Shown: positions 1-64,000, counted from the first letter of the stretch. The stretch is DNA of 64,000 nucleotides from an uncultured Clostridia bacterium (GCA_937930535.1 CALGKJ010000074.1:1-64000), one strand, 5' to 3'. The notes: generated by a model from the letters alone, not told the origin. Numbers and translations: made by a program.

Positions 1-2
1 AA

Positions 3-217
3 TAACATGAGTTCGATACAAATAAAGAAAGTATAGATATTATGTAATGAACCTTGTGTAGAGACTTAGAAATTCTTAACGCAGCGGAGGAAAAATTGCG
101 TCAAGTGTTTGAGCATAGCGAGTTTTGACGCAATCCGCAGCAAGTTTAGAATTTCTTTGTCTCGAAACATTCAGTGAGTGAAATAATATTTATGCTTTCT
201 TTATCGAACTTACGTTA
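3..217. repeat. Long hairpin MITE-like element, copy L1
   Basis: The two ends (3-18 and 202-217) are inverted repeats matching at 14 of 16 positions. Further inward the arms keep pairing: the AAAGAAAG region near 24-31 pairs with CTTTCTTT near 194-202, and GACTTAGAAATTCT pairs with AGAATTTCTTTGTC. The innermost stem is ATTGCGTCAA/TTGACGCAAT. The centre carries TGTTTGAGC (106-114) followed by GCGAGTTTTG. The same core and layout recur at 48360-48602, so this is a dispersed structured repeat rather than a gene leader. It ends just upstream of the ribosome site of the first gene. It could be a non-autonomous mobile element or a structured RNA family; no coding sequence was seen in it. Confidence 0.7.
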
Positions 218-246
218 AAATAGACAATTTAGGGAGGTATGTATTA

Positions 247-1029
247 ATGGAATTCTTTAAAAATGTAAAAATGTATGATTTAACACAACCTTTGAGTCAC
301 TTAACACCACCATGGCCTACATATGAGCCATTGCAAATCAAGTTCTTCAAAAGACTTACATCAAACGGTGCAAATGGACAATTAATAACAACTTCCAACC
401 ACGTAGGAACTCACCTTGATGGATCACTGCACTTCTGCACACATGGAAGAGACATAGCAGCTATTCCATTGGAAGACTTAGTAGGACCAGCCGTAGTAGT
501 TGACCTAAGTGATATAGCAGAAGACTACGGAATCTATACATCAAAGGACATAACTGACAGAGTGGAAGTAAAAAAAGGTGATATCCTTATAATAAATACA
601 GGCTACCACAAATACGCTTGGGATCAACCAGAAGCAGACGAAGTAAGATACATGACTAAGCACCCTGGACCAACAATGGAATTTGCTGAATGGTGCAAGG
701 AAATGGAAATAAAGTGGATTGGCGTTGACTGCGGTTCTGCTGACCACCCAATGAATACAAAAATAAGAGAATGGTGTCCAGTACAAGCAAAGGAAGCAGA
801 AGCTTACTTGCAAAACAAATACGGAAAGGGTCTTGATGATTTCTTCCCAACAGGACACTATCAATTAATGCATATTAAATTGTTCCCAGACGATATAATA
901 CATGCAGAAAACCTTGGCGGACAAATAGATGAAATACTAAACAGAAGGCTAATAGTTGGCTGCTTCCCATGGAGATTCGTAGGCGGCGAGTCCAGCATAT
1001 GCAGAATAGTAGCTTTCGACGATAAATAA
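247..1029 (+). CDS. Cyclase-family metal-dependent hydrolase (KynB / isatin hydrolase-like)
   Basis: The 260-residue protein belongs to the cyclase family (PF04199), which includes kynurenine formamidase and isatin hydrolase. These cytosolic enzymes hydrolyse amide or lactam bonds using a divalent metal. The family metal motif is visible as NHVGTHLDGSLHF (residues about 52-64), and length is normal for the family. The ATG at 247 follows GGGAGG at 231-236. The next gene is a nitrilase-family amidase 73 bp downstream on the same strand, separated by a hairpin, so the two may form a small amide-degrading operon; that is inference. No kynureninase or other tryptophan-pathway gene lies nearby, so a kynurenine role is not supported. 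The substrate is unknown. Confidence 0.8.
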   Translation: MEFFKNVKMYDLTQPLSHLTPPWPTYEPLQIKFFKRLTSNGANGQLITTSNHVGTHLDGSLHFCTHGRDIAAIPLEDLVGPAVVVDLSDIAEDYGIYTSKDITDRVEVKKGDILIINTGYHKYAWDQPEADEVRYMTKHPGPTMEFAEWCKEMEIKWIGVDCGSADHPMNTKIREWCPVQAKEAEAYLQNKYGKGLDDFFPTGHYQLMHIKLFPDDIIHAENLGGQIDEILNRRLIVGCFPWRFVGGESSICRIVAFDDK

Positions 1030-1049
1030 AAAAAGTTAAGCACAAAATA

Positions 1050-1076
1050 TTGGGCATGCTGTAAAGGCATGCCCAA
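1050..1076 (+). terminator. Intercistronic hairpin
   Basis: A perfect 10-bp stem, TTGGGCATGC / GCATGCCCAA, with a 7-nt loop lies between the cyclase and nitrilase genes. Only a weak, displaced T-run follows (TGTTTTTG near 1083). It is better read as a partial terminator or mRNA-stability hairpin than as a full stop to transcription. Confidence 0.6.
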
Positions 1077-1102
1077 AATAAAATGTTTTTGAGGTAGATT
1101 TT

Positions 1103-1999
1103 ATGAAAGAATTTATTGCAGCAGCCGTTCAAATTGCTGTAAAGCCCAATGACGTAAAATATAATACAGAAAAGGTATGTCATTGGATGGAGCTGGCAAA
1201 AAAAGACCATGAAGCAGAGCTTGTAGTATTCCCAGAAACCATTACTACTGGTTTTACCCCTAATATGGATATTGACCAATTTTATGATATTATAGGAGCA
1301 GTACCAGGCTATGAAACAGAAGCAGTAGCACAAGCGGCAAAAAAGCTGGGAGTTCATGTTGTACTGCCTATGTATGAAAAGGGATCAGAAAAAGGAATCG
1401 TTTACAACTCCTCAGTGCTTATAGGAGACAGCGGAGACATATTAGGCATATATAGAAAAACCCACCCCTTCCCAACGGAAAGAAAGGAAGGCGGAGGCTG
1501 GACTACCCCAGGTACTGAAGCTCCTGTAGTAGATACCAAGCTTGGTAAAATCGGAATGATAATATGCTATGACGGAGACTTTCCAGAGCTGTCCAGAGTC
1601 TTAGCACTCAATGGAGCAGAAATAATAACAAGACCAGCGGCACTATTAAGAAGCTATGACATATGGGAGCTGACCAATCTGGCAAGAGCCTACGACAATC
1701 ATGTATACATGATCGCAGTAAACTCCATAGGCCCCGATGCCGCAAACAACTACTATTTCGGCAACAGCATGATAGTAAGCCCCATAGCTCAAAAGCTGGC
1801 ACAGGCAAGAGGAACTGAGGAAATAATCTCAGTAAAGCTTGATCCAAACCCCATAAAGCATGTAACCTACGGCGCAAAAACACCCATGATATTTGACCAC
1901 ATAGAGGACAGAAACGTAGGTGTTTACAAGGATATACTAAAAGAAGGCAAATGTGCCTTCGAACCATCAAGAAGAATACCATATAAAAAAGGCTGCTGA
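1103..1999 (+). CDS. Nitrilase-superfamily carbon-nitrogen hydrolase
   Basis: The 298-residue protein is a CN-hydrolase (PF00795), predicted to hydrolyse an amide or nitrile in the cytosol. The Glu-Lys-Cys triad is visible as the Glu of FPETITTGF (residue about 46), the Lys of YRKTHPFP (about 118) and the Cys of IICYDGDFPE (about 155). The Cys motif is followed by DGDFPE, as in aliphatic amidase-like branches rather than true nitrilases. The ATG at 1103 has GAGGT about 10 nt upstream. A strong terminator overlaps its stop codon, closing a probable two-gene unit with the upstream cyclase-family hydrolase. The substrate cannot be read from sequence. Confidence 0.82.
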   Translation: MKEFIAAAVQIAVKPNDVKYNTEKVCHWMELAKKDHEAELVVFPETITTGFTPNMDIDQFYDIIGAVPGYETEAVAQAAKKLGVHVVLPMYEKGSEKGIVYNSSVLIGDSGDILGIYRKTHPFPTERKEGGGWTTPGTEAPVVDTKLGKIGMIICYDGDFPELSRVLALNGAEIITRPAALLRSYDIWELTNLARAYDNHVYMIAVNSIGPDAANNYYFGNSMIVSPIAQKLAQARGTEEIISVKLDPNPIKHVTYGAKTPMIFDHIEDRNVGVYKDILKEGKCAFEPSRRIPYKKGC

Positions 2000-2014
2000 T
2001 AAGGCAGCCTTTTT
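1986..2014 (+). terminator. Rho-independent terminator
   Basis: An 11-bp perfect stem AAAAAGGCTGC / GCAGCCTTTTT with a 7-nt loop. The TGA stop codon of the nitrilase gene lies in the loop. The trailing T-run is part of the stem's descending arm. Confidence 0.9.
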
Positions 2015-2190
2015 GTATGATCTATTTTTGTGTTTCAATTGTATATAGCAATTTTAGAATAGTATTCATATAATAAAATAATCCAGATTTTATCATCATT
2101 TTTATATAAACAAAAATATCTATAGAATTTGTTATGAAAATATGTTATTTTATTAAAAAGATAATATATTTTTATAAGCGTGGGATGAAA

Positions 2191-3108
2191 ATGTATCGTA
2201 TTAAGAATTTCAATTCATGGTCTATTGATAAGGAATCACCCTTTGGTAGCGGAGCCAGTGAAAAACTATGGTTAGTGTCATACGACGGTGCTCAAAAAGG
2301 AATATTTAAGTACCCCAAAACATTTAGTACCAATAAAATTACTGGTGAATATTGGGCAGAAAAATTAGCATCAGAAATAGCAAAAGTCATTTCTTTAGCT
2401 ACGGCTAATGTTGATTTGGGTATTTATAATAGTAGAAGAGGTTCAATGAGTTACATGGTTTTAGATAAGGATGAAATCCTTATTGAAGGTATCCATTACA
2501 TAATTAAAATATATCCAAATTATGATCAAGATAGATTTATAGACCTACGTTCAAACGATATATATTCAATTGAGATGATTAAAAGCGCACTAGAAGATCA
2601 AGGAGATTTATTTATTGATTTTTTAAAAATACCTATTTTTGACGCAATAATAGGCAATAGTGATAGGCATCATAGTAATTGGGGAATAATAGAAAATAAA
2701 AATACTGGCATAAGAAAGCTTTGTCCAGTTTATGATAATGGATCATCCCTGTGCTGTTATGTTGAGGAAGAAAAAGTAAATGAATTTCTACGAGACAAGC
2801 TAAGGCTGAATAGCTTAATGGATACAAAGTCAAAGTCTAGAATAGGGTGTTCTGGCATACCGAAACCAAGACACTCAGAAATGGTTAAATACATAAAAGC
2901 TAACTACTATAATGAAACTATAGAGTTTATTAGGAATATATCAAATAGTTTGAATGATTCTATGATATTCGATATACTTGAAGGATTTGACAACGATGTA
3001 ATAAGCAATTCAATAAAAGAACTGCTATTAAAGTTTATTAGCATAAAAAGGAATATGATTTTAGAAATTTATGAGATTGGAGGTGGCATGGGTTATGGCA
3101 AGATATAG
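2191..3108 (+). CDS. HipA-like kinase-fold protein
   Basis: A protein of about 305 residues resembling the C-terminal catalytic half of HipA-type Ser/Thr kinases. Visible motifs are IIGNSDRHHSNWG (residues about 152-164), matching the HipA catalytic-loop pattern N-x-D-x-H-x-x-N, and CPVYDNGSSL (about 179-188), matching the metal-binding Asp segment. The start is uncertain: ATG codons exist at 2134, 2185 and 2191, and 2191 was chosen because GTGGGA lies 5-10 nt upstream while 2134 has no ribosome site. It overlaps the next gene by 14 bp, implying coupled translation. No HipB-like helix-turn-helix partner is seen; the partner is instead a HIRAN-domain protein. Kinase activity and toxin function are inferred from family only. 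Confidence 0.65.
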   Translation: MYRIKNFNSWSIDKESPFGSGASEKLWLVSYDGAQKGIFKYPKTFSTNKITGEYWAEKLASEIAKVISLATANVDLGIYNSRRGSMSYMVLDKDEILIEGIHYIIKIYPNYDQDRFIDLRSNDIYSIEMIKSALEDQGDLFIDFLKIPIFDAIIGNSDRHHSNWGIIENKNTGIRKLCPVYDNGSSLCCYVEEEKVNEFLRDKLRLNSLMDTKSKSRIGCSGIPKPRHSEMVKYIKANYYNETIEFIRNISNSLNDSMIFDILEGFDNDVISNSIKELLLKFISIKRNMILEIYEIGGGMGYGKI

Positions 3109-3817
3109 CGGAAGAGATTATTTGTATGTAATTTGGAAAGATTTAAATACAAGGAGTAGATTTGTAGTTGGAGAGTTATCTAAAAACGGAGAATATGAGT
3201 TTAAATATTTTAATGAGAATGTAGAAAATGCAAAGTTACATGGATTTACACCATTTGTTGCATTTCCAGACGTAATGAAGATATATAAAAGTCCAGAATT
3301 ATTTCATGCTTTTACATCTAGGCTTCCAGATAAAAGGCGAAAAAATATTTCGGAAATTTTGGAAAAATATGGTTTGGAATATTATGATGCCTTTGAATTA
3401 CTCAGAAAAAGCTCTGGAAAGCTGCCAACAGACACTATTGAATTTATTGATCCAATTTTAGATACAGAAGAAAAAGCAGTAAGAGAATTTTTTATAGCTG
3501 GAACTCGGTATTGGGACTTTTGTAGTGGTGATCAACCTATAATAAATAATAGTTGTAACAAGATAAATATAGATTTAAGGCAAAATGAAGCTCTATTGTT
3601 AGAGCTTGAGCCATATAACAAATTTGATAATAATGCGGTGAAAATATTATCAAAAGATGGTGCTCACATTGGATATGTTCCAGTCTACTACAGTGAACCT
3701 GTTGCTACTGCTATGAGATCTAAATACGGTGTTGTTTGTTGGGTCAAGGAAATAAGGGCTAATAACTGTCAAGAATGTGTACTGGTAAAATTAGAAATCA
3801 ATAAAAAAAGTTATTAA
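3095..3817 (+). CDS. HIRAN-domain protein paired with the HipA-like kinase
   Basis: A 240-residue protein. The start at ATG 3095 has GGAGGTGG 8 nt upstream, inside the end of the preceding gene. The N-terminal two thirds have a compact alpha/beta look (VIWKDLNTRSRFVVGEL) and are not confidently assigned. The C-terminus (about residues 165-235) resembles a HIRAN domain, with LELEPYNKFDNNAVKI followed by HIGYVP. In known proteins HIRAN domains bind DNA ends or stalled forks. The 14-bp overlap and shared strand with the HipA-like gene suggest one two-component module, possibly toxin-antitoxin or stress-related; that is inference. A terminator follows. Confidence 0.55.
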   Translation: MARYSGRDYLYVIWKDLNTRSRFVVGELSKNGEYEFKYFNENVENAKLHGFTPFVAFPDVMKIYKSPELFHAFTSRLPDKRRKNISEILEKYGLEYYDAFELLRKSSGKLPTDTIEFIDPILDTEEKAVREFFIAGTRYWDFCSGDQPIINNSCNKINIDLRQNEALLLELEPYNKFDNNAVKILSKDGAHIGYVPVYYSEPVATAMRSKYGVVCWVKEIRANNCQECVLVKLEINKKSY

Positions 3818-3890
3818 TCTACATTTAGAAAATTGTATTGAAATATAAATAACCATAAGTATATGTTATATTATAGTTACAGTTTGATAT

Positions 3891-3929
3891 AAACCAAGGA
3901 TAATAAATAGTATTATTATTCCTTGGTTT
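3891..3929 (+). terminator. Rho-independent terminator
   Basis: Stem AAACCAAGGA (3891-3900) / TCCTTGGTTT (3920-3929), with further A/T pairing inside (TAATA/TATTA) and a T-rich tail. It ends the HipA-like/HIRAN unit. Confidence 0.85.
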
Positions 3930-4033
3930 ATTATTTTCCAAATAAATTTTGTTTCGCCTATTTTTATATTTCTTATAAAGAGATATACAAAATATTTCTG
4001 TAATAAAATGATTCTCGTCTCATATACATTATA

Positions 4034-4073
4034 GAGAAACAACTACAAAATAAAATATATCCAGTTGTTTCTC
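4034..4073. repeat. Small AACAACT/AGTTGTT hairpin repeat, copy 1
   Basis: An 11-bp perfect inverted repeat GAGAAACAACT (4034-4044) / AGTTGTTTCTC (4063-4073). A related hairpin at 55261-55302 shares both arms and the segment TCCAGTTGTTTC, with similar spacing. It directly abuts repeat S1. Nature unknown. Confidence 0.55.
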
Positions 4074-4077
4074 ACAA

Positions 4078-4132
4078 AGAGATTAGCAACTCTTAACGAA
4101 AAGAATTTTGAGTTTTAGAGTTGGTTATCTCT
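4078..4132. repeat. Short hairpin repeat, copy S1
   Basis: Ends AGAGAT/ATCTCT and inner arms CAACTCT/AGAGTTG form a hairpin. The sequence GCAACTCTTAACGAAAAG...GAGTTTTAGAGTT recurs at 5916-5971 and 7555-7612. TCTTAACG and GAGTTTT also occur in the same relative order in the long element at 3-217, so the short form looks like an internally deleted relative. Confidence 0.7.
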
Positions 4133-4209
4133 AAGAATGTGTTTGGACTTAAGATATTGCAGCTTGCTGTGATATCAATTTTAATATTACTATTTAGGAG
4201 GGAGAACTA

Positions 4210-5784
4210 ATGCCGGCTGAACTAGTAAAAAACCCTTACAAGGTTTGCAGGATAATAGGCGAGAATGTATTTAGTACAGTAGTGGAAGATGATATTAATG
4301 TACCAGATGTAAACCCTGACGTATATAGAATCATAGAACCTAACGCAGTTGTATTGATAAAGGATTGCGAAGTACTGACTGATAAGGTGCTGGTAAATGG
4401 TCAGGTACTTATAAACGTATTATATGCCGCTGAAGTAGAGGGCAGACCTCTAAGCAGCATAGATATATCTGTTAACTTTTCCCAAAGTGTAGAAATACCC
4501 GGTGTGAAGCCTAGAATGAAGGAAAGCATTAATGCGCTGATTCAACATATTGACTGCTCAATGATTAACTCAAGAAAATTAAATATCAGAGTTATTATGG
4601 ATTTAAGATGCAAGGTAGAGGAAATATTCGAGCTTTCCATAGCATCAGACGTAAGGGGTCTTTCTGATATCCAGATATTGAGGGAGCAGTGCAGCTTTAA
4701 ACAGCTTGCAGGCTACAACAGAGACCAATATGAAATAAGTGAAAAGATTAATCTGGAAGAGGAAAAACCAGAAATAAGCAGGATTTTAAGATCCAATGTA
4801 AGAAACCTTATAAAAGAAGATAAGGTAGTAGACGGAAGAGTTGAAATAAATGGAGTATTAGGTGTGGATATGCTCTATACCTCTCTGGACGAAAACAATA
4901 CGGTTAACTACATGGAATATGAGATTCCCTATGCGCAATACATAGAAATCCCAGAAGCAGATAGAAGCATGGAGTGTGTAACAGATGTAACCGTTGGACA
5001 GATTTTTATGGATGTAGAAGAAAATGAGACTGGAGAAAGAAAGAAAATTAATCTGAATTCAATACTTAATGTTACTGCAAAGGTTTTTAAATCCGCAGAG
5101 GTAGATGCAGTATCAGATGCCTATAGTCCATCAAACGTAATTGAAATAGGCAAAGATCAGGTTAATATGAACGAGTTTGTAGGAAAGGGTCATTCCAATA
5201 CAGTTGTTAAGGAAAGCATGTCGGTAAAGCATGGTGATCCTGAAATAGAGAAGGTTTGCAGTGTCAGCGTTACCCCTGTAATAAATGAAACCAAAATAAT
5301 GGATGACAAGGTAGTAATGGAGGGTATACTTGACTGTCGTGCCATATATATGACCTCATATAGTGCAGAGCCAATGTGCAGCCTAAGCGAGCAGATTCCT
5401 TTCAGGCACTATGTAGATGTCGTGGGCGCAAAGCTTGGAATGTATAACAGCATAAAGGTAAATATAGACAACGTGTCCTTCTCGCTAATGAACAGCACAA
5501 TGATAGAGCTTAGGGTAGTGCTAAGTGCCATAGCTGATATATGGAAGCATATAGAAAAGAAGCTTGTAAACCGCATAGAGGAAGTTGAAGGTATAAACTT
5601 CGATCCCAATAGAATACCGGCAGTTACCATATATATAGTGCAAAAGGGTGATACCCTTTGGAGCATTGCCAAGAGATATAATACCACAGTAGATGCTTTG
5701 GTAAAAATGAATAATATAGAAAATCCAAGTAAGATATATGCAGGGCAGCAGATAATGATTCTTAAAAGTGTTAGAGTAGGATAG
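4210..5784 (+). CDS. sipL: SipL-like SPOCS/LysM spore protein
   Basis: A 524-residue protein with repeated SPOCS (DUF3794) domains over roughly residues 30-460 and one C-terminal LysM domain at about 474-520, including VQKGDTLWSIAKRYNTT and YAGQQIMIL. This layout and length match SipL of Clostridioides difficile, which binds SpoIVA through its LysM domain and helps attach the coat to the forespore. It follows a strong TAGGAGGG ribosome site at 4195-4202. It is followed by a terminator and then ispE; the sipL-ispE-GntR order is, from general knowledge, common in Clostridia. Expression in the mother cell is expected for the family, but no sigma-E promoter was identified. Confidence 0.85.
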   Translation: MPAELVKNPYKVCRIIGENVFSTVVEDDINVPDVNPDVYRIIEPNAVVLIKDCEVLTDKVLVNGQVLINVLYAAEVEGRPLSSIDISVNFSQSVEIPGVKPRMKESINALIQHIDCSMINSRKLNIRVIMDLRCKVEEIFELSIASDVRGLSDIQILREQCSFKQLAGYNRDQYEISEKINLEEEKPEISRILRSNVRNLIKEDKVVDGRVEINGVLGVDMLYTSLDENNTVNYMEYEIPYAQYIEIPEADRSMECVTDVTVGQIFMDVEENETGERKKINLNSILNVTAKVFKSAEVDAVSDAYSPSNVIEIGKDQVNMNEFVGKGHSNTVVKESMSVKHGDPEIEKVCSVSVTPVINETKIMDDKVVMEGILDCRAIYMTSYSAEPMCSLSEQIPFRHYVDVVGAKLGMYNSIKVNIDNVSFSLMNSTMIELRVVLSAIADIWKHIEKKLVNRIEEVEGINFDPNRIPAVTIYIVQKGDTLWSIAKRYNTTVDALVKMNNIENPSKIYAGQQIMILKSVRVG

Positions 5785-5837
5785 CGATACGATATTGGGT
5801 GGGGAATAAGAGTGTTAGCTTACTTTACTTATTTATT

Positions 5838-5870
5838 AAAGCAGGAAAAATAAATTCCTGCTTTTGTTTT
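5838..5870 (+). terminator. Rho-independent terminator after sipL
   Basis: A 10-bp stem AAAGCAGGAA (5838-5847) / TTCCTGCTTT (5855-5864), followed by TGTTTTTTG. Confidence 0.88.
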
Positions 5871-5915
5871 TTGAAAAAATATACTAAAATTGTATAGTAA
5901 GGCTAATACTTAACA

Positions 5916-5971
5916 AAGAGATTAGCAACTCTTAACGAAAAGTATTTTGAGTTTTAGAGTTTGTTATCTAT
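5916..5971. repeat. Short hairpin repeat, copy S2
   Basis: Nearly identical to S1 over about 50 bp (GATTAGCAACTCTTAACG, then GAGTTTTAGAGTT and TTATCT). It lies just upstream of the ispE ribosome site, in the same orientation as S1 and S3. Confidence 0.7.
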
Positions 5972-5988
5972 AAATCGGGGGGAAGGAT

Positions 5989-6852
5989 ATGCCACATGTT
6001 GGAAAGGGTGCAGCCAAAATTAATCTGGCAATAGATGTACTGCGAAAAAGGCAGGATGGATACCATGAGGTTACCATGATTATGCAAACGGTAGCACTCT
6101 ATGATACAATTACAGTAAAAACTACAAAAGATGAAGTCAAGCTTACAACAAACTCATCTTTAATACCTGCTGATAAAACCAATATTGTGTATAAAGCAGC
6201 AGATTACCTTAAAACAAAATACAGTGTAAAAGGCGGAGCGCTTATACATATAGAAAAAAATATACCTATAGCAGCAGGTCTGGCAGGCGGAAGTACAGAT
6301 GCTGCTACAGCGCTTAAGCTACTCAATAAAGTCTGGGATCTACGGCTTACTAAAAATGAGTTGCTAGATGCTGGTAAAAGGCTTGGGGCTGACGTTCCAT
6401 TCTGTATAAACGGTGGAACTGCATTAGCCGAGGGGCTTGGCGAAAAGCTGACAATGCTCAGCAGTATGCCTGAGTGTTATATACTTCTTGCAAAGCCGGA
6501 AGCGAGTCTATCTACAAAGCTTGTTTATGAAAGCCTTAAGCTGGATGAGATAAGTGTACGTCCAGATATCAAGGAAATGATAGATGCTGTACAGAAAAAA
6601 GATATTTACAAAATATCTCAAAACCTATGTAATGTGTTGGAATCAGTTTCATTGAGACTGCTGCCTGAAATAAGAGAGATAAAGCAAAAACTGCTGGATA
6701 ATGGTGCGCTGGGAAGCTTGATGAGCGGCAGCGGACCTACAGTATTCGGCATTTTCGAGGATAAAAGCACAGCATATAATGCTTATGACGCTATAAAAAG
6801 TATGGTAACAGATATTTTCGTAGTAAAAACTGTAGACGGAGGGGATGAATAA
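5989..6852 (+). CDS. ispE: 4-diphosphocytidyl-2-C-methyl-D-erythritol kinase
   Basis: A 287-residue GHMP kinase that phosphorylates 4-diphosphocytidyl-methylerythritol in the non-mevalonate isoprenoid pathway. The N-terminal AAKINLAIDVLRKRQDGYHE, the ATP loop PIAAGLAGGSTDAA (residues about 93-106) and the C-terminal LMSGSGPTVFG are all present, and length is normal. The ribosome site is GGGGGGAAGG. The TAA stop overlaps the ATG of the GntR gene (TAATG), so the two are translationally coupled. Confidence 0.93.
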   Translation: MPHVGKGAAKINLAIDVLRKRQDGYHEVTMIMQTVALYDTITVKTTKDEVKLTTNSSLIPADKTNIVYKAADYLKTKYSVKGGALIHIEKNIPIAAGLAGGSTDAATALKLLNKVWDLRLTKNELLDAGKRLGADVPFCINGGTALAEGLGEKLTMLSSMPECYILLAKPEASLSTKLVYESLKLDEISVRPDIKEMIDAVQKKDIYKISQNLCNVLESVSLRLLPEIREIKQKLLDNGALGSLMSGSGPTVFGIFEDKSTAYNAYDAIKSMVTDIFVVKTVDGGDE

Positions 6853-7541
6853 TGGATAATAATATTTTTGAACTTAAGCTGGATCAATACAAACCACTGC
6901 GAGAAGTAGTATTTGAGTCCATAAGGGGGGCAATAATTTCTGGTGCCTTAAGACCCGGTGAAAGACTTATGGAAGTGCAGATGGCAGAGCGTCTTGGTGT
7001 AAGCAGAACGCCTATAAGAGAGGCTATCAGGAAGCTGGAGCTGGAAGGCTTGGTTGTAATGGTTCCGCGCAAGGGTGCTTATGTAGCGGATCTGTCTATT
7101 AAGGATATTACAGACGTTTTAGAAATAAGAGCAGCATTGGAGGGTCTTGCCGCAGGGCTTGCCTCATTGCGAATCAGTGATGAGGAAATAGAAGAGCTGG
7201 AAACAGCAGCTATGAAGTTTCACAAAGCTATCGAAAATGACAATTTTGATGCAATGATACAACATGATATTGAGTTTCATGAGATAATTTTCAGGGCTAC
7301 CAGAAATGAAAAGCTGGTACAGCTATCTAGTAACCTAAGAGAGCAGGTTCAAAGATTTAGGGAGATATATATATCAAAGGCAAATAAATCAAAGGATCTT
7401 GCTAGGGAACATTACGAGATTGCAGATGCAATTTCAAAAAGAAATATTGACTCTGCTGAAAAGCTGGCAAGAAAGCATATAGAAAACGCTGAAAATTATA
7501 TACTTAAGATTATAGAAAATGCCAGTAATACAAACAAATAA
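6852..7541 (+). CDS. GntR-family transcriptional regulator, FadR (FCD) subfamily
   Basis: A 229-residue regulator. The N-terminal winged helix-turn-helix (residues about 15-80) contains LRPGERLMEVQMAERLGVSR and RTPIREAIRKLELEGLV. The C-terminal FCD ligand domain (about 90-220) has the Asp/His metal-site pattern, including the HDIEFHEII segment. It overlaps the end of ispE by one base. FCD regulators usually respond to a small carboxylate, but the ligand and targets are not shown here. Its coupling to ispE does not by itself imply regulation of isoprenoid synthesis. Confidence 0.85.
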   Translation: MDNNIFELKLDQYKPLREVVFESIRGAIISGALRPGERLMEVQMAERLGVSRTPIREAIRKLELEGLVVMVPRKGAYVADLSIKDITDVLEIRAALEGLAAGLASLRISDEEIEELETAAMKFHKAIENDNFDAMIQHDIEFHEIIFRATRNEKLVQLSSNLREQVQRFREIYISKANKSKDLAREHYEIADAISKRNIDSAEKLARKHIENAENYILKIIENASNTNK

Positions 7542-7554
7542 CATTCACCGTATA

Positions 7555-7612
7555 TATAGGAAAGCAACTCTTAACGAAAAGTATTTTCAGCTTTAGAGTT
7601 GATTATCTATAG
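7555..7612. repeat. Short hairpin repeat, copy S3
   Basis: Third copy of the family (GCAACTCTTAACGAAAAGTATTTT, then CTTTAGAGTT and TTATCTAT, with a few substitutions). It is located between the GntR gene and the MobA-like gene. Confidence 0.65.
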
Positions 7613-7655
7613 TATCAGGCAATAGTATAATTAATAGTAGAAAGAAGGAATAATT

Positions 7656-8453
7656 ATGAATGCCATAGTTTTGGCAGGTGATAAAAAGAAAAAAAGTAAC
7701 ACAGCAGATAATTCATCAAATGATAATGAAAAGGATTCCAGTTATCTTACGGATCAGGTAGATAATAAAGCTCTTATAAAGCTAAAGGATAAATACATGA
7801 TAGAGTACGTTATTGATGTTTTGAGAAAATGCAGCTCTATCGATAAAATAGCAGTTATAGGACCTGTTAATAAGCTTGAGGATATTGTTGGCAGTAAGGC
7901 TGAGTACATAATAGAAGGTACTGACTCAATAGTGGATAATATTCTTTTGGGACTGAAATGCTTTCCTGATAATGAGGAGGTGCTTATTTCAACCTCTGAT
8001 ATTCCAATGATTACAGTAGAGGCTATTGAGGACTTTATCAAGCAGTCAAAAGCCAGAAATGCAGATTTATGCTATTCCATTGTTGATAAAAGAATAAATG
8101 ATGAAAAATATCCTGGTATAAGGCGTACATATGCAAGGCTGAGAGAAGGCAAATTTACAGGCGGAAATATATTTTTATTTCACCCTAGAGCCACAGATAA
8201 ATGCAAAGACTTTGTAGAAAAAATGCTGGAATACAGAAAAAGTCCTGCCAAAATGGCAAAGGTGCTGGGGTTTGGATTTCTTTTGAAGCTGGTACTAGGC
8301 TTACTTAGTATAAAGGCGGCCGAAAAAAAATGCGGAAGGCTCTTGGGAATTAAAGGAGCAGCCATAATATCTCAATACCCCGAAATAGGTAATGATGTAG
8401 ATAAAATCTCCGATGTTGAATATGTAGAAAAGTATTTGGGATTAATGCAATAA
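7656..8453 (+). CDS. MobA-like nucleotidyltransferase-fold protein
   Basis: A 265-residue protein with a GT-A/nucleotidyltransferase fold resembling MobA-type NTP transferases. The opening MNAIVLAGD and the metal-site segment STSDIPMIT (residues about 110-118) fit. However, the usual LAGGxSxRxG loop is replaced by a Lys/Asn/Ser-rich insert (residues about 10-38, beginning DKKKKSNTAD). The C-terminal half has a short hydrophobic stretch (FGFLLKLVLGLLSI). The nucleotide specificity is therefore unclear. The ribosome site is AGAAGGA. It lies between ispE-GntR and the germination receptor genes with no obvious functional link, and a terminator follows. Confidence 0.65.
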   Translation: MNAIVLAGDKKKKSNTADNSSNDNEKDSSYLTDQVDNKALIKLKDKYMIEYVIDVLRKCSSIDKIAVIGPVNKLEDIVGSKAEYIIEGTDSIVDNILLGLKCFPDNEEVLISTSDIPMITVEAIEDFIKQSKARNADLCYSIVDKRINDEKYPGIRRTYARLREGKFTGGNIFLFHPRATDKCKDFVEKMLEYRKSPAKMAKVLGFGFLLKLVLGLLSIKAAEKKCGRLLGIKGAAIISQYPEIGNDVDKISDVEYVEKYLGLMQ

Positions 8454-8473
8454 TCTATAATAAATATCTGTTC

Positions 8474-8525
8474 AAGCTCTAACCTTAATACATGTAATTT
8501 GTAAGGGTTGGAGCTTTCTTTTTTT
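8474..8525 (+). terminator. Rho-independent terminator
   Basis: Stem AAGCTCTAACCTTA (8474-8487) / TAAGGGTTGGAGCTT (8502-8516), one G-T pair and one mismatch, followed by TCTTTTTTTG. Confidence 0.88.
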
Positions 8526-8672
8526 GAAAAATCAACATACACATTAAATTCTTCTGTCCATAATTTTAGCAGGGCTTTATTTTTTTGCATATATTGATAA
8601 ATTACTGTAAAAAATATTTCAATGAGCATTGAGTATGTAGATTTTAAAATCCCTTATTTATAACTTGAGGAG

Positions 8673-8888
8673 ATGATGAGTTTGTTTAAGCTGATAGTAC
8701 AAAACATCAGAGGTTTTTTCGACACAAATATATTTATTTTCATGTTAATATTTGGACTTTTTACTATACTGGTTGACTATCCATATTTTAAACGGCTAAA
8801 GTACAAAAAAGATGCCATCGTTACATATTTTTTGGGAGTATCCCTTATTATACTCCCATTTTTGCTACTGGTAATATCAAGACTATAA
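8673..8888 (+). CDS. Small two-helix membrane protein (CLC_0170-like)
   Basis: About 70 residues with two predicted transmembrane helices, IFIFMLIFGLFTILVDY (about 22-38) and a hydrophobic YFLGVSLIILPFLLLVIS (about 51-68), and a charged KRLKYKKD loop between them. Small proteins of this type commonly precede gerA-type operons in clostridia. The start is ambiguous: ATG at 8673 and 8676 lie very close to the GAGGAG ribosome site (8667-8672), and TTG at 8682 is better spaced. It is 18 bp upstream of the receptor A-subunit gene, so it is probably co-transcribed. No function is known. Confidence 0.6.
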   Translation: MMSLFKLIVQNIRGFFDTNIFIFMLIFGLFTILVDYPYFKRLKYKKDAIVTYFLGVSLIILPFLLLVISRL

Positions 8889-8906
8889 GAAAAAGGAGGT
8901 AGCCTG

Positions 8907-10517
8907 ATGGGGTTATTTACACGCAGAAAGCTTGCAGAGGAAAAAAAGGATGAATCACAAAAGATTAAAAGCTCCAAGAGTTTGTCGGAAAATATAGGTC
9001 TTGTAAAAAAATATCTAAAGGATTGCGATGATATTGTATACAAGGAATTCAGAGTAGGTCTAGAACAGAAGCTTGAGTTTACCCTGGTATACACTGATGG
9101 AATGATTGATAGGGACTTTATAGTGGATTCGGTGTTGGGAGAGCTTATGATTCATGCTAGAGAGGTTCCTCCTGACCCTCCGCAGCTTAAGGATAAACTG
9201 TTTGAGCTTGTCCGATATGGAGCAATCCCCTCTGTAGAGATAAAGGAAATAGACAATCTGGATGATGCGGTGCTTGCTATTCTTACCGGTGATGTAATTC
9301 TCTTTATGGACGGAATAGAAAAGCTGCTGGTTATAGGGGCAAAGGGATGGCCTACCAGAGGAGTATCAGAGCCTTCTACTGAATCAGTAATCAAGGGACC
9401 TAGAGATGGCTTTACAGAAACCTACAGGTTTAATACAGCTTTGGTAAGAAGACGCATCAGAGACCCCAAGCTTAAGCTTAAGCAGATGCAGATTGGAAGA
9501 AGAAGCTGTACGGATATAGGAATAATGTACATAGAGGATATAGCTATGGAATCTCTGGTGGAAGAGGTACAGAGAAGGCTAAAGACAATAGATATAGATG
9601 CAATACTTGAAAGCGGATATATAGAAGAGCTTATAGAGGATAATTCCTTTTCCCTTTTTCCCCAGGTAAAATTTACAGAAAGACCAGATAAGGTGGCTGC
9701 CGCTCTACTGGAAGGGCGTGTGGTCATAATGGTAGATAATACTCCCTTTGCTATTATAGTGCCTGTTACTGTAACCAGCTTTTTTCAGGCGGCAGAGGAT
9801 TATTATATAAGATGGCTGCCAGCTACAATACTGAGACTCTTAAGATATATTGCAGGAGTAGTAACTCTTATAGCTCCGGCAACATACATAGCTGTAACTG
9901 CTTATCACCCAGGGATACTGCCATCAGAGCTGGTTTTATCTATTGCGGCAGCTAGGGAGGGTGTGCCATTCCCGGCAGTAATAGAGGCGTTGATAATGGA
10001 GATCACCTTTGAGCTGCTGAGGGAAGCCGGCGTAAGGCTTCCGGTACTAATCGGAGGCGTAGTGGGCATAGTAGGAGGTCTTGTAATAGGTCAGGCGGCG
10101 GTAGAGGCAGGCATAGTAAGCCCCATTATGGTAATAATCGTTGCTGTTACTGCTATAGCTTCCTTCTCAATACCTGATTATGCATTTTCAAATGCATTTA
10201 GACTATTCAGGTTTTTGCTGATATTCTCAGCAGGCTTCCTTGGCTTATATGGCATGATTCTGATGATACTCCTTATTTTGGGACATATGGCTAAGCTGAA
10301 AAGCTTTGGAGTACCCTACTTATCACCCTTTGTATCTTTTGTCAGCAGTGATATGAAGGACACTGTACCCAGACTGCCTTTATTTCTAATGCGAAAAAGA
10401 CCTCTTCAGACAGTCAGGGACAAGATAAGGCTGGTAAACAACAGACACCTTATAAACCAATTGGAAGCAGATGCTGAAGCCTCAAATAAGAGGAGGGATA
10501 ATAGTGATAAAAAATAA
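8907..10517 (+). CDS. gerKA: GerA-family germination receptor A subunit
   Basis: A 536-residue protein with the GerA layout: a large soluble N-terminal region (1-290) and a C-terminal membrane region with about five helices, such as AGVVTLIAPATYIAVTAYHP and VLIGGVVGIVGGLVIGQAA. Conserved signatures IEKLLVIGAKGWPTRGVSEP and GPRDGFTETYRFN are present. A subunits sit in the spore inner membrane and, with B and C subunits, detect nutrients. The ribosome site is AAAGGAGG. It overlaps the B gene (start 10504). The symbol gerKA is given by similarity to clostridial receptors; which nutrient is sensed is unknown. Confidence 0.88.
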   Translation: MGLFTRRKLAEEKKDESQKIKSSKSLSENIGLVKKYLKDCDDIVYKEFRVGLEQKLEFTLVYTDGMIDRDFIVDSVLGELMIHAREVPPDPPQLKDKLFELVRYGAIPSVEIKEIDNLDDAVLAILTGDVILFMDGIEKLLVIGAKGWPTRGVSEPSTESVIKGPRDGFTETYRFNTALVRRRIRDPKLKLKQMQIGRRSCTDIGIMYIEDIAMESLVEEVQRRLKTIDIDAILESGYIEELIEDNSFSLFPQVKFTERPDKVAAALLEGRVVIMVDNTPFAIIVPVTVTSFFQAAEDYYIRWLPATILRLLRYIAGVVTLIAPATYIAVTAYHPGILPSELVLSIAAAREGVPFPAVIEALIMEITFELLREAGVRLPVLIGGVVGIVGGLVIGQAAVEAGIVSPIMVIIVAVTAIASFSIPDYAFSNAFRLFRFLLIFSAGFLGLYGMILMILLILGHMAKLKSFGVPYLSPFVSFVSSDMKDTVPRLPLFLMRKRPLQTVRDKIRLVNNRHLINQLEADAEASNKRRDNSDKK

Positions 10518-11613
10518 TGATATAATTTCTCCATATCAAATATCAATGATAGTGATTATGACTATGATTGGAGCCAGTGCTTTTCATTTTGTGCATGATG
10601 CGGTGGCTAGATCGGGCAATGATGGATGGATAGTAGTGGGAATATATGGGCTATTGAATATTGTAGCAGCATGGCTTCTGATATCCCTTAATGTACGATT
10701 TCCGGGAAAGACCTTTCCTGAATACATACAGGAAATAATAGGAGTAATACCGGGTAAAATAGTTACTATTATTTTTATAGCTTATATTGCCATAATTACC
10801 GCTTATGAAGTCAGAGAGTTTACGGAGGTTGCCAAGATGTTTCTGCTGCCTCGTACTCCAACTGAAATAATAATGCTTACCTTGATACTAACTTGTGTAT
10901 ATGTTGTAAGAGGCGGTGTTGAGTGTGTAGGCAGAATAGTAGAAATCACTTTTCCACTGGTTTTTATACCATTTTTCTTGATATTGCTTGCTGGTATAAC
11001 AAACCTGGAGCTAACCAATATATTTCCCTTGTTCAGGGATATGCCCAACAAGTTTATAAATATGGCTCCTGATATACCCCATGCCTTTTTTGGTATTGAA
11101 TATTTACTATTTTATATTGGCTTTATGGGAAAACCCCAAAAAGCATATAAGCCAGTAACACTAGGCTTGCTGTTTGTTACAGGCTTTTATGTGCTTATAA
11201 CCTTTATAGGTATTACTGCCTTTGGTGCTGATGCAGTTCCCAAATATATATGGCCTTTATTAAGCTACATACGTGATATAAACATTCCGGGACTGTTTTT
11301 AGAGCGTTTGGACGGTGTTGCCTTGGCCATATGGGTTATAACGGTATTTACTACAATCATTACAGGCTACTTTATAATATCTTATTCCTTTTCCAAGGTA
11401 ATAGGAACAAAGGAACACAAACAATATGTACTTCCCATGGTAACTGTAATTTTTTACTTGGCGTTGCAGCCTGATGGGCTGGCTCAGCTTTATGATTGGG
11501 GAAATATTATGTTCAAATACGTAAGCGGAGTATTTATGTACCTATTGCCTATACTACTGTTAATCATCACAGTAATAGGAAAACGAGGGGGGAGCAGAAA
11601 TGAAAAGGCTTAG
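10504..11613 (+). CDS. gerKB: GerA-family germination receptor B subunit
   Basis: A 369-residue integral membrane protein of the APC-like spore germination permease family (PF03845) with about ten helices. A GTG start at 10504 is chosen because AGGAGGG (10491-10497) is spaced 6 nt upstream; an ATG at 10471 in the same frame lacks a site. The gene overlaps the A gene by 14 bp and the C gene by 14 bp, showing tight translational coupling. B subunits bind the nutrient germinant. The NNDIISPYQISMIVIMTMIG N-terminus is typical of the family. Confidence 0.88.
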   Translation: MIKNNDIISPYQISMIVIMTMIGASAFHFVHDAVARSGNDGWIVVGIYGLLNIVAAWLLISLNVRFPGKTFPEYIQEIIGVIPGKIVTIIFIAYIAIITAYEVREFTEVAKMFLLPRTPTEIIMLTLILTCVYVVRGGVECVGRIVEITFPLVFIPFFLILLAGITNLELTNIFPLFRDMPNKFINMAPDIPHAFFGIEYLLFYIGFMGKPQKAYKPVTLGLLFVTGFYVLITFIGITAFGADAVPKYIWPLLSYIRDINIPGLFLERLDGVALAIWVITVFTTIITGYFIISYSFSKVIGTKEHKQYVLPMVTVIFYLALQPDGLAQLYDWGNIMFKYVSGVFMYLLPILLLIITVIGKRGGSRNEKA

Positions 11614-12736
11614 CTTGTTTATTACCCTGATAATATTGTGTACACTGCTGACAGGATGCTGGGATAAGGTAGAAATAGATGAGCGTATTTTTGTATTGGG
11701 TATTGGTATTGATAAAGCATCGGAAGAAGAAAAAAATCAAGTTAGTGACCGCTATTTAGTATCCTTTGCATCACCCATTGTAGGTGCGCTTAAGGAGGGT
11801 GGAGACGGCAAGGTATTTGATACCTATAATACAGCAGGTGAAACCTTCACTATATGTCTTACTCAGATGCTTTCCAGATTAGAGCAGAAGCTTTCCTTTG
11901 AGCATACAAGAGTACTCATATTAGGAGAAAATCTTGTAAAGGATGAGCGGCTTTTTAGGGAGATACTTGATTCTGTTGGGCGGGCACATGAGTTTCATAA
12001 GAGCATGTATGTTTTCGTAGTTCCTGACAAAGCTCACGAAATATTTAATGTAGAGCCAAGATACAGCAAGCTGTTAGCCATGTATATAGCTGGGATCGCT
12101 GATAACGAAATATACTCAGCCAGAATATCCAAAATGGCAGCCCACGAAATGTACAATAAGCTGCTTAATCAAGATGGAAGCGTAATGATACCAAGACTTA
12201 TGGCTCATAAGGATGAGGTAAAGGTTGCAGGCTTAGCTGTTATTAAGGATTATAAGCTTATCGGGTATATAAGCGAGGAAGAAAACATATATACAAGCTG
12301 GGTGACTAATGAGGCGGAAGGCGGTATCATCACCACTAAGTACAACGATATATCCATACCATTCAGATATAATGAATTTAAAAGAAAAATAAAGTTGGAT
12401 AAAGTTGAGAATAATAAGATATATATAACCTTAAGTATGGAAACGGAAGGTGAAGTGGAAGAATACATTTGGAATAAGCAGCTCTTGGAACAGGAAAATA
12501 TCCATAAAATGGAGAAACAACTTGAAAAAGAAGTAGTAGAGCAAAGTGAAAAGATAGTTAAAAAATTTAAAGATGAACTGCAGGTTGATTTAATAGGAAT
12601 TAGAGACTACCTAAAAAAGTTTCAGCCGGATGTATACCAAACCGTCAAATCAAAATACAATGAAAGATTTCGTGATGATATAGTAATAAATGTAACAGCC
12701 GATGTAAAGATAAGGCGTGTAGGCTTATTAGAATAA
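11600..12736 (+). CDS. gerKC: GerA-family germination receptor C subunit (lipoprotein)
   Basis: A 378-residue Ger(x)C-family lipoprotein. The signal peptide ends in a lipobox, LLTGCW (Cys at about residue 20), followed by DKVEIDERIFVLGIGID, the usual GerC start. C subunits are anchored on the outer face of the spore inner membrane. The ribosome site AGGGGGG lies in the end of the B gene, which it overlaps by 14 bp. A terminator follows, closing the receptor operon. Confidence 0.9.
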   Translation: MKRLSLFITLIILCTLLTGCWDKVEIDERIFVLGIGIDKASEEEKNQVSDRYLVSFASPIVGALKEGGDGKVFDTYNTAGETFTICLTQMLSRLEQKLSFEHTRVLILGENLVKDERLFREILDSVGRAHEFHKSMYVFVVPDKAHEIFNVEPRYSKLLAMYIAGIADNEIYSARISKMAAHEMYNKLLNQDGSVMIPRLMAHKDEVKVAGLAVIKDYKLIGYISEEENIYTSWVTNEAEGGIITTKYNDISIPFRYNEFKRKIKLDKVENNKIYITLSMETEGEVEEYIWNKQLLEQENIHKMEKQLEKEVVEQSEKIVKKFKDELQVDLIGIRDYLKKFQPDVYQTVKSKYNERFRDDIVINVTADVKIRRVGLLE

Positions 12737-12757
12737 TATGTTTCAGGGTGCATATAA

Positions 12758-12805
12758 AAAGGGAGTATTGCAAAACTACTTTAAGTAGCCAGTGATGCTC
12801 CCTTT
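12758..12805 (+). terminator. Terminator after germination receptor operon
   Basis: Outer stem AAAGGGAG (12758-12765) / CTCCCTTT (12798-12805) with an inner CTACTT/AAGTAG hairpin. The trailing T-run is short. Confidence 0.75.
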
Positions 12806-12934
12806 GTTATATATAGTTAATTAAAATGAATGAAATACAAACAAAAATATGATAAAATATATAACAATTCCAATAAAGGCTAAAATTCATACAAGAATTG
12901 GCAGCAGGTGAAATTTTAAAGGGGGAATGTAACA

Positions 12935-13792
12935 ATGGATGACGCAAAAAAAAGGCTAATATATGATTTAGAAAGAATTCAAAAGAATGGGTATCAACTC
13001 AATGAAGGTGAAAAAGCATGGGACTATATAGAGCTGATGCTTGAGTATATGGGCGATCCAGACTCTAGACTTCGAGATGATTTGATATACTCGACTTTTT
13101 GTGAGTGGATTTGTGAAAAGGAGTATTTTAGCAATACAGAGCTTTTGACTATATTAAATACTTTAATGGATGAAGAGCATTTGTTTTATAAAATAGGCAG
13201 CACTAATAATAATACCGTATTTATGAGAACTTTTTCAATTCTTGGAGTGGTATTAGTTCTTTTTCAACATAGGAAAAAACCTTTTATAGATTCAGAATTA
13301 TTTATGGAAACTAAGAGTAATATTTTACGCTACTATAAGGAAGAAATGGATTTTCGCGGCTATACAGAAGAGGCTGGCTGGGCGCATGGGGCAGCACATG
13401 GGGCTGACGCATTAGATGAATTGATACAATGCAGCGAAAGTGACGCTGATACGTGTAAAGAAGTTTTAGACTCAATTCAAAGGGTGTTATATAATGAAAA
13501 ATATTTATTGTGCAATGAAGAAGATGAGCGTATTACCCGTGTGGTTTCTAGAATGATCAGAAGGGGCTTAATATCTGAGCAGAATATATGCCATTGGATT
13601 GATGGTTTGGTACAATGCTTAGAAGGGGAAATGAATCGGAAACAGTATGTGGCAAGGGTCAATACTAAAAATTTTGCACGCTGCCTTTATTTTAGACTTA
13701 TGCACCATTACTGTGAGGGAGAGATTACCAATCATTTGTATAAGTTAGAAGAAAAGTTAAATCGGTTCCTTAAAATAGATAAGGAAAAATAG
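12935..13792 (+). CDS. DUF2785 protein, first gene of the NRPS unit
   Basis: A 285-residue soluble, mostly helical protein resembling DUF2785. A conserved-looking WAHGAAHGADALDEL segment (about residues 150-164), with His and Asp that could bind metal, and a C-terminal CLYFRLMHHYCEG segment are seen. There is no signal peptide or membrane helix. The ribosome site is AAAGGGGG. It ends 26 bp before the synthetase start, so it is almost certainly co-transcribed with the NRPS genes. The family has no established function; a role in regulation, immunity or tailoring is only a guess. Confidence 0.65.
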   Translation: MDDAKKRLIYDLERIQKNGYQLNEGEKAWDYIELMLEYMGDPDSRLRDDLIYSTFCEWICEKEYFSNTELLTILNTLMDEEHLFYKIGSTNNNTVFMRTFSILGVVLVLFQHRKKPFIDSELFMETKSNILRYYKEEMDFRGYTEEAGWAHGAAHGADALDELIQCSESDADTCKEVLDSIQRVLYNEKYLLCNEEDERITRVVSRMIRRGLISEQNICHWIDGLVQCLEGEMNRKQYVARVNTKNFARCLYFRLMHHYCEGEITNHLYKLEEKLNRFLKIDKEK

Positions 13793-13818
13793 AAATATTA
13801 ATAGAAAGGGTGTACGAT

Positions 13819-16800
13819 GTGGACGCCAATAAAATACTTCAGAAAGAAAATATACAAGATATTTTAGCTCTTACACCCCTGCAGAAGGGCATGCTTTTCC
13901 ACTATCAGATGAACCCTGTATCAAAGGATTACGTGGAACAGATTGCGTGTCGCATCAAGGGGAAACTGGAAGCTGAAGATATTAGAAAAGCATGGCAAGT
14001 CTTAGTGGATAATTATGAAAGCTTGCGTTCTATATATAAATGGAGAAAATTAAAGGAACCTGTACAGATTATATTGCGAAAGTATAGTCCTCCATTTTTT
14101 ATAAAGGGGGCAGCTGCAGTGAATATAGAAAGCTTTATGCGGGAGGAGATGGAGCAAGAGATAGACTTATCTGTTGCCCCTCTCCACTGCAGTTTGTATT
14201 GCATCTGTCCAGAGGAATATGTACTTATTCTGACTTACCACCATATACTATGGGATGGGTGGAGCAGCAGCATTTTATTACAAGATTTCAAGAGGGCTTG
14301 TATGGCTATTCAAGAGGGTAAGCGATATCAGCCTAAAAGTAGTGCGCAATCTTGGAAGCAATATATAAAATGGATTGGAAGCCAAAATGCTGAGAAGGCT
14401 AGAGATTACTGGGAAAACTACTTAAATGGGTTTGAGGGTGCTAACAAATTCTATGAATCTTTTAACATAGGTTCTGAAGACGAAACTGGCAGTGTAAATA
14501 TCATAATAGATAAAAAAGACTTTCAGTCTATCCATCAGATATGCAGGCATAAACATCATACCATTGCTGGTTGGATAAATGCTGCATGGTGTATTTTGCT
14601 GCACCGTTACTGTATGAGCAATGATATTGTTTTCGGCAGTACTGTCTCAGGCCGAAGCAAGGGGATTCCTGATATAGAGAGCATGGTAGGACTCTTTATT
14701 AATACACTGCCTGTACGTGTTAAGCTAGAGGAAAAGCTGCGGGTATGTGATGTAGTTTCCAAAATAGAGCTGGATATAAAAGAAAGAATAGATTATGAAA
14801 CAACACCCTTGACTGATATGAAAAGCGACTTATTTGATACAATTGTTGTTTATGAAAATTACCCCATGGCTGATACAAAGGCTGATAGTGTAGATATCGA
14901 AATCGCAGCTGTCAGAGAAGAAACACATTACACCATAGCTATTGCAGCTAAGGAAAACGAAGGCAGTCTGGATATTACTTTTAAATATAAAAAGGATAAG
15001 ATTTCTTATGATGCAATCAGAAGATTATCTAATCACTATAAAGTTATAATGCTAGAGATGGTAAAATGCTATGAAGCAAACATTTCAAGCATAGAAATAT
15101 TAAATGAAGAGGAAAAGAAACTGCTTAAAAAGTGGAATACTACAACAAGGGAGTATCCTAGAGAAAGCACTATAGCAGAGCTTTTTGAGGAAAAAGTCAG
15201 AGAGTGTGCAGATAACGTTGCTGTTAGCTGCGGAGACAAAAGCATAAGCTATCGGGAGCTGAATCAAAAGGCCAGCAAGCTTGCTGCATTATTACGTATA
15301 AAAGGTGTCGGACCTGATTCCATAGTTGGATTAATGACTAAAAAGTCAATTGAGATGATAATAGGTGTTATAGCAATATTAAAAGCAGGGGGAGCATACC
15401 TTCCGTTAAATCCTGAATATCCCGCAGAACGTATTTCATATATTCTTGAGAATAGCGGTGCAAAGCTGCTTTTAACAGAAGAGAACTCTTTTGGCAAGGT
15501 CGACTTTAGCGGTCAGATAATAGAGATAAACGATGATGTTTTCTATAATGATTTATCTGCAATTCCGGTCAGTAATAATAAAGCTGCTGACTATGCATAT
15601 ATTATTTATACTTCAGGTTCTACCGGCAGACCTAAGGGTGTAGCTGTAGGACATCGGGCTCTTCATAATTTCCTTTCTGCGCTTTATGATCAGTTTGGGG
15701 GTCGGATAGGCGTCGGCGATCACTGTTTAAGTCTTACAAACATATCCTTTGATGTTAGTGTCGGTGAGATATTTTTTCCCTTAATTTATGGAGCAAGGCT
15801 GGTTATCTTTGAAGATGAAAAGACAATAGATAGTAATAGGTTGGTAAGAATTCTCTTTAATGAAAAAATTACCTTTGCTTATATACCACCTACTTTACTA
15901 AAACCAGTATATGAGCTGATCTTAGCTTCAGGTGATACCACCACGCTCAACAAACTATTGGTAGGTGTAGAACCTATAAAGGATGATATTCTGCAAGCCT
16001 ATAAGGAACTTAATAAGGATATGCAGATAGTTAACGGCTATGGCCCTACTGAGGCTACAATTTGTGCAACTATGTACAAATATGAAAGTCACGAGCCCCA
16101 AGGTAAAAATGTACCTATAGGCAAGCCTCTAAATAATACTAGAATCTACATAATAGATAGTAATAATCAGCTATCTCCTATAGGGCTGCCGGGAGAACTC
16201 TGCATTAGCGGCGACCTTTTATCAGAGGGATATTTAGGAAAGCCGGAGCTTACAGCTGCCAGATTCGTTGCCAATCCCTTTGAGTCAGGCAGCCTTATGT
16301 ATCGAACCGGGGATCTTGCAAGATGGTCAATGAATATCAGCGGCATACCTGATGGTAATATTGAATTTTTAGGACGTATAGATAACCAAGTCAAAATTCG
16401 TGGGTATCGTATTGAATTAGGAGAGGTTGAAAGCGTACTGCGGAAACAAGAAGGGGTCAAAGAAGCAGTAGTGCTGGACCATATAGATAACAGCGGTATC
16501 AAATATTTATGCGGGTATTTTATAAAGGATGGAGAGACAGCATTAGAAGTTATACGTAATGGAATGAGAAGAGAATTGCCGGATTACATGGTGCCGGGTA
16601 TTCTGATAGAAATTGATAGAATACCAATAACGGACAATGGAAAAATCAATAAAAAAGCATTATTGGATATGGCTGCTGTACAACAAAAGGTAAAAGAATA
16701 TGAAGCTCCCCGTAATGACATTGAAGTAAAGCTTGCAGGTATTTGGCAGGAAATATTAGGAGTAGAACGGGTGGGAATTAATGACGACTTCTTTGGACTT

Positions 16801-19800
16801 GGGGGACACTCACTAAAAGCCATGACGTTAAGCGGCATGATTCAGAAGGAACTAGGAGCTGAAATTGAAGTAAGAGATATATTTGAAAAATCTACTATAA
16901 GGGCTCTAAGTGAGAAAATAGGAATAAGTAAAATTATACATCATGATAATTTAAAACCCTTAGAGAAGAAAAACAGCTATAATGTCAGCTCTGCACAAAA
17001 AAGACTCTATACTCTTCAGATGTTGGACAAGGAAAGTACATTATATAACATACCTATGGTACTGGAAATGGATGGGAAAATTGACTTTGATAAAGTGAAA
17101 AAAGGTATAGAACACATTATAGAAAAGCATGAGGTACTGCGTACCAGTTTCCATATGGAAGATGAAGATATACATCAAGTAGTTCATGAACAAGCGGCGT
17201 TCGGGCTGGAATTCATAGAAGCAGAGGAAGAGGAAGAAATCCAGAAGATATTGAAGAATTGGATAAGACCATTTGAATTGGATAAAGCTCCGTTAATAAG
17301 AGGCGCTTTGATAAAGTCAGCCAATAAACATAGGTTAATACTTGATATGCATCATATTATCAGTGATGGCACCACTTTGGGAATACTATCAGAAGACTTT
17401 GCAAAAGCATATGAGGGGACTGAACTTAAAATAGATCCAATACAGTATAAGGAATATGTCCAATGGGAAAATGAACAGAGGAAAAATGGAGTATGGGAAA
17501 AGCAGAAGGCGTATTGGCTGAAGGAATTAAAAGGGGATCTGCCTGTCTTGGAACTTCCTATAGATAAAGGCAGAAGCAGACAGGAAGACAATACTGGTGA
17601 ATGCTTTAAGTTTGAAATAGGTCCCGATGTGCTGAAGGGACTAAAAGACTTAGCTGCAAGAACAGGCGGTACTTTGTATATGGGGCTTATGGCAGGTTAT
17701 AGCATACTTTTATCAAAGTATAGCGGGCAAGATGATATAATTATTGGAATCCCCATCGCTGGAAGAAGAAATGCCCAGCTGCAAAATATAGCTGGTATGT
17801 TCGTTAATAATCTGGCTATAAGAATAAGACCTGATGGAGATAAAAAAATTGCAGATTATTTGACGGAGATAAAGCACAAATTGCTTGGTGCATATGAAAA
17901 CCAAGACTTTCCCTACGAAGAACTGATCGAAGCCTTGAAGCTGTCAAGAGATCCAGGCAGGAACCCGCTTTTTGATGTCATGCTGGTATTGCAGAATACT
18001 AATATGAAGGAGATAAAAATACCAGAGGTAAGCATTAAAGCATATGGTTTGGAAAGCAAAGGGAGTAAATTTGATATTACCTTAAGTGTTACAGAAGATA
18101 ATGATAGATTGCTATGCGAGATAGAATACCGCAGCAAGCGATATAGCAGAGATAGAATAACAGCTATGGCAGCACATTATGTAAATATACTAAAAGAAAT
18201 ACAGTATAAAAATGGTGCAGCTATTAAAGAAATCAATTGGCTGGCAGTTGAAGAACAGCAAAAAGTATTGCAGCAATTTAATAATACTTTTGTCAATTAT
18301 GAGCAAGACAAAACACTCATTGATTTATTTGAAAAGCAAGTACATAAAAAACCGGAGAGTGTTGCTATTATATTTGAAAACAAAAAGTTAACCTATCGTG
18401 AGCTCAATGAAAAGGCTAACCAGCTGGCATGGCATTTAAGAAATATGGGAGTAAGCTCAAACAGTATCATAGGAATTATGGCAGAGCGGTCTTTTGAGAT
18501 GGTTATTGGGATACTGGCTATTCTAAAAGCAGGAGGTGCGTATCTGCCCATAGATCCTGCATACCCCATGAATCGTATCAGCTATATGATTAAGGACAGC
18601 GGTATCAAGATATTGCTGACCCAGTCCAACTTAGCACATATAAACACATTTGAAGGCGAAGTTATTATGCTGGATGACAAGGGCATTTATACGGGAAACG
18701 TTTCAAATATTGATAAAGTTAATAAACCTGAAGATTTAGCATATATAATATATACCTCGGGTACAACGGGTTTACCTAAGGGCGTTATGATTGAGCATTG
18801 CGGCATATATAATACTATGAGATGGAGAATAGGGGAATTTCAGCTAAATGAAACAGACAGGGTATTACAATTGTTTTCATTTGCATTTGATGGGTTTGTT
18901 GTGAGTCTTTTTACGCCCTTATTATCTGGTGCACAAGTAGTATTACTACAAGATTGGGAAGCTAAGGATCCATTATCAATTAAAAAATATATAATGCAGC
19001 AACATATAACATATCTAGTCACTGTACCTTCATTGTATATGGCAATTCTAACAATATCCAGTGATCAGGAGCTAAAATCCCTAAGCAGAATATCCTTAGC
19101 AGGAGAAAATTTGACACAGGAGGTCGTCAAACTAAGCAAGCAAAAGAGTCCGCTGACAGAAATAATGAATGAATACGGACCCACAGAGGCTAGTGTTGAA
19201 TGTACCATTGCCAGAAATGTTCAACCAGATTCAATCATTACTATCGGAAAGCCCATTAGTAATACAAGCATATATATACTTGACAAACATAACTATCCTC
19301 AGCCTGTTGGCATACCTAGAGAAATATGTATCAGCGGAGCAGGACTTGCAAAAGGTTACCTCAATCAACCTGAGCTGACAGCTGAAAAATTTGTATCTAA
19401 TCCTTTTGCAGCATCCTTTAGTGATGGGGTTAATGCACAGATGTACCATACTGGAGACCTGGGAAGATGGTTATCAGATGGGAGCATAGAATTTCTGGGA
19501 CGTATTGATCACCAAATAAAAATCAGAGGATACCGTATAGAGCTAAGTGAAATTGAAAGTGCAATTAAGAGGCAAGCTGGTATCAAAGAGGCGGTGGTAC
19601 TAGGTCGTGAAGACAGTGAGCAAGGCAAATACCTTTGTGGTTATATCATAAAAGAAAATAACGCAGACATAACTATGGAGGAAGTAAAGGAAGGTCTGCG
19701 AAAGCAGCTGCCTGACTATATGGTGCCTAGAGCTTTAGTAGAGATTGAGCATATCCCTGTTACCAGCAACGGCAAAATTGATGGCAAGTCATTACTGGAA

Positions 19801-22800
19801 ATAAAGGTTAGCTTTTCAAAAGATGAGAGCTATGAAGCACCCAGAGATGAGATAGAAATTAAACTGGTTCAGATATGGGAAGAACTACTTGGCGTAGAGC
19901 GAATCGGCATACAAGATAACTTTTTTGAACTAGGAGGTCACTCCCTGAAAGCAACCACATTAAGTGTAAGAATCCAAAAGGAGCTAGAAGCAGAGATAAG
20001 TGTAAAGGATGTTTTTGAGGAACCGACTATTTGGGCACTAGCTAAAAGGATAAAACACAAGAAAGGTAAAATATACGATAACCTAAGTCCTTTAGAGGAA
20101 AAAGGAAGTTACCCGGTAAGCTCGGCTCAAAAGAGGCTTTATGCTATACAAATGATGGACATGGAAAGTAAACTTTATAATATGCCTTTAGTGCTGGAAC
20201 TGACAGGAATGGTTGATGTTGTAAAGATTCAGAAAGCAATAAATGCTTTGATTGAAAAGCACGAGGCTTTAAGAACCAGCTTTCATATGCATGGGGAAGA
20301 AATCGTACAAAAGATACACAAAAAAGCAGATTTTAAATTAGAATACGAAGAAATAGCAGATGAAGTTTTAGACAGGGTCATAGATAGCTGGATTAAGCCC
20401 TTTGAGCTAGACAAAGCTCCCTTGCTTCGAGGGGGAATAATCAGGGACGGAGAACGATATTTTTTAGTTTTGGACATGCATCATATTATAAGCGACGGCA
20501 CGACTATGGGAATACTGGCAGAAGACTTCGTTAAATTCTATGAAGGTGAACTGCCAAAGCCCGAACCAGTTCAATATAAGGAATATGCACAATGGGAAAA
20601 GGAGCAAAAGGAAAAAGGAAGCTGGGAAAATCAAAGAGATTATTGGAAAAAGGAATATGAAGGCGAAATTCCAGTATTGGAATTACCTACAGAAGGTATT
20701 CGTGGAAAATTAGAAGACATTGAAGGTAATACTATCAGATTTTGTATAGAAGAAGAAACAGTAAAGAATATTAAGCAATCCATTGCAGCAATTGGCGGAA
20801 GCCTATATATGGCACTTATGGCAGGCTACAGCATTCTATTATCAAAATACAGTGGTCAGCAGGATATTGTAATAGGAAGCCCGGTAGCCGGAAGAAGGCA
20901 TGCTCAGATGACAAAAGTAGCAGGCATGTTTGTTAATACACTGGCAATTAGAACACGCCCTGAAGGAGAAAAAAAGATCGGCGATTTTCTGGTCGAAATG
21001 AAGCAGAAGCTGCTGGAAGCATATGAGAATCAAGAGTATCCATATGAAGAGCTAGTAGAAGAAGTAAAAGTAAAAAGGGATTTAAGCCGCAATCCATTAT
21101 TTGATGTAATGCTGGTATTACAAAATACTGAAATGAAAGTTATGCACCTTAATAATGTCCAGATCAGACCTTATATAATAGAAAACAAGCGGGCTCAGTT
21201 TGAAATAACCCTCACTTTACTGGAAGAAAATGATAAGCTTTGTTGTGAGATAGAATATAGAAGCCGGTTATACAGCGAACATTTTATAAGGCGTATGATA
21301 AAGCACTATATCAAAATATTAAACCAGCTGGGGTTGAATAAAGAACGGACTATCAAGGAAATTGAATTATTGGAGGAGGATGAAAAGCAGTTACTACTAA
21401 AGCATTTTAATGCTGCTAGAGTAGTTTATGGTAGTGAAGAAACTGTAGTAGATTTAATAGAAGGAAAAGCAATGCTGACTCCGCAAAAAACTGCGGTTGT
21501 ATACGGTAATAAAGAGTTAACCTATGGCCAGCTCAAAAAATATTCTGATATACTTGCCATAAAGCTAAGAAAATCAGGTATTGGTCCTGAATGTATTGTA
21601 GCTGTTATAAGTGATGCTGACATAAACTATATTGTTGCTATCATGGGGATATTAAAAGCAGGTGCTGCCTTCCTGCCTATTTTATTGGAATACCCCAAAG
21701 AGCGTATTCAGTATATATTAAAGGATAGCCAAGCCCCATGCTTAATCATAAACGGCAATTTGGATATAGAAGGCTACTCAGGTACTGTTATAGATATGGC
21801 TGACAGCTATACAAATGTAGACGGCGAAGAGGCTGAAAATATCAATGAAAGCCGTGGACATTACAGTGCTTATATATTATATACTTCTGGCAGTACAGGG
21901 CAGCCTAAGGGAGTAGTAATAGAGCATAAAAGCTTAACAAACCAAGTTATAGGCTTAATAGAGGATTATGGCTATGGAAAAATGGAACATCAAATGCTAT
22001 ATAGTAAGCCTATATTTGATGTATCAGTGCAGCATATTTTTACAGCCTTAAGCAGCGGAGCCGTTTTGCATCTAATGGATGACAAATTGAAATCTGATTA
22101 TGGTGCTTTATACACATATATTAAGCAGAACAAAGTTGAGTTTATAGATATGGTGCCGGCTCAAATGGAAGAAATGTCGGAGCATCTGGAGAATAATTTG
22201 GAAAACATCCGGCTGGTGCTCGGGGGTGAGGCTTTCTCCCCGTCATTGTATCAAAAACTTCTGCGAAGTGTAAAACCTGAGGAAATCTATAATGTATATG
22301 GTCCAACAGAAACTACCATAAATGCGCTAATATACCGTTGTAAAGGGAATGAAAAAGGACGGGTTATACCAATTGGAAGACCGGTAAGAAATTACCTGGT
22401 ATATATACTGGATCAGTATGGGCAATTGCAGCCTATTGGAATACCAGGTGAGCTTTGTATTAGTGGAGAAGGATTGGCTCGTGGCTATCTAAACCAGCCG
22501 GAATTGACCGCAGAAAAATTTATACAGAACCCATTTGAAAAGCTTACGGATATGGAATCAAGCGGGAGAATGTACCGTACTGGTGACCTTGTAAGGTGGG
22601 CAGTCGGCGACGATGGCAAGGCGGATGGCAGCATTGAATTTCTTGGACGTTTGGATCAGCAGGTAAAAATAAGGGGATACCGCATAGAACTGGGAGAAAT
22701 TGAGAATGTACTGATAAAACAAACAGGAGTAAAGGAAGCTGTAGTACTGGATCGTGAGGATGGTACAGGAAGTAAATATCTATGTGCATATATAGTTAAA

Positions 22801-25800
22801 GAGAGTGAAATAGACATATCAGACATAAGAGAAGGTATGCGCAAAGAGCTGCCGGAATATATGGTTCCTGGTGCAATAATAGAGATAGACAAAATTCCAT
22901 TGACACACAACGGAAAAATTGATCGGAAGATGCTGCTATCTCTGGATGCCCTAATACCAACAGGTATAAAATATGTTGAGCCTAGAAATGAAACAGAGGC
23001 AAAGCTTGCACAAATTTGGGCTGACATATTAGGTATTCATCAGGTGGGCATTTATGATGATTTCTTTGAATTGGGAGGTCATTCCCTAAAAGCAACCATA
23101 TTAGCTGGCAGAATAAGAAAGGAACTGGATATAGAGATCGGACTTAAGGATATATTTGAGAGACCTAATATTGCGGCATTAGTGGAAGTGGTAAGACAAA
23201 GCCAGAAGCAGGAATATGATTGGATATATCCATTGGAAAAAATGGATAGCTATGCAACAAGCTCAGCTCAAAAAAGGCAATATGCTATACAGATGATGGA
23301 TAAACAAAGCATCCTATATAATATGCCCCTTGTGCTGGAGCTGACAGGAGATGTAATTGTTTCAAGGCTGGAAAAAGCTATAGCTGCCATTGTGCAAAAG
23401 CATGAGGCTTTAAGAACAAGCTTTCATCTTCAGGGAGAGGAGATTGTACAAAAAGTACATGCTCAAGTTACCATAAAGCTTGACTATATGGAAGCAGCCA
23501 ATAAAAGCGAAGCTGAGAGGATAGTAAGTAATTGGATAAAGCCCTTTGAACTGGATAAAGTACCTTTAATGCGGAGTGGAATAGTAAAAGTAGATAACAG
23601 TTATCTATTGTTTTGGGACATGCACCATATAATCAGCGATGGTACCACTACAGGTATACTAGTAGAAGATTTTATACAGGCATATGAGGGAGCACAACTA
23701 AAAGCGGAACCTGTACAGTATAAGGAATTTGCACAATGGGAAAAACTGCAAAAAGAAAAGGGCAATTGGGAAAAGCAGAAAGCTTATTGGAAAAAGGAGC
23801 TGGAAGGCGAGCTTCCTGTTCTTGAACTGCCGACAATCAAAATGCGCACTAAATGGCATAATAATGAAGGCGATAATATTACATTTGAAATAAATGAGGA
23901 AATACTGAGCAACTTAAAAAATGTTGTCAGGGAAGCTGGGGCAACAATGTATATGGCACTTATGGCAGGTTATGGCATCCTATTATCCAAGTATAGCGGA
24001 CAGAAGGATATTATAATTGGAAGTCCAATTGCTGGAAGAAGCCATGCCCAAATAGAAAAGGTTGCAGGTATGTTCGTTAATACTCTTGCTATAAGGACAC
24101 AACCTGAGGATATGAAAACAATTAAAACTTATCTGATTGAAGTTAAACATAAACTATTAAACGCCTATGAAAATCAGGAGTATCCATATGATGAGCTGGT
24201 TGAAGAGCTGTCCATTAAAAGGGATCCGAGCCGCAACCCATTGTTTGACACAATGCTGGTATTGCAGAATGCAGAAATGAAAGAAATAACCCTATCAGGA
24301 GTAACAATAAAGCCTCTTGCAGCAAACAGCAAAAAAGCTAAATTTGATATCACCCTGAATATTGAAGAAGTGAACGGAAAACTGATATGTGAAGTGGAAT
24401 ATCGAAGCAAGCTTTATTGTAGGGATATAATCACACAAATGGTGAAGCATTACATAAGTGTAATACAGGAAATTGGAGACGGACATGATAAAGCTATTAA
24501 GGATATCTGCTGGTTGGACACTAAAGAAAAGCTGCAGCTGCTAGAACAATTTAATCCTGCCCAGTGTGAAGCTATAAGCGAAAAAAATATAGTTAAGTTA
24601 TTTGAAGACCAAGCAGTAAAGACACCAAAAAATATTGCCCTTGTAATGGGAGACAAAGAATTAACATACGAGCAAGTAAATACAAGAGCAAATCAATTGG
24701 CAAGGAAGCTGATAGAAAACGGCGTACAGCCCAAAAGCATTGTAGGCATCTTGCTGGAGCGATCCATTGATATGGTTATCTCCATATTTGCTGTTCTAAA
24801 GGCAGGGGGGGCATATCTTCCTTTGGATACAGCTTACCCAAAAGACAGAATAGAATTTATGCTGGAGGATAGCGGCAGTAAAGATCTCATTAGTATGAAA
24901 CAATATGTAGAAGGGCTAAAATATCATGGGTATATATGGCATGTAGAAGCGGAAGAAGAAAAAGCCAAGGATAAAAATTGCGAAAATCTTGCAATCAACA
25001 TAAGTTCAAGGGATCTGGCTTATATAATATATACCTCTGGCAGTACTGGAAAACCTAAGGGAGTTATGATAGAACACATAAGCGCAGTAAATACTCTTTT
25101 AGCAATGCACAAATATTATCCTTTACTTGATACAGATGCTTATCTTCTAAAAACAGCTTATACCTTTGATGTTTCAGTTGCAGAGCTATTCGGCTGGTTT
25201 ATAGAAGGCGGAAGACTTGCTATTTTGGAAAAAGGGGCTGAGAAGGAGCCGGATAAGATATTCAGAGCAATTAAGGATTATAAAATCACTCATATAAATT
25301 TTGTACCTTCTATGCTAGGCGTTTTTGTAGATATGCTTGAACAGAAGAATATTAAAGAAATAAGCACCCTAAAATATATATTTGCCGCAGGTGAAGCTTT
25401 ACCCATGGAGCTGGTTAATAAATTTTTAAGCTTTGGTAGAGATATAAGACTGGAAAATATATATGGACCTACAGAAGCCGCTATTTATACTACAAAATAC
25501 TCTGTGGCTGATCTTGATGAACGTATTAATATACCAATAGGTAAACCTATACAAAATACAAGAGTCTATGTTTTAGATGAGTATAATAAGTTACAGCCTA
25601 TATGGGTAGCAGGAGAGCTCTGCATATCGGGAATCGGTTTGGCAAGAGGATATCTGAATAATGCCGGACTTACATCAGAAAAATTTGTACCAAACCCATA
25701 TACCTCAACCCATGAGGACATATCAACCTCCAGAATATATAAAACTGGAGATCTTGTAAGATGGATGCCTGATGGCAATATAGAATTTTTAGGCCGCATT

Positions 25801-27705
25801 GATCATCAGGTTAAAATAAGGGGCTATCGTGTGGAGCTTGGAGAAATAGAAAATATTCTTTGCAAGCAAGCTGGAGTTAAACAGGCTGTGGTGATAGATA
25901 GACAGGATGAACAGGGAAGTAAATTCCTCTGTGCATATATAGTCAAGGAAAAAGCTGTGGATATAGAAAGCATACGCAGTGCCATTAAAAAAGATCTGCC
26001 TGAATATATGATACCCGGTATCCTTGCAGAGGTGGAGAATATTCCGCTGACAACCAGTGGCAAGGTAAATCGTAAAGCTCTTTCGGAAATTGCAGTTACT
26101 CCATTAAGTGACAAGGAGTATGAGGCACCTAAAAACGAAATTCAGGTACAGCTGGTAAAGCTATGGCAGGAAATATTGAGCCTAAATGCTGTAGGCATAC
26201 AGGAAAACTTTTTTGAGCTGGGAGGACATTCGATTAAAGCCATAAAACTTTTAGCTAAAATTCATCAAGAAATGAATATAAAGCTGGACTATCAGACATT
26301 CTATGAAAACTCAAGCATCAAGGCTTTAGCGGACTTTATACAAGCTAATGAAGGCGGATTAAGCCAGCACATACAGCCTGTAGAATCCAAGGAATACTAT
26401 GAGACATCATATGTACAGAAAAGAATGTGGCTGTTGAATCAAATAAACCCAAATGATACTTCCTATAACATGCCGGGAAGAATTGAAATAAATGATGAAA
26501 ATCCAGTTGATGCTATTGAGGAAGTATTAAACATATTAGTGATGCGGCATGAGAGCTTAAGAACCTGCTTCATTGAGCAAGATGAAGATATTTACCAAAG
26601 GATAGAGCCATATCAACGGCAAAAACTTGATGTACAGGATTTAAGCGCTCTCCCTTTGGAAGAAGCAAAAGAAGAAGTACAGAAAATCGTAAAACAAAAT
26701 GCAGAGCATATTTTTAATCTAAGCAAGACCCCCTTATTTAAGCTGACATGCATAAAATTAGAAAAAGGCAATTTTGAAATTGTATTTTGTATGCATCATA
26801 TTATATCAGACGGGTGGTCAGTAGGAATAATTCAAAAGGAATTTATGGAGCTGTATAATTTATATAAGAACAAACAGGAAATATCATCGAAACCTCTTGT
26901 TATACAGTATAAGGATTTTGCACACTGGCAGAACCAAATGATTAAAAATAAAAGCAAAACCGCATTAGAATATTGGCAAAGCAAGCTCAACGATTATCCT
27001 GAGCAACTTCGATTACCAGAGCAGATTAATCTTGGAAATAAGGGTCAGGACGGGCATCTAAGCGTTTTGTTGGAAGGAAATCTATTTGATGCATTAAATA
27101 AAATGATTATGGAAAAACATACAGGCATGTTTTCACTATTTTTATCTTCCTTGTATGTATTTCTTTACAGGCTGACAGGGCAGACAGATATTGTTATGGG
27201 TACAGCAGTATCCGGGAGGGAGCATTATGAGACAGAAAGTATTATTGGATGCTTTGTTAACACTCTTTTGCTAAGAGAAAAATTAGTCAGAGAAGAAAGC
27301 TTTGAAGAACTGCTGAAAAAAGTCAGCAAGAATATATCAAGGGCATTGACATATCAAACATACCCCTTGGAGCTGGTTTTGGAAAAAGCAGGCTTGCAAT
27401 ACCCTGATATACAGGTATTTTTAAATCTTCTCAATATAGCAGACGGAAACAGCATAAATGAGCATCATTCTGGTCAGCCTGTACACACTAGTGCAAAGTT
27501 TGACATAGTATTTTATGTTATACCATCAGCTAAGGACATACGCTTAATCTGTGAATACAAGCGGAGTAAATTTAGTGATAACGACATTAGCTTTATGTTT
27601 GATCGATATTTAAAAACAATTGAAGAAGCTGTTTACAACGTTCAAAGACCCATAATGGAATTTGGCAATGAAAAACGAAAAAAGCTGGGAACGAAAAATA
27701 GATAA
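13819..27705 (+). CDS. Non-ribosomal peptide synthetase 1: C-A-T-C-A-T-C-A-T-C-A-T-C
   Basis: A giant cytosolic NRPS of about 4,628 residues. Approximate positions: C1 10-425 (YHHILWDG), A1 440-965, T1 about 997 (GGHSLKA), C2 1060-1475, A2 1495-2010, T2 about 2041, C3 2105-2520, A3 2545-3060, T3 about 3086, C4 3150-3570, A4 3590-4105, T4 about 4137 (GGHSIKA), C5 4190-4620. C2-C5 carry HHIISDG. There is no epimerisation domain. A leading C domain with LTPLQKGMLFH suggests an acyl or in-trans starter. Hand-aligned substrate-pocket residues (GrsA positions 235-331) are A1 DVGYLGGIC, A2 DGVVSAEVE, A3 DVQDVGVIN and A4 DVANFAIIY; only A3 looks like known Gln/Glu codes. A GTG at 13819 is preferred because GAAAGGG is 8 nt upstream; a GTG at 13810 overlaps that site. 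The stop overlaps the next gene's possible ATG. Confidence 0.92.
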   Translation: MDANKILQKENIQDILALTPLQKGMLFHYQMNPVSKDYVEQIACRIKGKLEAEDIRKAWQVLVDNYESLRSIYKWRKLKEPVQIILRKYSPPFFIKGAAAVNIESFMREEMEQEIDLSVAPLHCSLYCICPEEYVLILTYHHILWDGWSSSILLQDFKRACMAIQEGKRYQPKSSAQSWKQYIKWIGSQNAEKARDYWENYLNGFEGANKFYESFNIGSEDETGSVNIIIDKKDFQSIHQICRHKHHTIAGWINAAWCILLHRYCMSNDIVFGSTVSGRSKGIPDIESMVGLFINTLPVRVKLEEKLRVCDVVSKIELDIKERIDYETTPLTDMKSDLFDTIVVYENYPMADTKADSVDIEIAAVREETHYTIAIAAKENEGSLDITFKYKKDKISYDAIRRLSNHYKVIMLEMVKCYEANISSIEILNEEEKKLLKKWNTTTREYPRESTIAELFEEKVRECADNVAVSCGDKSISYRELNQKASKLAALLRIKGVGPDSIVGLMTKKSIEMIIGVIAILKAGGAYLPLNPEYPAERISYILENSGAKLLLTEENSFGKVDFSGQIIEINDDVFYNDLSAIPVSNNKAADYAYIIYTSGSTGRPKGVAVGHRALHNFLSALYDQFGGRIGVGDHCLSLTNISFDVSVGEIFFPLIYGARLVIFEDEKTIDSNRLVRILFNEKITFAYIPPTLLKPVYELILASGDTTTLNKLLVGVEPIKDDILQAYKELNKDMQIVNGYGPTEATICATMYKYESHEPQGKNVPIGKPLNNTRIYIIDSNNQLSPIGLPGELCISGDLLSEGYLGKPELTAARFVANPFESGSLMYRTGDLARWSMNISGIPDGNIEFLGRIDNQVKIRGYRIELGEVESVLRKQEGVKEAVVLDHIDNSGIKYLCGYFIKDGETALEVIRNGMRRELPDYMVPGILIEIDRIPITDNGKINKKALLDMAAVQQKVKEYEAPRNDIEVKLAGIWQEILGVERVGINDDFFGLGGHSLKAMTLSGMIQKELGAEIEVRDIFEKSTIRALSEKIGISKIIHHDNLKPLEKKNSYNVSSAQKRLYTLQMLDKESTLYNIPMVLEMDGKIDFDKVKKGIEHIIEKHEVLRTSFHMEDEDIHQVVHEQAAFGLEFIEAEEEEEIQKILKNWIRPFELDKAPLIRGALIKSANKHRLILDMHHIISDGTTLGILSEDFAKAYEGTELKIDPIQYKEYVQWENEQRKNGVWEKQKAYWLKELKGDLPVLELPIDKGRSRQEDNTGECFKFEIGPDVLKGLKDLAARTGGTLYMGLMAGYSILLSKYSGQDDIIIGIPIAGRRNAQLQNIAGMFVNNLAIRIRPDGDKKIADYLTEIKHKLLGAYENQDFPYEELIEALKLSRDPGRNPLFDVMLVLQNTNMKEIKIPEVSIKAYGLESKGSKFDITLSVTEDNDRLLCEIEYRSKRYSRDRITAMAAHYVNILKEIQYKNGAAIKEINWLAVEEQQKVLQQFNNTFVNYEQDKTLIDLFEKQVHKKPESVAIIFENKKLTYRELNEKANQLAWHLRNMGVSSNSIIGIMAERSFEMVIGILAILKAGGAYLPIDPAYPMNRISYMIKDSGIKILLTQSNLAHINTFEGEVIMLDDKGIYTGNVSNIDKVNKPEDLAYIIYTSGTTGLPKGVMIEHCGIYNTMRWRIGEFQLNETDRVLQLFSFAFDGFVVSLFTPLLSGAQVVLLQDWEAKDPLSIKKYIMQQHITYLVTVPSLYMAILTISSDQELKSLSRISLAGENLTQEVVKLSKQKSPLTEIMNEYGPTEASVECTIARNVQPDSIITIGKPISNTSIYILDKHNYPQPVGIPREICISGAGLAKGYLNQPELTAEKFVSNPFAASFSDGVNAQMYHTGDLGRWLSDGSIEFLGRIDHQIKIRGYRIELSEIESAIKRQAGIKEAVVLGREDSEQGKYLCGYIIKENNADITMEEVKEGLRKQLPDYMVPRALVEIEHIPVTSNGKIDGKSLLEIKVSFSKDESYEAPRDEIEIKLVQIWEELLGVERIGIQDNFFELGGHSLKATTLSVRIQKELEAEISVKDVFEEPTIWALAKRIKHKKGKIYDNLSPLEEKGSYPVSSAQKRLYAIQMMDMESKLYNMPLVLELTGMVDVVKIQKAINALIEKHEALRTSFHMHGEEIVQKIHKKADFKLEYEEIADEVLDRVIDSWIKPFELDKAPLLRGGIIRDGERYFLVLDMHHIISDGTTMGILAEDFVKFYEGELPKPEPVQYKEYAQWEKEQKEKGSWENQRDYWKKEYEGEIPVLELPTEGIRGKLEDIEGNTIRFCIEEETVKNIKQSIAAIGGSLYMALMAGYSILLSKYSGQQDIVIGSPVAGRRHAQMTKVAGMFVNTLAIRTRPEGEKKIGDFLVEMKQKLLEAYENQEYPYEELVEEVKVKRDLSRNPLFDVMLVLQNTEMKVMHLNNVQIRPYIIENKRAQFEITLTLLEENDKLCCEIEYRSRLYSEHFIRRMIKHYIKILNQLGLNKERTIKEIELLEEDEKQLLLKHFNAARVVYGSEETVVDLIEGKAMLTPQKTAVVYGNKELTYGQLKKYSDILAIKLRKSGIGPECIVAVISDADINYIVAIMGILKAGAAFLPILLEYPKERIQYILKDSQAPCLIINGNLDIEGYSGTVIDMADSYTNVDGEEAENINESRGHYSAYILYTSGSTGQPKGVVIEHKSLTNQVIGLIEDYGYGKMEHQMLYSKPIFDVSVQHIFTALSSGAVLHLMDDKLKSDYGALYTYIKQNKVEFIDMVPAQMEEMSEHLENNLENIRLVLGGEAFSPSLYQKLLRSVKPEEIYNVYGPTETTINALIYRCKGNEKGRVIPIGRPVRNYLVYILDQYGQLQPIGIPGELCISGEGLARGYLNQPELTAEKFIQNPFEKLTDMESSGRMYRTGDLVRWAVGDDGKADGSIEFLGRLDQQVKIRGYRIELGEIENVLIKQTGVKEAVVLDREDGTGSKYLCAYIVKESEIDISDIREGMRKELPEYMVPGAIIEIDKIPLTHNGKIDRKMLLSLDALIPTGIKYVEPRNETEAKLAQIWADILGIHQVGIYDDFFELGGHSLKATILAGRIRKELDIEIGLKDIFERPNIAALVEVVRQSQKQEYDWIYPLEKMDSYATSSAQKRQYAIQMMDKQSILYNMPLVLELTGDVIVSRLEKAIAAIVQKHEALRTSFHLQGEEIVQKVHAQVTIKLDYMEAANKSEAERIVSNWIKPFELDKVPLMRSGIVKVDNSYLLFWDMHHIISDGTTTGILVEDFIQAYEGAQLKAEPVQYKEFAQWEKLQKEKGNWEKQKAYWKKELEGELPVLELPTIKMRTKWHNNEGDNITFEINEEILSNLKNVVREAGATMYMALMAGYGILLSKYSGQKDIIIGSPIAGRSHAQIEKVAGMFVNTLAIRTQPEDMKTIKTYLIEVKHKLLNAYENQEYPYDELVEELSIKRDPSRNPLFDTMLVLQNAEMKEITLSGVTIKPLAANSKKAKFDITLNIEEVNGKLICEVEYRSKLYCRDIITQMVKHYISVIQEIGDGHDKAIKDICWLDTKEKLQLLEQFNPAQCEAISEKNIVKLFEDQAVKTPKNIALVMGDKELTYEQVNTRANQLARKLIENGVQPKSIVGILLERSIDMVISIFAVLKAGGAYLPLDTAYPKDRIEFMLEDSGSKDLISMKQYVEGLKYHGYIWHVEAEEEKAKDKNCENLAINISSRDLAYIIYTSGSTGKPKGVMIEHISAVNTLLAMHKYYPLLDTDAYLLKTAYTFDVSVAELFGWFIEGGRLAILEKGAEKEPDKIFRAIKDYKITHINFVPSMLGVFVDMLEQKNIKEISTLKYIFAAGEALPMELVNKFLSFGRDIRLENIYGPTEAAIYTTKYSVADLDERINIPIGKPIQNTRVYVLDEYNKLQPIWVAGELCISGIGLARGYLNNAGLTSEKFVPNPYTSTHEDISTSRIYKTGDLVRWMPDGNIEFLGRIDHQVKIRGYRVELGEIENILCKQAGVKQAVVIDRQDEQGSKFLCAYIVKEKAVDIESIRSAIKKDLPEYMIPGILAEVENIPLTTSGKVNRKALSEIAVTPLSDKEYEAPKNEIQVQLVKLWQEILSLNAVGIQENFFELGGHSIKAIKLLAKIHQEMNIKLDYQTFYENSSIKALADFIQANEGGLSQHIQPVESKEYYETSYVQKRMWLLNQINPNDTSYNMPGRIEINDENPVDAIEEVLNILVMRHESLRTCFIEQDEDIYQRIEPYQRQKLDVQDLSALPLEEAKEEVQKIVKQNAEHIFNLSKTPLFKLTCIKLEKGNFEIVFCMHHIISDGWSVGIIQKEFMELYNLYKNKQEISSKPLVIQYKDFAHWQNQMIKNKSKTALEYWQSKLNDYPEQLRLPEQINLGNKGQDGHLSVLLEGNLFDALNKMIMEKHTGMFSLFLSSLYVFLYRLTGQTDIVMGTAVSGREHYETESIIGCFVNTLLLREKLVREESFEELLKKVSKNISRALTYQTYPLELVLEKAGLQYPDIQVFLNLLNIADGNSINEHHSGQPVHTSAKFDIVFYVIPSAKDIRLICEYKRSKFSDNDISFMFDRYLKTIEEAVYNVQRPIMEFGNEKRKKLGTKNR

Positions 27706-27719
27706 TGGGGGAAAGAAAT

Positions 27720-30700
27720 ATGATATTAATAAATGAATTTTTAAAGCAGGTTAAGGATAATCCCAATAGCATTGCAGCATCTACAGAAAAAAAGCAAATT
27801 ACCTATAAAGAAATGGACGAGGCAAGCCAGACTATAGCAGCTCAAATATTGAAATATCAATTAGAGAAAGGTCATATTGCACTTATATTTGATCAAGGCA
27901 TTGACATGATCACAGCTGTTCTTTCTGTATTGAAAGCGGGGAAAACTTACATCCCCCTTTCTAACCACTACCCAGATTTACATATGTCTTATATCGCAAA
28001 AGACGCACAATTTGAAATGATAATAACCAACAACATAAATATCGAAAAAGCACATAATGTTCTCAATACATTTGGAAAACAACTGCCAATAATAAATATA
28101 GATGATTTAAACTTAATAGATGCAAAAGCTGAGAAATTTAATTTAAGTGAATCTGAAATCAATGATATTGCCTATATCCTTTATACCTCCGGCTCAACAG
28201 GAACCCCCAAGGGTGTTGTTCAAAACCATAGGAATATTTTGCATTTTGCGAAACAATATGCAAAAAGAATAGCTATTGGCAGAGATACTCGAATGACACT
28301 GTTTTCCTCCTTTTGCCATGACGCTGCCGTAATTGACATATTTAGCTGCCTGTTGCATGGTGCAACACTGTACCCAAAGGATATCAGGAAAGAAAACGAC
28401 TTTCAACACTTAGTTCAATGGCTGCAACGTGAGAAAATTAATGTTTGGCATTCAGTGCCTACTCTTTATAGGCATTTTACCTCAGCTTTAAATGGAAGCG
28501 AGAAGTTTGATGATTTAAAGTATATTGTTTTAGGCGGGGAAAATGTTACTCAAGCTGATATAGAGCGATATAAAAGCTTTTTTGGCAAGTCAGTGCTGGT
28601 AAATCTTTATGGACAATCAGAGTCTTCATATAACTCCAGTCAGTTTATAACATCATCAGATGAAGATATACGCATTAATATCGGTGAAGTTGTAGAAGAA
28701 ACACAGGTTTTTGTTGTAGATGAGAACAACGAAGAAGTAATGCCTCTGGGTGTTGGAGAAATCGTTATCAATAGCCCATATATAGCATTGGGCTATTGGA
28801 ATAGACAGGAAGAAAGTGCAAAGGTGTTTGATAATGATTCTGAATTGGGTGCTCTATACTGGACAGGTGATTTAGGACGTTTAGAAAGCAATGGTGCAAT
28901 TACATGGCTGGGAAGAAAGGATTCTCAGGTAAAAATCAGAGGTTTTCGTGTGGAATTGCAGGATATTGAAAACTGCATCCTGCAAATCAATAGTATTAAA
29001 GCAGCAGCTCTGGTTACAAAGGAAAAACATAATGGAGAGATGGAATTAATATGCTATTATACATCCACTCACCCAATAACAAAAAAAGAAATCCGACAAT
29101 ATATAGGAGAAAGGCTTCCTGATTACATGGTACCCAATACCATAATTGAAATAGACAGCATTCCGCTTACCCCAAGCGGGAAGGTTGATAGAAGAGCACT
29201 GCAAGCTCTGGAAGTTGAAGTAAAAAGAGAAATGGAATATAGCGCTCCAAAAGATGATGTGGAAGAAAAGCTGGTAAGAATATGGGAAGACATCTTGAGT
29301 ATAAAAACTATAGGTGTGCAAAACAACTTTTTTGAGCTGGGAGGACACTCTTTAAAAGTAACACTTCTAAATGGCAGAATTCGTAAGGAATTTGAAGTTG
29401 AGGTTGGAGTCGGTTATATTTTTGATAATCCAACCATTGAAGCTATAGCGAAAAAAATAAAGGAAAGCCACATAGACCAAAGAGACGTGTTAAAGCCATC
29501 AGATAAGAAAGAAAGCTATCCAGTCAGCTCAGCACAAAAGCGCTTATATGCCATACATATAAAAAATCCATCAAATACTTCATATAATATGCCTATGATA
29601 TTGGAGCTTACGGGAAAGGTTGACGTTGGCAAGGTAGAAAAGGCCATGCAAGCAATAATTCAAAAGCATGAAGCTTTCAGAACCAGTTTCCATATGGATG
29701 AAGCGAACATAGTGCAAAAAATACAAGATGAAGTTATATTCCAGCTAGGCTATCAAGATATATCGTCCAATGATGAAATGGAAAAATACATATCAGAATG
29801 GATAAAGCCTTTTGACTTGGAGAAGGCACCTTTGATGCGTGCTGATATCATCAAAAATGGAGAGAAGTATATATTGCTATTGGACATGCATCATATAATA
29901 AGTGATGGCACCACAATGAGTATATTAGGTGAGGATTTTGCCAAAGCCTACCAGGAAATAGCTATAGGGTCGGAGTCGGTACAGTATAAGGAATATGCAG
30001 AATGGGAAAATCAGCAGAAGCAAACCGGAAAACTTGAAAAACAAGCTGAATATTGGAAAAAGGAATTTGAGGGCGAGATACCAATACTTGAAATCCCTAT
30101 GGATGGCAAGCGAGGGAAAGTGGAGGATAGTGAAGGGGAAAGTATTAAATTTGAAATTCACGAGACAACTGTAAAAAGACTAAAAGCAACAGCTGCATCA
30201 ATGGGAGGCACTCTATATATGATGCTGATGGCTGGCTATAGTATTCTGTTATCAAAGTACAGCGGGCAGGAGGATATAGTAGTAGGAAGCCCTATTGCAG
30301 GAAGAAGCCATGCTCAAATGGAAAAGATTGCTGGAATGTTTGTCAATAACCTAGCCATAAGAACCCAGCCAGAGGGCGAAAAAAGCATAAAGGACTACTT
30401 ATTGGACATGAAGAAAAAATTATTAGGAGCATACGAAAATCAAGAATACCCTTATGAAAAGTTAATTGAGGACTTAAAAATTAAAAGAGACTTAAGCAGA
30501 AATCCTTTGTTTGATACCATGCTGATACTATTAAATATGGATATGAAGGAAGTGGTATTGCCAAACATAAGTATTAAGCCGTTTCATTTAAATAATAAAA
30601 AAGCTAAGTTAGATATAACCCTCATCGTAGTAGATGCAAAGGACAGGCTGATATGCGAGGTTGAGTACAGAAGCAAGCTATACAATAAAGAAACTATTAC

Positions 30701-33398
30701 ACAGATGATGGAGTATTATGTAAGCATATTGAATAATATATCAATTATGCAGGATAAAGCTATTAAGGAAATAGAATTGCTAAAGCCGGATGAAAAACAA
30801 CAATTACTAGCTCAATTCAATAATACCAAAGCAGATTATGATAAAGGCAAAACTTTGGTAGAGCTGTTTGAACTGCAAGTAAAGAAGAACCCTCAAAAAA
30901 TTGCGCTGGTATGGGGAGATAAACAGCTTACATATCAAGAGCTTAACGAAAAAGCAGATAAGGTGTCCGGTCACTTGCGAACAAAAAATATTAAGCCGGA
31001 TGATATCGTAGGAGTTATGGTAGAGCGCTCCTTAAATATGTATATAGCAATACTTGGGATATTAAAATCAAGGGGTGCTTATCTGCCTTTAGACCCTGAA
31101 TATCCTATAGATAGAATCACATATATGCTTGAGGACAGTAAAGCTAAGCTGCTTTTGACCAGCGAAGCTTTTGCTCAAAGCATACCTTTTTCCGGTGAGA
31201 TCCTCTGCATCGAAAATGCTTTGGTAAATGAGACTGCGGATATAAGCATAAGTGAAGAAAATTCATTGAGGGATTTATCTAAAACCCTGGCCTATGTTAT
31301 TTATACATCCGGGTCCACTGGCAAGCCTAAAGGGGTTATGATAGAGCACCAGGCTGTAAACAATCTGATAAAAGGTATGACAGACAGTATTGATTTTTCA
31401 TCAGATAAGGCAATCCTTGCACTGACTACTATAGGGTTTGATATGTCTATTCCAGAGGTACTGATTCCGCTCATAAAAGGAGTTAAAATAGTTATAGGAG
31501 ACGAGAATGTTCAAAAGGATTTAAGCCTTATAAAAGAAATCATTACTAAGAATAATATAGATATTTTGCATATGACTCCCTCACGTCTAAAAATGTTACT
31601 TGCGGATGAAGATTTAGACTTTATGAAAAATGTCAAAGAAATTATAACAGGAGCAGAGGCAGTGCCAGAAGACCTTGTAAATGCACTGCAAAAACGCACT
31701 AATGCGAAAATATATAATATGTATGGTCCTACCGAGGCAACGGTATGGGCGACTTGTGCAGATTTGACTAAAAGCAGCATTGTGCATATTGGGAAGCCTA
31801 TGGCAAATACTAGGATTTATATCGTAGATAAGGATAACAGGCTTCAACCTATAGGAATCCCAGGTGAAATATGTATAGCAGGAGATGGCTTGGCAAGAGG
31901 CTATCTTAATCTTGCCGAACTGACAGCAGAAAAGTTTTTACCAAATCCATTTGAACCTGGTAAAAGAATGTACAGAACAGGAGATAGGGCAAAATGGATG
32001 CCGGATGGAAATATTGCCTTCTTGGGGCGTATGGATAATCAGGTGAAAATAAGAGGATACCGTATAGAGCTTGGCGAAATTGAAAGTGTTATAAAAAGCC
32101 AGCAGGGTGTAAAGGATGCGGTTGTGATTGCAAAAGGTGCTAGCGAAGATAATAAATATTTAATAGCTTATTTGGTATTAGAAAATACAGATATTGAAGC
32201 TATAAAAAATAGTATTAAGTCAAGACTTCCTCATTATATGCTGCCAGCCTCATATATATTGATTGAAAAAATTCCACTAACTGATAATGGTAAAGTAAAT
32301 AAACAAGCACTGCTGAATATGCAGGGAACTGAGGTAAACAGAAAGAAAATTCCGCCTCGTAATTTTCATGACAACACCATTGCACAAATATGGAGAGACG
32401 TACTTAATTTAGAAGAAGTATATATACATGATGACTTCTTTCAAATCGGAGGAAATTCTATCAATATAATTCAAATTGTTAACAGCCTGAAACAAGCATT
32501 TGAAGTTAATATAACAGTAGCAGATATTATGGCATACACAACCATAATAGAATTGTCCGATTATATTGCCAATTTAGATGATAATAATAGTAAGGAGTTT
32601 AAACATGCATTCAAAATAAATAAAAGCAAGAGTAAAAAGAATATCTTCATTATTCATGGTGCTGATGGAAGTATCTACTATTTTAGACATTTAGCTAAAT
32701 TACTGGAGAATGAATACAGTGTTTATGGTTTACAGCCTAGGGGCTTAAACGGAGAAGAACCCTTTCCAGACAGTTATTTTGAGATGATTCATGCTTATAT
32801 GAAAGAAATTCGGATGATACAAAGTGAAGGACCATATATAGTTGCAGGTTACTGCATTGGAGGCTACTTATCTTATGACATTGTTAATGTATTTGAGCTG
32901 CAAGGAGATAAAGTAACAGCACTGCTTCAGTTAGATGAGGAGGCTTTCATTACGAAGCATACTCATAAATCAATATTCTTATATCGATCTATTTTGCGGG
33001 TTATCGACCTTTGGCGTAAGCTTACTAAGAAAGACAAGAACTATACTATGGAAAAGTTTATGAATCTGATACCAAAAGCAAAGCCTATCTCAAAAGAGAG
33101 GCAGGCGGAGATTCTAAAGGTGAGAAGGAGTATTCAAAAATATTTTGGTGAAGAGTTGGCACTAAACTCTTACTATGCAAATTTAGGCTTTATAAAAACT
33201 CCCACACTAGTTATCAAAGGTGAAGATAATATGCATCCATTATTTAAGAAAGAATTATGGGAAAACATGGTTAGAGGACCATTGGAATACTATGTAGTGC
33301 CAGGAGACCATGAAACGGTTATGTTTCCTCCATATGTGGACAAGTTTGCGGAAATTATATTAGAGTATCTATCCAATAATAAAGTAAACTCAGACTAA
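27720..33398 (+). CDS. Non-ribosomal peptide synthetase 2: A-T-C-A-T-TE
   Basis: An NRPS of about 1,892 residues that completes the assembly line. Numbered from the upstream ATG at 27705: A5 15-510, T5 about 545 (GGHSLK), C6 about 600-1010 (HHIISDG), A6 about 1040-1550, T6 about 1582 (FFQIGGNS), TE about 1640-1890. It begins directly with an A domain, so it completes the module whose C domain ends the previous protein. A5 is divergent: its core motif is YGQSE instead of YGPTE, and its A4 region reads FCHDAAVIDIF. Hand-aligned codes are A5 DAIHVGLYN and A6 DMPHIGMVW; neither is recognised. The thioesterase has GYCIGG (Cys at about 1717), with LQLDEEAF and GDHETV supplying Asp and His. ATG 27720 has GGGGGAAAG upstream; ATG 27705 is the alternative. 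A strong terminator follows. Confidence 0.9.
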   Translation: MILINEFLKQVKDNPNSIAASTEKKQITYKEMDEASQTIAAQILKYQLEKGHIALIFDQGIDMITAVLSVLKAGKTYIPLSNHYPDLHMSYIAKDAQFEMIITNNINIEKAHNVLNTFGKQLPIINIDDLNLIDAKAEKFNLSESEINDIAYILYTSGSTGTPKGVVQNHRNILHFAKQYAKRIAIGRDTRMTLFSSFCHDAAVIDIFSCLLHGATLYPKDIRKENDFQHLVQWLQREKINVWHSVPTLYRHFTSALNGSEKFDDLKYIVLGGENVTQADIERYKSFFGKSVLVNLYGQSESSYNSSQFITSSDEDIRINIGEVVEETQVFVVDENNEEVMPLGVGEIVINSPYIALGYWNRQEESAKVFDNDSELGALYWTGDLGRLESNGAITWLGRKDSQVKIRGFRVELQDIENCILQINSIKAAALVTKEKHNGEMELICYYTSTHPITKKEIRQYIGERLPDYMVPNTIIEIDSIPLTPSGKVDRRALQALEVEVKREMEYSAPKDDVEEKLVRIWEDILSIKTIGVQNNFFELGGHSLKVTLLNGRIRKEFEVEVGVGYIFDNPTIEAIAKKIKESHIDQRDVLKPSDKKESYPVSSAQKRLYAIHIKNPSNTSYNMPMILELTGKVDVGKVEKAMQAIIQKHEAFRTSFHMDEANIVQKIQDEVIFQLGYQDISSNDEMEKYISEWIKPFDLEKAPLMRADIIKNGEKYILLLDMHHIISDGTTMSILGEDFAKAYQEIAIGSESVQYKEYAEWENQQKQTGKLEKQAEYWKKEFEGEIPILEIPMDGKRGKVEDSEGESIKFEIHETTVKRLKATAASMGGTLYMMLMAGYSILLSKYSGQEDIVVGSPIAGRSHAQMEKIAGMFVNNLAIRTQPEGEKSIKDYLLDMKKKLLGAYENQEYPYEKLIEDLKIKRDLSRNPLFDTMLILLNMDMKEVVLPNISIKPFHLNNKKAKLDITLIVVDAKDRLICEVEYRSKLYNKETITQMMEYYVSILNNISIMQDKAIKEIELLKPDEKQQLLAQFNNTKADYDKGKTLVELFELQVKKNPQKIALVWGDKQLTYQELNEKADKVSGHLRTKNIKPDDIVGVMVERSLNMYIAILGILKSRGAYLPLDPEYPIDRITYMLEDSKAKLLLTSEAFAQSIPFSGEILCIENALVNETADISISEENSLRDLSKTLAYVIYTSGSTGKPKGVMIEHQAVNNLIKGMTDSIDFSSDKAILALTTIGFDMSIPEVLIPLIKGVKIVIGDENVQKDLSLIKEIITKNNIDILHMTPSRLKMLLADEDLDFMKNVKEIITGAEAVPEDLVNALQKRTNAKIYNMYGPTEATVWATCADLTKSSIVHIGKPMANTRIYIVDKDNRLQPIGIPGEICIAGDGLARGYLNLAELTAEKFLPNPFEPGKRMYRTGDRAKWMPDGNIAFLGRMDNQVKIRGYRIELGEIESVIKSQQGVKDAVVIAKGASEDNKYLIAYLVLENTDIEAIKNSIKSRLPHYMLPASYILIEKIPLTDNGKVNKQALLNMQGTEVNRKKIPPRNFHDNTIAQIWRDVLNLEEVYIHDDFFQIGGNSINIIQIVNSLKQAFEVNITVADIMAYTTIIELSDYIANLDDNNSKEFKHAFKINKSKSKKNIFIIHGADGSIYYFRHLAKLLENEYSVYGLQPRGLNGEEPFPDSYFEMIHAYMKEIRMIQSEGPYIVAGYCIGGYLSYDIVNVFELQGDKVTALLQLDEEAFITKHTHKSIFLYRSILRVIDLWRKLTKKDKNYTMEKFMNLIPKAKPISKERQAEILKVRRSIQKYFGEELALNSYYANLGFIKTPTLVIKGEDNMHPLFKKELWENMVRGPLEYYVVPGDHETVMFPPYVDKFAEIILEYLSNNKVNSD

Positions 33399-33409
33399 CA
33401 GCCAGAAAT

Positions 33410-33461
33410 AAAAAATCAGTGAGAATTAAAGCTAGAAAGCTGGAATCCTCACTGATTTTTT
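33410..33461 (+). terminator. Rho-independent terminator after the NRPS unit
   Basis: A 14-bp perfect stem AAAAAATCAGTGAG (33410-33423) / CTCACTGATTTTTT (33448-33461), followed by more T. A small AGCT-based hairpin lies inside the loop. Confidence 0.9.
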
Positions 33462-33634
33462 ATTTTATCTTGAAATGCTAGAAGTATTTTAGTAGTTTGA
33501 ATAAAAAGTATCATACATGTAAATAATTATGATAAAAGGAAATAAAAAAATATATATCCAATGAAAATTATAGCTAAGGTACTTTAAAGTTGTAAAATCA
33601 GATAGACACTATTTGTGAAAGGAATGAGAAGAAT

Positions 33635-34315
33635 ATGAAAAGAAAAATCGCACTAACTTTATTAATTACATTTTCTTTGTTTGGAATAATAATGAATATT
33701 TATATTAATGCAGATAAGGTATTTGCTAAAGTACCTGATAAAATTATACGTCTTCATGTTGTTGCTAACAGTGATTCTCCTGAGGATCAGAATTTGAAGC
33801 GTGAGGTAAGGGATGCAGTAATAAATAGAATGTCACCTAAATTTGAAAAGCTTAAGAATATAGATGAAGTCAGAGCTGTCATTTCTGAAAATATACCAGA
33901 AATCGAAAGCATAGCAAGAGAAGTAATAAAGCAGAATAATAAGGCATATGAAGTAAAGGCACAGCTTGGCAGCTTTGATTTTCCCACAAAGCAATATGGA
34001 AGCCTGACACTTCCAGCAGGCAGCTATCAAGCATTAAATATCAAAATTGGAAGTGCAGAGGGACAAAATTGGTGGTGTGTGATGTTTCCGCCCTTATGCT
34101 TTATTGATATAGCCCATGGTGTAGTACCGCAGCAAACAATGAATAAGCTTAAGGAGTCCTTGACAGATGAGGAATACAGGCTTTTAACCTCTGCAAGCAG
34201 TGAAGAAGAAATACCGGTCAAATTAAAATTCAAAATATTGGAAATGGCAAAAAGCTTAAATCTCACCATTGCTAAAATTGGTGAGGCTCTGAAAAATTCA
34301 TTGGGTTTCAAATAA
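33635..34315 (+). CDS. spoIIR: Stage II sporulation protein R
   Basis: A 226-residue exported protein. SpoIIR is made in the forespore and triggers SpoIIGA to process pro-sigma-E. An N-terminal hydrophobic segment (residues about 5-28) acts as signal or anchor. The family signatures KIIRLHVVANSDSPEDQNLK and WWCVMFPPLCFID are clear. The ribosome site is AAGGAATGAGAAG. A sigma-F promoter is expected from the family but was not identified with confidence. It lies just after the NRPS terminator. Confidence 0.92.
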   Translation: MKRKIALTLLITFSLFGIIMNIYINADKVFAKVPDKIIRLHVVANSDSPEDQNLKREVRDAVINRMSPKFEKLKNIDEVRAVISENIPEIESIAREVIKQNNKAYEVKAQLGSFDFPTKQYGSLTLPAGSYQALNIKIGSAEGQNWWCVMFPPLCFIDIAHGVVPQQTMNKLKESLTDEEYRLLTSASSEEEIPVKLKFKILEMAKSLNLTIAKIGEALKNSLGFK

Positions 34316-34334
34316 ATGTTGGATGTATAAATAT

Positions 34335-34364
34335 CCTCCTGCTACAAAAAATATAAGCAGGAGG
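34335..34364 (+). promoter_or_regulatory. Hairpin overlapping the sleB ribosome-binding site
   Basis: A 9-bp perfect stem CCTCCTGCT (34335-34343) / AGCAGGAGG (34356-34364) buries the AGGAGG of sleB in its descending arm and is followed by TGTTTTTG. It can act as the spoIIR terminator and also as a lid on sleB translation in read-through transcripts. Confidence 0.65.
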
Positions 34365-34372
34365 TGTTTTTG

Positions 34373-35086
34373 TTGTCAGATAAAAAGCGTAAAATAAATA
34401 AATCTTATATCGCAATTGTTTTGGTCTATGCCATATTCGGCATATTTGCACTTACCAACATACCTCTTAAAGGAGAGCTGGGGGATTCGGCAGGATCAAT
34501 ATTAGTAAAGTATGGCTCTCGAGGAGAAGAGGTAAAAACAATACAAACCAAGTTGAAAAGGTGGGGATACTATAACGGAAGTGTAGACGGAGTATATGGT
34601 TGGATAACAAAAGAAGCAGTGATAAAGTTTCAGAGAAAGAATGGCTTAAAGGCTGACGGTGTAGTTGGCAATGCTACTGCAAAGGCTTTGGGAATGCCGG
34701 TTGCAGCTACAGCTTCACGAGGCGGCGCATCTCAAAGCAACGATGTTTATACTCTTGCACAATGTATACATGGCGAGGGCAGGGGAGAATCGTATGTTGG
34801 TCAGGTAGCAATAGGCGCAGTAGTAATGAATAGGGTTAATGATCCTAAGTTCCCCAATACAATTTCAGGAGTAATATTCCAGCCAGGTGCATTTACAGCA
34901 GTTGCTGACGGACAGATGTTTATGAAGCCAGATGAATCCTCCCTAAAGGCAGCAAGAGACGCATTAAATGGATGGGATCCATCTGGGGGAGCAATATATT
35001 ACTATAATCCGGCAAAAACAACAAACAAGTGGATATGGTCACGTCCTATTATAAAAGTAATAGGCAAACACTATTTCTGCAAGTAG
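34373..35086 (+). CDS. sleB: Spore cortex-lytic enzyme SleB
   Basis: A protein of about 237 residues. After a short charged N-terminus there is a membrane/signal helix (SYIAIVLVYAIFGIFAL), then a peptidoglycan-binding domain (about 45-105, with GSRGEEVKTIQTKLKRWGYY and FQRKNGLKADGVVG), then a Hydrolase_2/SleB catalytic domain (about 120-237) with LAQCIHGEGRGESYVGQVAI, whose first Glu is the likely catalytic acid. It degrades cortex muramic-delta-lactam peptidoglycan at germination. TTG at 34373 is the best-spaced start after AGGAGG (34359-34364); a GTG at 34364 overlaps that site. ypeB follows 13 bp later. Confidence 0.9.
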   Translation: MSDKKRKINKSYIAIVLVYAIFGIFALTNIPLKGELGDSAGSILVKYGSRGEEVKTIQTKLKRWGYYNGSVDGVYGWITKEAVIKFQRKNGLKADGVVGNATAKALGMPVAATASRGGASQSNDVYTLAQCIHGEGRGESYVGQVAIGAVVMNRVNDPKFPNTISGVIFQPGAFTAVADGQMFMKPDESSLKAARDALNGWDPSGGAIYYYNPAKTTNKWIWSRPIIKVIGKHYFCK

Positions 35087-35099
35087 GGAGGTTGATATA

Positions 35100-36479
35100 A
35101 TGAAGTTATTTAATACACACCAGTCAGGAAAACGATTTCAAAGGATAAGCGTTATATTAATGGTAGCTCTGATTCTAACTGGTTTTTTCGCATATAATAC
35201 ATACCACGAAAAAACTCAGTATCAAACCTTTCTGCAAAACAGCTATCAAAGGGCATTCAGAGAAATGATTACAAATGTTGAAAGCTTAAAGATACTGCTA
35301 GACAAGGCTGAGATAACTGCATCAGCAGCAAACAGCAATTTTTTAATGACTCAGGTATGGCAGCAATCGTCGTCGGCAGCAGATAACCTAGGACGCCTTC
35401 CTATTAGTCATGCGGCTTTAAACAGAACAGAAAAATTTTTAAATCAGGTTGCTGATTTTTGCTACAGCATTTCAAGGCAAAATGCAGCTAATAAGGTAAT
35501 GAGTGATGAGCAGCTAGATAAAATTTCAAAAATGAATGATTACTCCCAAAGGCTGCTTTCGGAGCTGCGTGAGCTGGAAGGCGATGTAAGGCAGGGCGGT
35601 ATACAGTTCGGTGAGCTAAGACAAAAAGGGAGACTGGTTTTCAAAAGAGCTTCAACCAATAATGCAGATTTGCAATTTAATAAAATAGGGGAAAAATTCG
35701 TAGAATATCCTACTCTTATTTATGACGGACCTTTTTCAGACAATGTAGTAGAAGGAAAGCCTGTAGGTCTGAATGGCGAGAAGGTAAACCTTGAAAAAGC
35801 GAAGCAGATTGCAACAGAATTTGCAGGACCTAAGGACGTAAGGCAGGCAAACTATATAAGCTCAGGAGGAGGAATCATTGAGACCTATGGTTTAGAGCTT
35901 ATACCTATGGATAATGAAAAGGATAGAAACATCAGCATAGATATAACAAAAAAAGGCGGTCATGTATTGTGGATGCTAAATCCAAGAAATGTGCTGGAAA
36001 AAAAATTAAGTGATAAACAGGCAAGTGAAAAGGCAAAAGAATTTCTAAAAAAAGCGGGTTTTGAAAATCTTCAAGAAACTTATTACTTAAAAAATGATAA
36101 TACCACAATCGTAACCTATGTTGCGGAAAAAGATGGAGTCCTTATTTACCCGGATCTGCTAAAGGTTAAGGTAGCCTTGGATAACGGTCAGATAGTAGGC
36201 TTTGACTCATACCAATATCTTATGGCACATAAGGACAGAGGCGAACTGAAAGGCAAAATCAGCGAAGAGGAAGCAAGAAAGAATGTGACCCAAAGACTTA
36301 ATATTGAAAGAGTCAAACTGGCTTTAATACCTATGCCCGGCAATAAGGAATATCTTTGTTACGAATTCAAAGGTAAATATAAGGAAAATGACTACTTTGT
36401 ATATATAAATGCAGAGAACGGAAACGAAGAAAGAATATTAAGAATCATAAAAACTGAAAACGGCACACTGACACAATAG
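35100..36479 (+). CDS. ypeB: Germination protein YpeB
   Basis: A 459-residue protein with one N-terminal membrane helix (ISVILMVALILTGFFAYNTY, residues about 16-35). A helical region follows, then C-terminal PepSY/YpeB repeats (about 215-450, such as EKAKQIATEFAG and EEEARKNVTQRLNIERV). YpeB is needed for SleB to accumulate and stay inactive in the dormant spore. The gene pair order matches other spore formers. The ribosome site is GGGAGG. Confidence 0.92.
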   Translation: MKLFNTHQSGKRFQRISVILMVALILTGFFAYNTYHEKTQYQTFLQNSYQRAFREMITNVESLKILLDKAEITASAANSNFLMTQVWQQSSSAADNLGRLPISHAALNRTEKFLNQVADFCYSISRQNAANKVMSDEQLDKISKMNDYSQRLLSELRELEGDVRQGGIQFGELRQKGRLVFKRASTNNADLQFNKIGEKFVEYPTLIYDGPFSDNVVEGKPVGLNGEKVNLEKAKQIATEFAGPKDVRQANYISSGGGIIETYGLELIPMDNEKDRNISIDITKKGGHVLWMLNPRNVLEKKLSDKQASEKAKEFLKKAGFENLQETYYLKNDNTTIVTYVAEKDGVLIYPDLLKVKVALDNGQIVGFDSYQYLMAHKDRGELKGKISEEEARKNVTQRLNIERVKLALIPMPGNKEYLCYEFKGKYKENDYFVYINAENGNEERILRIIKTENGTLTQ

Positions 36480-36571
36480 AGTAATATGTTGCCTGTATAA
36501 ACCCCTTTAAATTGCAGAAACTAAAAACAGACAGCAAAGCAAAACTATTAAAAAGGCTCTGCAGCTTTCGG

Positions 36572-36607
36572 CTATACAAGTATAGCTGTCTATACAAGTA
36601 TAGCTGT
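36572..36607. repeat. Two tandem 18-bp palindromic repeats
   Basis: CTATACAAGTATAGCTGT is repeated exactly twice (36572-36589 and 36590-36607). Each unit contains the palindrome CTATAC-AA-GTATAG. They lie 50 bp upstream of the sspF start and could be an operator or part of a transcribed hairpin leader. Confidence 0.7.
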
Positions 36608-36656
36608 TATCGGTTACAAAAATATATCTAGTGGTAACCTAAAGGAGGTTAAGCAT

Positions 36657-36833
36657 ATGTCTAGAAATAGAGGCTTTATGTCAGATGCGCTTAAATATGA
36701 AATAGCAAGAGAACTTGGTGTTGATGATATAGTAAGAACTGAAGGCTGGGGTGGAGTTTCATCCAGAGACTGCGGCAACATAGTCAGAACTGCTATTGAA
36801 ATAGCTGAAAGAAGCTTAGCTGAGAATAAATAA
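36657..36833 (+). CDS. sspF: Small acid-soluble spore protein, SspF type
   Basis: A 58-residue alpha/beta-type SASP relative. RGFMSDALKYEIARELGV and GWGGVSSRDCGNIVRTAIE match the SspF branch, which binds and protects DNA in the spore core. The ATG at 36657 follows AAAGGAGG. Forespore (sigma-G) expression is expected from the family. A single internal Cys is present (RDCGN). A terminator follows. Confidence 0.88.
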   Translation: MSRNRGFMSDALKYEIARELGVDDIVRTEGWGGVSSRDCGNIVRTAIEIAERSLAENK

Positions 36834-36850
36834 TATTGTAAAAATATGAA

Positions 36851-36884
36851 AAAAGATCGGATTTCTTAATCCGGTCTTTTTTTC
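36851..36884 (+). terminator. Rho-independent terminator after sspF
   Basis: A 13-bp stem AAAAGATCGGATT (36851-36863) / AATCCGGTCTTTT (36868-36880), loop TCTT, one G-T type mismatch, then TTT. Confidence 0.9.
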
Positions 36885-37031
36885 GATAGATTAAACAGCT
36901 CCATTTATATATAAGCATATTGAATAATAAAAATTATAAGAGTAGAATATTAATATATAAAGCAAATATCCATGAAATATAAATCCCTTATATTATTCTG
37001 TGTGCTAACGTAAATGAAAGGGCGGAATCAG

Positions 37032-38102
37032 ATGTTTAAAAAATTAAATGTAGCAGTGCTGTTCGGCGGCAGATCCGGCGAACACGAAGTATCTTTAATG
37101 TCTGCAACTAACATTATTAATGCTATGGATAAAGAAAAATATAATATATATATGATAGGAATTACAAAGGAAGGCAAATGGATGTCCTATGAGGGTCCTG
37201 TGGAAAAAATACAAGACGGAAGCTGGGAAAGAGAAGCTGAGAATAAGGATGGCAGTAATATAGCAAATATGCTTTTCTCCAATATACTTGCTTCTGACAG
37301 TAATAGTATTATTGATGTGGTGTTTCCAGTACTGCATGGTCCTCACGGAGAGGACGGAACAGTGCAGGGAATGATGGAGGTACTGAACATACCTTATGTA
37401 GGCTGCGGTGTAATGGGCTCGGCAGTAGGCATGGATAAGGAATTTTCCAAAATATTGTTTGAGAGAGCTGGTATTGGAGTAGGTGCGTACAAGGTATATT
37501 ATAAGCATGATATAAATGGCAATGTTCAATCAGTAGTGAAGGATATAGAAAATAACTTTAGCTATCCTGTATTCGTAAAGCCTGTAAATATGGGATCCAG
37601 TGTAGGAATTACAAAGGCTCATGACAGATGCGAGCTAATTCAGGCACTAATAGAAGCCTGCAAGTATGACAGAAAGATTATGATAGAGGCATTTATAGAT
37701 GGAAGAGAGCTTGAATGTTCGGTACTAGGCAATAATGAGCCCGCATTTGGTGGAGTTGGCGAGATAGTTCCCAGTCACGAGTTTTATGACTATGTTTCAA
37801 AATACTATGATGGGGATAATTCCAGACTTATTATTCCCGCTCAGTTATCAGAAGAAAAGGTAAACGAAATAAAAGAAATTGCTATAAAAGCATTTAAAGC
37901 AATAGACTGCTGTGGAATGGCAAGAGTGGATTTGTTTATGGAGAAAGCTACTGGAAGAATATTGATAAATGAGATTAATACTATACCCGGCTTTACGAGA
38001 ATAAGCATGTATCCAAAGCTTTGGGATGTATCAGGGCTCAGCTACAGTGAGCTTATAGATAGGCTTATAGAGCTTGCACTTGAAAGACATAAGGACAGGT
38101 AG
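37032..38102 (+). CDS. ddl: D-alanine--D-alanine ligase
   Basis: A 356-residue ATP-grasp ligase that joins two D-alanines for peptidoglycan precursors. VAVLFGGRSGEHEVSLMSA (residues about 7-25), FPVLHGPHGEDGTVQG, FVKPVNMGSSVGITKA and LINEINTIPGFTRISMYPKL are all present. ATG 37032 is chosen because GGGCGG lies 8 nt upstream; an ATG at 37014 has no site. It is near the glutamate racemase gene, the other D-amino-acid cell-wall step in the window. Confidence 0.94.
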   Translation: MFKKLNVAVLFGGRSGEHEVSLMSATNIINAMDKEKYNIYMIGITKEGKWMSYEGPVEKIQDGSWEREAENKDGSNIANMLFSNILASDSNSIIDVVFPVLHGPHGEDGTVQGMMEVLNIPYVGCGVMGSAVGMDKEFSKILFERAGIGVGAYKVYYKHDINGNVQSVVKDIENNFSYPVFVKPVNMGSSVGITKAHDRCELIQALIEACKYDRKIMIEAFIDGRELECSVLGNNEPAFGGVGEIVPSHEFYDYVSKYYDGDNSRLIIPAQLSEEKVNEIKEIAIKAFKAIDCCGMARVDLFMEKATGRILINEINTIPGFTRISMYPKLWDVSGLSYSELIDRLIELALERHKDR

Positions 38103-38148
38103 TACGTGAAATCTTATAATATTATACAAAAGAAGAGGAGAATTTTAT

Positions 38149-39144
38149 ATGACTAGAGCTCTTGCATTAACCTCGGGAGGACTGGACAGCATACTAGCCG
38201 CTAAGCTTATACAAAAGCAGGATATAGATGTTATAGGCATATGCTTTAAATCAGCATTCTTTGGCTCAACAAATGCCGAAAATATGGCACGTGAAATAGG
38301 GCTAAAGCTTATGGTTATAGATTTTACTGAGGAACATTTAGAAATGACTAAAAAGCCTAAAAATGGTTATGGTAAAAATATGAACCCTTGCATAGACTGT
38401 CACGCCATGATGTTTAGGTATGCCGGTAAAATGCTCAAGGAGCTTGAGGCAGATTTTTTAGTTACCGGGGAAGTGCTGAATCAAAGACCTATGTCTCAAA
38501 ATAGAAAGGCCTTAGATGTGGTTTTGGAGGAATCCGGCTTTAAAGATAAAATCTTAAGACCGTTGTGTGCCCTAAACCTCCCTGTTACTCAGATGGAAAA
38601 GGATGGTTTGGTGGATAGAAGCAAGCTGATGGATATATCGGGCAAATCCAGAAAGATACAAATGGAGCTGGCAAAAAACTGGGATATAAAAGACTATCCT
38701 ACTCCAGCAGGAGGATGTCTGCTTACAGAGCCTCAATTTTCCAATAGATTGAGAGATTTGTATGAGCATGGCAAAGAAGAAGTGACAGCTCATGATGTAG
38801 AGCTATTAAAGATAGGAAGACATTTCAGAATTTCAGAAAATGTAAAGATATTAAGCACTAGAACTCAAGAAGAATACAATATTTTAAAAAATTTATTAAA
38901 GGATGAATATACCATCTTAAATGCGGCAGAATACCACGGATCTACAGCTTTGCTAATATCTGCAAAGGACTATGAACTGGTTGAAAATGACATAAAAATA
39001 GCAGCAGGCATAGTAGCAAGATACAGTAAGGGTAGAGAAAATAATGAAGTTGTGGTAAGATATAAAAAAAGATGTAATTCTGAATACAAATTTATTAAAG
39101 TACCGCCGACAAAGGACGATGAGATAAAACTATATTTGTTGTAA
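38149..39144 (+). CDS. PP-loop ATPase, MnmA/ThiI-like
   Basis: A 331-residue protein with an N-terminal PP-loop (LALTSGGLDSILAAKL, residues about 5-20), typical of adenylating tRNA-thiolation enzymes. A CIDCHAMM motif (about 80-87), GEVLNQRPMSQN (about 107-118) and TPAGGCLLTEPQFSNRLRDL (about 184-203) follow. The C-terminal part (about 215-331) resembles an NFACT-R/DUF814-like domain. It is often annotated as a tRNA 2-thiouridine or 4-thiouridine synthase relative, but it lacks the full MnmA layout. It is probably cytosolic with a sulfur-transfer role; the substrate is unknown. Confidence 0.7.
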   Translation: MTRALALTSGGLDSILAAKLIQKQDIDVIGICFKSAFFGSTNAENMAREIGLKLMVIDFTEEHLEMTKKPKNGYGKNMNPCIDCHAMMFRYAGKMLKELEADFLVTGEVLNQRPMSQNRKALDVVLEESGFKDKILRPLCALNLPVTQMEKDGLVDRSKLMDISGKSRKIQMELAKNWDIKDYPTPAGGCLLTEPQFSNRLRDLYEHGKEEVTAHDVELLKIGRHFRISENVKILSTRTQEEYNILKNLLKDEYTILNAAEYHGSTALLISAKDYELVENDIKIAAGIVARYSKGRENNEVVVRYKKRCNSEYKFIKVPPTKDDEIKLYLL

Positions 39145-39203
39145 TGCTACCTTGATTCACATGGTACTTAGTCAAAACCAACAAGATTAAGGGGGAATCA
39201 ATT

Positions 39204-40115
39204 ATGGAAAAAAACAAAGGAATACTTTTAGAAAGTGGAACAAATGAACTGGAAATTGTAGAGTTTACCATTGGGGACAATACCTTTGGAATAAACGTAG
39301 CCAAGGTTAGAGAAATAATGCCTTATACAAAGGTGACATCAGTACCTAACTCCCACCATTGTATCAGAGGTATTTTTAAGCCTAGAGAAACAGTGATGAC
39401 AGTTATTGATTTGCCCAAATATTTAAATTTAAATGAATCCAGTGATGTAACAAAGGATTTGTTTATAATAGCAAACTTTAACAATCTATACATGGCATTT
39501 CAAGTTCATACAGTAGTGGGAATACACAGAATATCATGGACCGAGATAGAAAAGCCCGATGATACGCTGTATGGCGGTAAGGAAGGTCTGGCAACAGGTA
39601 TAGTTAAGCTTAAGGATAAGCTGATAATTATACTTGATTTTGAAAAAATCATGGCTGATATCAGCCCTCAAACAGGAATACAATTATCAGAAATAGATAA
39701 AATGGGACCTAGAAAAAGAGTAAATAAGCCTATTCTTATTGCTGAGGATTCTGAGATGCTTACTAGAATGCTTTTAGAAGCTTTAACAAAGGCAGGATAT
39801 ACAAGAGTTACTACCACATCTAATGGTATGGAAGCTTGGAATATGCTTGAAATGTACAAAAACAACAAAGGCAGTAATATAAAGGATCAGGTTGCCTGCA
39901 TAATCACTGATATAGAAATGCCTCAGATGGATGGTCACAGACTTACCAAGCAGGTAAAATCTGACGAAGATTTAAAAGATACCCCATTAATAATATTCTC
40001 ATCCCTAATAAATGCCGAAATGCGTAAAAAGGGTGAAAGCTTGGGGGCAGACGCTCAGATTACAAAGCCTGAAATTGGAAATCTGGTTGACTTAATAGAT
40101 AAGTTTATACAATAA
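39204..40115 (+). CDS. cheV: Chemotaxis protein CheV (CheW-receiver fusion)
   Basis: A 303-residue protein. The N-terminal CheW-like domain (residues about 14-150, with EFTIGDNTFGINVAKVREIM) couples receptors to CheA. The C-terminal receiver domain (about 172-300) has ILIAEDSEM, the phosphorylatable Asp of IITDIEMPQMDG, and the Lys of ITKPE. The ribosome site is AAGGGGG. No other chemotaxis gene is nearby, so it is an orphan that must act with a cluster elsewhere. Confidence 0.92.
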   Translation: MEKNKGILLESGTNELEIVEFTIGDNTFGINVAKVREIMPYTKVTSVPNSHHCIRGIFKPRETVMTVIDLPKYLNLNESSDVTKDLFIIANFNNLYMAFQVHTVVGIHRISWTEIEKPDDTLYGGKEGLATGIVKLKDKLIIILDFEKIMADISPQTGIQLSEIDKMGPRKRVNKPILIAEDSEMLTRMLLEALTKAGYTRVTTTSNGMEAWNMLEMYKNNKGSNIKDQVACIITDIEMPQMDGHRLTKQVKSDEDLKDTPLIIFSSLINAEMRKKGESLGADAQITKPEIGNLVDLIDKFIQ

Positions 40116-40174
40116 AAAGTGTGATGTAGTATATTGAACTTTCAACTTTAAAGTATCTTAAGTGGAGGCATAAA

Positions 40175-40996
40175 ATGGATTCGAGACCAATCGGAGTATT
40201 TGATTCGGGTATCGGGGGACTAACTGTAGTAAAAGAAATTATGAATCTGCTTCCAGATGAAAACATAGTTTACTTTGGAGATACTGCAAGAGTGCCCTAC
40301 GGCACAAAATCAAAGGAAATAGTTACTAGATATTCCTTTCAATGTATAAAATTTTTATTGGAAAACAAGGTTAAGGCCATAGTTGTAGCCTGCAATACCG
40401 CCAGTGCATCCAGCTTGGATATAGCTAAGCAAAGCTTTGATATTCCATTTATTGGAGTAGTGGAGCCTGGAGCTGTAGCGGCTTGTAATATGACAAAGGT
40501 CAACAAAATAGGTATAATAGGCACTGAAGGAACTGTTTCCAGCGGTGCTTATGAAAAGGCAATAAACATAATAAACAACAATGTTAAAATGGTGCTGAAA
40601 GCGTGTCCCCTCTTTGTACCTATAGTAGAAGAAGGATGGCAGGAAAGCGAAATAGCAAGCCTTACGGCACAGCAGTATCTGCATAGCCTAAAGGGCAGCG
40701 GTATTGATGCACTGGTACTGGCATGTACTCACTATCCCCTGCTGCAAAATACCATAGGTAAATTTATGGGGGATAGTATACGGCTTGTTAATCCTGCCTT
40801 CGAAACAGCTAAAGCACTTAAACAGATGCTGACAGAATCAAATCTGCATAATTGTTCTAATGATAATTGTGCAGATGGCTCTGTAAAGTATAAGTACTTT
40901 GTTAGTGATAATCCTGTCAAATTCAAAAAAATAGGCGAAAATTTCTTGCAGAAGCCCATAAATCATGTGGAGAAAATAGATATTGAGAGATATTAG
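40175..40996 (+). CDS. murI: Glutamate racemase
   Basis: A 273-residue racemase making D-glutamate for peptidoglycan. The catalytic cysteines are in VVACNTASAS (residue about 73) and LACTHYPLL (about 188). IGVFDSGIGGLTVVKEIM and VYFGDTARVPYG are family signatures. The ribosome site is AGTGGAGG. Confidence 0.94.
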   Translation: MDSRPIGVFDSGIGGLTVVKEIMNLLPDENIVYFGDTARVPYGTKSKEIVTRYSFQCIKFLLENKVKAIVVACNTASASSLDIAKQSFDIPFIGVVEPGAVAACNMTKVNKIGIIGTEGTVSSGAYEKAINIINNNVKMVLKACPLFVPIVEEGWQESEIASLTAQQYLHSLKGSGIDALVLACTHYPLLQNTIGKFMGDSIRLVNPAFETAKALKQMLTESNLHNCSNDNCADGSVKYKYFVSDNPVKFKKIGENFLQKPINHVEKIDIERY

Positions 40997-41043
40997 TAAT
41001 ATCCTATATCAGCTTGAAATTATTATTTGGGGAAGGAACATAT

Positions 41044-41466
41044 ATGGATAAAGATATATTGATACACATTAAGGCTTCTCAGACAGATTTTGAAAAGAAA
41101 AAGGATACAATGGAGCTTTATGCAGAAGGAAAGCTCTACGAAAAAGAATCAAGCTTATTTATCAGTTATTCTGAATCAGAGTTAACTGGTATGGAGGGAA
41201 CAAAATCCACTCTGAAAATAGCAGAGGATTCTATAACCCTGATAAGATTTGGAAGCATAAATGCTAAAATGGTTTTTGAAAGAAATAAAAAAACCAGAAG
41301 TAAATATGAAACACCCTATGGCATATTTGATATTTCAATATTTACCAATAAATTGGAGGTTAATATGCTGCAAGGAGAAAAATCCACAATCCACCTGGGT
41401 TACACTGTTCATTTTGATGCTGAAAATTTCTATAAAAATGAACTTCTCCTAAGCTTCAAAAACTAA
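41044..41466 (+). CDS. DUF1934 (YwiB-like) protein
   Basis: A 140-residue cytosolic protein with the all-beta, calycin-like look of DUF1934/YwiB (ETPYGIFDISIFTNKLEVNM, then GYTVHFDAENFYKNELLLSF). ATG 41044 is chosen because GGGGAAGGA is 7 nt upstream; an in-frame ATG at 41014 lacks a site. It is 47 bp after murI and probably in the same unit. Function unknown. Confidence 0.75.
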   Translation: MDKDILIHIKASQTDFEKKKDTMELYAEGKLYEKESSLFISYSESELTGMEGTKSTLKIAEDSITLIRFGSINAKMVFERNKKTRSKYETPYGIFDISIFTNKLEVNMLQGEKSTIHLGYTVHFDAENFYKNELLLSFKN

Positions 41467-41477
41467 CAGACATTGAG

Positions 41478-41511
41478 GCAGGTGATGCTTAAAAATTATT
41501 AAGTCACCTGC
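41478..41511 (+). terminator. Hairpin, weak terminator
   Basis: An 8-bp stem GCAGGTGA (41478-41485) / TCACCTGC (41504-41511), A/T-rich loop, followed by TAATATTAT rather than a clean T-run. Confidence 0.55.
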
Positions 41512-41594
41512 TAATATTATATTGTGACTGCCGAAAAATTGGCAATGATGTAGTTGTTACTATAAAAGTAAGCACCGCAGAAAGGGGTGAGCCT

Positions 41595-43022
41595 GTGATA
41601 CACTCTATTTTCAAAGAAAATATCGAAGAAATACTGGATAACATTATAGATGAAGGAATTCACATAGTAGACAGCACAGGGAAGATAGTATACTATAACA
41701 AATTTGCTGCTGATCTGGACAATATAAACCCCGCAGAAGCAATAGGAAGACATGTGCTGGAGATATATCCTTCCTTGACCAAGGAAACCAGCACCATACT
41801 TAATGTTTTGAAAAAAGGAAAGCCTATACTTAATTATCAGCAGACCTTTAAAAACTACAAAGGCTTGCAGATTACTACGATAAATTCCACAGTACCAATA
41901 AAATCGGGCAGAAAGGTTATCGGAGCCATAGAAATATCAAAGGACATTACCGAGGTAAAGAAGCTTTCTGAAAAGCTGGTGGATTTACAGGCAGAGCTTT
42001 TAAGGGATAGAAAGGCTGAAGCAAAGGTAGATGCAAACAGAGCGGTATATACCTTTGCAGATATTATTGGAACCTCTGAGCATATGTTGAAGCTGAAAAA
42101 GGACGCACTGACCATATCCTCCTCACCGTCACCCGTTATGGTATATGGAGAGACCGGCACAGGCAAGGAGCTGCTTGTTCACGCAATACACAATGCCAGC
42201 CCCAGACGGAATAATCCTTTTATTGCCCAAAATTGTGCGGCTCTTCCCGAAACACTGCTGGAAAGCATACTTTTCGGAACTGTAAAAGGCAGCTTCACTG
42301 GAGCGGAGAACAGACCCGGATTATTTGAAATAGCAAATGGAGGCACACTTTTTCTGGATGAAATAAACTCCATGCCCTTACCCCTTCAGGCAAAGCTTCT
42401 AAGAGTCATACAGGATGGCAACATAAGGCGAATAGGTGATACCAAGGTTACACATGTTGATGTCAGAATAGTAACAGCTATAAATATAAGCCCCATGCAA
42501 GCTTTAGAGCAGAAAAGCATAAGGGATGATTTATTTTACAGGCTCAGCGTTATATCCTTTAAAATGCCCTCTCTTAAGGAGCGATATAATGATATTTCTG
42601 AGCTTATTACACATTTTATTAATAAATACAACAAGCGTCTGGGTAAAAATGTCAGCGGTATAACAGAGGAAGTAGAAGCATTTTTCATGAAATACAACTG
42701 GCCCGGAAATGTAAGAGAGCTGGAGCATACTATTGAAGGTGCTATGAACATTACGGATGGAACACTGATAGAAATTAAAAGCTTACCCTACTATATAGGA
42801 GAGATATATAAAAAGTCAGAACCAGAAATCAAGCAAAGAGAAATAAAATCCTTAAAGGATACGATTGCAGAAACTGAAAGTGCTTTGATAAAGCAGGCAT
42901 TAATAAGAACCAACGGAAATATATCACATTCTGCCGAGCTTCTGGAGATTCCTCGTCAGACACTGCAATATAAGATCGGAAAATATAATATACACCCTCA
43001 AACAAAGAATCCTGATTGTTAA
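41595..43022 (+). CDS. Sigma-54-dependent activator (PAS-AAA-Fis), RocR-like
   Basis: A 475-residue enhancer-binding protein. An N-terminal PAS-type sensor (residues about 10-120, IVDSTGKIVYYNKFAADLD) is followed by a central AAA+ domain (about 150-390). That domain has Walker A GETGTGKELL, the sigma-54 contact loop GSFTGAENR and Walker B GGTLFLDEINSM. A C-terminal Fis-type helix-turn-helix (about 425-470, GNISHSAELLEIPRQTLQYK) binds DNA. It starts at GTG 41595 after AAAGGGGTGA. It sits directly upstream of a sigma-54 promoter and the lysine-fermentation genes, so it is very likely their activator. The PAS ligand may be lysine or an intermediate (inference). Confidence 0.88.
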   Translation: MIHSIFKENIEEILDNIIDEGIHIVDSTGKIVYYNKFAADLDNINPAEAIGRHVLEIYPSLTKETSTILNVLKKGKPILNYQQTFKNYKGLQITTINSTVPIKSGRKVIGAIEISKDITEVKKLSEKLVDLQAELLRDRKAEAKVDANRAVYTFADIIGTSEHMLKLKKDALTISSSPSPVMVYGETGTGKELLVHAIHNASPRRNNPFIAQNCAALPETLLESILFGTVKGSFTGAENRPGLFEIANGGTLFLDEINSMPLPLQAKLLRVIQDGNIRRIGDTKVTHVDVRIVTAINISPMQALEQKSIRDDLFYRLSVISFKMPSLKERYNDISELITHFINKYNKRLGKNVSGITEEVEAFFMKYNWPGNVRELEHTIEGAMNITDGTLIEIKSLPYYIGEIYKKSEPEIKQREIKSLKDTIAETESALIKQALIRTNGNISHSAELLEIPRQTLQYKIGKYNIHPQTKNPDC

Positions 43023-43111
43023 GCTGAAAACGCTGCTGCTGAAAAATGGGCAGAGATTGTCAAAAACTAAGGCTTTGTGACAACCGCCGGTGTTTAATCC
43101 AAGCTGAAAAC
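43021..43111. promoter_or_regulatory. Candidate upstream activating sites
   Basis: The gap holds an inverted repeat TTGTCA (43057-43062) / TGACAA (43078-43083) and a direct repeat AAGCTGAAAAC (43021-43031 and 43101-43111, 80 bp apart). They lie about 110-200 bp upstream of the -24 box, a usual distance for sigma-54 enhancer sites. Assignment to the adjacent activator is inference. Confidence 0.45.
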
Positions 43112-43218
43112 CTAAAAGGGAAGCAATAACTAGCTTATGAATAATTAAGTTCTACGGCTGCTTTCCTATAATACCAGTGAGTTGAGGACACAATAGAAAG
43201 TATGCACACGCACAACGT

Positions 43219-43234
43219 TGGCATACTTTTTGCT
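43219..43234 (+). promoter_or_regulatory. Sigma-54 (-24/-12) promoter of the kdd-kam operon
   Basis: TGGCAT-N5-TTGCT, with GG at 43220-43221 and GC at 43232-43233 separated by exactly 10 nt, as the sigma-54 consensus requires. It lies about 50 bp upstream of the kdd start and downstream of the sigma-54 activator gene. Confidence 0.88.
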
Positions 43235-43282
43235 ATTATAAACAGTAAATATTATATTATTTTATTTAGGAGGAAACCTTAT

Positions 43283-44323
43283 ATGAAAAAAGGATGCAAA
43301 TTTGGAACACATAGAGTAATCGAGCCAGCGGGAGTACTTCCACAGCCTGCAAGGAAAATTGATAATAATATGGATGAGCTTTATGATAATGAAATACTTA
43401 TAGATGTACATACATTGAATGTAGACTCTGCAAGCTTTACACAAATAAAAGAGCAGGCAGGGGGAGATGAACAAAAGATAGCAGAAATAATGAAGGGAAT
43501 AGTAGCAGAAAAAGGCAAGCATCAAAATCCAGTTACAGGCTCAGGCGGAATGCTTATTGGTACTGTTGAAAAAATAGGACCTGCACTAAAAGGAAAAACA
43601 GATCTTAAGGTAGGTGACAAGATAGCTACTTTAGTTTCTTTGTCCCTTACTCCACTTAGAATAGACAAAATAAAAGAAATAAGAAAAAACATAGATCAGG
43701 TTGATATAGAAGGAAAGGCAATACTTTTTGAAAGCGGTATATATGCCGTGATACCAGAAGATATGCCTGAAAAGCTTGTTTTATCAGCACTGGACGTAGC
43801 AGGTGCGCCAGCACAAACTGCAAAGCTTGTTAAACCCGGCGATACAGTACTGGTTATAGGCGCAGCAGGAAAATCAGGCACACTATGCTGCTATGAAGCA
43901 AAAAGAAGAGCAGGCGTAACAGGAAAGGTAATAGGACTCTGTCACAGTCAAAAGAGTGCCGACAGACTTCAAAAGCTAGGCTTCTGTGATGTAGTTATTG
44001 TAGCTGATGCTACAAAACCTGTGGTAGCTATGAAGCTGGTAGAAGAAATAACCAACGGAGAAATGGCAGACATCACAATAAACAACGTAAACGTACCAGA
44101 CACTGAAATGACAAGCGTACTCTGCACGAAAAATACAGGACTCGTATACTTCTTCAGCATGGCAACAAGCTTTACAAAAGCCGCTTTAGGAGCAGAAGGC
44201 GTTGGCAGTGACGTAACAATGATAATAGGAAACGGATATACAAAAGGACACGCAGAAATAACACTTCAAATACTTAGAGAATGCAAAGAGCTGAGAGATC
44301 TATTTACGGAACTCTATGCGTAG
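43283..44323 (+). CDS. kdd: L-erythro-3,5-diaminohexanoate dehydrogenase
   Basis: A 346-residue NAD(P)-dependent dehydrogenase for the oxidative deamination of 3,5-diaminohexanoate in lysine fermentation. The opening KKGCKFGTHRVIEPAGVLPQ is characteristic, and a Rossmann loop VLVIGAAGKSGTL lies at about residues 190-202. ATG 43283 follows AGGAGG. It is the first gene after the sigma-54 promoter and kamA follows 36 bp later. Assignment rests on sequence character plus the kam neighbours. Confidence 0.88.
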   Translation: MKKGCKFGTHRVIEPAGVLPQPARKIDNNMDELYDNEILIDVHTLNVDSASFTQIKEQAGGDEQKIAEIMKGIVAEKGKHQNPVTGSGGMLIGTVEKIGPALKGKTDLKVGDKIATLVSLSLTPLRIDKIKEIRKNIDQVDIEGKAILFESGIYAVIPEDMPEKLVLSALDVAGAPAQTAKLVKPGDTVLVIGAAGKSGTLCCYEAKRRAGVTGKVIGLCHSQKSADRLQKLGFCDVVIVADATKPVVAMKLVEEITNGEMADITINNVNVPDTEMTSVLCTKNTGLVYFFSMATSFTKAALGAEGVGSDVTMIIGNGYTKGHAEITLQILRECKELRDLFTELYA

Positions 44324-44359
44324 CACCCAACCATTGAGCAATACTATTAAGGAGGTATT

Positions 44360-45622
44360 ATGGTGAGAAGTTATAAGGATATTGAGCTTTGGAAAAATGT
44401 CACAGAAGACCAGTGGAATGACTGGAAGTGGCAGGTATCAAATAGAATAACCAGCGTTACTATGCTTAAGCAGGTTGTAAACATTACAAAAGAGGAAGAG
44501 GAAGGTATAAATGAATGTCTTAAGACTCTTAGAATGGCTATAACTCCTTATTATGCAATGCTTATGGATCCAGATAATCCTAATTGCCCTATAAGAAAGC
44601 AGGCTGTACCAACCTCCCAGGAGCTTCATGAATCCTGCGCAGATATGCTTGATCCTCTGCATGAGGATGAAGATTCTCCAGTACCGGGCTTAACACACAG
44701 ATATCCTGACAGGGCACTGCTGTTGATAACAGACCAATGCTCCATGTATTGCAGACACTGCACACGAAGAAGGTTTGCAGGACATAATGATGATCAGATG
44801 CCTATGGAAAGAATAGATAAGGCAATTGAATATATAAAAAATGCGCCGGAAATAAGAGACGTACTGCTTTCCGGTGGCGACTGCCTGTTGGTAAATGATG
44901 ATGTACTGGAATATATAATCAGCAATCTAAGAAAAATCGAGCATGTTCAAATAATAAGACTAGGCTCAAGAACACCTGTTGTTCTTCCCCAGAGAATAAC
45001 TGAAAATCTTGTAGATATGCTTAAGAAATATCATCCAATCTGGTTAAATATGCATTTTAACCACTCAAAGGAAATTACTCCTGAAGCAAAATTAGCCTGC
45101 GAAAGATTGGCAAATGCAGGAATACCCCTTGGAAACCAATCAGTGCTTTTAAGAGGCATAAATGATTGCGTACATGTAATGAGAGAGCTTGTGCACAATC
45201 TGGTTAAAATAAGAGTCAGACCATACTATATATACCAGTGCGATTTGTCCATGGGTATTGAACACTTTAGAACCACAGTTTCAAAGGGAATAGAGATTAT
45301 TGAAGGTTTAAGAGGACATACATCCGGCTTCTGTGTACCTACCTTTGTTGTAGATGCACCGGGCGGAGGCGGCAAGATTCCAGTAATGCCTCAATATTTG
45401 ATATCACAAAGCAAACGCAAGACAATACTCAGGAATTTTGAAGGAGTTATTACCACATATACTGAGCCTGAATATATTGAAGAGCCATGCAAATGCTCTG
45501 TATGCACCAAACAAGTGGATGACAAGCTTTCTGGTGTAGCCGGCTTAATAGACGGCAGCGAGCTAAGCTTAGAGCCCACAAGAATACTGAGAAAAGATAG
45601 AACAGAAAAAAGGCAGAAATAA
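44360..45622 (+). CDS. kamA: L-lysine 2,3-aminomutase
   Basis: A 420-residue radical-SAM, PLP-dependent enzyme converting L-lysine to L-beta-lysine. The cluster motif CSMYCRHC (Cys-x3-Cys-x2-Cys, residues about 127-134) is present, as are the LSGGDCLLV segment and a C-terminal Cys-rich tail (EEPCKCSVC) like the zinc site of the clostridial enzyme. The ribosome site is AAGGAGG. It is the first step of lysine fermentation; its product is handled by KamDE. Confidence 0.94.
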   Translation: MVRSYKDIELWKNVTEDQWNDWKWQVSNRITSVTMLKQVVNITKEEEEGINECLKTLRMAITPYYAMLMDPDNPNCPIRKQAVPTSQELHESCADMLDPLHEDEDSPVPGLTHRYPDRALLLITDQCSMYCRHCTRRRFAGHNDDQMPMERIDKAIEYIKNAPEIRDVLLSGGDCLLVNDDVLEYIISNLRKIEHVQIIRLGSRTPVVLPQRITENLVDMLKKYHPIWLNMHFNHSKEITPEAKLACERLANAGIPLGNQSVLLRGINDCVHVMRELVHNLVKIRVRPYYIYQCDLSMGIEHFRTTVSKGIEIIEGLRGHTSGFCVPTFVVDAPGGGGKIPVMPQYLISQSKRKTILRNFEGVITTYTEPEYIEEPCKCSVCTKQVDDKLSGVAGLIDGSELSLEPTRILRKDRTEKRQK

Positions 45623-45633
45623 ATAAAAATACA

Positions 45634-45657
45634 CAGGGAGCAAGCTTTTGCTCCCTG
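45634..45657 (+). terminator. Hairpin between kamA and kamB
   Basis: A perfect 10-bp stem CAGGGAGCAA / TTGCTCCCTG with loop GCTT, without a T-run. It probably acts as an attenuator or mRNA-end stabiliser that raises kamA relative to downstream genes (inference). Confidence 0.6.
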
Positions 45658-45703
45658 ATTTCAGATACCTACTATACAAACCTTGACGATAGGAGCGGCA
45701 GCA

Positions 45704-46744
45704 ATGAACCTTATTGAGCTTATATATCCTCAAAATAGAATAGTGTCAATAGTCGGTACAGCTAAAAATGCAGGTAAAACCGTTACTCTGAATGAAATTA
45801 TTGCTGAAGCTGATGCAAAGGGAGTAAAGCTGGGCTTGATTTCTACAGGCAGAGACGGTGAACGGCGTGATGTACTGACCAATACAGAAAAGCCGCCCAT
45901 TTATGTAAGAAAAGGTACTATAGTAACCACAGTAGAAGGGGTACTGACTGATGCAAGCAAAAATAACTATGCGGCAATGGAAATACTATCTGTAACCAGC
46001 TATACAACACCCTTGGGCAGAGTAGTGCTCTGCCGTGCTGCAAGTGATGGCTATGTAGAAATATCCGGGCCTCCTTCCTCTGCATTAATCAAGCATATGT
46101 GTGATAATATGCTTGATTTTGGAGCACAGCTTGTTTTGGTGGATGGTTCTTTAGACAGAAGAGCTTCCGCAGCACCCTTTGTATCTGACGGCACTATAAT
46201 AGCCACAGGAGCTTCTCTGGCAAGAAGCATGGATTTAGTAATAGATAAGACGCTCCATATAGTCAGAACTTATTCTGTTCCTAAACTGGAAGAAGGATAT
46301 ATCCGAGATATAGCAGGAGATATATTTGAAAATAATAAGACTGCTTTAATAGACAGCCACGGAAATGTAAAATATATAGAAACCCAGACTACTCTCCAGT
46401 GCGGAGAGCTGATATCTGAAAATCTAAGGGAGGATACCGCATATGTGGTATTAAGCGGCTCAGCAACCACCGACTCCATTAAAACCATGCTGCTTAACAG
46501 AAAAAGCGATTTTAAAATTGTAGTAAAAGACCCTACAAGGATTTTTATATCGGCGGCGGATTATTTATCCTTGCAAAAGCTAGGCATGGAGCTTAGAGTT
46601 TTAGAGGGAATAAATATTATAGCCATTACTATAAATCCTTACTCACCAGAAGGCTACTATTTTGACTCCCAGGAATTTCTGAATCGTATAAGAAGCGTAA
46701 TCCCAAACATACCAGCCTTTGATGTAATTCAGGGAGGTATATAA
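45704..46744 (+). CDS. kamB: KamB-like P-loop protein of the lysine-fermentation operon
   Basis: A 346-residue cytosolic protein with an N-terminal P-loop (VGTAKNAGKTVTLNEI, residues about 17-32), SGPPSSALIKHM (about 124-135) and DGSLDRRASAAP. Proteins of this kind sit next to kamC-kamD-kamE in lysine fermenters. ATG 45704 follows AGGAG at 45691-45695. By position it may help maintain or reactivate the B12-dependent aminomutase, but that is not proven. It is followed by kamC after one base. Confidence 0.7.
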   Translation: MNLIELIYPQNRIVSIVGTAKNAGKTVTLNEIIAEADAKGVKLGLISTGRDGERRDVLTNTEKPPIYVRKGTIVTTVEGVLTDASKNNYAAMEILSVTSYTTPLGRVVLCRAASDGYVEISGPPSSALIKHMCDNMLDFGAQLVLVDGSLDRRASAAPFVSDGTIIATGASLARSMDLVIDKTLHIVRTYSVPKLEEGYIRDIAGDIFENNKTALIDSHGNVKYIETQTTLQCGELISENLREDTAYVVLSGSATTDSIKTMLLNRKSDFKIVVKDPTRIFISAADYLSLQKLGMELRVLEGINIIAITINPYSPEGYYFDSQEFLNRIRSVIPNIPAFDVIQGGI

Positions 46745-46745
46745 T

Positions 46746-48356
46746 ATGCTTATAGATGAAAAAACAAGAAAGCTGTTGGACGTAGATCGAGTTCTGGCAG
46801 AGCTGCATACAACCACACCCTATGGACTAAAATACAAAAACAGCATGAAGCCATATACCCCAAAGGATAAAAAAATACTAGAAAATGAGCTTGAAAGAAT
46901 AGAAAAAATCAAAGAGCTTATACAAGCTCAAAAACCTGTATTTCTTGAGATAAAATCAACCATGAAGCAGATAAAGGATATTAGAAGATCCATAGAGCGT
47001 ACAGTTCAAGGAGGAGTTTTGACCACTGTTGAGCTTTTTGAGCTAAAGAACCTTAATTCAGCCATGAATTTAATTTCAAACAGCCAAAAAAAGCTTCAAT
47101 GGAAGATTCCTGAAAAGTACATAATAAAAGAGCTTAAATGGGTAGATAAGCTTCTGGATCCTGACAAAAGCGGACTGATGACCTTCTATATCTATGACAG
47201 CTATTCTAAAGAGCTGGCAGAAACAAGAAAACAAAAGCAGAAGCTAGAACAGCAGTTTGAAGCAAACAGAAAAAATTTGATAAAAGAAATAGAACAGCAG
47301 GCAAATGTATCAATAAGGATAACAGGAGAAATAACAGTCAGCCGAAGCAACGCAGAGCAGATAGAAAAGCTGAAAAAAAATGAGAAGCTCCAAGTGTCAA
47401 GTGAAACATACATGAATACAACCTTCAAGATAAAGCCTGATGAAGCTATGCTAAAACTTACAGAGCAGATAGAAACCCTGAAAAACCAAGAACTGCTGGA
47501 GGAAGGCAAGGTACTAGAAAAACTCTCCTTAGAGCTTGCAGCAAAAAGCAATGAAATAATAAGCAACATGGAAGCATTAGGCGAATTTGATCTGCTGATA
47601 GCAAAGGCATATCTGGCTATAGCACAAAATGCAGTAAAACCCATAATAAGACCCATATCCCAAGAAGGTATTTTGTATACAATAATAAACGGAAGAAATC
47701 CAGTCGTAGAAGCAGAGCTGAGAAAAAAAAGCAAAGAATACATGCCAATAACTATAAAGCTTAATCAAAATGCAGCAGTCATAACAGGAGCCAATATGGG
47801 AGGAAAAACAGTATCCCTAAAAATGGCAGGACTTTTAGCAGCCATGGTGCATTATGGACTCTTAGTTCCAGCGGATTATATGGAAATGCCATTATTTGAT
47901 TTTATATTTTTATCAGCAGGAGACCAGCAATCCGTAGATCAAGGCTTAAGCACCTTCGGCGCAGAAATGCAGGGCATAAAAAATATACTATGCAAAGAAC
48001 AAAGCAGCGGCTTGATACTAATAGACGAGCTGGCACGGGGAACCAACCCTCAAGAAGGCTACGCCATATCCTATGCAATAATAGACTACCTGATAAAAAA
48101 ACAGCACTTAACCATAATAACCACACACTTTGACAAACTGGTAAGAGAAGGAGTCAAACACCTGCAAGTCAACGGACTAAGAAATATAGACACAGACCTG
48201 ATAAACTCACCAGAGCTGATTTCACAGCACATGGACTACACACTCATAGAAATAGAAGGAAACGCAGAAGTACCAAGAGACGCACTAAAAATCTCAAAAA
48301 TGATGGGCATACCAAAAGAAATAATAGAAAAAGCAGAAGAGATCATGGGAAGATGA
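46746..48356 (+). CDS. kamC: KamC, MutS-like ATPase of the lysine-fermentation operon
   Basis: A 536-residue protein with the MutS core and ATPase domains: a long helical lever (residues about 60-290), Walker A ITGANMGGKTVSLK (about 347-360), QQSVDQGLSTFGAEM, Walker B LILIDELARGTNPQEG and a THFDKL switch. It lacks the N-terminal mismatch-binding domains of MutS and the Smr domain of MutS2. Its place between kamB and kamD suggests an aminomutase chaperone or repair role rather than DNA repair (inference). Confidence 0.8.
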   Translation: MLIDEKTRKLLDVDRVLAELHTTTPYGLKYKNSMKPYTPKDKKILENELERIEKIKELIQAQKPVFLEIKSTMKQIKDIRRSIERTVQGGVLTTVELFELKNLNSAMNLISNSQKKLQWKIPEKYIIKELKWVDKLLDPDKSGLMTFYIYDSYSKELAETRKQKQKLEQQFEANRKNLIKEIEQQANVSIRITGEITVSRSNAEQIEKLKKNEKLQVSSETYMNTTFKIKPDEAMLKLTEQIETLKNQELLEEGKVLEKLSLELAAKSNEIISNMEALGEFDLLIAKAYLAIAQNAVKPIIRPISQEGILYTIINGRNPVVEAELRKKSKEYMPITIKLNQNAAVITGANMGGKTVSLKMAGLLAAMVHYGLLVPADYMEMPLFDFIFLSAGDQQSVDQGLSTFGAEMQGIKNILCKEQSSGLILIDELARGTNPQEGYAISYAIIDYLIKKQHLTIITTHFDKLVREGVKHLQVNGLRNIDTDLINSPELISQHMDYTLIEIEGNAEVPRDALKISKMMGIPKEIIEKAEEIMGR

Positions 48357-48359
48357 TGC

Positions 48360-48602
48360 AACTTGTTGTATTAGTTAATGTTAGAATGCCTTGTGTAAGG
48401 ACTTAGAATTACTTAGAGAACGAAGGAAAAGCTGTACCAATTGTTTGAGCTAGCTTATATATATTTAAGTCACTAGAATCAGACATATATGTACTTTTGG
48501 AAACGATATGACCATGTGCGAGTTTTGGTACTGCCCGTAGTGAACTTAGTAATTCTTAGTCATGGAACATTATGCATTTGTTATTAACTAATACAACAAG
48601 TT
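48360..48602. repeat. Long hairpin MITE-like element, copy L2
   Basis: The ends are a perfect 20-bp inverted repeat (48360-48379 and 48583-48602, AACTTGTTGTATTAGTTAAT and its complement). Inside, GGACTTAGAATTACTTAG pairs with CTTAGTAATTCTTAGTC and GTACCAA pairs with TTGGTAC. The core TTGTTTGAGC ... GCGAGTTTTG matches element L1 at 3-217, but about 65 extra nt lie between the two halves of the core. It fills the gap between kamC and kamD. Confidence 0.78.
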
Positions 48603-48666
48603 ATAAAACAAAAGCTTACAGCGTGATGCTTTAAAACATAGATAATTCTTAAAGTGGAGGTATTTT

Positions 48667-50214
48667 ATGAGCAAACTAAATCTAGATCAAAGCCTGATAG
48701 ACAAGGCAAGAATATCCGCAAGGCATATTGCCGGCGATATACAAAGCTTTATAGATAAGCATACAACCGCAGCAGTAGAACGAACAATAGCAAGACTCAT
48801 GGGCATAGACGGAGTGGATGAGGTAGGCACACCACTTCCAAATGTAGTAGTAGACAGCTTAAAGAAAAACGGATGTCTTAACATAGGAGTAGCTTACTTC
48901 CTAGCAAATGCCATACTAAATACAAACCTGACACCCCAGGAAATAGCTGAGAAGATATCAGCAGGAGAACTGGACATAACCAAGCTCCCAATGCTGGAAG
49001 AAACCAAGGTAAAGCAAAAAGCCAGCGAACTGGCAAACGCAATGGCACAAAGAATAAAGGAAAACAGAAGCAGAAGAGAACAATACCTGCAAACCTTAGG
49101 TGAAGGCAGAAAACCATACCTATATGTAATAGTAGCAACAGGAAACATCTATGAGGACGTAGTACAAGCACAAGCGGCTGCAAAACAGGGAGCGGACATT
49201 ATTGCCGTAATAAGAACCACAGGGCAAAGTCTTTTGGATTATGTTCCATATGGTGCTACAACAGAAGGCTTCGGAGGCACATATGCTACACAAGAAAACT
49301 TCAAAATAATGAGAAAAGCACTAGACGAGGTAGGCGAAGAGGTAGGCAGATATATAAGACTATGCAACTACTGCTCAGGTCTATGTATGCCTGAAATAGC
49401 AGCTATGGGCGCAATAGAAAGACTTGACGTAATGCTTAATGATGCGCTATACGGAATACTTTTCAGAGATATAAACATGCAAAGAACACTTATAGATCAG
49501 TTTTTCTCAAGAGTAATAAACGGCTTTGCCGGAGTTATCATTAATACAGGTGAAGACAATTACCTTACAACAGCAGATGCAGTAGAAGAAGCACATACAG
49601 TACTTGCTTCCCAATTTATAAACGAACAATTTGCACTAATGGCAGGAATACCAGAGGAACAAATGGGGCTTGGTCATGCCTTTGAAATAGAACCAAACGT
49701 AGAAAACGGCTTTTTATTAGAGCTTTCACAAGCACAAATGGCAAGAGAAATCTTCCCCAAAGCTCCTCTAAAATACATGCCTCCTACAAAATTTATGACA
49801 GGAAACGTATTTAAAGGACATATTCAAGACGCACTATTTAATGTAGTATCAGTTTGGACCAATCAGGGAATCCAGCTTCTAGGCATGATGACAGAAGCCA
49901 TACACACACCCTTTATTGCTGATAGAGCACTATCAATAGAAAATGCCAGATACATTTTTAACAACCTGAGAAACATAGGCGATGAAATAGAATTCAAGCA
50001 AGGCGGAATAATCCAAAGCAGAGCGGCAGAAGTACTAAATAAAGCTGCAACCCTGCTGCAAAACATAGAGGAGGAAGGACTTTTCGCTACCCTAGAGCAA
50101 GGCAAGTTCGGCGGAGTAAAAAGAAGCAGAACCGGCGGCAAAGGCTTGGACGGAGTAGTCGAAAAGAACGACAAGTACTGTAATCCATTTATAGAATTGA
50201 TGTTGAATAACTAA
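48667..50214 (+). CDS. kamD: Beta-lysine 5,6-aminomutase alpha subunit
   Basis: A 515-residue TIM-barrel subunit of the adenosylcobalamin- and PLP-dependent enzyme that converts L-beta-lysine to 3,5-diaminohexanoate. Length and the conserved opening (KLNLDQSLIDKARISARHIA), VIRTTGQSLLDYVPYGATTE and the SRTGGKGLDGVVEK tail match the family. The ribosome site is AGTGGAGG. It is separated from kamC by the 243-bp hairpin repeat and from kamE by 76 bp. Confidence 0.93.
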   Translation: MSKLNLDQSLIDKARISARHIAGDIQSFIDKHTTAAVERTIARLMGIDGVDEVGTPLPNVVVDSLKKNGCLNIGVAYFLANAILNTNLTPQEIAEKISAGELDITKLPMLEETKVKQKASELANAMAQRIKENRSRREQYLQTLGEGRKPYLYVIVATGNIYEDVVQAQAAAKQGADIIAVIRTTGQSLLDYVPYGATTEGFGGTYATQENFKIMRKALDEVGEEVGRYIRLCNYCSGLCMPEIAAMGAIERLDVMLNDALYGILFRDINMQRTLIDQFFSRVINGFAGVIINTGEDNYLTTADAVEEAHTVLASQFINEQFALMAGIPEEQMGLGHAFEIEPNVENGFLLELSQAQMAREIFPKAPLKYMPPTKFMTGNVFKGHIQDALFNVVSVWTNQGIQLLGMMTEAIHTPFIADRALSIENARYIFNNLRNIGDEIEFKQGGIIQSRAAEVLNKAATLLQNIEEEGLFATLEQGKFGGVKRSRTGGKGLDGVVEKNDKYCNPFIELMLNN

Positions 50215-50217
50215 TAT

Positions 50218-50256
50218 AGGACTATTTGTATTCGTTATTAACTAATATAAATAGTG
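50218..50256. repeat. End-only remnant of the long hairpin element
   Basis: ACTATTTGTATT and AATATAAATAGT pair at 11 of 12 positions around CGTTATTAACT. The segment GTTATTAACTAATA is shared with the right end of element L2 (48580-48593). It looks like a copy whose interior has been lost. It lies between kamD and kamE. Confidence 0.5.
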
Positions 50257-50290
50257 TACTATCGAGTATTTTGAAGCTGGAGGTTTTAAA

Positions 50291-51073
50291 ATGAGTTCAG
50301 GTTTATATTCAATGAATAAAAGGGATTTCGATATAACCTTTGACCCCAAAAAAGTAAAGCCCTATGGCGATACAATGAACGACGGCAAAGTACAGCTAAG
50401 CTTTACACTGCCAATAAAAGCAGATGAAACAGCAGTAGAAGCAGCCAAGCTCTATGCAATGAAAATGGGCATAGAAGAGCCAAGCGTAGTCCATATGGCA
50501 GATCTCGGCGTAGGCTACTCCTTCTTTGTAGTCTACGGAAGCTGCATACACACCATAGACGTTACTGATATAAAGGTAGCCAAGGTCGAGTCCTCAGTAA
50601 TGAGCATGACAGAAGTAGATGAATATATAAAAAACAACATAGGGCGAAAAATAGTAATAGTAGGCGCAAGCACAGGCACTGATGCTCACACCGTAGGCAT
50701 AGATGCGATAATGAACATGAAGGGCTACGCCGGTCACTACGGACTTGAAAGATACGAAATGATAGAAGCTCATAATCTGGGAAGTCAAGTTCCCAATGAG
50801 GAATTTATAAAAAAGGCAGTAGAACTGAACGCTGACGCACTGCTTGTATCCCAGACGGTTACTCAAAAGAATGTACACATTCAAAATATGACAAACCTTA
50901 TTGAGCTGTTAGAAGCAGAAGGTCTAAGGGATAAGCTGCTAGTAGTATGCGGCGGTCCAAGAATATCCCACGAGCTGGCTATAGAGCTAGGCTATGATGC
51001 CGGCTTTGGAGCAGGCTCCTATGCAGAGGACGTTGCTTCCTATGTTGTTCAGGAAATGGTAAATAGAAAGTAG
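50291..51073 (+). CDS. kamE: Beta-lysine 5,6-aminomutase beta subunit (B12-binding)
   Basis: A 260-residue subunit. The N-terminal part (about 1-115) contributes to dimerisation, and the C-terminal Rossmann domain (about 118-258) binds cobalamin base-off through DAHTVG (D-x-H-x-x-G, residues about 132-137). LLVVCGGPRISHELAIELGY follows near the end. The ribosome site is TGGAGG. A strong terminator closes the operon, so the later pathway genes (kce, kal, CoA transferases) are not here. Confidence 0.93.
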   Translation: MSSGLYSMNKRDFDITFDPKKVKPYGDTMNDGKVQLSFTLPIKADETAVEAAKLYAMKMGIEEPSVVHMADLGVGYSFFVVYGSCIHTIDVTDIKVAKVESSVMSMTEVDEYIKNNIGRKIVIVGASTGTDAHTVGIDAIMNMKGYAGHYGLERYEMIEAHNLGSQVPNEEFIKKAVELNADALLVSQTVTQKNVHIQNMTNLIELLEAEGLRDKLLVVCGGPRISHELAIELGYDAGFGAGSYAEDVASYVVQEMVNRK

Positions 51074-51080
51074 ATGTAGA

Positions 51081-51136
51081 AAAAGGCTGTTTGATAATAT
51101 AAGTATAAGCTTATTATCAAACAGTCTTTTGTTTTT
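51081..51136 (+). terminator. Rho-independent terminator of the kam operon
   Basis: A 19-bp stem (51081-51099 / 51112-51130) with one G-T type mismatch, AAAAGGCTGTTTG... against CAAACAGTCTTTT, followed by GTTTTTATT. Confidence 0.92.
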
Positions 51137-51275
51137 ATTAATCATTTGTTGTTTTATTCCATATCTGTTGATATACTATGCATAGTATTATTATCTACGC
51201 CATAATAATCTCTGTTTTATCATGCTCCAACTATAATATGGGTTCATTTACCCATTTAGAAAGTGAGAAATTAAA

Positions 51276-51764
51276 ATGAAAAGAGCGAAATTTACATTAC
51301 TCACTTTGTTGTTATTGATTGTGTCTGTAGTCAATTCAAAACCTACAATACTTGCATATAACAATAATAAAGCAGAGCTAATAATTAACCAGTATATTGA
51401 TTCTATAAAATCAAATAAGTGGGATGCGTATGTAGAGCTTTTTAATTATGATGAAGCTACTAAAAATGACCTACTATCATATTTAAAAGACAGCAAGAAC
51501 CAAGCAAAAAAAGAAGGAATTCACGGAATTAAGGATATAAAACTGGTGAGCGTAGAATTAACAACTGATCCAGAGTTTATCTCTAAAGGTGACTATGTTT
51601 ATGATGTGTTATTAGATATGAAAGTTAATAAGACTTCTGAATTTTATATGAATGGAGTTACACGTCACGTTTTTGTTTTTAGGATGAGGGGTGATGGGCT
51701 TAAGATTGAGACTGTATATTTTAGAGGGTTAGTTGGTAAAGGTAATGAGCAAACTGCGTCGTAA
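51276..51764 (+). CDS. Small exported protein of unknown function
   Basis: A 162-residue protein with an N-terminal signal peptide (KRAKFTLLTLLLLIVSVVNS). The mature part starts with a helix, AELIINQYIDSIKSNKWDAY, and continues as an alpha/beta unit reminiscent of NTF2-like domains (YDVLLDMKVNK, HVFVFRMRGDGLKIETVYF). That resemblance is weak. The ribosome signal is poor (AAAGTGAG). No functional neighbours. Confidence 0.6.
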   Translation: MKRAKFTLLTLLLLIVSVVNSKPTILAYNNNKAELIINQYIDSIKSNKWDAYVELFNYDEATKNDLLSYLKDSKNQAKKEGIHGIKDIKLVSVELTTDPEFISKGDYVYDVLLDMKVNKTSEFYMNGVTRHVFVFRMRGDGLKIETVYFRGLVGKGNEQTAS

Positions 51765-51908
51765 CTTGAATGCAAAATGGCACCTTGGAAACTGAATAAT
51801 ACGGTATAAAAAATTGAAATGTTTAGTAATTGTTATGTTATAATTAGATAGGTAATATTTGCAAATACCATAGGCTTCAAAAGGCATTTTAAAAAGGAGA
51901 AGGTGAGT

Positions 51909-52805
51909 ATGGATATTTATGTAAGACCAGAATCACATGAAATAGATACATTAGCAAGAAGAAGAGTACCACTAGCATTTCCAGTGGCATGGGAACATAG
52001 AGAACTTACTGGACGAGATTATGGTATTGATATGATAATTGAAGTATTCGAAAATGGAATTGCTACTGGAAACTTATTGTCTTTGCAAATAAAGGGTACA
52101 TCGAAGAACATTTCTATTGCAGAGAAAATTATATACGACTTACCAGTTAGAACTCTCATATATTCTGACATGTTTATCGCTCCAGTGCTGTTGGTGCTGT
52201 GTCCAGTAAACAGCCAACAGAAGGGCTTTTATTATTTATGGTTACAAGAATATATAAGGGTCATATTAAATCGTGAGAATCCAGACTGGAGAAAAAATAC
52301 TTCTAAAGTACGTGTAAAAATACCAGTTAGAAATTATATGCCCGGAGATGAAGATAAAGTTGCTTTTATATCAAATTTTCCTAAAAGAATATTTGATTGG
52401 TGTCAATATGCTAGAATATATGAGGATATTAAGTATGCCTTAGATAATTACTTCAATATTGATAATATGATTCCTGAAGAATTTGAAAACGATAAATTCT
52501 TTAGCGATATTATTAAGCAGAGTAAAGATGAATTAGCACGTGTGATTCGTCTTATAAATGAGATTATCAACTTAAAAAGTATTTTTGCCGATAAAGATTG
52601 GAATTTACCACAATCCACATTGAGAGATATAATTATCCCAGCGCTAAAAGCAGCAGAAGAACTGTTCTATGATAATTGTAAGAATAGATTTGAGGCAAAA
52701 AATATCCTTTCTAGATTATTATCAGTTTCTCATTTACTTGGACTTTATAATGATTATGATTATTCTAGAGCTTTATGGGCACAGGAGGGAGTACATAATT
52801 TTTAA
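51909..52805 (+). CDS. DUF4365-like nuclease-fold protein
   Basis: A protein of about 298 residues. The N-terminal domain (about 10-140) resembles DUF4365 with a PD-(D/E)xK-like pattern: GRDYGIDMIIEVFENG, then LSLQIKGTSK. The D, E and Q-x-K spacing suits a restriction-endonuclease-like fold. The C-terminal half is helical and unassigned. ATG 51909 is preferred over a GTG at 51903, since AAGGAG (51894-51899) gives better spacing. It is a single gene with its own terminator, and such domains are often found in defence contexts, but no partner is seen here. Nuclease activity is not shown. Confidence 0.6.
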   Translation: MDIYVRPESHEIDTLARRRVPLAFPVAWEHRELTGRDYGIDMIIEVFENGIATGNLLSLQIKGTSKNISIAEKIIYDLPVRTLIYSDMFIAPVLLVLCPVNSQQKGFYYLWLQEYIRVILNRENPDWRKNTSKVRVKIPVRNYMPGDEDKVAFISNFPKRIFDWCQYARIYEDIKYALDNYFNIDNMIPEEFENDKFFSDIIKQSKDELARVIRLINEIINLKSIFADKDWNLPQSTLRDIIIPALKAAEELFYDNCKNRFEAKNILSRLLSVSHLLGLYNDYDYSRALWAQEGVHNF

Positions 52806-52818
52806 ATTATTAATTACA

Positions 52819-52858
52819 AAAATACCGTATTATTCACTTGAATATGCGGTATTTTTAT
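52819..52858 (+). terminator. Rho-independent terminator
   Basis: A 9-bp stem AAAATACCG (52819-52827) / CGGTATTTT (52847-52855) with an extra ATTC/GAAT pairing inside, then TA and T-rich sequence. Confidence 0.8.
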
Positions 52859-53049
52859 TTGTTCACTACGTCACATTCCAACCACACAAAGAAGCTTTAA
52901 AGTATAATTACTTCTACAATGGGCATACAGATGTAACCGCACTGATGGATACTACAGAAACATAAAATCAAACTACTACGGTGCCTAAGAAAACAGGAAG
53001 CTAATATCTAAATACATGATAATATGACTCAAAGATAGCTATATAAATC

Positions 53050-53270
53050 ACACTAAATAATCTACATTGTGGGAAGATAAGAATATTTGCAGACGTATTT
53101 TTCATCCTAAAAAGGATGTTTACATCCTCGGAATACCCTTCTGCCAAAATATCCGTAAAAAGCTTCCTTGGCGTTGACCAATAGGATATTTTGTGCAGTT
53201 GCCAACCTTTTGGGTTGGAAAAAAATTATGTATGGAAATGATTCTTATCTATACGGAAATGACTTAGTGT
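53050..53270. repeat. 221-bp inverted-repeat element of a second type
   Basis: The outer ends are ACACTAA (53050-53056) / TTAGTGT (53264-53270), and inside them AGATAAGAAT (53075-53084) / ATTCTTATCT (53241-53250). The interior is packed with hairpins: CATCCT/AGGATG, GGATGT/ACATCC, CTGCCAAAATATCC / GGATATTTTGTGCAG, and CCAACC/GGGTTGG. No similarity to the elements at 3-217 or 48360-48602 was found. Nature unknown; MITE-like. Confidence 0.6.
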
Positions 53271-53278
53271 ACAAAACA

Positions 53279-53310
53279 GGGTAATAATTGTTTATAAACA
53301 ATTATTACCC
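53279..53310 (-). terminator. 32-bp perfect palindrome, probable terminator of the minus-strand gene
   Basis: GGGTAATAATTGTTTA followed directly by its exact complement. On the minus strand it ends with TGTTTTGT. It lies 27 bp beyond the end of the minus-strand gene. Confidence 0.65.
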
Positions 53311-53336
53311 CATAAATCATAACTAAAACCCAACAC

Positions 53337-54557
53337 CTATTTCAAATCACCCTTACCTGTCGATTTAGTCCCATCAGATGCAGGCATATCCTCCTTCGGA
53401 TGAACAGTAAAGCTAATGCCATACGCATTGCTTTCAGCACCACTGCGATCCTTAACCGAAAGATTAACAGTATAGAATCCCTCTTCCTCAAACCTATAAA
53501 CAGCATTCTGCTCATTGGAAAAAAGAATACTATCCCCATTATTCTTAGACATTGTCCATTGATAGCTGTCAATAGAATCACCTATATCAGGATCGCTAAC
53601 CTCACTTATAAAGGTAACCTCATCCCCAACAGCAATTTTATTTATGCTGGCAGAAAACTTTACAGCAGGGCTATTGTTCGCTGCTGGGGTCGGAGTTGCT
53701 TCTGTTGTAACTGAAGCTGGAGCAGTCTTTTTAAATATATCCGTTCCCATAAGCCTCCAAGCTCCAAAAGCAAAGGCAGCTATAAATAAAGCCGCCGCCG
53801 CACCTCTTAGGAAGCCGAACTTCTTCTTTCTTTTTGCCTTTTCAATATTTTTCATTATCTGTTTATCCATAGAAGTAGTATCAATAAAGGTAGAATATAA
53901 TAAAGATGCTTTAAAGCCCTTATATATATCTGAAAAACTATTAAAATGCCCTTCGTGGCATTTGCGAATAATTGATGCCATAGTAGGTGGTATACTATCC
54001 TTATCTGCTTCCAGTGTTGCATTTGGGGTATTTGCAAATACGCAGCACATTAAATCTCCTACTCTTTTTATTACATCCTTTGTTCTAACGTCAATGTTTT
54101 CAGTAGAAGTCTGTAAATTCAAATTGAAGCAGACGTTTCTCTTGCCAACAATAGATACGGAGTCAGGATTACAAAGCAGATATATAAGGGATGGGTTAAC
54201 ATCGTTAAATTTTTGCAGACCAGTAAGCAGGTTTTCAGCAATATACATTTTATCGCTTAATCTTAGATTGTTATTAGCAAGATAATCATTAATGGGAAAA
54301 CCCTTGCTTAATTTACCAACTATATAAAACTTAGAATCTATATAAAAGGATTCTATAAATGTATTTAGCACATCCGATAAATGCGGTGAGAAATATTCTT
54401 CAAATTTATTATCAGCATCCATATCAATAAATTCATTTATAACCAGATTTTCAGAATCTGGATTGTCATTATAAACAGCCAGATATACATTATTAAGCTC
54501 ACCAGATTGGAGAGTCTCAATTATTTTATACTTTTCCCCCAAAAGAAAATTATCCAT
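53337..54557 (-). CDS. Membrane pseudokinase with extracellular PKD domain
   Basis: A 406-residue protein, the only minus-strand gene here. Residues about 5-235 resemble a Ser/Thr protein kinase (opening GEKYKIIETLQSGELNNVYL). The usual VAIK lysine is replaced (NLVINEF), the HRD loop region reads LLCNPDSVSIVG, and no DFG is seen, so it is most likely a pseudokinase. A basic stretch (KAKRKKK) precedes one membrane helix (AAAALFIAAFAFGAW, about 253-267). A Pro/Thr/Ala linker and a PKD-like domain (about 295-390, ending NLSVKDRSGAESN) lie outside the cell. The ribosome site on the minus strand is GAGGTGG. A possible leader RNA lies upstream. Confidence 0.75.
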   Translation of the reverse strand: MDNFLLGEKYKIIETLQSGELNNVYLAVYNDNPDSENLVINEFIDMDADNKFEEYFSPHLSDVLNTFIESFYIDSKFYIVGKLSKGFPINDYLANNNLRLSDKMYIAENLLTGLQKFNDVNPSLIYLLCNPDSVSIVGKRNVCFNLNLQTSTENIDVRTKDVIKRVGDLMCCVFANTPNATLEADKDSIPPTMASIIRKCHEGHFNSFSDIYKGFKASLLYSTFIDTTSMDKQIMKNIEKAKRKKKFGFLRGAAAALFIAAFAFGAWRLMGTDIFKKTAPASVTTEATPTPAANNSPAVKFSASINKIAVGDEVTFISEVSDPDIGDSIDSYQWTMSKNNGDSILFSNEQNAVYRFEEEGFYTVNLSVKDRSGAESNAYGISFTVHPKEDMPASDGTKSTGKGDLK

Positions 54558-54666
54558 AAAACCACCTCTGGCTACTTTAATTCTACATAAAGAAAAATTT
54601 TCCTTTTAAATTTGACATTTTTTTAAAATATTATTGCGAAAAGATTAATTATAGACAATTTTGGAT

Positions 54667-54753
54667 AAAAAAAGTGCACCTTTTGCAGGTGCGATATGAG
54701 TGGGGTTAACGATTGTGCGTCTCTTCACTGTGAGACATTCAGGGGTTAAATAC
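54667..54753 (-). ncRNA. Putative small RNA or leader RNA of unknown class
   Basis: Read on the minus strand: a transcript start is expected near 54753, then two copies of TTAACCCC flank a hairpin GTCTC-N8-GAGAC (54719-54736). Next is an intrinsic terminator with stem GCACCT/AGGTGC (54676-54681 / 54687-54692) and a T7 run (54667-54673). The transcript would be about 87 nt. It could be a free small RNA or an attenuator for the pseudokinase gene that starts 110 bp further on. It matches no riboswitch class that I recognise. Confidence 0.55.
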
Positions 54754-54759
54754 AAGTTA

Positions 54760-54788
54760 ATTATAATATACATAGAATGAATATGCAA
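54760..54788 (-). promoter_or_regulatory. Minus-strand vegetative promoter
   Basis: -35 TTGCAT (54783-54788), exact 17-bp spacer, -10 TATAAT (54760-54765), read on the minus strand. It would transcribe the putative small RNA and, if read through, the pseudokinase gene. Confidence 0.7.
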
Positions 54789-55192
54789 GCAGTTTTTGAA
54801 AAAATTATGAAAAAAATTTGGTAAAAATGTTCACCTAATTAGATGACCATTTAATTTAACACTTATAAAACCTATACATTTCAACGTCTTATTAAATAAA
54901 CAGACTTTTGATATGTGAAAAAAATGTGTTGTTGAAGGTTTTCTATAACATTAGCATATGAATAAATATACAACTACATGTATAATATTTAAGATTTGTG
55001 TTAAAAAAATGTGAGGCTCTATTAGCATAATATTTGTGCGGCAATTTATATGAAAACCTTGAAATATGGAACATTATGTGGAAAATTCTAGTCTTACTTA
55101 GAAGTAATATTAAAATGTCAAAAGTCTAAAAATATGCTAAAACATGGATTATTAAAGTTCTATTACAATTGAACTTATTGCCATGGGAATTG

Positions 55193-55201
55193 TGGTATAA
55201 T
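55193..55201 (+). promoter_or_regulatory. Extended -10 promoter
   Basis: TGG-TATAAT at 55193-55201, a TGn extended -10. No good -35 is seen at standard spacing. It implies a 5' leader of about 185 nt before the IPT/TIG-repeat gene. Confidence 0.5.
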
Positions 55202-55260
55202 TTAATAAATAAAATTTCAATTAATTATGAGCCAAATTATGACGATATAAGATTTGATAT

Positions 55261-55302
55261 AGAAAAACAACTTCACAGCTTAATATTTCCAGTTGTTTCG
55301 CT
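55261..55302. repeat. Small AACAACT/AGTTGTT hairpin repeat, copy 2
   Basis: Arms AAACAACT (55265-55272) / AGTTGTTT (55291-55298). It shares the arms and TCCAGTTGTTTC with the hairpin at 4034-4073. It lies in the leader of the IPT/TIG gene. Confidence 0.5.
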
Positions 55303-55391
55303 ATAGCTATAAGCAAAAGAAATCGAAAATCCATTGTTTTCGTTACATATATTTTTTTCTTGAATTCCTAAAAGTATTGGAGGTACTTATA

Positions 55392-58300
55392 ATGAAAAAA
55401 CAAAAGTCAGGTATTAAAAAAATGGTGTCTTCTATCCTAATATTATCAATGCTGTTTTCCTGTATTTCCGGCATCATGATAGTAAGTGCTGCACCAGAGG
55501 TATTAAGCATCAGGTATGAGAGGATAAGGGAAAACACTGCCTTTGGACCTACAGAATATAACAGGCTCACAATATACGGAAATGGTTTTTTCAGACCAAA
55601 GGTAAAAGCAGGAGATGTTGGAGCTATACCGCTTCCAATAAATACAGTACAATCAAACGAAGACAAGATAGTAATCGACAATCAGGATGCATTGGATAGT
55701 ATTGAAGGATATATAAACAAAATAGTGATACTTAATGATGGTACTACAGATATAACAGCAGGAGGAATAACTTTTGACCTTTCCGGGATACCTACTGTTA
55801 CAAGTACTTCGTCAGGTAAGGTATATGTAGGCGATCCTATGACAATAAATGGTATGTATTTTAGCTCAATCGTACCAGCAAGTGATTCATTGTTTATTTC
55901 AGGTACCAAATACAATATCGATGGTGTAAATGCAAACATTAGTACTGATAGCACAATAGCAATTCCAAGCGCAAAGTCTCCTAATAATACCGGTCTGAGC
56001 GACATAAGAATAACCCGTAATTTAAATAACGACCCTAAATTTCAAATAATATCTACACTTAAGAATTGTATAAAGATTGTATCCAAAATTTCAAATATTG
56101 AGGTAGAACGTGTTGACCCAAACAGCGGACCTAGAAATAAAAGGAATTTAGTAAGCATATATGGAAAAACTCCAGCAACATCAAACTTTAACAGCAGCAT
56201 GAGAATATTCGTAGAGGAATATAACGGTACAAATATTGAGGCGGTCAATAAAGGTACAATACTAGACGAGCTGGGAAGAGTAATAGGCTTAAAGGTAGAG
56301 CTTCCAGTGAGGAATATTGCAGGTGCAGTTAACCTGCTTTTAACCACTGCTGATTTGGGAAGTGAATTTTATATACCTAACGGATTTATATACCTTGACC
56401 TAGGTAACTTCCTATCTATTGATGAAGATGGTATTACTCCTAATTATAAAAAGGAAACAGAAGACAAGCCGATAACCATAAAAGGACGTAACATAGGTTA
56501 TTTCTTTAGCGGGGCATATGACAAAATAAACGGTGTAGATACAAGTGCCTATAATTTGATAGGTTACAACAGCTACTTAAGCTTTAGCGATCCATCCTCA
56601 TACAAGGTTAAATACTCGGGGAAATATGATGGTCTTACTGATGTAACCATACTTAAAGAGATAAAGGTGTTTGTAGATAGTGATGCAGAAATAGTTGATA
56701 ATGCAACAACAAAGCCGATATTTACCCGCGATAAGGATACTATTGTAGTAATAGCAGACGATGTAAACCTTAATCCAAAGCAGGATAAAAAGGTAGATGT
56801 ATCTATACAAACAGTGACTACAATATTTGATGAATCAGATCCCAACAATATAATAGTTTACTATACCAGAGCAGAAGAATATGTGGTGGATGACGGGTTT
56901 ACTTACAAGCCCAACGAGCTTGCTCCGGCAATTACCTCCATTACACCAAATTATGGACCTAAAGACAGAGAAATATATATGACAATAATGGGTAAGGATT
57001 TTCAAGTACTGGAGGATGGTTCTCTTCCTGAGGTAAGAATAGGAGGAAGAATATACACAGACATAAAGGTTTATGATGATAAAAACAAGATAGCAGATGG
57101 AAAGGTTATTGCCTTTGGTACAAAAATAAAGCTGGTTATGACGCCGCCTTTACCTGTAGAAGCAATTCTTGAAGGGGTTGTAGATGTAGTAGTAATAAAT
57201 CCAAGCGGAGGGCAGGCAACCTTGGTAAATGGATTTGAATATAGAAATCCTAACATTATTGTAAGACCACTTGAAAAAATGCCTGAAATGACAGAAATAA
57301 AAATGCCCTTTGCAGACCTTAAGGGCGGAGAAGCAAGCGGCGAAAAGGTTAAAATCACAGGGGCAAACTTTGACACCTCAGCAGACAGCAATCACAGAGT
57401 TTTAGTAACTATTGACGGTGAAAAAGCAAGGATCGAAGGAAAGGTATCCTCCGATGGTAAAACTGTAACCATAATACCGCCTCCGGGAACAATACCGGGC
57501 AAAACCAAAATCCAGCTTATCAACGAAGATGGTTCTATGGCAAGCGAGGACTTTGAATACAGACTAATAACCTCTGCACCAAAGATAACAAAAATTGTAC
57601 CAGCAAAAGGCGGCAAAGGCACCAAGCTTATTATAAAGGGTGAGGATTTTATACTGCCGGACAATAGTGTTGCACCAGATGATCCAAGAAGAAAGGGAAC
57701 AGTAGTACTGCTTAATGGAAGGGAATTAAATATATATAACTATCTTCCAGCAGGAACAGTTACTGAAGTAGGCGGAAGCATATACTTTAACGGCAGCTAT
57801 GATCCTGATGGAGCAGGACCCTTACAGCCAGTTATTTTAAATGGAGAAATGGTAAAGGTACAGGATATTACTACAATATATATTGACTTGCCTGACAGCT
57901 TCTACAGCTACAAAAGCGGCGATGCACCCTATATTATACATGACAGCATACCCTTGGGAGAGCTGACTGTAGAAGTAATGAACCCTGATGGAGCAAAGTC
58001 AAAGGAAAAGGTAAAGTTTAACTACCTGAATCCTGCTACAAACCCAACCATAAGCAATATTGACGGTGTAGTACCCAACAGCGGCTCCGTCAATGGAGGT
58101 ACGATAGTTACAATAAAGGGAACAAATTTTAAACAGGACAATTTAGAGGTTTATTTTGGTTCTGAAAAGTCCCTTAATATACAGTTTATAAACTCTACAG
58201 AAATAAGAGCCTTAGTACCCGTATATCCTTATGAGCTGCCAAATGGAAGTGACAGGCTGGAAGTACCTGTAATGATACTCAACTATGATGGTGGAGCGGC

Positions 58301-61229
58301 AGTAAAGGATAATGGTTTTACCTATAGAATACCGGGAAGTAACCCAATAATTACTTCATTATCACCCAATAAAGGCAGTTCGGCTGGTAATGAAGAGGTA
58401 ATCATAAGAGGTAAAGATTTCAGAAGACTAGGAGACAACACAGGACTTCCAAAGGTATATTTTAATGGCAAGGAAGCTCAGGTAACCTGGTATGGAAATA
58501 CAAACATCAGTGAGATTATTTCGGTAAAGACTCCGCCAAGCACTTCTGACGGAGCAGTGGATGTAGTAATAGTAAACCATGACTCGGGCTCATATACCTT
58601 TAAAAGCTATACCTACGAAAAATCCAAGCCCACAATAAGCTTAGTAACTCCTGATAAGATTTCCAAGCTGGGCAACGCAAAAATCCAGATTAATGGAACA
58701 AACTTTAAAAAGGCTGATTATACAAACCTGTTAGGCAATCCTACAGAGGTTGTAGGCAGGCATACTAATTCACCAGTAAATGCCAGCACAGTAATTGAAG
58801 CTTTAGTAGCCTTTGGTGATGTTACTACTGGCGATAAGAAGGTTATTGATACGGTTATCGGACCCTTTCACACAGTAATGGATAACCTGAAAATTGAGTA
58901 TAGAACTACACAGGATGGGGTTGCAAAAATCAGAATAGTAAAAGCCATAGACAACAGTATTGTAAGAAACGAAATAGACATAGCAGTAGGAAGCTCACAT
59001 CTTTTCATAGTAAACGGACCGCAGGATTTGGGAGATCTGACTATTGCTGATGAAGGTATACTTGTAGAGGTAACACCAAATGAGGTAATAGTAACAAGAA
59101 GAATAGCTCCATACGCTGTATGGGAGAATAACGGTTTACAGCTTACTGTCAAATCTCCTCCTATAAACAGCATAGGCGGAAGAAAGCTTTATGTAATAAA
59201 CAACGACGGAGGTACTGCTTCCTATAATATAACTATTACCAGCCCGGCAAGCAGTCCCAAAATAACATATGTGGCACCAAGAAACAAGGTTAAGCGAGAA
59301 AATGGAATAATAGATTATCAATCAGAAAACAAGAATCTTGACAAAGAATATTATTCATATGTGCCTTTGGAGGGAGGAACCTTTATAACAATTAACGGTT
59401 CTGACTTTAGAAGAGGAGTAAAGGTGTATATTGATAACAAGCTTACAGAAATAATAAGCAGGGGAATCAACGATGATCAGCTTGTAATAAAAGTTCCGAA
59501 AGGAACGGAGGCAGATCTTGACAAGCTGTACAGAATAGTAATTCTAAATGAGGACGGCGCAATGACAGACTCAACCATAATGCCAAAGCCTCACTATGTT
59601 GTTTACAAAAAACCTGCAAGTAACCCTATAATTGAAAAGCTGCTGCCAAATAAAACCTCCAGCCGAGGTGAAAACACAATAAGAATCATCGGTGATGATT
59701 TTAGAACAGGAATAAAGGTGCTGATAGATGGAGTGGAAAGCCCGCAGGTTACAATGGTAAACTACAGAGAGCTTATTGTAAAAGTGCCTGCTGGACTAAA
59801 GCTGGGACCCAAGATTGTTCAGGTTATAAATACGGACTATGGCTTCTATGAGAAAAAGGATGCCCTGACAATACTAAGCTCGCCGGAAATATCCAAGGTA
59901 TATGATCACAGAGGATTTTTGATGGATGAGGTTGTATTCTCCATCGAAGGCGGACAGAGAATTACGCTTGAAGGTATAGACTTTTACGAGGGAGCCAAGG
60001 TAATAATCGGAGGAATCTTAAAGCCCAAGAGTGAGCTTAAGGAAAAGGAAACAGGAATAGAGTGCTACAACATAAATGATGCTGAAATGGTAATAGTAGG
60101 AGGTAAGGAAGCTTCCGACGTGACAGTGGAGACCTCGACACTTTTAAGATTCACCACACCTAATCAAAAAGTGGGTGAAACCAGTATAATAGTCTTAAAT
60201 AAGGATGGTGGAGTAAGTAACGTAATAAACGGAACCTACCAAAAGCCATACCCGGATTCTCCTACAGGACTGTTTGTAGAGGTAGTAGACTCTGATACTC
60301 TCAAAATAGAATGGGATCAGATAGAAACCACCAGATACTATGAGGTATATATATCAATAAGCAAAAACGGAGATCCAAATAATAACTACAGATATCTTGG
60401 CAGTATAGTGCCATATCAGATAGATGAAACAAGACTCAGAAGCTATGTGGATGGACTAAATGCATCAACCTGGTACAGTATAAAGCTGAAATCAGTAAAT
60501 GCCTACGGCGCATCAAAATTCTCAGAGTCTTCCAATTACGTTAGAACCAGCGATGTAAAGGCAGTATCTAATTATCAGGATGTAGTTAATGCACAAGCTA
60601 ATGTTGATAAAAATGATACTGTAACTATAGGCGGCTCTGAGCTTAACTATAAGGTAGGAGAAAACTCTATAGGAAATTTTGGAACAGGATTGGTAGTATA
60701 CTTTGATCAACCAGCATACAGCACATTAAATCCAAAAACCTTGGAAATAAGCTTTAACCTTTTGAAGAAATACCCTAATAATGACATCCGAATAAACGAA
60801 AAGGGTATAAAGCTGACCATGCTGGCAAGTAATCTAGTAACAAGTGAGCTGTATCAAGTAGATACCACCAAGCATTCTGACGCTAAGGTAATACTGGAGC
60901 TGAACAAAGAGCTTGGCGCAAAGGGTGATGAAATAAGACTCAGAGTACCAATGGGCTACAAGGTAGTAACAGATCCATTCAGAGTTGGCTTGAAGATGCA
61001 GGTTGAAAAGGATAAGACAGAAATAAAAAGCTTTGCAGGCAATATAGAAATGCTTCTCAGCTATGCAGAGGAAAAGAAGAAGCTATATCCAGGCGGTATA
61101 TATATAGCTTACTATGACAGCAAGAGTAAATCATTGCAAATACTAAATTCTACAGAGGTTAATAATGCAGCAAAGGCGTTAGTTTCCCAGACTGGTGAGT
61201 ATTTGCTGGTTGGAAAACTGAAAAAATAA
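55392..61229 (+). CDS. Giant IPT/TIG-repeat surface protein with FN3 domain
   Basis: A secreted protein of about 1,945 residues. ATG 55392 follows TTGGAGG; the reading frame extends upstream to 55293 but without a ribosome site. The signal peptide is KKMVSSILILSMLFSCISG, cleaved near VSAAPE. At least eight IPT/TIG-like immunoglobulin-fold repeats are marked by segments such as ITPNYGPKDREIYMTIMGKD, VVPNSGSVNGGTIVTIKGTN, LSPNKGSSAGNEEVIIRGKD and LLPNKTSSRGENTIRIIGDD. An FN3 domain follows (about 1620-1710), then a unique C-terminal region. There is no LPxTG or SLH motif. The SLH protein encoded next may be its cell-wall partner. Confidence 0.85.
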   Translation: MKKQKSGIKKMVSSILILSMLFSCISGIMIVSAAPEVLSIRYERIRENTAFGPTEYNRLTIYGNGFFRPKVKAGDVGAIPLPINTVQSNEDKIVIDNQDALDSIEGYINKIVILNDGTTDITAGGITFDLSGIPTVTSTSSGKVYVGDPMTINGMYFSSIVPASDSLFISGTKYNIDGVNANISTDSTIAIPSAKSPNNTGLSDIRITRNLNNDPKFQIISTLKNCIKIVSKISNIEVERVDPNSGPRNKRNLVSIYGKTPATSNFNSSMRIFVEEYNGTNIEAVNKGTILDELGRVIGLKVELPVRNIAGAVNLLLTTADLGSEFYIPNGFIYLDLGNFLSIDEDGITPNYKKETEDKPITIKGRNIGYFFSGAYDKINGVDTSAYNLIGYNSYLSFSDPSSYKVKYSGKYDGLTDVTILKEIKVFVDSDAEIVDNATTKPIFTRDKDTIVVIADDVNLNPKQDKKVDVSIQTVTTIFDESDPNNIIVYYTRAEEYVVDDGFTYKPNELAPAITSITPNYGPKDREIYMTIMGKDFQVLEDGSLPEVRIGGRIYTDIKVYDDKNKIADGKVIAFGTKIKLVMTPPLPVEAILEGVVDVVVINPSGGQATLVNGFEYRNPNIIVRPLEKMPEMTEIKMPFADLKGGEASGEKVKITGANFDTSADSNHRVLVTIDGEKARIEGKVSSDGKTVTIIPPPGTIPGKTKIQLINEDGSMASEDFEYRLITSAPKITKIVPAKGGKGTKLIIKGEDFILPDNSVAPDDPRRKGTVVLLNGRELNIYNYLPAGTVTEVGGSIYFNGSYDPDGAGPLQPVILNGEMVKVQDITTIYIDLPDSFYSYKSGDAPYIIHDSIPLGELTVEVMNPDGAKSKEKVKFNYLNPATNPTISNIDGVVPNSGSVNGGTIVTIKGTNFKQDNLEVYFGSEKSLNIQFINSTEIRALVPVYPYELPNGSDRLEVPVMILNYDGGAAVKDNGFTYRIPGSNPIITSLSPNKGSSAGNEEVIIRGKDFRRLGDNTGLPKVYFNGKEAQVTWYGNTNISEIISVKTPPSTSDGAVDVVIVNHDSGSYTFKSYTYEKSKPTISLVTPDKISKLGNAKIQINGTNFKKADYTNLLGNPTEVVGRHTNSPVNASTVIEALVAFGDVTTGDKKVIDTVIGPFHTVMDNLKIEYRTTQDGVAKIRIVKAIDNSIVRNEIDIAVGSSHLFIVNGPQDLGDLTIADEGILVEVTPNEVIVTRRIAPYAVWENNGLQLTVKSPPINSIGGRKLYVINNDGGTASYNITITSPASSPKITYVAPRNKVKRENGIIDYQSENKNLDKEYYSYVPLEGGTFITINGSDFRRGVKVYIDNKLTEIISRGINDDQLVIKVPKGTEADLDKLYRIVILNEDGAMTDSTIMPKPHYVVYKKPASNPIIEKLLPNKTSSRGENTIRIIGDDFRTGIKVLIDGVESPQVTMVNYRELIVKVPAGLKLGPKIVQVINTDYGFYEKKDALTILSSPEISKVYDHRGFLMDEVVFSIEGGQRITLEGIDFYEGAKVIIGGILKPKSELKEKETGIECYNINDAEMVIVGGKEASDVTVETSTLLRFTTPNQKVGETSIIVLNKDGGVSNVINGTYQKPYPDSPTGLFVEVVDSDTLKIEWDQIETTRYYEVYISISKNGDPNNNYRYLGSIVPYQIDETRLRSYVDGLNASTWYSIKLKSVNAYGASKFSESSNYVRTSDVKAVSNYQDVVNAQANVDKNDTVTIGGSELNYKVGENSIGNFGTGLVVYFDQPAYSTLNPKTLEISFNLLKKYPNNDIRINEKGIKLTMLASNLVTSELYQVDTTKHSDAKVILELNKELGAKGDEIRLRVPMGYKVVTDPFRVGLKMQVEKDKTEIKSFAGNIEMLLSYAEEKKKLYPGGIYIAYYDSKSKSLQILNSTEVNNAAKALVSQTGEYLLVGKLKK

Positions 61230-61234
61230 CTAAA

Positions 61235-61273
61235 AGGTTTGAGATAACAGATAATTTCTGTTATCTCAAACCT
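61235..61273 (+). terminator. Strong hairpin between the two surface-protein genes
   Basis: A 16-bp perfect stem AGGTTTGAGATAACAG (61235-61250) / CTGTTATCTCAAACCT (61258-61273) with a 7-nt loop but no T-run. It probably acts as a partial terminator or mRNA stabiliser. Confidence 0.65.
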
Positions 61274-61315
61274 CATATCTTACAAGGATATTTATCCCTA
61301 AAGGAAGGTGAACTG

Positions 61316-64000
61316 ATGAACAATAAAAATAGAATAATATCTATGCTTCTAATCATTATAATGATTGCAGCCTTACTGCCTCAAGTGATGTTTGGAGCAA
61401 CCATCTCCTATGAGGGAATGCCGGAGGGCAGCGACATAATAAAAAATGCATCCTTTACAGACATAAAGGGAGATGCTAATATTGACAGCATACTAAAAAT
61501 GGCAGTTTATTCAGTAATAAGAGAATATGGCAGTACCACCTATAGACCTAAGTCCAACACTACAAGAGAGGAAATGCTGGCAGCACTAATCAGGGCTGTA
61601 GGAAAACAGACACAAGCAGTACAGCTAGGGGAAAACATTAAAAAACAGAATCCTGAAATGACTACAACAGATGCTTATTTAAAGGGTCATGTAGAAGCTG
61701 CCAAAGGCAGCGGGATAATTGCAAATGCAGAAATAGATGCATTATCTCAGTTAACCAAGGCAGAAATAGATGCCATTGAAGCAGAAGTAAACAAAATAGT
61801 AAAGTCTAACTGGAAAATTACAACCGCAGAAAAAAACAAAATGATAAAAGACAGGAAGGATCAAAAATCATATCAAAAGACATTTAAAACTGCGGTAACC
61901 CGTGAAGAAGCGGCTTTATGGATAGCTAGAGCATTAAATTTAAAACCAGTAACTGGGGAACAAACTATGTCTGTATACAGCTTTTCAGATTGGAAAAGCC
62001 TTAAGACGCAGAACATACCATTTATAGAGGCTTCATTAAGAAGTAATATAATAAAGGGTGCAACACCCCAGCGATTTTCACCAAGCGGCAATATTACAAA
62101 GAGTGAGCTGGCTTCCATACTTAACGAGCTTACAAGCCAAAACCTTGATAAGCTGGGATACGCTGTAGGCTATGGTAAGGTTATAAAATCCCAAAATATT
62201 AAGGAATCAACTCCCTATGGTGACAGAAATGTAACACAAATAGAGGTACAAGAGCCAGAGGGAGACAATATAAATATAGTTGTTAATAACAAGAACCAAG
62301 CATTACCGGTTATAAAGGATGGCAAGGTGGGAAATCAAGTTCTTATACAAGCCGGTGATATAGTGGAATATACTACAAGCAATAATAACGTATTACTGCT
62401 TTATGTCGGCAAATACAGAGAAATAAAAGGAACTATGGATTCATACAATTCTTCCTTGAGTCTGGCGCATTTAACCGATACAAACGGCAAGAAATATGCA
62501 TTAAAGGTACTTCCCGATACAATAGTAAAGGCTCAGGGAGCACCTGTAGATATATCCAAGGTTGAATATGGAACCCCAATGACAGCAATATATACTGGCA
62601 GCACCTTGAAGTCACTTGAGCTGATGGTATCGCCGGATACAATAAATACCCAGGTAATACTTGCAAAAATATTATTTGCAGATCCTATGGGCAATATTAT
62701 AAAGATTGCCGATGAAAATGGCAACAGGCAATACCTGTACTTAAATGATAATGCTGCAATATATATTAATGACGAGCCTTCCAGCGTAGATGCAATAGGC
62801 TTTGATCAGGATGCACTTATTACAGTTTCAGAAAACAGAGTAACGGAAGTGCAAATATTTACAGATATACCTATGGAAGAGGAAGACAGAGAAATAATAT
62901 TTACTGCAAGAGTAAGAGAAATGGTTGGAGACAACCTGATAGTTACTACGGATAATGACCCCGATAACCAAACAACTTATATTGTTGACAGTAAGACAAC
63001 CATTGTAAAGGGCAAGGAAATAGTATCAAAATCCAAGATTAAACAGGGAGATCGTATAAAAGCTTATGTGAACTCCTATCAGGATAATTACATTGTAAAG
63101 CTTGAGATTCAAGGTGAAGGACTTATGATGAAAAACCTTTACAAGGGTGATATAAAGGAAATAATAACCCATACAGGCGAAGTAGTAATGTCCAATGTAT
63201 ATGTATATGGTCATTACGATTGGATAAAGGTAAGCGATTATATGAAGGTTAATGTAGCCAATGACTCCAAGATATTCAGAAACAATACAAGTATAAAGCT
63301 TTCCGACCTTAGACAATATATGGGTAAAACAGTATATGCGGCTTCAAAGGATTACTATGGTGATGAGGAGCTTGTTCACATAGTTCTAAAGGAAGGCTTT
63401 GAGGATGCGCTATATAAAAAGATAAAGGACATTAAATGGACAGCAAACCAAATGACCTTATCCGACGGAAGACTTATTAACTTTACAGAAGGCAGCATAA
63501 TAATAAAGGATGGAAGACTCCTTGATACACTTGATCTTGCTAAAAATTCAGGAGCATTTATAATACAAAATAAATCCTTTACCGGCATAGGAAGCGCACC
63601 AGTAATAAGTCTGGACAGCTTTAACGGCTTTACTGACTTTAGAATTACTAAGGGCTACCTGCATAATATGGGTGAGGATTACTACTCAGTAGAAAACAGC
63701 TACCGATTAACTAATAATGTATGGGATAAGTGGGGCGAGCTGAACTTCTATATGAGTGATGACACCTTCATTATGGATAATGTAGTTACAAATGGTATTA
63801 TTACAGCCGATGTATTTGCCAGAAGCAGGTTTAAGCCATACACATATACATGGCCCAACTATGCAGAGTCTAATAATGGCAAGCTGCATCACGAGGATGA
63901 CATATATCATAAGAACTATAACCTTAAAAATACCACCTACTACCATGAGCATTGTCTGCTATATACACTCACTGACTCGTATGGTAATACTCAGGCAATA
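61316..64000 (+). CDS. S-layer-homology domain protein (truncated by window end)
   Basis: An open frame of 895 codons that runs off the window. ATG 61316 follows AAGGAAGGTG. A signal peptide (MLLIIIMIAALLPQVMFGA) is followed by SLH-type modules over about residues 40-265: FTDIKGDANIDSILKMAVYS, TTREEMLAALIRAVG, VTREEAALWIARALNLKP, FSDWKSLKTQNIPFIEASLR and ITKSELASILNEL. SLH domains bind pyruvylated secondary wall polymer. The remainder is a long beta-rich region with repeated D-N-G type turns and no named domain. It is on the same strand, 86 bp after the IPT/TIG gene, so the two likely form a surface operon. Confidence 0.85.
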   Translation, partial: MNNKNRIISMLLIIIMIAALLPQVMFGATISYEGMPEGSDIIKNASFTDIKGDANIDSILKMAVYSVIREYGSTTYRPKSNTTREEMLAALIRAVGKQTQAVQLGENIKKQNPEMTTTDAYLKGHVEAAKGSGIIANAEIDALSQLTKAEIDAIEAEVNKIVKSNWKITTAEKNKMIKDRKDQKSYQKTFKTAVTREEAALWIARALNLKPVTGEQTMSVYSFSDWKSLKTQNIPFIEASLRSNIIKGATPQRFSPSGNITKSELASILNELTSQNLDKLGYAVGYGKVIKSQNIKESTPYGDRNVTQIEVQEPEGDNINIVVNNKNQALPVIKDGKVGNQVLIQAGDIVEYTTSNNNVLLLYVGKYREIKGTMDSYNSSLSLAHLTDTNGKKYALKVLPDTIVKAQGAPVDISKVEYGTPMTAIYTGSTLKSLELMVSPDTINTQVILAKILFADPMGNIIKIADENGNRQYLYLNDNAAIYINDEPSSVDAIGFDQDALITVSENRVTEVQIFTDIPMEEEDREIIFTARVREMVGDNLIVTTDNDPDNQTTYIVDSKTTIVKGKEIVSKSKIKQGDRIKAYVNSYQDNYIVKLEIQGEGLMMKNLYKGDIKEIITHTGEVVMSNVYVYGHYDWIKVSDYMKVNVANDSKIFRNNTSIKLSDLRQYMGKTVYAASKDYYGDEELVHIVLKEGFEDALYKKIKDIKWTANQMTLSDGRLINFTEGSIIIKDGRLLDTLDLAKNSGAFIIQNKSFTGIGSAPVISLDSFNGFTDFRITKGYLHNMGEDYYSVENSYRLTNNVWDKWGELNFYMSDDTFIMDNVVTNGIITADVFARSRFKPYTYTWPNYAESNNGKLHHEDDIYHKNYNLKNTTYYHEHCLLYTLTDSYGNTQAI

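Follow-up and report, generated by a model that had tools for sequence, protein, structure and literature searches.

The window analysed here, a 64,000-nucleotide stretch of DNA from an uncultured Clostridia bacterium, raises the question of why a large non-ribosomal peptide synthetase (NRPS) operon lies among genes of sporulation and germination. An earlier note on this DNA had asked whether the product might be a metabolite linked to sporulation or germination, had allowed that the cluster could simply be an insertion, and had proposed gerKC-spoIIR synteny in related Clostridia as a check.

Organization of the locus

The genes follow the order gerKA-gerKB-gerKC, a DUF2785 gene, nrpsA, nrpsB, spoIIR, sleB and ypeB (Table 1). 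The DUF2785 gene, nrpsA and nrpsB form a single intact operon and run in the same direction throughout. Our gene calls and domain profiles reproduced the coordinates and genes of the earlier note. Judging by the upstream sequence, nrpsA probably starts at GTG 13819 and not at GTG 13810, because AGAAAGG is well spaced 5′ of the former but touches the latter; the nrpsB start overlaps the nrpsA stop (27705). Terminators of the cluster's own on both sides, also claimed before, were recovered as predicted hairpins, the left one without a clean T-run. No transporter, MbtH protein or regulator was found within the operon, which counts against its being a secondary-metabolite operon.

No solved relative of the DUF2785 protein was found, its single-sequence fold model reached a pLDDT of 50, and the literature search returned one incidental mention of the family. 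A link of the family to NRPSs was considered and rejected, as homologues in relatives do not adjoin NRPS genes. Contig C115 (L065 about 10747-11055) holds a partial second DUF2785 copy with no NRPS gene nearby. Elsewhere in the window, positions 55293-61229 encode a likely surface protein of 1978 aa, which contains repeated IPT/TIG domains and matches fibronectin III weakly.

Table 1. Features of the gerKC-spoIIR region (window coordinates; approx., approximate borders).
Feature	Position	Strand	Remarks
gerKA/KB/KC (gerA-type operon)	8907-12736		Upstream of the DUF2785 gene
Inserted interval	12737..33504	+	gerKC stop to retained spoIIR upstream region; right edge aligned to same-genus genome G001
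Terminator-like hairpin after gerKC	12752..12812	+	Fold -25.3 kcal/mol, z -3.73; clean T-run absent
DUF2785 protein, first gene of the operon	12935..13792	+	285 aa; PF10978, 159 bits, E 1.2e-46
nrpsA	13810..27705	+	C-A-T-C-A-T-C-A-T-C-A-T-C; 4631 aa if read from 13810; 5 C, 4 A, 4 T
C1	13858..15144	+	Approx.; D-donor (DCL-type) condensation domain by solved-relative matches; HHILWDG
A1	15163..16659	+	Approx.; code DVGYLGGICK; clade of 3 inside this genome
C2	16969..18267	+	LCL-like; domain search and motifs
A2	18307..19794	+	Approx.; code DGVVSAEVEK; groups with DGTIT[AG]EVVK domains, support 0.998
C3	20101..21399	+	LCL-like; domain search and motifs
A3	21427..22929	+	Approx.; code DVQDVGVINK; Gln/Glu-like letters
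C4	23245..24543	+	LCL-like; domain search and motifs
A4	24577..26079	+	Approx.; code DVANFAIIYK; LgrA module-2-like
C5 (C*)	26392..27669	+	Approx.; terminal C domain, partner of A5 in nrpsB; 5-member C* clade, support 0.999
nrpsB	27705..33398	+	A-T-C-A-T-TE; 1897 aa; 2 A, 1 C, 2 T, TE
A5 (A*)	27717..29204	+	Code DAIHVGLYNK; SHDAA-like and YGQSE motifs; clade of 5, support 0.998
C6	29508..30809	+	LCL-like; domain search and motifs
A6	30852..32309	+	Approx.; code DMPHIGMVWK; nested in glycine-code (DILQ) clade, support 0.997
TE	32640..33374	+	PF00975, 63 bits; Cys in nucleophile position (GYCIGG, Cys codon 32853-32855)
Terminator hairpin of the NRPS operon	33405..33466	+	Fold -29.2 kcal/mol, z -7.36; T-rich tail
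Retained ancestral spoIIR upstream region	33505..33597	+	Aligns with G001 gerKC-spoIIR spacer, p 0.002 vs dinucleotide shuffles
spoIIR	33635-34315		Downstream of nrpsB; followed by sleB and ypeB

Architecture of the assembly line

The two synthetases comprise six modules, the fifth of which is split, with its C domain on nrpsA and its A-T on nrpsB. All six A domains that had been read by eye were confirmed (four in nrpsA and two in nrpsB). Across the ~19.6 kb of nrpsA/nrpsB there were no internal stop codons, catalytic motifs were found in every NRPS domain, and the C-A-T core motifs (HHxxxDG, the A-domain core motifs and GGHS) lay in open frames. A5 has YGQSE in place of YGPTE, and T6 has GGNS in place of GGHS. 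The line is closed by a release domain, the C-terminal PF00975 TE of nrpsB; neither epimerase nor methylation domains were seen in nrpsA/nrpsB. The C2, C3, C4 and C6 domains are 55-61% identical among themselves and at most 46% identical to other C domains, a pattern that indicates duplication or homogenization within the cluster.

Phosphopantetheinyl transferases (PF01648) gave three matches in the genome, one of which, of Sfp size (233 aa), is encoded near 93 kb of the same contig, C74. The surrounding region (about 91.0-97.4 kb, L083 6987-13428) holds this Sfp-size transferase next to a flavodoxin, together with two glycosyltransferases and two stand-alone proteins that weakly resemble C domains, and is possibly another small biosynthetic cluster.

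The first condensation domain and the length of the product

The best solved relatives of C1 were the C domains of SrfA-C (~207-209 bits), TycB (177 bits), BacC (168 bits) and PvdL (158-160 bits), compared to less than 85 bits for other C classes, and C1 lay inside a 23-member DCL-like clade (support 0.998). The earlier prediction of a hexapeptide holds in that there are six modules. The exact length does not stand; since C1 belongs to the D-donor class and the cluster contains no donor, six residues are only a lower bound. Because C1 has no upstream partner, the cluster may include more than the genes listed here.

In one alternative, nrpsA and nrpsB constitute the downstream end of a longer line, in which an E-ended synthetase encoded elsewhere feeds C1 with a D-aminoacyl or D-peptidyl chain in trans, so that the product exceeds six residues. 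The class of C1, with its DCL-like clade and its matches to SrfA-C, TycB, BacC and PvdL, points in this direction, as do contigs C113 and C200 of this genome, on which genes with a DCL-like first C domain come after E-ended genes. However, no gene ending in an E domain adjoins nrpsA, and a hexamodular NRPS from genome G224, a single protein, starts with a DCL-like C domain too and contains no partner for it. We therefore regard a trans-acting donor as possible but somewhat unlikely. The G224 protein (contig C14; 6559 aa, from Clostridia of another family) likewise has six C-A-T modules and a TE, which belongs to the same Cys-type group as the nrpsB TE (37% identity). It differs from the present cluster in being one protein instead of two, in its Ser-, Cys-, Asp- and Gly-like codes, and in having no A* domain (see below).

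In the pathway that we favor, nrpsA and nrpsB would work in series. The nrpsA protein would load and join four residues and also provide the C domain of module five; nrpsB would supply A5-T5, then add residue six and release the chain by its Cys-type TE. C1 could be fed in trans by another protein with a D-aminoacyl or acyl starter; alternatively, it could be a starter or idle domain. The peptide product would thus contain at least six residues.

The split fifth module

The A5 domain belongs to a compact group, here called A*, whose members scored 740-887 bits, compared to at most 485 bits for all other A domains among the matches listed from 391 genomes. The A* code is DA[IMV]HVGLYNK; four members are found in this genome (this cluster and contigs C50, C85 and C105) and one on contig C15 of genome G003. 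Each of the five A* domains begins a gene, and each upstream neighbor gene ends in a C domain. These five C domains (C*) form a clade of their own (support 0.999). The congruence of the A* and C* clades suggests that C*/A* is one inherited unit. A broken A* relative is present in G336. Kin of A* without the usual Asp (TVIHVGLLAK, AVIHIGFVAK) were observed on C50 as well as in three genomes, all from a single other genus.

The G003 cluster (same family, other genus) is a two-gene NRPS cut by the contig end. Its first gene ends in C*, and its second starts with an A* whose code is identical to that of A5 and ends in a Cys-type TE that is 37% identical to the nrpsB TE. It differs in one extra module after A* and in other residues that are Val- and Gly-like. 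In the G003 genome, gerKC-spoIIR is uninterrupted, and the NRPS cluster lies on another contig. We tentatively propose, as an idea still open to considerable doubt, that C*/A* is an undescribed conserved split module for an unusual building block, reused in at least four clusters here and in one other genus, and that the product is chemically new.

Substrate codes of the adenylation domains

The substrate codes were re-derived at the usual positions from an alignment, with the last residue (Lys) assumed; the amino-acid names attached to them follow published code tables. After re-derivation, the earlier view that none of the codes fits a standard amino acid well still seemed fair. The one exception made earlier, A3 as Gln/Glu-like, was the wrong one: the letters are alike, but A3 is only 39-42% identical to the genome's own Gln/Glu-code domains, shares no clade with them, and is placed outside them by the tree. 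The A1 code was also found on contig C58 and the A4 code on contig C113 (A4 group support 0.95).

The A4 domain matched module 2 of the linear gramicidin synthetase LgrA, which, going by the known product, incorporates Gly. This match reached 505 bits, compared to 387-395 bits for A1, A2 and A6, and for that reason the A4 substrate is likely a small residue. For each of the A domains tested (A1, A2, A4, A5 and A6), the best solved relative was LgrA (PDB 6MFY). Its formylation and epimerase domains are absent here, and the overall sequence and organization differ. The A6 domain derives from glycine domains, with a code that has since drifted.

The thioesterase

In the alignment, Cys stands for Ser in the nrpsB TE, whereas Asp and His are retained. 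Cys is also found in the nearest TE relatives, those of G003 and G224. The best solved relative was the TE of Acinetobacter AB3403, a single-module protein, unlike nrpsA/nrpsB. The AB3403 structure (PDB 4ZXH) shows GWCFGG at the nucleophile position, and the match amounts to only 61 bits.

Comparison with known clusters

In the plasmid search, the ten best places matched nrpsB at only 31-37%, and the NCBIfam models showed generic domain similarity only. One of them, the AusA equivalog, scored above its cut-off with nrpsA; the score was a sum over repeated domains and not a sign of membership, and this assignment was rejected. A search of the NRPS literature on the nearest named groups returned nothing relevant.

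NRPS content of the genome

The genome, a draft in 252 contigs for which NRPS counts are approximate, contains at least 114 condensation-domain matches on dozens of contigs. A domain census of the fetched stretches counted 128 C-type domains (including a few epimerase-like ones), 89 A domains and 112 T domains; the NRPS open frames covered ~399 kb, roughly 8.5% of 4.69 Mb. In a first look at 391 Clostridia, no other genome gave more than 57 NRPS candidates, compared to 178 here (approximately three times the next), and other family members had 0 to 15 C-domain matches. The GC and tetranucleotide composition of the NRPS contigs is that of the chromosome. Contamination is argued against by a gene on the NRPS contig C50 that is 86-89% identical to family members, though this gene may be mobile. 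At C46:17705 and at about 54.4 kb of C130 (L096 about 4.4 kb), the first A domains carry PLTHDMGMIG, as do fatty-acyl-AMP ligases, suggesting that these lines are lipopeptide or hybrid ones.

To our knowledge, few non-ribosomal peptides of strict anaerobes have been described. PMC8456703 lists 0 or 1 NRPS cluster in each of four Clostridium genomes; a survey, as cited there, found PKS or NRPS genes in a third of 211 anaerobe genomes.

Insertion between gerKC and spoIIR

The genes gerKA-KB-KC-spoIIR-sleB-ypeB form one contiguous run in genome G001, of the same genus, and throughout the family, and the gerKABC-spoIIR order extends to more remote Clostridia, Tepidibacter, Thermoanaerobacter, Alkaliphilus and Clostridium among them. 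Among family genomes containing the join, the gerKC-spoIIR spacer is ~0.1-0.2 kb in most and 0.45 kb in G006. No NRPS gene lies between gerKC and spoIIR in any relative examined, whether of the same genus, of the family or among the distant named Clostridia. Since gerKC and spoIIR are contiguous in relatives, the operon is a lineage-specific insertion. The proposed synteny check thus found gerKC and spoIIR adjacent and the cluster absent, and the simpler of the two earlier suggestions is borne out. From 33505 onward the sequence can be aligned to the spacer of G001; the upstream region of spoIIR is therefore still the ancestral one, and insertion of the operon took place between it and gerKC.

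The two junctions share no direct repeats longer than 10 bases, and no repeat points to a mechanism. A duplicated spoIIR promoter at the left junction was considered and rejected (alignment p 0.22, with a control spacer scoring higher). In Clostridiaceae bacterium M8S5, ~7 kb of other DNA (L174 2809-10001) separates gerKC and spoIIR, a different insertion in the same gap. A second small insertion was observed at 2134-3817 of the window, where a low-GC pair (weak HipA_C-like and HIRAN) separates two genes that are direct neighbors in the genome of the same genus.

It could still be argued that the product of the operon is a metabolite linked to sporulation or germination, and that the site reflects shared timing with gerKC and spoIIR. 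What speaks for this reading is the location; the left spacer also holds a sigF-like string at 12750 (1 mismatch in 12; p 0.03, uncorrected over 36 tests), which overlaps the gerKC hairpin. After counting tests, nothing above shuffles was found for sporulation-sigma promoters in a weak scan with a B. subtilis consensus. The operon is missing at this site in every relative examined, so the association is not conserved; hairpins part it from both neighbors, spoIIR retains its own upstream region, and the genome contains dozens of further NRPS loci. We therefore consider the link proposed in the earlier note very unlikely. Because the genome holds ~100 such modules on dozens of contigs, the location among spore genes is probably a matter of chance.

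A decaying, silent remnant is likewise very unlikely: a transporter and a regulator are missing from the operon and the A5 and A6 codes are divergent, but the ~19.6 kb are stop-free with all catalytic motifs intact, and the C2, C3, C4 and C6 block has been kept alike.

Meaning of the locus

The locus is thus best explained, with good though not full confidence, as an intact orphan NRPS operon for a secondary metabolite, which in this lineage became inserted between gerKC and spoIIR. The peptide would more likely serve as a secreted bioactive or signaling compound than as a sporulation factor. Beyond the earlier note, the analysis adds the TE with Cys at the nucleophile position and the conserved split module C*/A*, the cluster itself being of a known NRPS kind. 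The spore-gene location reflects an insertion, and a search for a sporulation metabolite would probably be misdirected; better targets are the conserved split module and this anaerobe itself, whose number of NRPS modules is exceptional.
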